IMG/VR virus record: IMGVR_UViG_3300025671_000319
Span: 1-30,798 of that record
From: a virus
Reading direction: 5' to 3' (one strand)
DNA: 30,798 nt
In this document: one piece after another, positions 1 to 30,798 of the stretch
How the letters are laid out: each line of letters begins with the position of its first letter
How positions within the stretch are numbered: position 1 is the stretch's first letter
Notes under the pieces: model-generated
What the model was told of the DNA's origin: nothing
What the model saw: only the letters and a program-made list of their open reading frames with translations
The model's database searches: none
Position numbers and translations under genes: made by a program

Positions 1-12
1 TATTTTAAGGAG

Positions 13-198
13 ATGACTGATAATGATGTCAGAAAAAGAATCTATGAGGAGCAAAAAAATCAGATAGAACAAGATATGGCTCCATTTGGATTTGTTTCCG
101 ATGGATTAAGTGATCCAGGAGGATTTACTGATAGTGAGGGAGATAGATGGTTTACTGACGAATATGGGGATAAAAGTTACATGTGGGAATATCATTAA
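13..198 (+). CDS. Small acidic hypothetical protein (61 aa), possibly 5'-truncated
   Basis: I do not recognise this protein. It is short and acidic, with a charged N-terminal helix-like part followed by a Gly/Asp/Trp/Tyr-rich tail (GFTDSEGDRWFTDEYGDKSY). The start is uncertain. An AAGGAG motif abuts the ATG at 13 with no spacer, which is too close for a good ribosome site, and the frame stays open to the window edge, so the gene may begin upstream. The next in-frame ATG is at 76. Its TAA overlaps the ATG of the next gene (TAATG), so the two are translationally coupled. In T4-like cyanophages this spot lies between terminase gp17 and sheath gp18. Confidence 0.55.
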   Translation: MTDNDVRKRIYEEQKNQIEQDMAPFGFVSDGLSDPGGFTDSEGDRWFTDEYGDKSYMWEYH

Positions 199-428
199 TG
201 GATTTTGATGATCAAATTAAATTAGGACATTTATTACTCAATGAAAGAAAGTGTAGATCTTGTGGATTTACAAAAAATTTAATAGATGGTTTTTATAGAA
301 CTAAAAAAGATAGAGCATCTGCAATGTCATCATATTCGTACGAATGTAAAGAATGTACAATAAAAAGAATACAACAAACAAGAAAAAGAGTTCCATGTAG
401 ATGTGAATGGGAATATCCTGACTGGTAG
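198..428 (+). CDS. Small zinc-ribbon-like protein (76 aa)
   Basis: This 76-residue basic protein has two CxxC knuckles, CRSC near residues 18-21 and CKEC near residues 50-53. About 28 residues separate them, with aromatic and basic residues between (GFYRTKKDR). A third Cys pair sits near the C terminus (CRCEW). The C-G-x-x-K...F-Y-x...CKEC pattern resembles the zinc-binding module found at the N terminus of HNH and endonuclease VII-like proteins, but no HNH catalytic residues are present. A stand-alone zinc-binding nucleic-acid protein is the best inference. I chose the ATG at 198, which overlaps the upstream stop, over an in-frame ATG at 183 inside the previous gene. Confidence 0.6.
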   Translation: MDFDDQIKLGHLLLNERKCRSCGFTKNLIDGFYRTKKDRASAMSSYSYECKECTIKRIQQTRKRVPCRCEWEYPDW

Positions 429-469
429 TATTGTTCACGCATCGTTTCCCCATTGAAAAAAGACAAATC

Positions 470-477
470 AATAAATA
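470..477 (+). promoter_or_regulatory. T4-type late promoter (AATAAATA) before gp18
   Basis: AATAAATA differs by one base from the T4 late -10 TATAAATA recognised by gp55. It lies 36 bases before the gp18 start, in the only sizeable gap of this region (429-513). No other structure was seen in that gap. Confidence 0.55.
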
Positions 478-513
478 TTATTAGAACAAATTTGGATTGC
501 GAGGGTAATCAAG

Positions 514-2925
514 ATGCCATTAAATTTAGCATCTCCTGGGATTGTAGTAAAGGAAGTTGATTTAACTATTGGAAGAGTTACTCCTTCTTCAGCTAGAATC
601 GGAGCTATTGTAGCACCTTTTGCAAAGGGACCAGTAGACGTACCAATACTGGTAGAGAACGAGAATGGTTTACTTAAGAATTTTGGGCAACCATATGCCA
701 CAGATAAGCACTATGAGAACTGGTTAGTTGCTTCTTCTTATCTCTCTTATGGCGGATCACTTAGAGTTGTAAGAGCAAACGACTCCCAATTAAAAAATGC
801 TTTTATAGGAACTGCATCAAGCGTTAAGATTGATAGTTTAGACAACTACAATTCTTTAGGGTATGATGAAAATACTTTAAGTAATGTTGTTTTTGCTGCC
901 AGAAACCCCGGTACTTGGGCAAACGGGGCAAGAGTTGCAATTATTGACTCAAAAGCAGATCAAATTCTGACAGGAATTAATACATCTGGAGTTGTTAACT
1001 TTGTTGCTGCTATCTCTAACAGAAGTGGTACTTTAGTTGGCAGTGCTACAACAATCGGCATTTCGACCGCATCGGTAACATTGGGGCAAATTGTAAGATG
1101 TGATGTTGCTGGAGTTGTTGCTGCAGGCACTACAGTTACTTCAATTGCAGTGGGAGATGTAGTTGGTATTTCAACTGCATCACTATCTTCTGTTGATATT
1201 ACTACTACGTTTGACTTCGGTTCCAACTCAGTAGTCAGCGATCCACTGGTTGTTGGATATGGAGTCACACAGGCAATATCTTCCACTCTTCCTGGTCCTG
1301 GTACAACTAGCACTCTTGATGGTCACTTAAAGGGTATTATTACTGAAATTGGCGCATCTTCTGTAGGCGTAAAAGTTCTTTCTCATGTATCCTCAGCAGG
1401 AACTGTAACGGACGTAGATTATCAACCATCCGGAGTTTATGCATTTGCTGGATCGGGAGACGTTTCAATTACTAAAAATAATGAAATAACTTCTTATGGT
1501 TCTACTTCTTACACCGCAAGACAAGATTGGTTCGATCAACAAACAGTTGGTTTAACCACCACATCAAGTGTTAATTGGAATACTCTTGCACCAAGACCTG
1601 GAACTTCTGCCTATGCAGCAGCAAGAAATTCAAGATTTGATGAAGTTCACGTTGTTGTTATTGACTCTCTTGGAACTATCAGTGGAAATGCAGGAACTAT
1701 TCTTGAGAAGCATTTAAGTCTTTCGAAGGCAAAAGATGCAGAGTTCTCTGTAGGAAGTCCATCTTACTGGAGAAGTTTTCTTGCAAATAACTCAGAATAT
1801 GTCTTTGGTTTAGGTTCTCCCGCAAACACTGTAGAGACAGGTTATAGTTCTAATTTTGCACTTGTCTCGAATGGTGGTTGGGATAGAGATGCAGAAGGTA
1901 CTATTTTTAATGCTGCAGGTTCTTCAACTGATGACCTAACAGGAGGAACAAATTATGGAGGAAAAACTGACTTAACTAAATCTGGTGCTCTGACAGCAAG
2001 TATTGGAGAACTTTCCGATGGTTATGACTTGTTTGAGTCTACAGATAACTATAAAGCAGACTTCTTGCTTATGGGATCTGCCTCCAAGGCTAAGGTAGAT
2101 ACTCAGGCACTTGCAAATAAAGTTATTTCTGTCGCTGAACTGAGAAAGGATGCTGTTGCTTTTGTATCTCCAAGTAGAGATTCTATCATGAGCGACACCA
2201 CAACACAAGGTGATACAACAGTTTATAGTGCATCAGATATTACTAATAAATTAATTGAATTCTATGCTTCCGTGTCTTCATCTTCTTATGCGATATTTGA
2301 TAGTGGTTATAAGTACATGTATGATCGCTTCTCAAATACTTTCAGATATGTTCCGCTAAATGGAGATATTGCAGGTATTTGTGCTCGTACTGATATTAAT
2401 AACTTCCCTTGGTATTCTCCAGCAGGAACATCAAGAGGTTCTATCTTAAACGCGGTAAAACTTGCGTACAATCCAACAAAAGCACAAAGAGATCGTCTGT
2501 ATTCAAATAGAATCAACCCAGTTGTATTCTCTCCTGGTGCAGGTATTGTTCTCTTTGGAGATAAAACTGGACTTGCTAAGGCATCGGCATTTGACCGCAT
2601 TAACGTCCGTCGCTTGTTCATCTATCTTGAGAATGCTATTTCTGCTGCTGCGAAAGATCAACTCTTTGAGTTCAACGATGAAATTACAAGAACAAACTTT
2701 GTAAATGTTGTTGAACCATTCTTACGTGATGTTCAGTCAAATAGAGGTATTCAAGATTATGTTGTTATTTGCGATGAAACAAATAACACTGCTGCGGTGA
2801 TAGATAATAATGAGTTTGTGGCAGATATCTTTATCAAACCCGCAAGATCAATTAACTTCATTGGTCTGACCTTTGTTGCCACCAAGACTGGTGTTGATTT
2901 TGAAGAAGTAATCGGTAACTTTTAA
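514..2925 (+). CDS. gp18: Contractile tail sheath protein gp18
   Basis: This is the contractile sheath subunit that surrounds the tail tube and drives injection. The N terminus (PGIVVKEVDLT, then GAIVAPFAKGPVDVP) and the C terminus (RSINFIGLTFVATKTGVDFEEVIG) are typical of myovirus sheath proteins. So is the sequence NPVVFSPGAGIVLFGDKT followed by INVRRLFIYLENAI. At 803 residues it is longer than T4 gp18 (659). The extra length probably lies in the exposed middle part, where residues about 170-230 are low-complexity Ala/Val/Thr/Ser and contain GISTAS twice. It is followed 22 bases later by the tail tube gene, the standard T4-like order. Confidence 0.96.
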   Translation: MPLNLASPGIVVKEVDLTIGRVTPSSARIGAIVAPFAKGPVDVPILVENENGLLKNFGQPYATDKHYENWLVASSYLSYGGSLRVVRANDSQLKNAFIGTASSVKIDSLDNYNSLGYDENTLSNVVFAARNPGTWANGARVAIIDSKADQILTGINTSGVVNFVAAISNRSGTLVGSATTIGISTASVTLGQIVRCDVAGVVAAGTTVTSIAVGDVVGISTASLSSVDITTTFDFGSNSVVSDPLVVGYGVTQAISSTLPGPGTTSTLDGHLKGIITEIGASSVGVKVLSHVSSAGTVTDVDYQPSGVYAFAGSGDVSITKNNEITSYGSTSYTARQDWFDQQTVGLTTTSSVNWNTLAPRPGTSAYAAARNSRFDEVHVVVIDSLGTISGNAGTILEKHLSLSKAKDAEFSVGSPSYWRSFLANNSEYVFGLGSPANTVETGYSSNFALVSNGGWDRDAEGTIFNAAGSSTDDLTGGTNYGGKTDLTKSGALTASIGELSDGYDLFESTDNYKADFLLMGSASKAKVDTQALANKVISVAELRKDAVAFVSPSRDSIMSDTTTQGDTTVYSASDITNKLIEFYASVSSSSYAIFDSGYKYMYDRFSNTFRYVPLNGDIAGICARTDINNFPWYSPAGTSRGSILNAVKLAYNPTKAQRDRLYSNRINPVVFSPGAGIVLFGDKTGLAKASAFDRINVRRLFIYLENAISAAAKDQLFEFNDEITRTNFVNVVEPFLRDVQSNRGIQDYVVICDETNNTAAVIDNNEFVADIFIKPARSINFIGLTFVATKTGVDFEEVIGNF

Positions 2926-2947
2926 TTAACTTAGAGGCTCTAAAAAA

Positions 2948-3538
2948 ATGGCAACCAGAAACCAAATTAATAACATTCCCTTGAGGAAAATTACCGACTT
3001 CAAGAGTAAGTTGTCGGGCGGTGGTACAAGAAGTAATCTTTTTGAAGTTGAACTTGCTTTTCCAACAGCAGTTGGTATTGATGCGGTAACCTTAGATAAG
3101 ACAAGATTTCTTGTAAAATCAGCAGCACTTCCTGCTTCAAATATCACACCATTGGAAGTAGCATTTAGAGGAAGAACTCTAAAACTTGCTGGCGATAGAA
3201 CATTTGAAACATGGACAATTACTGTCATTAATGATGTCGATTTCTCTATTCGTTCATCATTTGAAAAATGGGCAAACTACATCAATCGTTTGTCTGATAG
3301 CACTGGATCTACCGATCCTGCAACATATCAGGCAGATGCTTTTGTCCATCAGTTAAATCGTGATGGAACTATTTTGAGATCATATCATTTCTATGATATT
3401 TTCCCAACAAATATTTCAACAATCAATCTCTCTTACGATAGCGAAGCAATTGAAGAATTTACTGTTGAGATGCAAATTCACTGGTGGGAAGCAATTAAGG
3501 GAACTTCTCCGGCAGCTGGCGGAGAAGATATCAACTAA
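2948..3538 (+). CDS. gp19: Tail tube protein gp19
   Basis: This is the tail tube subunit, which stacks in hexameric rings inside the sheath. It has 196 residues against 163 in T4. The family pattern is seen in SNLFEVELAFP near residues 29-39, in FLVKSAALPASNITPLEVAFRGR, and in the late FYDIFPTNISTINLSYDSEAIEEFTVEMQ part, where the final strand ends with the usual W. It lies directly after the sheath and before the portal gene. It was placed by this signature and by gene order. Confidence 0.95.
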   Translation: MATRNQINNIPLRKITDFKSKLSGGGTRSNLFEVELAFPTAVGIDAVTLDKTRFLVKSAALPASNITPLEVAFRGRTLKLAGDRTFETWTITVINDVDFSIRSSFEKWANYINRLSDSTGSTDPATYQADAFVHQLNRDGTILRSYHFYDIFPTNISTINLSYDSEAIEEFTVEMQIHWWEAIKGTSPAAGGEDIN

Positions 3539-3541
3539 ATA
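3535..3541 (+). promoter_or_regulatory. Possible late promoter (CTAAATA) on the gp19 stop
   Basis: CTAAATA contains the gp19 stop codon TAA (3536-3538) and precedes the gp20 start by 27 bases. It is a weak variant of TATAAATA. I call it because the same stop-embedded motif recurs elsewhere in the window. Confidence 0.3.
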
Positions 3542-3568
3542 GTACACGGTCACAAGTAAGTTTATAAA

Positions 3569-5206
3569 ATGGCGAAACTTTTTGGTTTTTCGATTGATGA
3601 TAAAGAGAAAAAATCTAGTTCTATAGTATCCCCCGTTCCTCAAACTAATGAGGACGGGGTTGATCATTATATACAATCCGGATTTTATGGTCAGTATGTA
3701 GATATTGAAGGTGTCTATAGAACTGAGTACGATTTAATTCGTCGTTACCGGGAAATGGCACTGCATCCAGAATGCGATGGTGCAATTGAAGATGTTATTA
3801 ATGAGGCAATTGTTAGTGATTTGTATGATTCTCCTGTGGAAATAGAACTTACCAATGTAAATGCTGGAGATAAATTAAAGCAAATAATTAGAGAGGAATT
3901 TAAGTCTATCAAAGAGATGATGGATTTTGATAGAAAGTCGCACGAAATTTTTAGAAATTGGTATGTTGATGGGAGATTATTTTATCTAAAAGTCATTGAC
4001 ATTAAAAAACCTCATGAAGGAATCAAAGAATTAAGATACATTGATCCTATGAGGATGAAGCATGTTCGTCAAGAAGTTAAAGAGAATGGAGATAATACTT
4101 TAAATGGAAATTTCTCTGATGGCAGTATTCCCATAAATCATTCAAAGATAGAAGAATATTACGTTTATTCTCCTGCTCCTGCCCATAACGTTGGTTATAT
4201 GGGAGCAAAGTCTAAAGGTACAGTTAAAATTGCAAAAGATTCTATTACATATTGCACCTCTGGATTAGTAGATAGAAACAAAGGAACGGTTCTTTCATAT
4301 CTTCACAAAGCAATTAAAGCTCTCAATCAACTTCGTATGATTGAAGATTCTCTTGTTATTTACAGATTATCAAGAGCACCAGAACGTAGAATTTTCTACA
4401 TTGACGTTGGCAATCTTCCTAAGGTAAAGGCAGAACAATACCTCAAAGAGGTTATGTCACGTTATAGAAATAAATTAGTTTATAACGCACAAACTGGTGA
4501 AGTTCGTGATGATCGTAAATTTATGTCAATGCTCGAAGATTTTTGGCTTCCAAGAAGAGAGGGCGGAAGAGGTACTGAAATTACCACTCTTCCTGGTGGA
4601 CAAAATCTTGGCGAACTTGCCGATATTGAGTATTTCCAAAAGAAATTATACAGAGCTTTGGGAGTTCCAGAGTCAAGAATTGCTGCCAATGAGGGATTCA
4701 ATCTTGGTCGCTCTTCAGAAATTTTAAGAGATGAATTAAAGTTCTCAAAATTTGTTGGACGTTTAAGAAAAAGATTTTCTCAGATGTTTAATGATATGCT
4801 GAGAACTCAATTACTGCTTAAAAATATAGTAACCCCAGATGATTGGGAAATCATGGAAGATCATATTCAATATGACTTCTTGTATGATAACCATTTCTCA
4901 GAATTAAAAGAGTCTGAACTTCTTTCTGAAAGATTAAACTTAGTTACGACTATTGAACCATATATTGGAAAATATTTTTCAACAGAATACGTTCGTAAGA
5001 AAATTTTACGACAAACGGATTCTGAAATTATTGAAATTGATTATCAAATTGATGATGAGATTCAAAAAGGAATACTTCCTGATCCAAATGCCCCAACGGA
5101 TGAAATGGGTAATCCAATTCCTCAAGATAGTGAACAACAAAACTTGGGAGATGTTCCAATGGAACCGGAAATTGACGCAAGTTCGACTCAGGCACCAGAA
5201 ATATAA
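3569..5206 (+). CDS. gp20: Portal vertex protein gp20
   Basis: This is the dodecameric portal through which DNA is packaged and to which the tail attaches. It has 545 residues (T4: 524). Recognisable conserved parts are YRTEYDLIRRYREMALHPE with CDGAIEDVINEAIV (residues about 51-90) and the segment LVIYRLSRAPERRIFYIDVG. After these come YRNKLVYNAQTGEVRDDRKF, the motif LPRREGGRGTEITTLPGG, and LGVPESRI with GFNLGRSSEI. This is the gp20 region widely used as a marker for cyanomyoviruses. The acidic Pro/Gln-rich tail is variable in the family. It sits after gp19 and ahead of the head-core genes, as in T4. Confidence 0.97.
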   Translation: MAKLFGFSIDDKEKKSSSIVSPVPQTNEDGVDHYIQSGFYGQYVDIEGVYRTEYDLIRRYREMALHPECDGAIEDVINEAIVSDLYDSPVEIELTNVNAGDKLKQIIREEFKSIKEMMDFDRKSHEIFRNWYVDGRLFYLKVIDIKKPHEGIKELRYIDPMRMKHVRQEVKENGDNTLNGNFSDGSIPINHSKIEEYYVYSPAPAHNVGYMGAKSKGTVKIAKDSITYCTSGLVDRNKGTVLSYLHKAIKALNQLRMIEDSLVIYRLSRAPERRIFYIDVGNLPKVKAEQYLKEVMSRYRNKLVYNAQTGEVRDDRKFMSMLEDFWLPRREGGRGTEITTLPGGQNLGELADIEYFQKKLYRALGVPESRIAANEGFNLGRSSEILRDELKFSKFVGRLRKRFSQMFNDMLRTQLLLKNIVTPDDWEIMEDHIQYDFLYDNHFSELKESELLSERLNLVTTIEPYIGKYFSTEYVRKKILRQTDSEIIEIDYQIDDEIQKGILPDPNAPTDEMGNPIPQDSEQQNLGDVPMEPEIDASSTQAPEI

Positions 5207-5217
5207 TAGCAACAAAA

Positions 5218-5225
5218 TATAAATA
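5218..5225 (+). promoter_or_regulatory. Consensus late promoter (TATAAATA)
   Basis: This is an exact match to the T4 late -10 TATAAATA, 12 bases after the gp20 stop and 23 bases before the next ATG. It likely drives the head-core genes in late infection through gp55. Confidence 0.75.
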
Positions 5226-5247
5226 ACTTTATACTGACAAAAATTTA

Positions 5248-5415
5248 ATGGAAGAGCTTATCGATTTGATTGCAACGGATGAATCTCCATCTGTTGTTAC
5301 TGACCAGATTAAAAATTTATTATACGCAAAAGCAGCAGAAAAAATTGAAAGTCAAAAGTCTTCGGTTGCTGCATCATTATTTGCAGACTCTGAAGCAACA
5401 CACGAGGAGGAATAA
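5248..5415 (+). CDS. gp67: gp67-like prohead core protein (55 aa)
   Basis: This 55-residue acidic helical protein begins MEELIDLIATDE and ends EATHEEE. It sits between the portal and the prohead protease, exactly where T4 encodes the prohead core protein gp67, which starts in a similar way (MEGLIEAI). It contains an Ala/Lys/Glu-rich helix (LLYAKAAEKIES) and a short acidic tail. T4 gp67 is 80 residues, so this is a compact version. The assignment rests on position, composition and the N-terminal pattern rather than on strong identity. Its TAA overlaps the next ATG (TAATG), and GAGGAGG just upstream serves as that gene's ribosome site. Confidence 0.7.
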   Translation: MEELIDLIATDESPSVVTDQIKNLLYAKAAEKIESQKSSVAASLFADSEATHEEE

Positions 5416-5687
5416 TGGGAAGAATTTTATTAAAGGGAACAGAAATTCAAGTTCCAAATACAGTTGGTGCTGGATCTAGTTTTAGTGAAGCTACTGTCGT
5501 TCGCTTGGCAAATCCAAGTACAACTGATTATGTAATTACAGTATCTGAAACGAATGCTGGTCCCACGATTGGAACTTTTACTATGTTAGCCAATACGACA
5601 GAATTGTTAGAAAAGCAACCATCGCATACTGTTCATGTTAATACCGGAACAGATGTCTTAGGAACAAAAGTAGGATTCACAGGATAA
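5415..5687 (+). CDS. Hypothetical beta-rich protein (90 aa) in the head-core cluster
   Basis: I do not recognise this protein. It is rich in Thr, Val and Gly, with alternating hydrophobic residues that suggest a small beta-sandwich (for example RLANPSTTDYVITVSE and GTFTMLANTTELLEKQPS). It has no signal peptide, membrane segment or Cys. It is coupled to the gp67-like gene by a TAATG overlap, precedes gp21 by 4 bases, and shares the late promoter at 5218. This argues for a structural or head-decoration role. T4 has gp68 here, but that is a helical core protein and the composition does not match. Confidence 0.65.
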   Translation: MGRILLKGTEIQVPNTVGAGSSFSEATVVRLANPSTTDYVITVSETNAGPTIGTFTMLANTTELLEKQPSHTVHVNTGTDVLGTKVGFTG

Positions 5688-5691
5688 TCAA

Positions 5692-6345
5692 ATGAAACTC
5701 ATCACAGAAGAAGTATCAAACGTAAAAATTATTACCGAAGGCAAGGGTGCCAGTAAGAAATTATACATTGAGGGTGTTTTCCTTCAAGGTGATCTCAAAA
5801 ACCGTAACGGTAGAATGTATCCAATGGAGACACTTTCCCGTGAGGTAAATCGTTATTGCGAAACCTTTGTAAATAAGGGACGTGCTCTGGGAGAACTTGG
5901 TCATCCCGATGGACCCACCGTAAATCTGGATCGTGTTTCTCACAAAATTACTTCACTCGTTCGAGAGGGAACTAATTTTAGAGGTAAGGCACAAATTCTT
6001 AATACTCCTATGGGTAAGATTGCATCTTCCCTTTTGGATGAAGGTGTAATGCTCGGAGTTTCTTCTCGTGGTGTTGGATCTTTGAGAGAAGATCATCGCA
6101 GTGGTTGTAAAGTTGTCGGCGAAGATTTCCAATTGGCAACTGCTGCCGACATTGTTGCAGATCCTTCTGCTCCAGATGCTTTTGTTAATGGAATTATGGA
6201 AGGAAAAGAATGGGTTTGGGAAGGCGGTATTCTTCGCGAACAACTTGCAGAAAGAACTCAGAAGAGAATTAATACTCTCGTAGGTCAAAGACAACTTGAA
6301 GAGCATAAATTGGAATTATTCAAACAATTCCTCTTAGATTTGTAA
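5692..6345 (+). CDS. gp21: Prohead core protease gp21
   Basis: This serine protease of the prohead core cleaves scaffold and capsid proteins during head maturation, usually after LxE or IxE. It has 217 residues (T4: 212). The family signatures are present: NRNGRMYP near residue 38, the His motif LGELGHPDGP (His71), and the Ser motif LGVSSRGVGS (Ser124/Ser125). An acidic ADIVADPSAPDAFVNGIMEG segment follows. It sits between the gp67-like gene and the scaffold gene as in T4. Likely substrates in this window are gp22, gp23 and perhaps the internal-protein candidate at 10202. Confidence 0.95.
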   Translation: MKLITEEVSNVKIITEGKGASKKLYIEGVFLQGDLKNRNGRMYPMETLSREVNRYCETFVNKGRALGELGHPDGPTVNLDRVSHKITSLVREGTNFRGKAQILNTPMGKIASSLLDEGVMLGVSSRGVGSLREDHRSGCKVVGEDFQLATAADIVADPSAPDAFVNGIMEGKEWVWEGGILREQLAERTQKRINTLVGQRQLEEHKLELFKQFLLDL

Positions 6346-6347
6346 TT

Positions 6348-6355
6348 TATAAATA
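6348..6355 (+). promoter_or_regulatory. Consensus late promoter (TATAAATA) before gp22
   Basis: This is an exact TATAAATA three bases after the gp21 stop and 32 bases before the gp22 start. A second overlapping ATAAATA follows. Scaffold and capsid are needed in large amounts, which fits a dedicated late promoter. Confidence 0.75.
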
Positions 6356-6387
6356 AATATAGATTAATACAATAAATCTAAAGAAAA

Positions 6388-7476
6388 ATGTCCGTTGGTA
6401 GCAATTTACAAGAAATGGAAAACGTAGTAACCAAAGGGGCAGCACCTGCCGAACAAATTAAATCTGATGCTTCCAGAGTTTCTACTCCTGGTCAAGCTCA
6501 GGTTGAAGATTTGGGTGGTCCTACTCCAGAAAATTATAGATCTGATGATGATTCAGCTAAATTGAGAGATCCCGCAAAAACTGTTGCTCAGGTTAAGGAT
6601 GTAGTTAATGCTAAGGCTGTAGCTGCAGAATCTGCTGAGGAAGAAGAGGGAGAATTTGTTTCTGAAGAGGAAACTACCGAAGAGGAATATGTTTCCGAAG
6701 AAGAAACTACCGAAGAGGAAGTTGTTGAAGAGGAAGTAGAAGAAGAATTTAATATCGATGAAGATGTTGAGGCACTTCTTCAAGGAGAAGAGCTTTCTGA
6801 AGAGTTCCAAGAAAAAGCAAAAATTATTTTCGAATCTGCAATTCGTTCTAAAGTTGCAGAAGTTAAGGAACAACTTCAAGATGCATACGAAGATGCACTT
6901 GTAGAAGAAATTAATACTATTAAAGAAAGTCTTGTAGAGCGTGTTGATTCTTATCTTGAGTATGTTGCTGATGAATGGATTTCTGACAATCAACTCGCAG
7001 TTGAGCACGGTCTTAAGACTGAAATGACAGAATCATTCCTGGTAGGAATGAAGCAACTTTTTGAAGATCATTATGTAACAATCCCTGAAGAAAAATATGA
7101 TGTAATCGAGAGCATGGTAGATAAACTTGATGAAATGGAAGGAAAACTCAACGAGCAAATTCAAAGAAATGTTGCTCTAAATCAAAGATTAGCAGAGTCA
7201 GTTGCTGATGTAATTTTTGCAGATGTCGCTGAGGGTCTTGCACTTTCTCAGAAGGACAAACTCGCTTCTCTTGCTGAAAATGTTGAGTTTGATAGTGAAC
7301 AGAGCTATCGTGAGAAACTGGTAACCTTGAGAGAATCATATTTTCCAACAAATACCAGTGCTCAAAGAAACTCTAGTGAAAATTTATCAGAAGAAACTGA
7401 TTACTCGATTGAGGATTCAGTAAGTAGCACCATGGGTGCATATCTCAATACTCTTCATAGAGTTTCCAAAAAGTGA
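6388..7476 (+). CDS. gp22: Prohead scaffolding core protein gp22
   Basis: This is the main scaffold of the prohead core, later digested by gp21. It is 362 residues (T4: 269) and mostly predicted helix. The longer N-terminal half carries a very acidic low-complexity block near residues 80-120 with repeated SEEETTEEE units. The C-terminal half (from about residue 125) has the gp22-like order of Glu/Ala-rich coiled segments, including LVERVDSYLEYVADEWISDN and LAESVADVIFADVAEGLALS with KDKLASLAENVEF. It lies directly between the protease and the major capsid gene. Several LxE sites could be gp21 targets. Confidence 0.93.
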   Translation: MSVGSNLQEMENVVTKGAAPAEQIKSDASRVSTPGQAQVEDLGGPTPENYRSDDDSAKLRDPAKTVAQVKDVVNAKAVAAESAEEEEGEFVSEEETTEEEYVSEEETTEEEVVEEEVEEEFNIDEDVEALLQGEELSEEFQEKAKIIFESAIRSKVAEVKEQLQDAYEDALVEEINTIKESLVERVDSYLEYVADEWISDNQLAVEHGLKTEMTESFLVGMKQLFEDHYVTIPEEKYDVIESMVDKLDEMEGKLNEQIQRNVALNQRLAESVADVIFADVAEGLALSQKDKLASLAENVEFDSEQSYREKLVTLRESYFPTNTSAQRNSSENLSEETDYSIEDSVSSTMGAYLNTLHRVSKK

Positions 7477-7524
7477 TTTATAGATCATAGTCAAACTTAC
7501 ACAATTTTAACGAGGTAAAAAAAA

Positions 7525-8925
7525 ATGCAAATGTTCAATGCAGAGCAATTGCAAGAGAAGTGGTCCCCACTCTTAGACTACGAAGGTCTTGATCCTATCA
7601 AAGATTCCCATCGTAGAAATGTAACTGCAATTCTGCTCGAAAACCAAGAAAATTCAATTCGTGAGGCACGTGAGTTCCTTTACGAAGCACCAACCAACAG
7701 CACTGCTTCTGGCACTTATGCTGGTCTTGGTGGTCAAACCACTGGCGCACTGCAAGGTTTCGATCCCGTTCTGATCTCTCTGATCAGACGTTCGATGCCT
7801 AACCTGATGGCATACGACATCTGCGGTGTCCAACCAATGAACGGTCCTACCGGACTCATCTTTGCGATGCGCTCCCGTTATAAGACTAATGCTGGTAGCG
7901 AGAACTTCTACAACGAAGTAGATTCGGCATTCTCCGGTCAAGACTCAGGATTCAACGAGACTGCTGGTTTCGTTGATGGTGCTGTCGGTCTTGGTACTAC
8001 TGCTCAGGGTGGAAGCAATCCTTCAATCCTTAGCCCAACCGATCAATCTACTAACGCTGGAACTGGTGCTAATCAGTACAACGTTGGTCAGGGCATGAGA
8101 ACCGATGCTGCTGAAGGTCTTGGCGAGTCCGAGAACTTTAACCAGATGGCATTCTCGATCGAGAAGGTCACCGTTACTGCCAAGTCACGCGCACTGAAGG
8201 CTGAGTACTCACTTGAGCTTGCTCAGGACCTTAAGGCAATTCATGGTCTGAACGCCGAAGCCGAGTTGGCAAACATTCTCTCTACTGAGATTCTTGCCGA
8301 AATCAACCGCGAAGTTGTTCGTACCATCTATAAGTCTGCTGTTCCTGGTGCTCAGGCAAACGTTGCTACTGCTGGTACTTTCGACCTTGATGTTGACTCC
8401 AATGGTCGTTGGTCTGTTGAGAAGTTCAAGGGTCTGATCTTCCAAATCGAGCGCGATGCCAACGCTATCGCTCAGCAAACTCGTAGAGGAAAGGGTAACA
8501 TCATCATCTGTTCTGCTGATGTTGCTTCCGCTCTTGCAATGGCAGGTGTACTTGATTACACTCCTGCACTCAATGCAAACCTTCAGGTAGACGACACCGG
8601 TAACACCTTCGCTGGTGTACTTGCTGGTAAGTTCCGCGTTTATATTGACCCATATTCTGCCAACGTTGCTTCTACTCAGTATTACACCGTTGGTTATAAG
8701 GGTTCTTCACCTTATGACGCAGGTCTGTTCTATTGCCCATACGTTCCTCTTCAGATGGTTCGTGCTGTTGGCGAGAACACCTTCCAGCCTAAGATTGGCT
8801 TTAAGACCCGCTACGGCATGGTCGCTAATCCATTCGCTAAGGGCGGTTCTCTCTCCGATCCTGGTATTATTTCCACCAACTCTAACGTATACTACAGACG
8901 CACTAAGGTTTCTAACCTCATGTGA
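7525..8925 (+). CDS. gp23: Major capsid protein gp23
   Basis: This is the hexameric major capsid protein, 466 residues (T4: 521). It has the conserved gp23 blocks PVLISLIRRSMPNLMAYDIC, VQPMNGPTGLIFAMRSRY, FNQMAFSIEKVTVTAKSRAL with KAEYSLELAQDLKAIHGL, and the late GLFYCPYVPLQMVRAVG. A likely gp21 cleavage point is FLYE-APTN after Glu54, matching the LxE rule. GAGG sits about 9 bases before the start at 7525, and a second Met is at codon 3. The gene is visibly richer in G+C than its neighbours, as expected for codon selection in the most abundant virion protein. A strong terminator follows. Confidence 0.98.
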   Translation: MQMFNAEQLQEKWSPLLDYEGLDPIKDSHRRNVTAILLENQENSIREAREFLYEAPTNSTASGTYAGLGGQTTGALQGFDPVLISLIRRSMPNLMAYDICGVQPMNGPTGLIFAMRSRYKTNAGSENFYNEVDSAFSGQDSGFNETAGFVDGAVGLGTTAQGGSNPSILSPTDQSTNAGTGANQYNVGQGMRTDAAEGLGESENFNQMAFSIEKVTVTAKSRALKAEYSLELAQDLKAIHGLNAEAELANILSTEILAEINREVVRTIYKSAVPGAQANVATAGTFDLDVDSNGRWSVEKFKGLIFQIERDANAIAQQTRRGKGNIIICSADVASALAMAGVLDYTPALNANLQVDDTGNTFAGVLAGKFRVYIDPYSANVASTQYYTVGYKGSSPYDAGLFYCPYVPLQMVRAVGENTFQPKIGFKTRYGMVANPFAKGGSLSDPGIISTNSNVYYRRTKVSNLM

Positions 8926-8949
8926 TGTCTTTTACATAGAGTTTCTTAC

Positions 8950-8976
8950 AGAGGGTCCTTTGGACCCTCTTTTTTT
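8950..8976 (+). terminator. Rho-independent terminator after gp23
   Basis: A perfect stem GAGGGTCC/GGACCCTC (8951-8958 with 8962-8969) has a 3-base loop and an extra A-T pair, followed by a run of seven T. It closes the capsid transcript. Confidence 0.92.
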
Positions 8977-8978
8977 AT

Positions 8979-8985
8979 CTAAATA
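8979..8985 (+). promoter_or_regulatory. Possible late promoter (CTAAATA) before gp3
   Basis: CTAAATA lies three bases after the T-run of the gp23 terminator and 12 bases before the gp3 start. It would restart transcription downstream of that terminator. It differs from TATAAATA in the first bases, so confidence is moderate. Confidence 0.4.
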
Positions 8986-8997
8986 CAAATAAAAGCC

Positions 8998-9546
8998 ATG
9001 GCAACCGCTTTTGATAAGCAGATAAGTAATAGAAATTTTTTGTCTCCAATAGGATTTAAGTTTAATCTTGCCAAATATCCTAAAGTATCATTTTTTTGCA
9101 ATTCTGCCCGAATTCCTGAAATTACCTTAACGACTTTAAATCAGGCATCATACTTAAAAAATATTGATATTCCTGGAGGAATTGTTCAGTATGGCGACTT
9201 ATCTTTAAAATTTTTAGTTGATGAAAATCTTGTAAATTATTCGACCATTCATAATTGGATTACTGGTTTGGGTTTTCCAGAATCCACGCAAGATTATGCC
9301 GATTTTATTACTAATTCTGATGGGATAAAAGATCCAAATGAATCATTTAGTGATGCAAGTCTTCATATTTTGAATAGCAATTATAATACTGTTGCAATCA
9401 TTAAATTTAAAGATCTATATCCAACATCATTAACTTCTTTAGACTTTGCAGCAACAGATACTGATATTAATTACTTTACAGCAGAGGTTACTTTCAAGTA
9501 TACTGTATATAATATACTAGCATCTGACAACAGAACACCCTTATGA
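8998..9546 (+). CDS. gp3: Tail completion and sheath stabiliser protein gp3
   Basis: gp3 caps the head-proximal end of the tail tube in T4. This protein is 182 residues (T4 gp3: 176) and lies between gp23 and uvsY, where cyanophages carry gp3. It shares the tube-protein fold, with FKFNLAKYPKVSFFCNSARIP near residue 20, IPGGIVQYGDLSLKFLVDE near 55-75, and a final beta-rich FTAEVTFKYTVYNI. The tube-like look could suggest a second gp19, but size and gene order favour gp3. Its stop overlaps the uvsY start (ATGA). Confidence 0.82.
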   Translation: MATAFDKQISNRNFLSPIGFKFNLAKYPKVSFFCNSARIPEITLTTLNQASYLKNIDIPGGIVQYGDLSLKFLVDENLVNYSTIHNWITGLGFPESTQDYADFITNSDGIKDPNESFSDASLHILNSNYNTVAIIKFKDLYPTSLTSLDFAATDTDINYFTAEVTFKYTVYNILASDNRTPL

Positions 9547-9974
9547 ATCTTGAACAAATTCAGGAGATGTGGGAGAGAGATTCTTTCATAGATCCAGATA
9601 ACTTACATGATGAATCACTTAAAATACCTCAACTTCACTCTAAATACTATACCATATACAATACGATTACTCTTTTAAGAGAAAAGGCAAGAGAGTCTTT
9701 TAATCGTGTGAGGTTAGAAAGATATAATTATTATGCAGGTAAAGCACCTGCTGAAGTGTATGAAGAAAATCCATTTCCCTACAAGATAAGAGAAAAAGAT
9801 GTACTTCAACGCTATCTTGATGCTGATGAAAGATTAACAGCAGTAGATTTAAAAATTAAATATTACGATACCATGTTAAAGTTTCTTGAAGAGATTATTA
9901 AGACTATCTCTAATAGAACTTTTCAAATTAAAAATGCAATCGAGTGGCACAGATTTCAAGCAGGGTTTAACTAA
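9543..9974 (+). CDS. uvsY: Recombination mediator UvsY
   Basis: UvsY loads the UvsX recombinase onto single-stranded DNA coated with gp32. The protein is 143 residues (T4: 137) and mainly helical. Conserved features are the N-terminal IQEMWERDSFID, IPQLHSKYYTIYN, the helix LERYNYYAGKAPAEVY, and the C-terminal ISNRTFQIKNAIEWHRFQAG. It overlaps gp3 by 4 bases and the next small gene by 1 base. UvsX is not in the window, but UvsW, gp46 and gp47 follow nearby. Confidence 0.94.
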   Translation: MNLEQIQEMWERDSFIDPDNLHDESLKIPQLHSKYYTIYNTITLLREKARESFNRVRLERYNYYAGKAPAEVYEENPFPYKIREKDVLQRYLDADERLTAVDLKIKYYDTMLKFLEEIIKTISNRTFQIKNAIEWHRFQAGFN

Positions 9975-10168
9975 TGGATGAAGAATCCAAGTTTATAATG
10001 GATTTTGGTATAGAAGATATTCATCTTTTATACCATTGTGTATGTAAAAGAATAGAAACCTGGGAGGGATATCCTTCCAGGCATCCATTTGAGCAAGAAC
10101 ACTTACATTATCTTAAAACTGAACTGTATAAAGCAGTTTTAGATTTCAAGTTTAATTGTGGTGAATAA
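9974..10168 (+). CDS. Small hypothetical protein (64 aa) after uvsY
   Basis: I do not recognise this protein. It is 64 residues, mixed in charge, with one long predicted helix region (IEDIHLLYHCVCKRIETW) and a second helix at the C terminus. Two Cys are close together but there is no clear metal-site pattern. Its start overlaps the uvsY stop (TAATG), so it is translated from the same message. A late promoter motif overlaps its own stop codon. Confidence 0.7.
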   Translation: MDEESKFIMDFGIEDIHLLYHCVCKRIETWEGYPSRHPFEQEHLHYLKTELYKAVLDFKFNCGE

Positions 10169-10174
10169 TAAATA
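10167..10174 (+). promoter_or_regulatory. Late promoter (AATAAATA) before the 739-aa gene
   Basis: AATAAATA starts inside the upstream stop codon and lies 27 bases before the ATG at 10202. Late timing would fit a virion protein. Confidence 0.55.
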
Positions 10175-10201
10175 CCTAATAATGATAGAAGTAAGATAGA
10201 G

Positions 10202-12421
10202 ATGAAGTCTTTCGGAGATTTTATATTTGAATGTTATAGATATGGTTTCCTTTTATTTGAGGGAAAATATAGTGATGAACATGCATTCAGAAAAGTATGG
10301 AATCACTTTATTACTCATAGAAAATACGGCAGAGAAATAAGAGATCTTATTAATGCTGGAAAATATGATGATGCTAGACAAGCAATGGAGAAAGAAATTG
10401 ATGCTGCTAGACAAGATCCTAAACATCCATTAAGTTTTGCAAAGGCAAAACGGGGATTTGAAAAGGGAAAAGATACTAATGCAAGTCAAAGTCAATCAAC
10501 ATACTATGACGAATTGAAATTGGCACCAGATAGTGTTGTAGCATATACAAAAGGAAGAAGAGGAAAATCTGCTGCTAATAGATCAACTGCTTATGCTAAA
10601 GTTGAAGGTGGAGCAACTCCACCCACTACAAGAATGTGGAAAGATGTAGTTGGAAAAGAAGCAGATACATCAAAAAGAGATATTTCTATCGCAGACACAA
10701 AAGATAAAAAATTTGGACAAGGAATTAGTTTAAAGCAGGGAGAAGGATCACAAACTCTATCTGCCGAACCAGAAGAAGTTAGAGGATTATTCAAAGCTGC
10801 TGCTAAAAAATATATTCAAAAACTGAAAAAAGATGGTGCCTCAAAGGAAGAAATTAAAAAATTTGAGGCAGACTTAGAATCTAATATATCAAAATATGTT
10901 AGAGCACAGAATTTAAAAATTAGTCCAACAGAAAATAAAGAAAAGAGTGAGAAAAGATTATCAATTGCTCAATCTGCAGTTGATGCTCTTGTTAAAAATT
11001 ATCCCGGATTTGATAGATTAGTTGATAAAGAAGCTGCTGGTGGTGAACAAAAATTCGGGAAAGAAGTTTCTGCTCAGTTAGATCCAGAAAGTCAAGAATT
11101 TAAAGATGCATTAACTGCAATGAGACTTTTGAGGGGTAAAGGAAGTCCAAATGATAAAATTGATAAGTCAGATTTGGAAGTAGGTGAACTTGGAGCAATT
11201 AAAAAAATTGCCGATAGTAAAAAATATAAAAATAATCCAAAACAACTTAAGATAGATTATATGGGTATGGATAGAGATGATCCAAAAAGAAAAGAATATG
11301 AAAAAGCTTATAAACTATTGACAAAAAGAATTGATGTAAGTGATTTAAAAAAGGGACAAAGAGAACGAATTGAAGGTATTCTTTCAAAGTATCCAACTAT
11401 GAAATCTCTCTCAGATTTCCTTAAGTCTTCCCCATCTGGGCAGGCAACTGAAGTTGTTAGGGGAACTTATGTAGATCCTAAGACGGGTGAAGTTGTTAGT
11501 AGAGCAAAATCTGAACCAGTATCTCAAAGGGCAGATCTGGACCAACCTCTTACTCCTAGATCTGGAAAGGGTAAAAGTAGCAAAACAGAGGATGGATACC
11601 GTGCATCTGAAATGAGACGTAGAGGAGAAGAACCACAAAGGATACAAAGATCTGGTGCTTTAGCAGGAAGAGTTGGGCCAGCAAAACCTGATGCAGATAA
11701 ACCAGATAATCAAGCACAACCACAACAAGGACCAATGACCTTGGATACGTTTAATAGACAAGCAAGAACTGCCGAATTGAGATCAAAAGGAGTTGGTAGG
11801 GAAAGAGATGAAAGGTTAGCAGCAGAAAGAGAGGCAGTAAAACAAGAAAGGATAGAGAGGCAGGCAGCAGAAAGACGGGCAAGATATGCTGCACGAAAGG
11901 CGCAACAAACACAACAAGCATTCTTTGATACTGAAAGAGATCTAGAAGTAGCAAGTGTAAATGCGCAAAATGCATCTATTCCCATAAATCCAGAAACTGG
12001 AGAACCAATATTAAGGCAGCATAGAAAAAATGTAGAGGTTCATATTGCAACGGATCCCACTTCTCCTATTGCACAAGCAAACAATCAAATAAGACAACAA
12101 GCACAGAATACTTTGGCAACAGCTCAAAGTAATTATGATACTGCATCATCAAAACATCAGCGAAGTTTGCAGCGTTTGCAACAAATTAAAAAATCTGCAA
12201 GAACTCAACAACCTCAACAAGCACAACAAGCACAACAACCACAACAAGCACAACAACCTCAAGAAGTTCAACCCCAACAACCACAAGAAGTTCAACCCCA
12301 ACAACCACAAGAAGTTCAGATTAAACCAAAGAAAAGAAAAAGAGAAAGAACGGAAGCAGAAAGAGCAGACACTAGACAGAGAATGGACGCTGCCGGAGAA
12401 CAGCAAGGTTATCCAAACTAA
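10202..12421 (+). CDS. Putative internal head protein with nuclease-like domain (739 aa)
   Basis: This is not a named T4 gene. The N terminus MKSFGDFIFE resembles the capsid-targeting peptides of T4 internal proteins (MK-x-Y/F-x-x-F-I-x-E), and IFE after residue 10 fits the gp21 cleavage rule. Residues about 158-190 read KRDISIADTKDK then ISLKQGEGSQTLSAE, a D...SxK arrangement (Asp160, Lys178). This resembles the PD-(D/E)xK nuclease core and similar blocks I recall in other large phage proteins. Residues about 200-400 are Lys/Glu-rich helices. The C-terminal third is a long charged coil (REAVKQERIERQAAERRARY) ending in a Gln/Pro repeat and a very basic KPKKRKRER stretch suited to binding DNA. 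It has a late promoter and sits between recombination genes. Packaging and nuclease activity are inference; the coding call is firm. Confidence 0.8.
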   Translation: MKSFGDFIFECYRYGFLLFEGKYSDEHAFRKVWNHFITHRKYGREIRDLINAGKYDDARQAMEKEIDAARQDPKHPLSFAKAKRGFEKGKDTNASQSQSTYYDELKLAPDSVVAYTKGRRGKSAANRSTAYAKVEGGATPPTTRMWKDVVGKEADTSKRDISIADTKDKKFGQGISLKQGEGSQTLSAEPEEVRGLFKAAAKKYIQKLKKDGASKEEIKKFEADLESNISKYVRAQNLKISPTENKEKSEKRLSIAQSAVDALVKNYPGFDRLVDKEAAGGEQKFGKEVSAQLDPESQEFKDALTAMRLLRGKGSPNDKIDKSDLEVGELGAIKKIADSKKYKNNPKQLKIDYMGMDRDDPKRKEYEKAYKLLTKRIDVSDLKKGQRERIEGILSKYPTMKSLSDFLKSSPSGQATEVVRGTYVDPKTGEVVSRAKSEPVSQRADLDQPLTPRSGKGKSSKTEDGYRASEMRRRGEEPQRIQRSGALAGRVGPAKPDADKPDNQAQPQQGPMTLDTFNRQARTAELRSKGVGRERDERLAAEREAVKQERIERQAAERRARYAARKAQQTQQAFFDTERDLEVASVNAQNASIPINPETGEPILRQHRKNVEVHIATDPTSPIAQANNQIRQQAQNTLATAQSNYDTASSKHQRSLQRLQQIKKSARTQQPQQAQQAQQPQQAQQPQEVQPQQPQEVQPQQPQEVQIKPKKRKRERTEAERADTRQRMDAAGEQQGYPN
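12260..12319 (+). repeat. 24-bp in-frame tandem repeat (PQEVQPQQ)
   Basis: A 24-base unit starting CAAGAAGTTCAACCCCAACA occurs twice exactly (12260-12283, 12284-12307) and a third time in part. It encodes repeated QEVQPQQP in the Gln/Pro tail of the 739-residue protein. Imperfect CAACAAGCA units precede it. The number of copies is likely to vary by slippage. Confidence 0.85.
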
Positions 12422-12425
12422 CCCC

Positions 12426-12433
12426 AATAAATA
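12426..12433 (+). promoter_or_regulatory. Possible late promoter (AATAAATA) before uvsW
   Basis: AATAAATA follows the stop of the 739-residue gene and lies 23 bases before the uvsW start. T4 uvsW is also a late gene, which supports the call. Confidence 0.5.
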
Positions 12434-12456
12434 CTTATAATTAATATTATGAGTAT

Positions 12457-13920
12457 ATGTCTCATTTGATTATTCAAAAGAAGAACGAAGTATATTTAAC
12501 AATAAAGGCAGATCCTCACGTTTATTACGAACTTGCAGATCAGTTCACGTTTGAGGTTCCTGGTGCAAAGTTTATGCCTCAGTTTCGTAATCGACACTGG
12601 GATGGAAAAATTCGTTTATTCAATACCGAAACTAGTGAGATATATGTTGGTTTATTGGATAAAGTCGTAAGATTTTGTGAAACTCATGATTATACTTATG
12701 AGTTTGTAGACAATAAATTTTATGGACTTCCTTTTGAGACGAACAATATGATCTCTAAGGAAGGCGTTAAAGACTATATAAATGCTATCTGTAGGTATTC
12801 CCCTAGAGACTACCAAATAGAAGGGGTCTACGACGCTCTAAGACATAATAGAAGACTGCTGATATCCCCAACTGCTTCTGGAAAGTCTCTGATGATATAC
12901 TCTCTTGTGAGATATTACGTTGAGAAGCAACAAAATATTCTGATAGTTGTTCCAACGACTTCGCTTGTAGAGCAAATGTATAAAGACTTTGCAGACTATG
13001 GTTGGGATGTAGGTTCATTTTGCCACAAGATTTATGCGGGACGTGAAAGAGAGACTGATTCTCAGGTGATTATCACCACCTGGCAGTCCATCTACAAACT
13101 CCCTCGCAAGTATTTTTCAAGATTCAATGTGGTTGTTGGAGATGAAGCACACCAGTTTAAATCAAAATCTCTTATATCTATAATGTCAAAGCTTGCAGAT
13201 TGCAAGTATCGTTTTGGTTTTACCGGAACGCTTGATGGAACACAAACTCATAAGTGGGTCTTAGAAGGTCTATTTGGACCATCATATAAGATTATTAAAA
13301 CTGATGAGTTGATGAAGAAAGGGCATGTTGCTCAATTGGACATTAATGTGCTTCTACTGAAGCACCCAGCACATAGATTTGAAAATTTTGAAGAAGAAGT
13401 TCAGTATATCATAAATCATGAACGAAGAAATAAATTTATTCGAAATCTTGCTCTCGATCTTAAAGGTAATACTCTTATTCTATTCTCCAGAGTAGAAGGT
13501 CATGGTCAACCTTTATATGAAATGATAAATAGCAATAAGATTGATGATCGACATGTCTTTTTTGTTCATGGTGGAGTGGCAACAGAAGACAGAGAAAAAG
13601 TAAGAGAGATTACAGAGAAAGAGAATGATGCGATTATTGTTGCATCTTATGGAACATTCTCTACTGGCATTAACATTAAAAACTTACACAATGTTATTTT
13701 TGCTTCTCCTTCCAAGTCGAGGATTAGGAATCTCCAATCAATTGGTAGAGTTCTCAGAAAAGGAAATAACAAAACAAAAGCAACACTCTATGATATTGCT
13801 GACGACATTTCCTACAAGTCCAGGAAAAATTATACTTTAAATCATCTAATCGAAAGAATTAAAATTTATAACGAAGAAAATTTTAATTATGATATTGTAA
13901 ACATACCGCTTAAAAATTAA
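12457..13920 (+). CDS. uvsW: UvsW helicase
   Basis: UvsW is an SF2 RNA-DNA and branched-DNA helicase that removes origin R-loops and processes recombination intermediates. The protein is 487 residues (T4: 503). An N-terminal DNA-binding part comes first (FMPQFRNRHWDGKIRLFN near residues 39-56). The Q-like RDYQIEG follows, then Walker A SPTASGKS (137-144), the DEAH box (229-232), GFTGTLDG, and the C-terminal domain motifs ILFSRVEGHG and QSIGRVLRKG. The ATG at 12457 is preferred, because the nearby ATG at 12449 opens only a six-codon frame. A small Sm-like gene follows after 1 base. Confidence 0.96.
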   Translation: MSHLIIQKKNEVYLTIKADPHVYYELADQFTFEVPGAKFMPQFRNRHWDGKIRLFNTETSEIYVGLLDKVVRFCETHDYTYEFVDNKFYGLPFETNNMISKEGVKDYINAICRYSPRDYQIEGVYDALRHNRRLLISPTASGKSLMIYSLVRYYVEKQQNILIVVPTTSLVEQMYKDFADYGWDVGSFCHKIYAGRERETDSQVIITTWQSIYKLPRKYFSRFNVVVGDEAHQFKSKSLISIMSKLADCKYRFGFTGTLDGTQTHKWVLEGLFGPSYKIIKTDELMKKGHVAQLDINVLLLKHPAHRFENFEEEVQYIINHERRNKFIRNLALDLKGNTLILFSRVEGHGQPLYEMINSNKIDDRHVFFVHGGVATEDREKVREITEKENDAIIVASYGTFSTGINIKNLHNVIFASPSKSRIRNLQSIGRVLRKGNNKTKATLYDIADDISYKSRKNYTLNHLIERIKIYNEENFNYDIVNIPLKN

Positions 13921-13921
13921 T

Positions 13922-14347
13922 ATGGGAGATGAATTTCACGCAATCATAAAAATGATATCTGGAGAAGAAGTATTGTCATTAGTAATGGTGGATGAGAATG
14001 ATGGTGATCCTATTCTTGTTCTCCAAAATCCAGTAGTAGTTAAAATGTCAGAAAACAAACATGGATCTTTTATAAAGGTGAAACCTTGGGTTGAATTATC
14101 TGATGATGATTTCTTTATTGTTAGACAAGATAAAATTATTACTATGACTGAAACTACAGATAAGAAGTTAATCAATATCTACACTCAATATATTACGGAT
14201 TCTTCTGATGAAGACATTGATGAATTCAGTCAATATGGAAAAGTAAAGCCATCTGAAAAGATGGGATATATTTCTACGGTCAAAGAAGCCCGTAAGAAAC
14301 TGGAAGATATATTTAAGTTAGAAGTAGAAGATACTAAAGAAAGCTAA
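13922..14347 (+). CDS. Sm-like small protein A (141 aa)
   Basis: The protein is not named in T4. It starts with a predicted small beta-barrel (IIKMISGEEVLSLVMV, LVLQNPVVVK, VKPWVEL, FFIVRQDKIITM) followed by an acidic helical tail. The pattern SGE...NP..V...PW...D.I.T....Y also appears in the two small proteins at 29466 and 29761, so I treat the three as one family. The strand pattern and length fit an Sm/LSm-type SH3 barrel, which would suggest RNA binding, but that is inference. It is co-transcribed with uvsW, starting 1 base after its stop. Confidence 0.75.
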   Translation: MGDEFHAIIKMISGEEVLSLVMVDENDGDPILVLQNPVVVKMSENKHGSFIKVKPWVELSDDDFFIVRQDKIITMTETTDKKLINIYTQYITDSSDEDIDEFSQYGKVKPSEKMGYISTVKEARKKLEDIFKLEVEDTKES

Positions 14348-14396
14348 AGCTCATCCTTCAACCCTAACAAAGGTAGTCTACTGCTAATCTGGCACC

Positions 14397-14425
14397 TTGT
14401 CAAGTCTTTGTTGATGTGCTAAAAT
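14397..14425 (+). promoter_or_regulatory. Sigma70-type promoter for gp55
   Basis: TTGTCA (14397-14402) and TAAAAT (14420-14425) are separated by 17 bases, with an extended TGC before the -10. This is the best-formed -35/-10 pair in the window. It would let host polymerase make the late sigma factor early. The rest of the 14348-14457 gap shows nothing clear. Confidence 0.7.
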
Positions 14426-14457
14426 AAAGATATCTTATAGAATTAGTAATCGATGTC

Positions 14458-14982
14458 ATGCCTAAAAAGAAATCAGAACATTATGTAAATAATAAAGAGT
14501 TGTTGGAGGCAATGATCGTTTACCGTACAAAAGTCGAAAAGAAATATAAAGAGATATACGGTAAAGATTTACGAGAACAACCAAAGGAAGAAAGAGCACG
14601 AAGATGGGATGGTAAACCTCCCATTCCAAATTATCTTGGAGATTGTTTTTTAAAGATCGCAACTCACTTATCATATAAACCAAACTTTGTAAATTATATG
14701 TTTCGTGAGGATATGATTTCAGATGGAATCGAAAATTGCGTTCAATATATTCATAATTTTGATCCTGAGAAATCCAAAAATCCTTTTGCTTACTTTACGC
14801 AGATCATTCATTATGCTTTTCTCCGTAGAATCCAAAAAGAGAAAAAGCAACTTGACATTAAAACCAAAATTATTGAGAAGACTGGATTTGATGAAGTTAT
14901 GATGGTTGATGACAGCTTGCTTTCGGGACACAGTTCTGACTACAACACTATTAAAGATAATATTCAATATAGAAACCGATGA
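14458..14982 (+). CDS. gp55: Late transcription sigma factor gp55
   Basis: gp55 is the divergent sigma factor that directs host RNA polymerase to TATAAATA late promoters, with gp45 as the sliding activator. The protein is 174 residues (T4: 185). Conserved parts are PIPNYLGDCFLKIATHLSYK near residues 55-75 and DMISDGIENCVQYIHNFDPEKS with NPFAYFTQIIHYAFLRRIQKEKKQ, the sigma region 2-like helix that melts the promoter. It is the likely reader of the late promoters annotated here. It overlaps the next small gene by 4 bases. Confidence 0.96.
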   Translation: MPKKKSEHYVNNKELLEAMIVYRTKVEKKYKEIYGKDLREQPKEERARRWDGKPPIPNYLGDCFLKIATHLSYKPNFVNYMFREDMISDGIENCVQYIHNFDPEKSKNPFAYFTQIIHYAFLRRIQKEKKQLDIKTKIIEKTGFDEVMMVDDSLLSGHSSDYNTIKDNIQYRNR

Positions 14983-15197
14983 AAATTACCGAAGATATTA
15001 TTACTCGTCTAGAAAAAGCATTAGACATGCGAAAGAAAGATGGCACACCCATCTGGAGTGACGATCAAGAAATTGAAATCAACATCGCAGGAACTTTTGC
15101 GAATGATAAATTCATCGTTATCAATAAAAAACGACCAAGAGAAGAAAGCACTCCAGATTTGACACTTAAAGCACACCATTCTAAACTTGAAATCTAG
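14979..15197 (+). CDS. Small hypothetical protein (72 aa) between gp55 and gp47
   Basis: I do not recognise this protein. It starts with a helix (MKITEDIITRLEKALDMRKK), followed by a short strand-rich part (IEINIAGTFANDKFIVINKK) and a basic tail. It overlaps the gp55 stop by 4 bases (ATGA) and is followed by gp47 after 12 bases, so it shares the operon. Confidence 0.75.
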   Translation: MKITEDIITRLEKALDMRKKDGTPIWSDDQEIEINIAGTFANDKFIVINKKRPREESTPDLTLKAHHSKLEI

Positions 15198-15209
15198 TTA
15201 AAACTTACT

Positions 15210-16244
15210 ATGCGTATCGGTTTAATCACAGACACTCACTATGGCGCCAGAAAAGGTTCAAAGTTTCTTCATGATTACTTTGAACTTTTCTACAAAAATG
15301 TCTTCTTCCCTGCTCTAAAGGAACATGGCGTAGAAACTGTGATTCATATGGGAGATGCTTTTGATAGTCGTAAGTCAATTGACTACCAAAGTCTTGAGTG
15401 GGCAAAAAGAGTTGTATTTGATCCACTTAAAGAGTATGATGTTCATATGATTATTGGTAATCATGATACTTATTATAAAAACACCAATGATGTAAATTCT
15501 CCAGACCTTCTTCTTCAAAGTTATTCAAATGTTAAAACATACAGCAAAGCAACGGAAGTTAACATTGGAGGACTGGATATTCTATTTTTACCTTGGATTA
15601 ATTCGGAAAATGAAAATGAAACCTATCAACTTATTCAAAAGACATCTTGCAAGTGTGCGATGGGGCACCTTGAACTCCAAGGATTTAGAGTTAATCGACA
15701 AATCATCATGGAGCATGGTACTGACGGCAAGTTATTTGAGAACTTCATCAGAGTCTACAGCGGTCACTACCACACTCGATCGGATGACGGAAAGGTCTTC
15801 TATCTAGGAAATCCTTATGAGATGTATTGGACTGATGTAAATGACCCAAGAGGATTTCATATTTTTGATACAGAAACTCTAGAGCATATTGCAATTGATA
15901 ATCCTTATAAGTTATTCTATAATATTTACTATGAGGATACAAACTATAAACTTTTCAACGCCTCTGAATTTAAAGATAAAATTGTAAAGGTTATTGTTCG
16001 TAAAAAATCAAAACCAAAAGACTTTGAAAAGTTTATTGATAAGATTCATTCTGCAGGTGTTCAAGAACTCAAAATTGTAGAAAACTTTGCCATTCAGGAA
16101 TCTGAAGATTTTGAAATTAGTGAAGAAGAAAATACAATTTCTATCTTGAATAGATATATTGATGAGTCAGAATTCGAATATGATAAGACAACAATTAAAG
16201 GTATATTCGAGGACTTATATAGACAAGCGTGTGAAGTAGAGTAA
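15210..16244 (+). CDS. gp47: Recombination endonuclease subunit gp47 (Mre11-like)
   Basis: gp47 is the metal-dependent nuclease half of the gp46/gp47 complex, which resects double-strand ends for recombination-dependent replication. The protein is 344 residues (T4: 339). The calcineurin-like phosphoesterase motifs appear in order: DTHYG (Asp8, His10), MGDAFDSR, GNHD, and the late GHYHTR. The C-terminal third is divergent and acidic, as in other phage homologs. It is followed with a 1-base overlap by a DUF3110-like gene and then gp46. Confidence 0.97.
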   Translation: MRIGLITDTHYGARKGSKFLHDYFELFYKNVFFPALKEHGVETVIHMGDAFDSRKSIDYQSLEWAKRVVFDPLKEYDVHMIIGNHDTYYKNTNDVNSPDLLLQSYSNVKTYSKATEVNIGGLDILFLPWINSENENETYQLIQKTSCKCAMGHLELQGFRVNRQIIMEHGTDGKLFENFIRVYSGHYHTRSDDGKVFYLGNPYEMYWTDVNDPRGFHIFDTETLEHIAIDNPYKLFYNIYYEDTNYKLFNASEFKDKIVKVIVRKKSKPKDFEKFIDKIHSAGVQELKIVENFAIQESEDFEISEEENTISILNRYIDESEFEYDKTTIKGIFEDLYRQACEVE

Positions 16245-16519
16245 TGTTTCTTCTAACCCTCAAAGACAGAAAAGATGACGGAGCATATGCCGTCCACAAT
16301 AATTTGGGAGAAAAAGTTCTGTTTCTTTTTGAGGAAGAAGATGATGCCACTCGTTATGCTTTAATGCTTGAGGATGATGAAGATAAGGAAATGGAAGTCG
16401 TAGAAGTCGATGACGAACTTGCCATAAAAACTTGCATATTGTATAATTACAAGTATGCGGTGATTACACCAAATGATATTGTGATACCACCTAAGAATGA
16501 TAACCTTCAAGAAGATTAA
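16244..16519 (+). CDS. DUF3110-like protein (91 aa)
   Basis: This small acidic protein contains NLGEKVLFLFEEEDDATRYA with LMLED after it. That is the core of the DUF3110 family, which is typical of cyanobacteria and of unknown function. The family resemblance is from my recall of the pattern and points to a cyanobacterial host. The gene overlaps the gp47 stop by 1 base and runs 23 bases into gp46. This tight nesting suggests coupled translation, perhaps with a role beside the nuclease complex. Confidence 0.75.
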   Translation: MFLLTLKDRKDDGAYAVHNNLGEKVLFLFEEEDDATRYALMLEDDEDKEMEVVEVDDELAIKTCILYNYKYAVITPNDIVIPPKNDNLQED

Positions 16520-18206
16520 ATGGAAAAATTTTCTCTCAACTGGAAATCACTGGACAGAGATTGATTTTAAAAAGAGTCCTACAAACCTAATCATTGGAAC
16601 AAATGGTGCGGGCAAGTCTACTATGTTGGATGCACTTACATTTGTTCTGTTCAACAAGGCGTTTAGAAAAATAAATAAAAACCAACTTATCAATACAACA
16701 AATGAAAGAGATTGTCTTGTAGAAATTGAGTTTATTGTAAACAATAAGGAATACTTAGTTCGTCGTGGAATCAAACCAAATGTGTTTGATATTGAAGTCA
16801 ACGGAGTTGCTCTTCATAAAGAGGCAGATGATCGTGCTAATCAACGCATTCTTGAAGAGAACATTCTAAAAGTAAACTACAAATCATTTACTCAAATTGT
16901 GATTTTGGGTAGTAGCAATTTTGTTCCCTTCATGCAGTTGAATAGTACAAATCGTCGAGAGGTTATTGAAGATCTCTTGGATATTCGCATATTCTCCGCA
17001 ATGAATAATTTGCTCAAGGATAAGATGAGAAATCTTAAGGAGCAGATTAAGTCACTTGATTTGAGGAAAGAAAACTTAAAAGATAAAGTCAAGATGCAGA
17101 AAGACTTTATTGAAGAACTTGAGAATCGCGGAAATGCTAATATAAATGCCAACAAAGAAAAGATTATCAAGTTAGATGGAGAAGTTGGCATTTATATTGA
17201 GGAGAATTCGGGAACAGAAGAGACTATTCATAGTCTCACAAAAGAACAGGAAGAAGTTATTGGTGCGGGTGACAAGTTAGTAAAACTAAACAATCTCAAA
17301 GGTAAATTGTCTCAAAAGGTAGGTACAATTACCAAAGAACACATGTTTTTTACCGAAAATTCGGTATGCCCTACATGCACTCAGGATATAGAAGAAGAGT
17401 TTCGATTAAATAGAATTACAGACGCTCAAAATAAAGCAAAGGAGCTTCAACAAGGATACAAAGAACTTGAAGAAGCAATTAAAGTTGAAAAGGAGAGAGA
17501 GCGTCAATTCATTGCACTTTCAAAGGAGATTACTGAACTCAATAATGGCATTTCTCAAAACAATACTCGGATTAGTTTCAATCAGAGACAAATCAGAGAT
17601 CTTGAACATGAAATTCAAACTATTACCAATCAGTTACAAAACCGAAATACTGAACATGAGAAATTAGATGAGTTTCAAGAAGGTCTTCAAAAAACGTTTG
17701 AAGACCTGAGTAATAAGAAGGAGCAAATGCTAAACTATGAGTTCTCTTATTCCCTCCTTAAAGATGATGGAGTCAAGACTAAAATCATTAAAAAGTATTT
17801 GCCCTTCATTAATCAACAGGTTAATCGATATTTGCAGTTGATGGATTTTTACATCAACTTTTATCTTGATGAAGAGTTCAATGAAACTATAAAATCTCCT
17901 ATTCATGAGGATTTTTCATATTCTTCATTCAGCGAAGGTGAAAAGATGCGTATTGATCTTGCGCTACTTTTTACTTGGCGGGAAGTTGCCAGATTGAAGA
18001 ATTCTGTAAATACAAACCTTCTTATTATGGATGAAGTTTTTGACTCATCTTTGGATGGATTTGGAACAGATGAGTTTCTCAAAATTATTCGCTTTGTCAT
18101 CAAAGACGCAAATATATTTGTCATCTCTCATAAGACGGGATTGGAAGATAAGTTTGGGGAAGTAATTCGATTTGACAAAGTGAAAGGATTCAGTAGAATG
18201 ATCTAA
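16497..18206 (+). CDS. gp46: Recombination endonuclease subunit gp46 (Rad50-like)
   Basis: gp46 is the SMC-like ATPase partner of gp47. The protein is 569 residues (T4: 560). It has Walker A GTNGAGKST (34-42), the long Glu/Lys coiled coil with the zinc hook CPTC (291-294), the ABC signature FSEGEKMRIDLAL, and Walker B NLLIMDEVFDSSLD near the C terminus. A final His switch is in ISHKTG. The start lies inside the upstream small gene. The next gene follows after a possible late promoter. Confidence 0.97.
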   Translation: MITFKKIKWKNFLSTGNHWTEIDFKKSPTNLIIGTNGAGKSTMLDALTFVLFNKAFRKINKNQLINTTNERDCLVEIEFIVNNKEYLVRRGIKPNVFDIEVNGVALHKEADDRANQRILEENILKVNYKSFTQIVILGSSNFVPFMQLNSTNRREVIEDLLDIRIFSAMNNLLKDKMRNLKEQIKSLDLRKENLKDKVKMQKDFIEELENRGNANINANKEKIIKLDGEVGIYIEENSGTEETIHSLTKEQEEVIGAGDKLVKLNNLKGKLSQKVGTITKEHMFFTENSVCPTCTQDIEEEFRLNRITDAQNKAKELQQGYKELEEAIKVEKERERQFIALSKEITELNNGISQNNTRISFNQRQIRDLEHEIQTITNQLQNRNTEHEKLDEFQEGLQKTFEDLSNKKEQMLNYEFSYSLLKDDGVKTKIIKKYLPFINQQVNRYLQLMDFYINFYLDEEFNETIKSPIHEDFSYSSFSEGEKMRIDLALLFTWREVARLKNSVNTNLLIMDEVFDSSLDGFGTDEFLKIIRFVIKDANIFVISHKTGLEDKFGEVIRFDKVKGFSRMI

Positions 18207-18209
18207 ATA
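18203..18209 (+). promoter_or_regulatory. Possible late promoter (CTAAATA) on the gp46 stop
   Basis: CTAAATA contains the gp46 stop TAA (18204-18206) and lies 27 bases before the next ATG. The layout and spacing match the site at 3535 before gp20. Confidence 0.35.
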
Positions 18210-18236
18210 CCATTAGTACTATGGACATTTTTAATT

Positions 18237-18434
18237 ATGGGATACATACCTTATTCGCCTGAATGGCATAGATATCGTTATCTCAAGGAATCGATAGGTA
18301 AATATCTAGATGATGGCATAGAACCTACTTCTATCATGAATGATATTAGGCATATACTTCATGTAAGATCTGAAGTTGCTTATCAGGAGTTCAATAGAAT
18401 CAATCAACTAGAGCACCATCTTTCGGAAGAATAA
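18237..18434 (+). CDS. Small helical hypothetical protein (65 aa)
   Basis: I cannot name this protein, though it has the look of a conserved cyanophage gene. It is aromatic at the N terminus (YIPYSPEWHRYRYLKESI), then helical with His and Glu. It is separated from the next gene by one base and lies in a cluster of small genes between gp46 and the repeat protein. No membrane segment or Cys is present. Confidence 0.75.
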   Translation: MGYIPYSPEWHRYRYLKESIGKYLDDGIEPTSIMNDIRHILHVRSEVAYQEFNRINQLEHHLSEE

Positions 18435-18435
18435 T

Positions 18436-18750
18436 ATGCTTTCCACCCAATACAGACTTCGGTTAGAGTTTATTTGTAAGTGCATCGCAAATAAACAGGA
18501 AGTCAAACTAGAAGATATGATATGGGCAGAAAAACTTGCAAAAGCAAATACTTCTGCCAGAGAAATGTTAAACAAAGCCCGTCGTCATGCTGCTCATGAT
18601 ATTGAGGAGGGTAGTATGGATGATTTTATGAATAGGATGGGATTAGGAGACCCCGACCCATCCAATTACAAAACGGGGTTTAATGGTGCTGATGATATTC
18701 ATGATTGGTTTAAGCAAGACCGCAGTGATGATTGGAGACAGCGTGATTAA
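18436..18750 (+). CDS. Hypothetical protein (104 aa) after gp46
   Basis: I do not recognise a function. The first 60 residues look fully helical (YRLRLEFICKCIANKQEVKL then WAEKLAKANTSAREMLNKAR). The C-terminal part is acidic and Gly/Asp-rich, ending DIHDWFKQDRSDDWRQRD. GGAAGAA just upstream and a 1-base gap from the previous gene show co-translation. Confidence 0.78.
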   Translation: MLSTQYRLRLEFICKCIANKQEVKLEDMIWAEKLAKANTSAREMLNKARRHAAHDIEEGSMDDFMNRMGLGDPDPSNYKTGFNGADDIHDWFKQDRSDDWRQRD

Positions 18751-18812
18751 AAGTTAAGAGATTTTGAGTTAAGTTAAAAAAACATATAACTTCATTAAAA
18801 ACGAGAAATGTT

Positions 18813-18840
18813 TTGAAATCCGCACTATATACGATAGAAT
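18813..18840 (+). promoter_or_regulatory. Sigma70-type promoter TTGAAA-N16-TAGAAT
   Basis: TTGAAA (18813-18818) and TAGAAT (18835-18840) are 16 bases apart in the 154-base gap before the gene at 18905. Transcription would start near 18847, just before a 9-bp inverted repeat. Confidence 0.55.
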
Positions 18841-18847
18841 AAAGAGG

Positions 18848-18877
18848 TAATCAAAATGATCTGAAATTTTTTGATTA
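18848..18877 (+). promoter_or_regulatory. Inverted repeat TAATCAAAA/TTTTGATTA at a predicted 5' end
   Basis: TAATCAAAA (18848-18856) pairs perfectly with TTTTGATTA (18869-18877) across a 12-base loop. It lies right at the predicted transcript start. It could be a 5' stabilising hairpin or an operator covering the start site. A two-codon frame ATG ATC TGA lies at 18856-18864. Confidence 0.5.
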
Positions 18878-18904
18878 TGTTATTCTATGTGCGTGGAGGA
18901 TATG

Positions 18905-19075
18905 ATGCACAATCTAATTTCATATAATCAACTTGCGGGTTGGAAACACTTTGAAGAAACGGTTGATGAATGTAATGAGCAACTGGATAAAATTAATGAT
19001 TATTTTAATTGTTTAATTGAATGTGACGAAAATAAAGGAGTATGTCAACGTATCTGTGTAGAGTTGCTTAAATAA
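18905..19075 (+). CDS. Small hypothetical protein (56 aa)
   Basis: The protein begins MHNLISYNQLAGWKHFEETV and has a Cys-containing helical second half (YFNCLIECDENKGVCQRICV). I have a sense that it recurs in cyanophages but cannot name a role. Four Cys in 25 residues could bind metal. I chose the ATG at 18905 because GGAGG (18895-18899) is then 5 bases away, whereas ATGs at 18902 and 18887 are too close or upstream of it. It has its own promoter at 18813 and its own terminator at 19101. Confidence 0.75.
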   Translation: MHNLISYNQLAGWKHFEETVDECNEQLDKINDYFNCLIECDENKGVCQRICVELLK

Positions 19076-19100
19076 GTCCAGTTTAAAAAGTGTCCACCTG

Positions 19101-19126
19101 GGAAGTCTTTTGACTTCCTTTTTTTT
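19101..19126 (+). terminator. Rho-independent terminator
   Basis: GGAAGTC and GACTTCC (19101-19107, 19112-19118) form a perfect stem with a TTTT loop, followed by eight T. It ends the small-gene transcript before the next late promoter. Confidence 0.9.
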
Positions 19127-19133
19127 ATAAATA
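19126..19133 (+). promoter_or_regulatory. Consensus late promoter fused to the terminator
   Basis: TATAAATA is exact, and its first T is the last T of the terminator's T-run. The ATG of the repeat protein follows 20 bases later. Confidence 0.7.
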
Positions 19134-19153
19134 ACTAAAAAGTATTTCGTAAG

Positions 19154-19918
19154 ATGGATTCAAAAGAACTTCACAATCTTCAAGAAGCATATATGGAAGT
19201 TGTTGAAAATCAACAGCAACTTGATGAAACTGGTAAGAACGATGCTCGTATAAGAGACAACATTAGGAGATTTAAAGGTAGCACAATAGAATATACTCCA
19301 CCTAGAAACTGGGATCCAGAAGCAAACAGAGGTCAAGGTGCTACCGTAAGTGCTAAGCAAGCAGAGAAGCGTCGTCGTAAAGCACTTCGTCAGGAAGAAA
19401 TGGAAGTTGTTGAAAATCAACAGCAACTTGATGAAACTGGTAAGAACGATGCTCGTATAAGAGACAACATTAGGAGATTTAAAGGTAGCACAATAGAATA
19501 TACTCCACCTAGAAACTGGGATCCAGAAGCAAACAGAGGTCAAGGTGCTACCGTAAGTGCTAAGCAAGCAGAGAAGCGTCGTCGTAAAGCACTTCGTCAG
19601 GAAGAAGTAGATCTCTACGACATCATCCTCTCACACCTTCTTGATGAAGGATATGCTGAAACAGAAGAAGCAGCAGAAGCAATTATGGTGAATATGAGTG
19701 AAGATTGGAGAGAGAGTATTGTTGGAGAAATACTTGATGAAGATTCACGTCGTATGAGCAATAAGGAACATACAAAACGTGTAAGATCTAATATTAAGTC
19801 TTTCGGAAGTAACTATACTCCTCCTAGCAACTACGATCCTGATGCTAATCGTGGTCAAGGAGAAGTTCTTACTCGTAAGCAGATTGAGAAGAAACGTCGT
19901 AAGGCACTTCGTAACTAA
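19154..19918 (+). CDS. Repeat-containing late protein (254 aa)
   Basis: I do not recognise a named family, but the parts are distinctive. The start MDSKELHNLQEAYMEVVE contains LQE-A, a plausible gp21 cleavage site. Residues 14-82 and 83-151 are an identical duplication. Each copy contains IRDNIRRFKGSTIEYTPPRN, then ANRGQGATVSAKQAEKRRRK. A diverged third copy ends the protein (SNIKSFGSNYTPPSNYDPDA, RKQIEKKRRKALRN). Between them lies an acidic helical module (ILSHLLDEGYAETEEAAEAI with VNMSEDWRESIVGEI). The basic repeats could bind nucleic acid. A consensus late promoter and a following terminator make it a single-gene late unit, so a virion role is likely but unproven. Confidence 0.8.
   Translation: MDSKELHNLQEAYMEVVENQQQLDETGKNDARIRDNIRRFKGSTIEYTPPRNWDPEANRGQGATVSAKQAEKRRRKALRQEEMEVVENQQQLDETGKNDARIRDNIRRFKGSTIEYTPPRNWDPEANRGQGATVSAKQAEKRRRKALRQEEVDLYDIILSHLLDEGYAETEEAAEAIMVNMSEDWRESIVGEILDEDSRRMSNKEHTKRVRSNIKSFGSNYTPPSNYDPDANRGQGEVLTRKQIEKKRRKALRN
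19193..19606 (+). repeat. Perfect 207-bp tandem duplication
   Basis: The unit at 19193-19399 is repeated exactly at 19400-19606; I found no mismatch on direct comparison. It is a multiple of three and keeps the frame. Complete identity, including third codon positions, points to a recent event or to recent homogenisation. Confidence 0.93.
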
Positions 19919-19946
19919 GAAGACAACTTTCCAAAACTGGCATACA

Positions 19947-19973
19947 AGAGGGTCTCACCACCCTCTTTTTTTT
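19947..19973 (+). terminator. Rho-independent terminator after the repeat protein
   Basis: AGAGGGT and ACCCTCT pair around a 6-base loop (CTCACC), followed by a T-run to 19973. Confidence 0.88.
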
Positions 19974-19974
19974 G

Positions 19975-19980
19975 TATAAT
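19975..19980 (+). promoter_or_regulatory. Sigma70-type -10 (TATAAT) for the VWA peptidase operon
   Basis: A perfect TATAAT sits one base after the terminator's T-run. No -35 is evident at the usual distance. Transcription would start near 19987, about 15 bases before the ATG at 20002. Confidence 0.55.
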
Positions 19981-20001
19981 AGGTCCATACGCAACGGATC
20001 A

Positions 20002-22080
20002 ATGGCAGTCAATCACGAAATCAAGTCTCAACTTGCCAAACTTCTTGCCACCGAAGATCTTGTGGTTGAGCACAAGAAAGTAGAGACTGCTTGTTTTAAT
20101 GTTCACACTCGCGTTCTAACGCTTCCTATGTGGGAGAAAGCGAGTTCGACTGTGTATGATATGCTTGTCGGTCATGAGGTAGGTCATGCCCTCTATACGC
20201 CTGATGAGGACTGGACAAAGCAATGCAAAGCACCTCCGCAGTTTGTGAATGTGGTAGAGGATGTTCGCATCGAAAAACTGATGAAGCGTCGTTATATGGG
20301 TCTTGCCAAGACTTTCTATAAAGGATATAAAGAACTTTCTGACCAAGACTTCTTCTGTCTTGAAGGTGAAGATCTTGAGAAGATGAATCTTGCCGATCGT
20401 ATCAATCTTCACTTCAAGATTGGAAATTTTATTAATGTTAAGTTTACGGAGATTGAAAAAGCAATAGTTCGTATGGTCGAAGGTTGTGAAGATTTTGAGG
20501 ATGTTCTTATAGCAGCAGAGGCTCTTTATAATTACTGTAAGAAACAGATTCCCAAGACTGATCAGCATCAGCAACAAGAAACTCATACTGATGAAACACA
20601 GACTGGTGAGAATGATCAACCAGATATGACAGAGAGTGATGGTCCTACCGAAGGTGGTGGAAATGTTGAGCAGAAAAAAGAAGATAACAAAGAAGCATCA
20701 AATCCAGATCCAGAAGTTGAAACCATGAAGTCCCTTGAAAAGGGTCTCAAAAACCTGGTGGATATGTTTAGTCGTGAGAGTAATTATATTGAAATTCCTA
20801 AACTTGATTTAAAAAAATGTGTTATTCCAAATTCAGAAATTCATGAGTTAATCAATAATCATTGGGATGACGCTACTCCTGATCTTGATTTATTTGGGGA
20901 TGTCGATAGCAAATATAAAGAGTTCAAACGCTCTGCTCAAAAGGAGGTGAATTATCTTGTCAAAGAATTTGAATGTCGAAAATCTGCTGATAGTTATGCT
21001 CGTGCCACTACTAGCCGTACTGGAGTCTTAGATTGCTCTAACCTTCACACTTACCGATATAACGAAGACCTGTTCAAAAAAGTAACTACCTTTGCAGATG
21101 GTAAGAATCATGGTCTTATCTTCATTCTGGATTGGTCTGGTTCAATGCAGTATGTCTTGGAAGATACTATCAAACAACTCTTTAATCTTATTTGGTTCTG
21201 TCGTAAAGTAAATATTCCTTTTGATGTTTATGCCTTTACTTCCGAATATCCTTATGTTGTTCATGATGAGAATGGTGTGGCAAATATTCGCGAACGTGCC
21301 TATGAAAAAAAGAATGGAGTAATTGCTGTTGGTGAGTGGTTTTCACTTATGAATATTCTTACCAGTAATGTCAATGCCAAGACATTGGAAGAGAGTATGC
21401 TCAATATCTATCGTATTGTTCATTCTTTTGCTCACTATTGTAATTATTCTATTCCGAGTGGTATGCATCTTTCTGGCACTCCTTTAAATGAAACACTGAT
21501 TGCTCTTCATCAAATTATTCCTCAATTTAAGAAGCAACATTCTCTTCAAAAAGTTCAGTGTGTAATTCTTACCGATGGCGAGGCAAATCCTTTGAAGTTT
21601 CATAAGGAAGTTTCTCGTTATGACAAACCTTACCTGGGTTGCATTTATGTTGGAGAAGATTGTTTCCTTCGTGATCGTAAATTGGGCACAACTTATACGC
21701 TTACTAATCGATATGATGAGTTTACGGGTGTGCTTCTTCGCAATCTTCGTGACAATTTCAAAGACACTAACTTTATTGGTATTCGTGTGCTAAATAATGG
21801 TTCTGATGCTGGAACATTCATTCGTCGCCATTGTCAAACAAGTCCAGAACTTTTGGAAAATACTATGAAAGACTGGAGAAAAGAAAAGACATTTGTACTC
21901 AAGAATGCCGGTTATCATAGCTACTTTGCCCTTTCTTCTTCTGTAATGTCAAGTTCTTCTGAATTTGATGTTGAAGAAGATGCTACCAAAACTCAAATCA
22001 AAAAAGCATTTGTCAAGAGCTTGAAGGGCAAAAAAATGAATAAAAAAATCCTTTCAGAATTTATCAATCTAGTTGTATGA
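20002..22080 (+). CDS. VWA-domain zinc metallopeptidase-like protein (CobT-like)
   Basis: The protein is 692 residues from the ATG at 20002; an in-frame TTG at 19972 overlaps the promoter and is rejected. Near the N terminus lies HEVGH (58-62), an HExxH zinc-peptidase motif, in VGHEVGHALYTPDEDW, with a later VEDVRIEKLMKRRY helix that may supply the third ligand. An acidic linker follows. A von Willebrand factor A domain then starts at DWSGSM (Asp377, Ser379, Ser381), a complete MIDAS, continuing to VILTDGEANP. This layout matches CobT-like partners of MoxR/CobS AAA+ ATPases, and such an ATPase is encoded just downstream. In cyanophages such proteins are often just called peptidase. Activity and substrate are unknown. 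Confidence 0.85.
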   Translation: MAVNHEIKSQLAKLLATEDLVVEHKKVETACFNVHTRVLTLPMWEKASSTVYDMLVGHEVGHALYTPDEDWTKQCKAPPQFVNVVEDVRIEKLMKRRYMGLAKTFYKGYKELSDQDFFCLEGEDLEKMNLADRINLHFKIGNFINVKFTEIEKAIVRMVEGCEDFEDVLIAAEALYNYCKKQIPKTDQHQQQETHTDETQTGENDQPDMTESDGPTEGGGNVEQKKEDNKEASNPDPEVETMKSLEKGLKNLVDMFSRESNYIEIPKLDLKKCVIPNSEIHELINNHWDDATPDLDLFGDVDSKYKEFKRSAQKEVNYLVKEFECRKSADSYARATTSRTGVLDCSNLHTYRYNEDLFKKVTTFADGKNHGLIFILDWSGSMQYVLEDTIKQLFNLIWFCRKVNIPFDVYAFTSEYPYVVHDENGVANIRERAYEKKNGVIAVGEWFSLMNILTSNVNAKTLEESMLNIYRIVHSFAHYCNYSIPSGMHLSGTPLNETLIALHQIIPQFKKQHSLQKVQCVILTDGEANPLKFHKEVSRYDKPYLGCIYVGEDCFLRDRKLGTTYTLTNRYDEFTGVLLRNLRDNFKDTNFIGIRVLNNGSDAGTFIRRHCQTSPELLENTMKDWRKEKTFVLKNAGYHSYFALSSSVMSSSSEFDVEEDATKTQIKKAFVKSLKGKKMNKKILSEFINLVV

Positions 22081-22268
22081 ATAAAAATTTTCCTCTTCAA
22101 CACGTAGTTGTAGAAGAAACAAAAGAAGTATTGATTGTTGTCAATAGTGCCATCACCGCTATGGGTGTTGGTGCTATTGCTAAGCAATATTTTCCGGGAT
22201 ATAATCTCAAGATTATTTCTAAAGAGTATTTCCTAAATAAGAGAGAAGAATTGTATTTGAGAAAATGA
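22077..22268 (+). CDS. Small hypothetical protein (63 aa)
   Basis: I do not recognise this protein. It has a hydrophobic stretch (VLIVVNSAITAMGVGAIAKQ) that could be a buried beta-alpha unit or a weak membrane segment, then a basic tail. It overlaps the VWA gene's stop and the next gene's start, both by 4 bases (ATGA), so it belongs to the same message. Confidence 0.7.
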   Translation: MNKNFPLQHVVVEETKEVLIVVNSAITAMGVGAIAKQYFPGYNLKIISKEYFLNKREELYLRK

Positions 22269-22438
22269 GTAGATTTGGAGATTTGATCAGAGGTAAAAGC
22301 GCTCCTGCTCCAACACCTGTTGTAGAAGAAGCACCTGCTCCCGTAGTAGAAGAAGCACCTGCTCCCGTAGTAGAAGAAGCGCCTGTAGTAGAAGAAGCAC
22401 CTGCTCCGACTAGATCTAAAAGAAGAAGTAGGAAATGA
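22265..22438 (+). CDS. Pro/Ala/Val/Glu repeat protein (57 aa)
   Basis: The protein begins MSRFGDLIRGK, continues with repeats of EEAPAPVV and ends in the basic TRSKRRSRK. It starts at an ATGA overlap with the preceding gene. The alternating acidic-proline middle and basic end suggest an extended linker or tether. I know of no function. The next 100 bases contain a palindrome and a repeat-array promoter. Confidence 0.72.
   Translation: MSRFGDLIRGKSAPAPTPVVEEAPAPVVEEAPAPVVEEAPVVEEAPAPTRSKRRSRK
22328..22375 (+). repeat. 24-bp tandem repeat coding EAPAPVVE
   Basis: Two exact 24-base units beginning GAAGCACCTGCTCCCGTAGT (22328-22351, 22352-22375) are followed by shortened variants, all in frame. 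Confidence 0.88.
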
Positions 22439-22444
22439 TAGGTA

Positions 22445-22464
22445 GGACAGTTTCTAAACCGTCC
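22445..22464 (+). promoter_or_regulatory. 20-bp imperfect palindrome upstream of cobS
   Basis: GGACAGTTT and AAACCGTCC form an inverted repeat with a 2-base centre and one mismatched pair. There is no T-run after it, so it does not look like a terminator. It abuts the direct-repeat array. Confidence 0.5.
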
Positions 22465-22497
22465 ACTCTGCCCTCACTCTGCCCCGACTCTGCCCTA
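22465..22497 (+). promoter_or_regulatory. Three 11-bp direct repeats (ACTCTGCCC) abutting the cobS -10
   Basis: ACTCTGCCC occurs at 22465, 22476 and 22487, exactly 11 bases apart. The third copy runs into TATAAT at 22496. The block is GC-rich in an AT-rich genome and occupies the -35 position. An 11-base period places the copies on one face of the helix, as in sites for OmpR/PhoB-type regulators. Confidence 0.7.
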
Positions 22498-22501
22498 TAA
22501 T
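22496..22501 (+). promoter_or_regulatory. Sigma70-type -10 (TATAAT) for cobS
   Basis: A perfect TATAAT directly follows the direct repeats, with no -35 hexamer at the right distance. Transcription would start near 22508 with a leader of about 32 bases that lacks a clear Shine-Dalgarno sequence. Confidence 0.6.
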
Positions 22502-22539
22502 AACTTCAGTTGAAACAACCAACCTACATCATGTCTCTT

Positions 22540-23622
22540 TCCGCAGATTACATCCGCACCTCTTTGCAGTCTCTATATGGTGAGTCTGTGGCAAGCGGCG
22601 ATATCCGTGCCTGGTGTGCCATGAACGGTGCCAACTATCAAACCGTGACCAACAAATTGTCTCAATATAAGGTTGGTCGCGGTAAGTGGAATCTTGAAGT
22701 CACTCCTCAAAAGGTAGAAGAGATTGAGCGCAACTATCAGGCACCTGCCGCTCTTCCTGCCGTTGAACAAAACCTCATTCCTGAAAAAGATGACACTTTC
22801 GTCCGCTTTGGCAACTTTGGTGATATTAAAAAGATTATTCAATCCCGCCTTTTCTACCCAACGTTTATTACTGGACTATCTGGAAATGGTAAAACGTTCA
22901 GCGTAGAACAAGCTTGTTCTCAACTTGGTCGTGAGTTGATTCGTGTAAATATTACTATTGAGACTGATGAAGACGATCTTATTGGTGGTTTCCGTCTTAT
23001 CGATGGGGCAACTGTTTGGCATAACGGACCTGTCGTGGAAGCACTCCAACGAGGAGCAATCTTGCTACTCGATGAAATTGACCTTGCTAGCAATAAAATC
23101 CTCTGCCTTCAGTCCATTCTTGAAGGTAAAGGTGTGTTTCTGAAAAAAATTGGTAAGTTTATCAATCCAACAAAGGGGTTCAATGTTATTGCGACTGCAA
23201 ATACTAAAGGTAAAGGCAGCGATGACGGTCGCTTTATTGGAACCAATGTGCTCAATGAGGCATTCTTGGAGCGATTCCCTGTCACCTTCGAACAAGAATA
23301 TCCTTCCCCTGCTATCGAACAAAAGATTCTTGAAGGTATTGCCTTAGATCTTGGTGTTGAAGATCGTGATTTCTGTAAGCGTCTTGTCGATTGGGCAGAT
23401 ATTATCCGCAAGACCTTCTATGATGGGGGTATTGAGGAAATCATTTCCACTCGCCGTCTTGTTCACATCATTCGTGCTTACAGCATCTTTGCCGATAAAG
23501 CGAAGGCAATTCAAGTTTGTGTGAATCGTTTTGACGATGAGACCAAGCAAGCATTCTTGGAACTTTATGACAAGGTGGATGTTGATTTCCAAATGCCCGT
23601 TGACAACCAGGAGCAAAATTGA
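22540..23622 (+). CDS. cobS: CobS/MoxR-like AAA+ ATPase
   Basis: The protein is 360 residues from the ATG at 22540, preferred over an in-frame TTG at 22510. The first 100 residues are a cyanophage-type N-terminal domain. The AAA+ core follows: Walker A GLSGNGKT (115-122), then DEDDLIGGFRLIDGATVWHN with GPVVEALQRG, Walker B ILLLDEID (Asp178, Glu179), the sensor region NVIATANTKG, and ERFPVTFEQEYP. It resembles the CobS subunit of cobaltochelatase and MoxR ATPases, and is annotated cobS in cyanophages. No CobN is visible here. The VWA-domain protein encoded upstream suggests an AAA+/VWA machine rather than cobalamin synthesis alone. Confidence 0.9.
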   Translation, partial: SADYIRTSLQSLYGESVASGDIRAWCAMNGANYQTVTNKLSQYKVGRGKWNLEVTPQKVEEIERNYQAPAALPAVEQNLIPEKDDTFVRFGNFGDIKKIIQSRLFYPTFITGLSGNGKTFSVEQACSQLGRELIRVNITIETDEDDLIGGFRLIDGATVWHNGPVVEALQRGAILLLDEIDLASNKILCLQSILEGKGVFLKKIGKFINPTKGFNVIATANTKGKGSDDGRFIGTNVLNEAFLERFPVTFEQEYPSPAIEQKILEGIALDLGVEDRDFCKRLVDWADIIRKTFYDGGIEEIISTRRLVHIIRAYSIFADKAKAIQVCVNRFDDETKQAFLELYDKVDVDFQMPVDNQEQN

Positions 23623-23626
23623 TAGA

Positions 23627-24094
23627 ATGATTAACGCATGGAGTCTACTTTACGATGAGGTTTTGAAAATGAAAACAGATCACTATTTGGATAAAATTCC
23701 TGAAATACATATTGACTTTGCCGAAGCTTTTAAAGATGTTGATATTGATGTAAATTTGGATACGATTACTGGAGCAACAATGGCAGACCTTAAAAACGAC
23801 AATGGGTTTTGGAAATATGAAGAAGATAAAACTCTAAAAGAAATTAAAGATTATCTATCTGGCACTTATAAATCTCACTATACTTCTCAAGAGTCGAAGA
23901 CACAAACTCTTGATTTGATTGAGAGTATTGGGGATGCCGAAGCATTTTGTCGATCTAATGCTATCAAATACCTCTCGCGTTTTGGTAAGAAGAATGGTAA
24001 GTCAAAACTTGACATTCTGAAAGCAATTCACTATTGTGTTCTTCTCTATCATTTTTCTGGTCTTCACAAGCAAACCAGCTCTTACCCACAATGA
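23627..24094 (+). CDS. DUF3310-like protein (155 aa)
   Basis: The C-terminal half contains IGDAEAFCRSNAIKYLSRFG with KKNGKSKLDILKAIHYCVLL. This matches the DUF3310 pattern (N-A-x-K-Y-x-x-R-x-G-x-K-x...D-x-x-K-A-x-x-Y) found in many phage proteins, some labelled nucleotide kinase-like without proof. The N-terminal part is acidic and variable. I chose ATG 23627, 5 bases after the cobS stop with AGGAG upstream, rather than frames opening inside cobS. The gp45 gene follows. Confidence 0.75.
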   Translation: MINAWSLLYDEVLKMKTDHYLDKIPEIHIDFAEAFKDVDIDVNLDTITGATMADLKNDNGFWKYEEDKTLKEIKDYLSGTYKSHYTSQESKTQTLDLIESIGDAEAFCRSNAIKYLSRFGKKNGKSKLDILKAIHYCVLLYHFSGLHKQTSSYPQ

Positions 24095-24111
24095 AACTCC
24101 GCGAAAAAACT

Positions 24112-24777
24112 ATGAAACTTTCTGAAAAAACTCTGACGACTCTCAAAAACTTTGCTGGTATCAACAATTCGATTCTTGTAAAGCAAGGTAATAAACTTCG
24201 CACTATTTCTGTGGCAAAGAATATTCTTGCCGAAGCGCAAATCAATGAAGAGTTTTCTCGCGACTTTGCCATCTATGATTTGAATCAGTTTCTCAATGGT
24301 TTGAGTCTTCATCAGGATCCTGATCTTGATTTTGCCGAAGAATCTTATTTGACTATCCGTGAGGGTAAGCGTCGTGTGAAGTATTTCTTTGCCGATCCTA
24401 ATGTGATTATTTCTCCACCAGATAAAGAGATTCAACTTCCCTCACAGGATGTTTGCTTTCAACTTGATAGCGTAACTTTGGAAAAACTTATCAAGGCAGC
24501 AGCAGTGTATCAACTTCCCGATCTTTCAGCGGTTGGAGAAGCGGGTGTTGTCAAACTTGTTGTGCGCGATAAGAAGAATGATACATCTAACGAATATTCT
24601 ATTATTGTTGGGGAAACCGATAAGAACTTTACTTTTAACTTTAAAGTAGAAAATATCAAGATTATTCCTGGTGCCTATGATGTGGTAGTCTCATCCAAAC
24701 TCTTATCTCAATTTACCAATGAAGCATATAATCTCAAATATTATATTGCTCTTGAACCCGACAGCACATTTAGTTGA
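24112..24777 (+). CDS. gp45: Sliding clamp gp45
   Basis: gp45 is the trimeric clamp that tethers polymerase gp43 and also activates late transcription with gp55. The protein is 221 residues (T4: 228). The N terminus MKLSEKTLTTLKNFAGINNS aligns well with T4 MKLSKDTTALLKNFATINSG, which is why I chose ATG 24112 over the in-frame ATG at 24091. Other matches are FAIYDLNQFLNGLSL, FFADPNVIISPPDKEI, FNFKVENIKIIPGAYDVVVS, and the C-terminal YYIALEPDSTF. It opens the replication cluster. Confidence 0.95.
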   Translation: MKLSEKTLTTLKNFAGINNSILVKQGNKLRTISVAKNILAEAQINEEFSRDFAIYDLNQFLNGLSLHQDPDLDFAEESYLTIREGKRRVKYFFADPNVIISPPDKEIQLPSQDVCFQLDSVTLEKLIKAAAVYQLPDLSAVGEAGVVKLVVRDKKNDTSNEYSIIVGETDKNFTFNFKVENIKIIPGAYDVVVSSKLLSQFTNEAYNLKYYIALEPDSTFS

Positions 24778-24778
24778 T

Positions 24779-24922
24779 ATGAATAAGGAACATACTAAAA
24801 TCTTGGAAGAAGTTGCCAAAGAACTGGGAGGAGAAATATCCTATCAAACAAAATATGATAGTCAAAAAAATCTTCAAAAAGTTGTAATCATCACCTATCC
24901 TCATCCTGATGCAGTTTCCTGA
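24779..24922 (+). CDS. Very small hypothetical protein (47 aa)
   Basis: The ATG at 24779 is 1 base after the gp45 stop. The product is MNKEHTKILEEVAKELGGEI followed by a short beta-like end (KVVIITYPHPDAVS). No family is recognised. It overlaps the next gene by 14 bases. It is supported by tight spacing and the lack of any other gene here. Confidence 0.55.
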   Translation: MNKEHTKILEEVAKELGGEISYQTKYDSQKNLQKVVIITYPHPDAVS

Positions 24923-25145
24923 ACACATTCAATTTGTCGAAAAAGACGCAAAAAAATATGTTTTTGGTGGAATGGAAGTTCATTCCACAAATACTCTTCG
25001 ACTCATTAGTGAGTTGGAAAGTGCCTATCAAATGCTCAAATATTTGGGATTTGAAAAGGATATGAATACTCTTGAAGATATGAAAAATCGATACTACAAG
25101 ATGTATTTCAAACTTGCCAAACAAGAAAAGTCAATGCTTGATTAG
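24909..25145 (+). CDS. Small helical hypothetical protein (78 aa)
   Basis: I do not recognise this protein. After a short N-terminal part (FPEHIQFVEKDAKKYVFGG) it is a helical hairpin-like chain (STNTLRLISELESAYQMLKY and MNTLEDMKNRYYKMYFKLAK). It lies in the operon between gp45 and gp44, overlapping its upstream neighbour by 14 bases and leaving 2 bases before the next ATG. Confidence 0.68.
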   Translation: MQFPEHIQFVEKDAKKYVFGGMEVHSTNTLRLISELESAYQMLKYLGFEKDMNTLEDMKNRYYKMYFKLAKQEKSMLD

Positions 25146-25147
25146 TG

Positions 25148-25363
25148 ATGCTCTACGTTGTTCAAATAGAAAAGGGGAAACTTATTACGCATGATGGAGA
25201 TGTCGAAACCGGCATACACCATATGACACTAGAAAAGTTTTTATCTATGGTTCAAGTTGAGTATCAAGAGACTTATTGGATACCAGATCCAAAAGGAAAA
25301 CGTTACAAACGAGTAAATTTCCAAAAAACTGATAAAATAGTCAAGAAACTAACTCTGGAATAA
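25148..25363 (+). CDS. Small hypothetical protein (71 aa)
   Basis: No family is recognised. The protein is short, basic at the C terminus (DPKGKRYKRVNFQKTDKIVK), with a strand-like start (MLYVVQIEKGKLITHDGDV). I prefer ATG 25148 to the overlapping GTG at 25145. Its stop overlaps the next start (TAATG). Confidence 0.68.
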   Translation: MLYVVQIEKGKLITHDGDVETGIHHMTLEKFLSMVQVEYQETYWIPDPKGKRYKRVNFQKTDKIVKKLTLE

Positions 25364-25881
25364 TGAACATTTTTGTATCAGACCCTGATCCCGTTGTTTC
25401 GGCACAAGTGCTCCCAGACAAACACATCGTCAAGATGCCCTTGGAGACCTGCCAGATGCTCTCTATCGTGGCATCAGAGAAGTGGGGGCACGGATACGGC
25501 ACTCTTCCTAAGGCAGACGGCACACCCTATGCTACGGAGAAGGGTGCCTTTCGCAATCATCCCTGCACCGTGTGGGCAAATGAAACAGTGGCAAATTCAA
25601 GGTGGTTAATTAGTCATGGGTTAGCATTGTGTGAGGAGTATTCCAATCGTTATAAAAAAATTCATTCTTGTCTTGCGACTCTTGCATACGCAAATAAACT
25701 TTTTCCTTTTGATGCTGCCCATAGAACTGAATTGACCCCGTTTGCCAGAGCAATGCCTGACGAATATAAACTTGATACAAGCATCTCAACCTTTGATGCT
25801 TATAAGATGTATATTGCATCTAAACCTTGGGTATGCGATAATTACCTTCGTCTTCCTGAGCGTAAACCTGATTGGATTTGA
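25363..25881 (+). CDS. Putative pyrimidine-dimer glycosylase-like protein (172 aa)
   Basis: The pattern is VSDPDPVVSAQVLPDKHIVK then MPLETCQMLS, then NHPCTVWANETVANSRWLIS with LALCEEYSNRYKK, and late LTPFARAMPDEYK. This fits a widespread family that I recall being annotated either as hypothetical or as pyrimidine dimer DNA glycosylase. The K-M-x-L-E-x-x-Q-M-L helix and HPCxVWA are its hallmarks. Repair of UV damage would suit a surface-water phage, but the function is inference. The first 220 bases have clearly higher G+C than the rest of the gene. It lies 2 bases before gp44. Confidence 0.68.
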   Translation: MNIFVSDPDPVVSAQVLPDKHIVKMPLETCQMLSIVASEKWGHGYGTLPKADGTPYATEKGAFRNHPCTVWANETVANSRWLISHGLALCEEYSNRYKKIHSCLATLAYANKLFPFDAAHRTELTPFARAMPDEYKLDTSISTFDAYKMYIASKPWVCDNYLRLPERKPDWI

Positions 25882-25883
25882 TT

Positions 25884-26828
25884 ATGAATAATGATTTTTT
25901 GTGGGTGGCAAAGTATGCCCCAAAGACAATTGAAGAATGTATTCTCCCAGAGGCAACCAAGAAGACCTTTCAAAGTTTCCTAGATAAAGGTGAGATTTCT
26001 AATATGCTTCTTGCTGGTCCTCCTGGTATTGGTAAGACCACAGTAGCAAAGGCACTTTGCAATGAACTTGGAGTAGATGTTTATGTCATCAATGGATCCG
26101 ACGAGGGTAGATTCCTCGATACTGTCAGAAACAATGCGAAGAACTTCGCTTCGACCGTCTCGCTTACGGCAACTGCTAAACACAAAGTCATCATCATTGA
26201 TGAGGCAGATAACACGTCCAATGACGTACAACTCCTCCTACGGGCGTTTATTGAGGAGTTTGCTGGTAACTGTCGATTCATCTTTACCTGCAACTATAAA
26301 AACAAAATCCTCGAACCACTCCATTCCCGTTGTGCCGTCGTTGAGTTTGGAATCAAAGGAAAAGAGCGACAATCCATTGCAGCTCTTTTCTTCAAGCGAC
26401 TCAAAGACATTCTTGACGCAGAACGAATTGAGTATGATAACAAAGTACTCATTGAACTCATCAACAAACACTTCCCCGATTGGCGACGAGTCCTCAACGA
26501 GTGTCAAAGATACTCTGTGGGTGGTAAAATTGATTCGGGGATTCTTGCAACCTTTTCGGATGTCGCGGTAAATGATCTCATTAAAAGTCTCAAAGAAAAA
26601 AACTTTCCGGAAGTTCGTAAATGGATTGTCGCCAACCTGGACAATGATACTAGCGTACTTCTTAGGCGTGTTTATGATTCTCTTTATGAATCGTTGGTTC
26701 CTGGTTCCATTCCTGCTGCTGTGCTTGTTCTCGCTAAGTATCAGTATCAGGGGGCGTTCGTAGCGGACCAAGAAATAAATATGCTTGCTTGTATGACAGA
26801 ACTAATGGTGGAGTGTACTTTCAAATGA
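25884..26828 (+). CDS. gp44: Clamp loader large subunit gp44
   Basis: gp44 is the AAA+ ATPase of the gp44/gp62 loader that opens and places the gp45 clamp. The protein is 314 residues (T4: 319). Walker A GPPGIGKT (45-52), Walker B IIIDEAD (Asp106, Glu107) and the clamp-loader SRC motif (LHSRCAVVEF) are present, with a C-terminal collar domain. I chose ATG 25884, which follows the upstream stop by two bases. An ATGA overlap leads into a small membrane protein. In T4 gp62 follows directly, but here three genes lie between. Confidence 0.96.
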   Translation: MNNDFLWVAKYAPKTIEECILPEATKKTFQSFLDKGEISNMLLAGPPGIGKTTVAKALCNELGVDVYVINGSDEGRFLDTVRNNAKNFASTVSLTATAKHKVIIIDEADNTSNDVQLLLRAFIEEFAGNCRFIFTCNYKNKILEPLHSRCAVVEFGIKGKERQSIAALFFKRLKDILDAERIEYDNKVLIELINKHFPDWRRVLNECQRYSVGGKIDSGILATFSDVAVNDLIKSLKEKNFPEVRKWIVANLDNDTSVLLRRVYDSLYESLVPGSIPAAVLVLAKYQYQGAFVADQEINMLACMTELMVECTFK

Positions 26829-26995
26829 AAAATAAAAGTCATCAACTCAAATCTAGATGGTATTATATTTTTTGGGGTATAATTGCCGTCGCTGTTGTAG
26901 GTGGACAAATATATGTTGGTAGTGGATACCGACAAATGTCTGGAAGTGTTAATCGTCTTACTGGACTAGTGATTACTCTTATGGAGGCAATCTAA
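26825..26995 (+). CDS. Small single-pass membrane protein (56 aa)
   Basis: The protein has a basic start (MKNKSHQLKSR) then one hydrophobic segment (WYYIFWGIIAVAVVGGQIYV, residues about 12-31), and a short tail. The positive N terminus suggests it stays in the cytoplasm. No family is recognised with certainty. It overlaps gp44 by 4 bases and the next gene by 1 base. Confidence 0.72.
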   Translation: MKNKSHQLKSRWYYIFWGIIAVAVVGGQIYVGSGYRQMSGSVNRLTGLVITLMEAI

Positions 26996-27204
26996 TGAGT
27001 CTCTATAAGATTGATAAAAACTCTTTATTTGAAAATAAAATAAAAACAACTCCGCAGAATGTGCAGGAGGCAAATGAAGCACTATATCGTGCTAAAATGA
27101 ATTTACCTGCTGCTGCAAAGCATTGTGGTATGACTGAAAAGGAAATGAAAATGACTTTCCTCGAATATTTGAAGTATCATCCTATTGATTATGAAGTCTC
27201 TTAA
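26995..27204 (+). CDS. Small hypothetical protein with possible HTH (69 aa)
   Basis: The C-terminal half (LPAAAKHCGMTEKEMKMTFL) has the spacing of a helix-turn-helix, with AAAKHCGMT as helix-turn and TEKEMKMTF as recognition helix. This is a weak inference. The N-terminal part is polar. It overlaps the methyltransferase gene by 14 bases and is translated within the same operon. Confidence 0.68.
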   Translation: MSLYKIDKNSLFENKIKTTPQNVQEANEALYRAKMNLPAAAKHCGMTEKEMKMTFLEYLKYHPIDYEVS

Positions 27205-28063
27205 AACCTGTCTCAGATATCCTGGCGGAAAATCCCGTGCATGTGTGAAAATCGGGAAGTTTATTCCTGATTTGCGTGATTATAAGCAGTATCGTGAACC
27301 ATTTCTTGGTGGCGGTAGTATGGCAATTCATATTACTAAGATGTATCCCCGAATTCGTATTTGGGTAAATGACTTGTATGAACCACTTGTAAATTTTTGG
27401 ATCCAACTTCAAGAGAATGGAAAAGAACTTCAGGATCTTTTAGTTGATTATAAATCGACTCATGCCAATCCAGAATCGGCAAAAGAGTTGTTTATAAATG
27501 CCAAAGAATGGGTAAATGATAGAACTAAATGTAATATTGATCGTGCCGTAGCATTCTATATTGTAAATAAATGCTCATTTAGTGGACTGACAGAAAGTTC
27601 TTCATTTTCTCCAAAGGCATCTGTAAGTAACTTTTCTCTCCGTGGCATTTCCAAACTTACTGGATATTCTGAACTAATTCAGAGATGGCATATTACCAAT
27701 GGGTCATATGAAAATATGCTCACGAATGATAAAGATGTCTTTACTTATCTAGATCCTCCATATGATATTAAAGACAATCTTTATGGTAAGAAAGGTGATA
27801 TGCACAAGAGATTTGATCATGATAAGTTTGCCAAAGATTGCTCATCACACGAGAGTAAAATGCTTGTAAGTTATAATTCAGATCAACTTGTGAAAGATCG
27901 TTTTAAAGATTGGAATGCTGCCGAGTTTGATCTTACATACACGATGCGATCGGTAGGCGAATATATGCGTGATCAAAAACAACGTAAAGAATTACTGCTT
28001 TTTAATTATGGAATTGAAGGATTGGTTGAACAGTATCAATCAGACAAAGAAACATCTAATTGA
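27191..28063 (+). CDS. dam: Dam-type DNA adenine-N6 methyltransferase
   Basis: The protein is 290 residues and belongs to the D12 class. It has the N-terminal LRYPGGKSR (residues 8-16), the SAM-binding motif REPFLGGGSM (35-44), and the catalytic motif IV LDPPYD (DPPY at 188-191). The fold order (SAM motif before DPPY) is that of T4 Dam and DpnM. The target may be GATC, as for relatives, but the sequence cannot show it. It is inserted between gp44 and gp62, unlike T4. Its end overlaps the gp62 reading frame by 56 bases. Confidence 0.9.
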   Translation: MKSLKTCLRYPGGKSRACVKIGKFIPDLRDYKQYREPFLGGGSMAIHITKMYPRIRIWVNDLYEPLVNFWIQLQENGKELQDLLVDYKSTHANPESAKELFINAKEWVNDRTKCNIDRAVAFYIVNKCSFSGLTESSSFSPKASVSNFSLRGISKLTGYSELIQRWHITNGSYENMLTNDKDVFTYLDPPYDIKDNLYGKKGDMHKRFDHDKFAKDCSSHESKMLVSYNSDQLVKDRFKDWNAAEFDLTYTMRSVGEYMRDQKQRKELLLFNYGIEGLVEQYQSDKETSN

Positions 28064-28388
28064 TGAAGACCGTTCACTTGAGAAGGAATATCCTCCATAC
28101 ATTATAAATCGATGTTTCTCTGGACACATCGATACCTTGATGTTTGCCAATGAGATGAATAAGTATCACTTTCTTCCAAAGAGACTTCAATACGATTTCT
28201 TTATAAATATTGTGAGGAAAAAGAAGAGATTCTCTCCCTGGATCCGACAAGATAAAATCCAAGATCTTGATTATGTCAAACGTTATTATGGTTATAGTAA
28301 TGAAAAGGCAAAGCAAGCTCTGAAGATACTAACAAAGGAACAACTGAAGTTCATTAAATCTAAATTTGATACTGGAGGAAAAGCATGA
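28008..28388 (+). CDS. gp62: Clamp loader small subunit gp62
   Basis: gp62 is the non-ATPase subunit that holds four gp44 copies in the loader. The protein is 126 residues, shorter than T4 gp62 (187), in keeping with the compact cyanophage form as I recall it. Typical blocks are YPPYIINRCFSGHIDTLMFA, MNKYHFLPKRLQYDFFIN, VRKKKRFSPW, and the C-terminal KEQLKFIKSKFDTGG. The best start is ATG 28008 (MELKDWLNSINQ), inside the methyltransferase gene. It overlaps RegA by 4 bases. Confidence 0.85.
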   Translation: MELKDWLNSINQTKKHLIDEDRSLEKEYPPYIINRCFSGHIDTLMFANEMNKYHFLPKRLQYDFFINIVRKKKRFSPWIRQDKIQDLDYVKRYYGYSNEKAKQALKILTKEQLKFIKSKFDTGGKA

Positions 28389-28825
28389 GCGTTGTTAGAG
28401 AGCCTGAAGTGAAATGGTCGCCAGATAAAATGGTGGAAGTGATTCTGGGAGAACCGGACGATTTTCTTAAGGTTCGTGAGACGCTGACACGTATTGGTGT
28501 CGCATCACGCAAAGAAAAAAAGATTTATCAATCGTGCCATATTTTGCACAAGCAAGGTCGTTATTATCTGGTGCATTTTAAGGAACTATTTGCACTGGAT
28601 GGTAAGCACGCAAATCTAACTGTAAACGATATTCAGAGACGCAATCGTATTGTACAGTTACTTGCCGACTGGGGACTTATTGAAATTGTGAATGTTGATT
28701 TGATTCAGGATATTGCTCCATTGAATCAAATTAAGGTTCTTTCTTATAAGGATAAGGGAGAATGGATTCTTGAGACCAAATACAATATTGGTTCCAAGAA
28801 GAAAAGGACAGAGGAAACCGAATAA
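28385..28825 (+). CDS. regA: Translational repressor RegA
   Basis: RegA binds start regions of early phage mRNAs and blocks their translation. The protein is 146 residues (T4: 122), with an N-terminal extension of about 16 residues and a Lys/Glu tail. The core is very close to T4: DDFLKVRETLTRIGVA, IYQSCHILHKQGRYYLVHFK, RRNRIVQLLADWGLIEIV, and GEWILETKYNIGS. It starts at an ATGA overlap with gp62. A terminator follows its stop. Confidence 0.96.
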   Translation: MSVVREPEVKWSPDKMVEVILGEPDDFLKVRETLTRIGVASRKEKKIYQSCHILHKQGRYYLVHFKELFALDGKHANLTVNDIQRRNRIVQLLADWGLIEIVNVDLIQDIAPLNQIKVLSYKDKGEWILETKYNIGSKKKRTEETE

Positions 28826-28830
28826 ATAGG

Positions 28831-28855
28831 AGCGGGTTTCCACACCCGCTTTTTT
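28831..28855 (+). terminator. Rho-independent terminator after regA
   Basis: AGCGGGT pairs with ACCCGCT (28831-28837, 28844-28850) around TTCCAC, followed by a T-run. It closes the replication operon. Confidence 0.9.
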
Positions 28856-28871
28856 GTGCCTTGTGTTAATA

Positions 28872-28877
28872 TATACT
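28872..28877 (+). promoter_or_regulatory. Possible -10 (TATACT) for hsp20
   Basis: TATACT lies 17 bases after the terminator's T-run. No good -35 is seen. Transcription would start near 28884, giving a leader of about 51 bases. Confidence 0.4.
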
Positions 28878-28901
28878 TGTGGATGCCGTAAGGGTCCACA
28901 A
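28877..28901 (+). promoter_or_regulatory. Inverted repeat TTGTGGA/TCCACAA at the hsp20 promoter
   Basis: A perfect 7-bp inverted repeat with an 11-base spacer lies over the predicted start site. As DNA it could be an operator. It is not the CIRCE element. Confidence 0.5.
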
Positions 28902-28912
28902 AACACAAACTC

Positions 28913-28927
28913 GCTTTTTTAAGGAGC
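28913..28927 (+). promoter_or_regulatory. FourU-like hairpin over the hsp20 ribosome site
   Basis: GCTTTTTTAAGGAGC can fold with GC/GC closing pairs and U residues opposite the AGGAG ribosome site (U-A, two U-G, U-A). The ATG at 28935 follows. This weak, U-rich occlusion is the pattern of FourU RNA thermometers. Confidence 0.45.
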
Positions 28928-28934
28928 TACAATA

Positions 28935-29369
28935 ATGACTAACCTCACAAGGTATACTGCTGCGGATCTTCCTGAATTGATGGAAAGAATCACGCGCAAT
29001 TCTATTGGAATGGATGAATATTTTGATCGCCTTTTTAACCTACATGAAACTTCAAAGAATTATCCTCCATACAATCTTATTCAGGTAAATAATGTTGAGT
29101 CTAGATTAGAAATAGCACTCGCAGGGTTTAAGAAAGGAGAAGTAAATGCGTTCACAGAGTATGGAAAACTTTTTGTCGAAGGACAAAAAGAAGATACTGA
29201 GTCAGACAGGACATATGTCCACAAGGGAGTGGCTAGCAGAAGTTTTAAACGAGCATGGACTTTATCCGACGACACAGAAGTTAAGGAAGTCATCTTTGAG
29301 GACGGGTTACTCACCATTACCTTGGGGAAAATAGTCCCAGAGCATCATGCACGTAAAGATTATCTCTAA
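28935..29369 (+). CDS. hsp20: Small heat shock protein Hsp20
   Basis: This is an ATP-independent chaperone that holds unfolding proteins. The protein is 144 residues. The N terminus includes a NSIGMDEYFDRLFNL helix like that of IbpA. The alpha-crystallin domain runs from PPYNLIQVNNVESRLEIALA through KLFVEGQKED, GVASRSFKRAWTL and the end motif DGLLTITLGK. Hsp20 between regA and gp43 is typical of T4-like cyanophages. AAGGAG is 9 bases before the ATG and may be masked by a hairpin (28913-28927). A terminator follows. Confidence 0.94.
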   Translation: MTNLTRYTAADLPELMERITRNSIGMDEYFDRLFNLHETSKNYPPYNLIQVNNVESRLEIALAGFKKGEVNAFTEYGKLFVEGQKEDTESDRTYVHKGVASRSFKRAWTLSDDTEVKEVIFEDGLLTITLGKIVPEHHARKDYL

Positions 29370-29395
29370 ATAGAAGGTCGTCGTCGCATGACAGA

Positions 29396-29434
29396 GGGGA
29401 TACTGGCACAATCCAGCAACATCCCCTTTTTTTT
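29396..29434 (+). terminator. Rho-independent terminator after hsp20
   Basis: GGGGAT pairs with ATCCCC (29396-29401, 29421-29426), with an inner CTGG/CCAG pair, followed by eight T. Confidence 0.85.
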
Positions 29435-29435
29435 A

Positions 29436-29444
29436 TGCTATAAT
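29436..29444 (+). promoter_or_regulatory. Extended -10 promoter (TGCTATAAT)
   Basis: TGCTATAAT is a perfect extended -10, two bases after the terminator's T-run. It precedes two Sm-like genes and the polymerase gene. The start would fall near 29451, within or beside the GGAGGA at 29449-29454. Confidence 0.68.
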
Positions 29445-29465
29445 ATATGGAGGAACTATAGTATC

Positions 29466-29798
29466 ATGTCTGTAAAACTTGCTATTTTAAAATCTGGGGA
29501 AACGGTCGTTGCAGAAATTAAAGAATTAATTTCTGATGATAAAGTATGTGGATATCTTTTTGAAAACCCTCATGTTATTCGCGAAAGAGCATCAATATTT
29601 CTTGCCGAAGATAATGAGCAAAATGGTAGAGACATTGAAATTGCAATCGCTCCTTGGATTATTTTGACAAAAGATGATAAAATTCCTGTTCGTCCTGATT
29701 GGATTGTAACTATTGTAGATCCAATAGATACTATTGCAGAAATGTATGAGGAAAAAGTTAATGGAAAAATCAGTGAAGTGCCTTCTTCTGAAGGTTGA
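29466..29798 (+). CDS. Sm-like small protein B (110 aa)
   Basis: The protein is strand-rich: VKLAILKSGETVVAEIKELI, then GYLFENPHVIRE, IAPWIILTKDD and PDWIVTIVDPIDTIAEMYEE. It shares the SGE, NP, PW, D-x-I-x-T and Tyr positions with the proteins at 13922 and 29761. I take ATG 29466, not the in-frame ATG at 29388, because the latter lies before the terminator and promoter. Function is unknown; an Sm-type barrel is inferred. Confidence 0.75.
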   Translation: MSVKLAILKSGETVVAEIKELISDDKVCGYLFENPHVIRERASIFLAEDNEQNGRDIEIAIAPWIILTKDDKIPVRPDWIVTIVDPIDTIAEMYEEKVNGKISEVPSSEG

Positions 29799-30015
29799 TA
29801 ACGTAATTGTTACAGAAATTATTGAAGTTGGATCTGAACTTGGTGAACCAGATTGTAAACTTATTAATCCATACGAGATTGATGTTGATGGAAACTTGAA
29901 ACCATGGCCAGAGATTACGGATCAAAAAGAACTTATGATTCATTCTGATAGTATTTTAACTATTGTTGATCCAAAAAAAGAAATTATTGACAAGTATCTT
30001 GAGTTAACTTCCTAA
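29761..30015 (+). CDS. Sm-like small protein C (84 aa)
   Basis: This is the shortest member of the family: VKCLLLKVDNVIVTEIIEVG, LINPYEID, LKPWPEITD, SDSILTIVDPKKEIIDKYLE. It has lost the SGE but keeps NP, PW and ILTIVDP. ATG 29761 has GAGG 9 bases upstream and lies inside the end of protein B (38-base overlap). Its stop overlaps the polymerase start by one base, so the three genes are coupled. Confidence 0.75.
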   Translation: MEKSVKCLLLKVDNVIVTEIIEVGSELGEPDCKLINPYEIDVDGNLKPWPEITDQKELMIHSDSILTIVDPKKEIIDKYLELTS

Positions 30016-30798
30016 TGCGCTTTTATACTAATGTTCAGATGGTCGGGGATAACTTCCTTGTTCGCGGTCATGAAAATGGAAAACATTTCATGATCAAAGA
30101 GAGGTTTGACCCGACTCTTTTTGTGCCTTCAAATAATCAAACAAAATATAAAACTCTTAATGGGGAGTATGTTGAGGCAATTCAACCAGGGTCTGTAAGA
30201 GATTGTCGTGACTTCATCAAAAAATATGAAGGTGTAGAGAACTTTAGTATTTACGGAAATGATCGATACATCTATCAGTATATTTCTGATAAGTATCCTG
30301 AAGAAGAAATTAAGTTTGATACTAACAAGATCAAGATCTCGACAATTGATATTGAGGTTGCATCAGAGAATGGATTCCCTGATGTGGAATCTGCTGCCGA
30401 GGAAGTTCTTCTTATTACGGTTCAGGATTATGCTACTAAGCAGATCCGTACCTGGGGTAAGGGAAACTTTGTAAACAAACAACAAAATGTTATCTACAAA
30501 GGATTTGATACAGAGTATGAATTACTCAATAGTTTCATTCACTGGTGGATGATTGAAGAAAATTGTCCTGAGGTTGTTACCGGATGGAACAGTGAGCTTT
30601 ATGATATGCCGTATTTGGTGCGTCGTATTGATCGTGTTCTTGGCGAAAAGTTGATGAAGCGTATGTCTCCATGGGGACTGGTGACTGAGAAGGAAACTTT
30701 TATCATGGGACGAAAGCATATTTCTTATGATGTAGGTGGCATTACTCAACTTGATTATTTGAACCTTTATAAGAAGTTTACTTATAAAGCACAGGAAT
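30015..30798 (+). CDS. gp43: DNA polymerase gp43, 5' part (cut by the window end)
   Basis: This is the family B replicative polymerase. Only the first 261 codons are present. The N-terminal domain starts MRFYTNVQMVGDNFLVRG. Exonuclease motif I TIDIEVAS places Asp112 and Glu114 at the same numbers as T4 gp43. Motif II is VVTGWNSELYDMPYLVRRID (Asp197). The polymerase domain lies beyond the window. It starts on the stop of Sm-like protein C. Confidence 0.96.
   Translation, partial: MRFYTNVQMVGDNFLVRGHENGKHFMIKERFDPTLFVPSNNQTKYKTLNGEYVEAIQPGSVRDCRDFIKKYEGVENFSIYGNDRYIYQYISDKYPEEEIKFDTNKIKISTIDIEVASENGFPDVESAAEEVLLITVQDYATKQIRTWGKGNFVNKQQNVIYKGFDTEYELLNSFIHWWMIEENCPEVVTGWNSELYDMPYLVRRIDRVLGEKLMKRMSPWGLVTEKETFIMGRKHISYDVGGITQLDYLNLYKKFTYKAQE

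Follow-up and report, generated by a model that had tools for sequence, protein, structure and literature searches.

A putative head-packaged nuclease of the PD-(D/E)xK type in a marine T4-like phage

What is known of effectors that travel packed in the phage head comes for the most part from T4 and a restricted number of other phages. A gene on a contig from a T4-like marine phage (IMG/VR record IMGVR_UViG_3300025671_000319, positions 1 to 30,798; the whole stretch of 30,798 nucleotides is here called the window) raises the question of whether a nuclease could be among such cargo. An initial annotation had read its product as a capsid-packaged nuclease-like protein; the open reading frame is real, with an ATG start, the sequence features that were named are present in it (Table 1), and our analysis supports that reading. 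The protein is, we think, probably an internal head protein, a PD-(D/E)xK-type nuclease that would be packaged and delivered to the next cell.

Table 1. Coordinates of the gene, its putative functional elements and the neighbouring genes in the window.
Feature	Position	Strand	Remarks
Prohead protease (gp21), presumed processing enzyme	5692..6345	+	phrog_207, E 2.6e-79
Prohead scaffold (gp22), counterpart of T4 core protein	6388..7476	+	phrog_237
Left neighbour, phrog_628, function unknown	9974..10168	+	PHROGs match
T4-type late promoter-like motif AATAAATA	10167..10174	+	27 bases between motif and ATG
Whole gene, 739 aa	10202..12421	+	ORF confirmed; form 21-739: calculated pI 9.7, 80.8 kDa
Capsid-targeting-like peptide MKSFGDFIFE	10202..10231	+	M1, F4, F7 invariant in family; T4 rule as described in PMC9026906
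Preferred candidate prohead-protease site L-F-E20/G21	10253..10264	+	Conserved in family as [LIF]xE/GKYS
Conserved nuclease-like part, residues 21-300	10262..11101	+	dN/dS 0.10-0.13
E63 (E22 of L123), first-helix Glu	10388..10390	+	53/54 sequences, 7/8 in family
T156-S-K-R-D160, TPKTD equivalent; D160, predicted catalytic Asp	10667..10681	+	Alignment
S176-L-K178; K178, predicted catalytic Lys, SxK form of D/ExK	10727..10735	+	Alignment
S183-Q184 of conserved SQ motif	10748..10753	+	Alignment
E277-A-A-x-G-x-x-K-F285, second motif EAxxGxxKF	11030..11056	+	Alignment
Variable charged Q-rich tail (12.5% Q)	11102..12418	+	dN/dS 0.42-0.58 among closer relatives; absent in P-RSM6, L022
Right neighbour, UvsW helicase	12457..13920	+	In S-SKS1 after a small orf, nuclease gene absent between

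Residues 1-290 are common to all relatives (P-RSM6 CPXG_00038 and IMG/VR contigs), and the conserved part is under purifying selection. Residues 158-190, which contain KRDISIADTKDKKFGQGISLKQGEGSQ, had been noted for a nuclease-like D...SxK arrangement, and this holds on comparison: D160 (codon 10679-10681) and S176-L-K178 are invariant in all eight members of the family, as are M1, F4, F7, Q184 and the EAxxGxxKF motif. Across the 54 aligned family and superfamily sequences D160, S176 and K178 are unchanged, the S-L-K part of this conservation being built in for the 46 superfamily sequences because they were found with the pattern ISLK...GSQ..SG; Q184 is likewise kept in 54/54. The position two residues before the Lys, where D/ExK has a second acidic residue, is Ser176 throughout, so the protein is PD-(D/E)xK-like by fold and carries a variant motif. 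Restriction enzymes that depart from the textbook motif are described with regard to the position of the Lys (PMC4081073). E63 could substitute for the missing acidic residue. Another candidate, E192, 14 residues after K178 and presumably comparable to the “migrated Glu” of the Cfr10I/NgoMIV type, was dropped, as members of the P-RSM6 type have a spacing of 13 and the fold search led to MspI and HinP1I; the absence of a Cfr10I-type chain from the fold list is in itself no evidence against the Cfr10I type.

A scan for the SLK motif led to a large unnamed superfamily distributed over many marine phages. The 107 pattern loci yielded 85 distinct proteins, 66 complete ORFs and, after clustering at 85%, 46 sequences, while counts of neighbours and of further motifs took in all 107 loci. 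Two motifs outside the search pattern recur, TPKTD in 107/107 rows and E[AS]x[TSG]GxxK[FY] in 105, the other two rows being incomplete. Family and superfamily aligned in hhalign at 98.2% (E 5.7e-14, 229 columns) and at 71.6% with the motif masked, with reversed controls at 0.5 and 1.2% and five column-shuffled controls at 0-0.1%; BLASTP linked the two at E values down to 8e-8 over 168 columns. In whole-genome searches the family HMM (A3) recovered the superfamily members carried by Melnitz-2 (locus 15, E 8.1e-11) and by HTVC008M (AGE60460, E 3.3e-7). It also finds the P-RSM6 member, which the HMM built from alignment A5 did not reach at E <= 1; the structure alignments were made without this protein, a close relative (L017) being included in A3 instead.

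No convincing counterpart of the protein turned up in the annotation libraries. Pfam gave no match to it at E <= 0.1, and for the protein together with its family the Pfam matches were weak and below the cut-offs (E 0.022 or worse); PHROGs matches were at E 0.12 or worse, PADLOC returned no match for protein or family, sequence searches of the PDB found no relative (best E 0.01), and none of 44 pattern matches in host genomes was a relative. Seven Gordonia phage records obtained with a short tblastn of the motif region (E 0.2) were judged to be chance; the same search missed P-RSM6. A large nuclease family that has no Pfam name is brought into the picture.

The fold was approached through a superfamily member, L123, whose AlphaFold model reached a pLDDT of 88.4 and a pTM of 0.77. 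The top three PDB rows of a structure comparison with this model were MspI (Z 10.4) and HinP1I (Z 9.8 and 9.3), followed by a row at Z 4.0; Foldseek against the PDB also placed MspI at rank 1 (probability 0.91), in a weak match (E 6.5e-3, TM 0.26-0.35). In the alignment D160 and K178 correspond to D96 and K108 of L123, which are themselves invariant, and in the model D96 directly precedes strand 97-99 and K108 lies inside strand 104-109. The restriction-endonuclease-like fold that the initial annotation had proposed to look for is predicted in the homologue, with Asp and Lys on successive strands. A model of a member of the eight-sequence family itself (L022) was too poor to serve as evidence (pLDDT 46), and the fold of the window protein is therefore taken from L123; judged by that model, it very probably has the nuclease fold. 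The modelled family is new, and its nearest solved folds are small restriction enzymes: MspI and HinP1I resemble L123 in overall fold and in the placement of D and SLK, whereas there is no detectable sequence relation, SxK stands for D/ExK, and a targeting peptide has been added.

A nuclease resting on the phage's own DNA demands explanation, and one could suppose that the packaged protein has the fold but is catalytically silent, either binding and condensing DNA as an internal protein or blocking host restriction as a decoy, like T4 IPI, which is described as an injected restriction inhibitor (PMC3012670). The basic pI and the Ser that replaces Asp/Glu in SxK would suit such a role. However, D160, K178 and Q184 (54/54) and E63 (53/54) are kept among sequences only 24-55% identical to L123, which argues against a dead enzyme, expected to lose them, and MspI and HinP1I, with the same fold, are active. 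We regard the silent protein as unlikely and the predicted nuclease as likely to be active. Several palindromic tetramers are avoided in carriers and non-carriers of the gene alike, none of them indicating a target.

The N-terminus bears on where the protein would go. MKSFGDFIFE had been likened to the capsid-targeting peptide of T4 internal proteins, with gp21 cleavage at an I-x-E end at residue 10. The likeness stands: positions 4 and 7, aromatic in T4-type head proteins with a capsid-targeting sequence (CTS), are F4 and F7 in 8/8 family members, with M1 equally invariant. The proposed cut at E10/C11 (FIFE/C) also has the hydrophobic-x-E form but is less well supported; the site conserved in the family is LFE/G at E20/G21, which is more likely the cleavage site and has the form of IITE/GK in the phage's own gp21 and FLYE/A in its own gp23. 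A gp21 gene is present in the same phage. The linker up to residue 20 differs in length and sequence within the family, while F4 and F7 are fixed. Among ORFs of at least 50 residues in the window, this is the only one with an early ATG matching a loose MKxFxxF-type pattern; Mel-JY01, a named relative, has no targeting-like start. In the open-licence literature, where absence is weak evidence, a T4 review was all that we found on capsid targeting with regard to cyanophages.

T4 offers a close parallel. IPI, IPII, IPIII and Alt are described as carrying a targeting peptide, with positions 4 and 7 reported as the key ones in IPIII (PMC9026906), that is removed by gp21, and as non-essential or semi-essential cargo (PMC9026906; PMC9958956). 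The window protein shares with them a late promoter motif and a basic pI of 9.7; it exceeds IPI-III (8-20 kDa) in size, and a cut at residue 20, the site preferred here, would lie just past the 10-19 residues of T4. IPI is characterized in these accounts as a restriction inhibitor and Alt as an ADP-ribosyltransferase, and none of the four is described there as a nuclease.

An N-terminal rule of this kind could be set against virion proteomes. The rule was composed after nine N-termini of S-CREM2 had been inspected, and in its strict form it matches 6/219 annotated CDS of that phage, five of which (a SAM hydrolase, an APH-like kinase, a cytidylyltransferase and two hypothetical proteins) appear in the published virion list. 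Among non-structural CDS, strict matches make up 5/28 virion proteins versus 1/167 others (p = 2.4e-4), and loose matches 6/28 versus 3/167. In S-SCSM1, unseen when the rule was written, two of 282 CDS match the strict form and only one of the two, an NMNAT, is labelled virion. The S-CREM2 authors mention co-purification as possible for virion proteins and, in their account, leave cargo versus co-purification open. In the superfamily, with every Met up to residue 45 accepted as a possible start, the strict rule fits 12/46 N-termini versus 0/511 internal Met, and the loose rule, here wider than for S-CREM2 (His permitted at position 7, longer gap), 29/46 versus 7/511. The published S-CREM1 virion comprises 14 proteins.

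Location cannot be shown from sequence, and the N-terminal likeness might be chance, the protein being an ordinary late nuclease that acts inside the cell in which it is made, in self versus non-self exclusion or in breakdown of host DNA from within. HMMs A3 and A5 detected no gene of the family in S-CREM2 or S-SCSM1, the two phages whose proteomes were used, and we know of no virion proteome that includes a family member; moreover, one of the two strict matches in S-SCSM1 is not labelled virion, and 17/46 superfamily N-termini fall outside even the loose rule. Against this stand the fixed F4 and F7 beside a varying linker, the enrichment at superfamily N-termini, and the association of the rule with virion-detected proteins in S-CREM2. 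A purely intracellular nuclease appears improbable to us; that the protein is packaged in the head is quite probable.

The surroundings of the gene are consistent with late expression. The late promoter motif that had been reported upstream is in place, and of the 22 starts examined in the window 8 have TAAATA no more than 60 bases upstream, those at 10202, 514 (gp18), 3569 (portal), 6388 (gp22), 8998, 12457 (uvsW), 18237 and 19154; it is absent within that distance of 7525 (gp23), so the motif does not precede every late gene. The nuclease genes of two relatives (L018 and L022) are also preceded by TAAATA. The gene sits between uvsY and uvsW, directly before uvsW. Both the late motif and this position would also fit an active nuclease serving head assembly or DNA packaging, by trimming ends or removing branches, as opposed to an injected effector; T4 gp17 is described as a packaging nuclease (PMC9958956), and S-CREM2 and S-SCSM1 annotate genes for head completion nucleases or proteins. 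The T4-like relative S-SKS1, however, does without the gene, and in P-RSM6 it lies elsewhere, in a cargo-like cluster beside genes whose relatives in S-SCSM1 and S-CREM2 encode virion-detected proteins; together these observations mark the gene as an accessory insert, and we consider a role in assembly rather implausible.

One element of the initial annotation lost its weight. The long charged coil and the basic C terminus had been thought to suit packing against DNA; KPKKRKRER is indeed present, but within the variable tail, which is replaced in P-RSM6 and L022 by short, different C-termini.

Returning to the injected nuclease that we favour, its course would begin with late expression; the F4/F7 peptide would draw the protein into the prohead core, and the prohead protease would trim it, most likely at E20/G21. 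The mature protein would remain in the head alongside the DNA and enter the next cell, where the 280-residue conserved part would act as a PD-(D/E)xK-type endonuclease (E63, D160, S176-x-K178), most likely cutting the host chromosome or a rival element ahead of phage gene expression. We infer each step from packaging and cleavage to injection and cutting, as well as the target, and to action on host or rival DNA after injection we give a chance just short of even.

The idea of an injected nuclease packed in the head is shared by polyvalent proteins, MuF-linked effectors, ParB-like DNases and PBECR RNases (PMC5512222; PMC9503650). Those proteins have several domains or are fusions with MuF or portal domains, whereas here a short cleavable peptide would be joined to a restriction-enzyme-type fold. 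The enzymes of cyanophage virions are cargo-like too: S-CREM2 has a SAM hydrolase, an APH-like kinase, a cytidylyltransferase and a Cas9-like nuclease, and S-SCSM1 an NMNAT. Their annotations differ from that of the present protein, and they were detected by mass spectrometry, whereas the nuclease family is known from sequence.

More tentatively, and with somewhat less than even confidence, we suggest that one address system, derived from the targeting peptide of T4 or equivalent to it, is common to marine T4-like phages (cyano-, pelagi- and methylophages) and loads their heads with an enzyme cocktail; the nuclease superfamily would be its main DNA weapon, delivered to cleave host or competitor DNA in the opening minutes of infection, beside NMNAT/cytidylyltransferase, kinase, SAM hydrolase and Cas9-like proteins. 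If true, this would account for the NMNAT-like, kinase and nuclease proteins in cyanophage virions that the S-CREM2 authors left open, and an N-terminal rule that picks out virion enzymes would turn “hypothetical proteins” of abundant ocean viruses into predicted injected effectors; the rule can be checked directly on existing virion proteomes. The virions of S-CBWM1, S-SZBM1, S-SCSM1 and S-SM1 reportedly contain NMNAT-like or cytidylyltransferase proteins (PMC10665884; PMC3037559), and NMNAT-type genes often adjoin members of the nuclease superfamily, as is the case at 32 of the 107 loci.

The window is a contig of a T4-like marine phage, in which tail sheath, tube, portal, gp21, gp22, gp23, UvsY and a small phrog_628 orf are followed by a 739-aa gene, then UvsW and more genes. 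In S-SKS1, the top DNA match among phage records, the order is as in the window with no gene separating the small orf from uvsW, and the family model (A3, an HMM of the gene's close relatives) finds no match in the S-SKS1 genome; the 739-aa gene is therefore an accessory insert. Its product matches nothing in Pfam at E <= 0.1 or in PHROGs at E <= 0.001. What the initial annotation observed was confirmed: a 739-aa gene encoding D160 and S176-L-K178 (within RDISI...GISLKQGEGSQ), with a late promoter motif 27 bases 5' of its start.

Coordinates of the genes and gene runs discussed (vertical bar in a motif, predicted cleavage point; CTS, capsid-targeting sequence)
Feature	Record	Position (strand)	Remark
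Tail sheath gene	window	514-2925	
Two separate tail-tube-type genes	window	2948-3538; 8998-9546	both phrog_45, flanking head genes
gp21	window	5692-6345	prohead protease
739-aa gene	window	10202-12421	starts MKSFGDFIFE
702-aa ORF	window	19972-22080	TTG start; no Pfam match at E <= 0.1
Cas9-like virion nuclease gp12	S-CREM2 (L182; OR473000)	4705-7314 (-); 7704-10313 (-)	LRFASFMAE|A at residues 17-25
Virion NMNAT	S-SCSM1 (L191)	38819-40048	
CTS-bearing 111-aa orf	S-SKS1 (W02)	72899-73234 (-)	ends just ahead of NMNAT motif in another frame (72.6-73.2 kb)
98-aa Gly/Asn-rich protein	L022	99-395	targeting-like start MKNFKDFIKE|H; near uvsY
Adjacent-gene run	Melnitz-2 (L180)	3767-8430	several short hydrophobic-x-E starts; nuclease, NTHLEHLE-type protein, NMNAT-like protein
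Adjacent-gene run	HTVC008M (L179)	4001-7458	several short hydrophobic-x-E starts; nuclease, NTHLEHLE-type protein, P-loop protein

Among 50,697 phage records (tblastn, E <= 1e-5) the sole relative was CPXG_00038 of Cyanophage P-RSM6, found in two records of that phage (392 aa; 41% to the window protein over residues 1-290). IMG/VR adds contigs with genes identical or 71-77% identical to the window gene, the P-RSM6-like L017, and L018 (461 aa) and L022 (339 aa), both of which place the gene between uvsY and uvsW. Residues 1-290 are common to all members; the Q-rich charged tail is recognisable yet fast-changing in closer relatives, and is replaced by other, short C-termini in P-RSM6 and L022. 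Comparing the window gene with four relatives gave dN/dS (Nei-Gojobori) of 0.10-0.13 in residues 21-300 and of 0.42-0.58 in residues 301-739. Selection acts on the conserved part of the protein, and the coil and KPKKRKRER, initially stressed, are secondary, lying in the part that varies.

An IMG/VR scan with a DNA pattern for [IV]SLKxxxGSQxxSG returned 107 stretches. Two motifs absent from the pattern accompany it: TPKTD ahead of the SLK motif in 107/107 rows, and E[AS]x[TSG]GxxK[FY] past it in 105/107, the other two sequences being incomplete. The 85 distinct proteins were reduced to 46 representatives, which form one BLAST-connected group, here called the superfamily. The nine members scanned gave nothing above Pfam cut-offs, and in PHROGs matched unknown-function families only, plus one weak tape-measure match. 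Among named phages, tblastn found carriers in Pelagibacter phage HTVC008M and four Melnitz methylophages, with a more distant one in Microcystis phage Mel-JY01; the protein is annotated as hypothetical in each.

In a whole-genome search without motif preselection, A3 matched the superfamily members encoded by Melnitz-2 (E 8.1e-11) and HTVC008M (E 3.3e-7). Aligned by hhalign, family and superfamily matched at 98.2% (E 5.7e-14, 229 columns; reversed profiles 0.5 and 1.2%, five column-shuffled controls 0-0.1%); masking of the motif block left the same alignment at 71.6% (E 3.5e-5). BLASTP reached 8e-8 over 168 columns in a small, motif-selected database; the P-RSM6 member was missed at E <= 1 by the superfamily-only HMM A5. 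The whole-genome matches and the counts of the two accompanying motifs strengthen the case for homology.

All 54 sequences of the joint alignment contain TxKxD (D160), SLK (K178), SQ (Q184) and, within EAxxGxxK, the E, G and K; E63, the Glu of the first helix, is present in 53. The textbook PD-(D/E)xK motif has a second acidic residue where the aligned proteins have Ser, and the motif is thus a variant. A model of the superfamily member L123 (389 aa, from 46 sequences; pLDDT 88.4, pTM 0.77) matched MspI at Z 10.4 and HinP1I at Z 9.8 and 9.3, the only three above Z 5 among 997 PDB chains realigned (next row 4.0); Foldseek alone was weaker (MspI, E 6.5e-3). In a viral model library, 276-aa proteins of S-RIM50 and S-IOM18 score better than the third match, the unnamed 392-aa M4SQ08 (E 2.9e-7), which could, from its length, be the P-RSM6 protein itself. 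These results widen the family beyond the initial proposal and bring the fold assignment closer, to MspI/HinP1I.

All eight rows of the family alignment have M1, F4 and F7 at the N-terminus, with S or T as residue 3; beyond the peptide, a stretch whose length differs between members closes with [LIF]xE|GKYSDE. For T4 IPIII, positions 4 and 7 are described as chiefly deciding targeting and 8 and 10 processing, with T4 propeptides of 10-19 residues (PMC9026906). IITE|GK occurs in the gp21 encoded by the window and FLYE|A in its gp23, so that E20|G21 appears preferable as the cleavage site; E10|C11 cleavage is possible in the window subgroup. A predicted prohead-protease site is present as first proposed, its more likely position shifting from residue 10 to that of the conserved motif.

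A strict rule, requiring an aromatic residue or Leu around position 4 and an aromatic one around position 7 before hydrophobic-x-E, fits 6/219 annotated CDS of S-CREM2, of which five, SAM hydrolase gp6, gp13, APH-like kinase gp14, gp136 and cytidylyltransferase gp154, are in the published virion list (PMC10665884 Table 3). Among non-structural CDS it fits 5/28 virion versus 1/167 others (Fisher p = 2.4e-4), and a loose rule 6/28 versus 3/167. Nine S-CREM2 N-termini were known before the strict rule was fixed, and it was therefore tried on unseen S-SCSM1, whose record itself marks virion proteins; there, with starts as annotated, it fits 2/282 CDS: SSCSM1_91, which is the virion NMNAT, and SSCSM1_30, a 106-aa protein without the virion mark. 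NMNAT-like or cytidylyltransferase proteins are also listed in virions of S-CBWM1, S-SZBM1 and S-SM1 (PMC10665884, PMC3037559), and the S-CREM2 authors raise a co-purification caveat (PMC10665884). The rule is a promising marker of virion proteins, with few cases behind it.

Several observations adjoin this comparison. The targeting-like stretch of S-CREM2 gp12 sits behind a 16-residue lead and is not counted by the rule; the start codon may be misplaced. A segment L.L.SDGHGxYxDxxGxxVAxT, with variations, follows the targeting-like peptide in gp12, the S-SCSM1 NMNAT and the S-SKS1 111-aa orf, with a looser version in kinase gp14; it may act as a second module for packaging or delivery. The S-SKS1 locus reads as if its NMNAT gene were frameshifted or split.

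The strict rule fits 12/46 superfamily N-termini (internal Met, 0/511), a loose rule wider than that used on S-CREM2 29/46 (7/511) and the F4/F7 spacing 30/46 (11/511). The HTVC008M protein begins MLSFTGYSNLSE|A and that of Melnitz MQGFKTFLSE|A; a targeting-like start is absent from the Mel-JY01 protein. Near the P-RSM6 nuclease gene lies an NMNAT-like protein with its own start MITFHVFITE|A (39% to the NMNAT found in S-SCSM1 virions and 31% to the cytidylyltransferase of S-CREM2 virions), together with genes bearing 25-41-residue segments common to virion-detected S-SCSM1 and S-CREM2 proteins, genes whose relatives are not marked virion, and then primase. Same-strand NTHLEHLE-type motifs occur at 51/107 superfamily loci and NMNAT-type motifs at 32/107, each at most once per genome in six phage genomes. 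The Melnitz-2 and HTVC008M gene runs look like a cargo operon.

The F4/F7 peptide, the conserved D160/K178 and the homologue's fold support the initial reading of a head-packed nuclease-like protein, with its cleavage site corrected, and would place the predicted nuclease among head-packed phage effectors; rival readings would make it a silent protein that binds DNA or counters restriction, a nuclease of DNA packaging, or a late nuclease that is not packaged. As a head-packed effector, the nuclease would be synthesised late, captured in the prohead core, trimmed at E20|G21 (residues 21-739, calculated pI 9.7), stored in the head with DNA and delivered to a new cell, where it would cut DNA. Targeted staphylococcal nuclease held in T4 heads is reported to digest DNA upon calcium addition (PMC3012670), and by this analogy a resting nuclease inside a head is feasible. 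The phage's own DNA may be spared through modification, lack of sites, or inactivity until release; lack of sites was not visible in the site-avoidance analysis.

The 192-kb P-RSM6 genome (L052-L061) contains zero CCGG, CGCG and GCGC, against 79, 42 and 64 expected, and CCGG is likewise absent from S-SCSM1, which probably reflects host restriction pressure.
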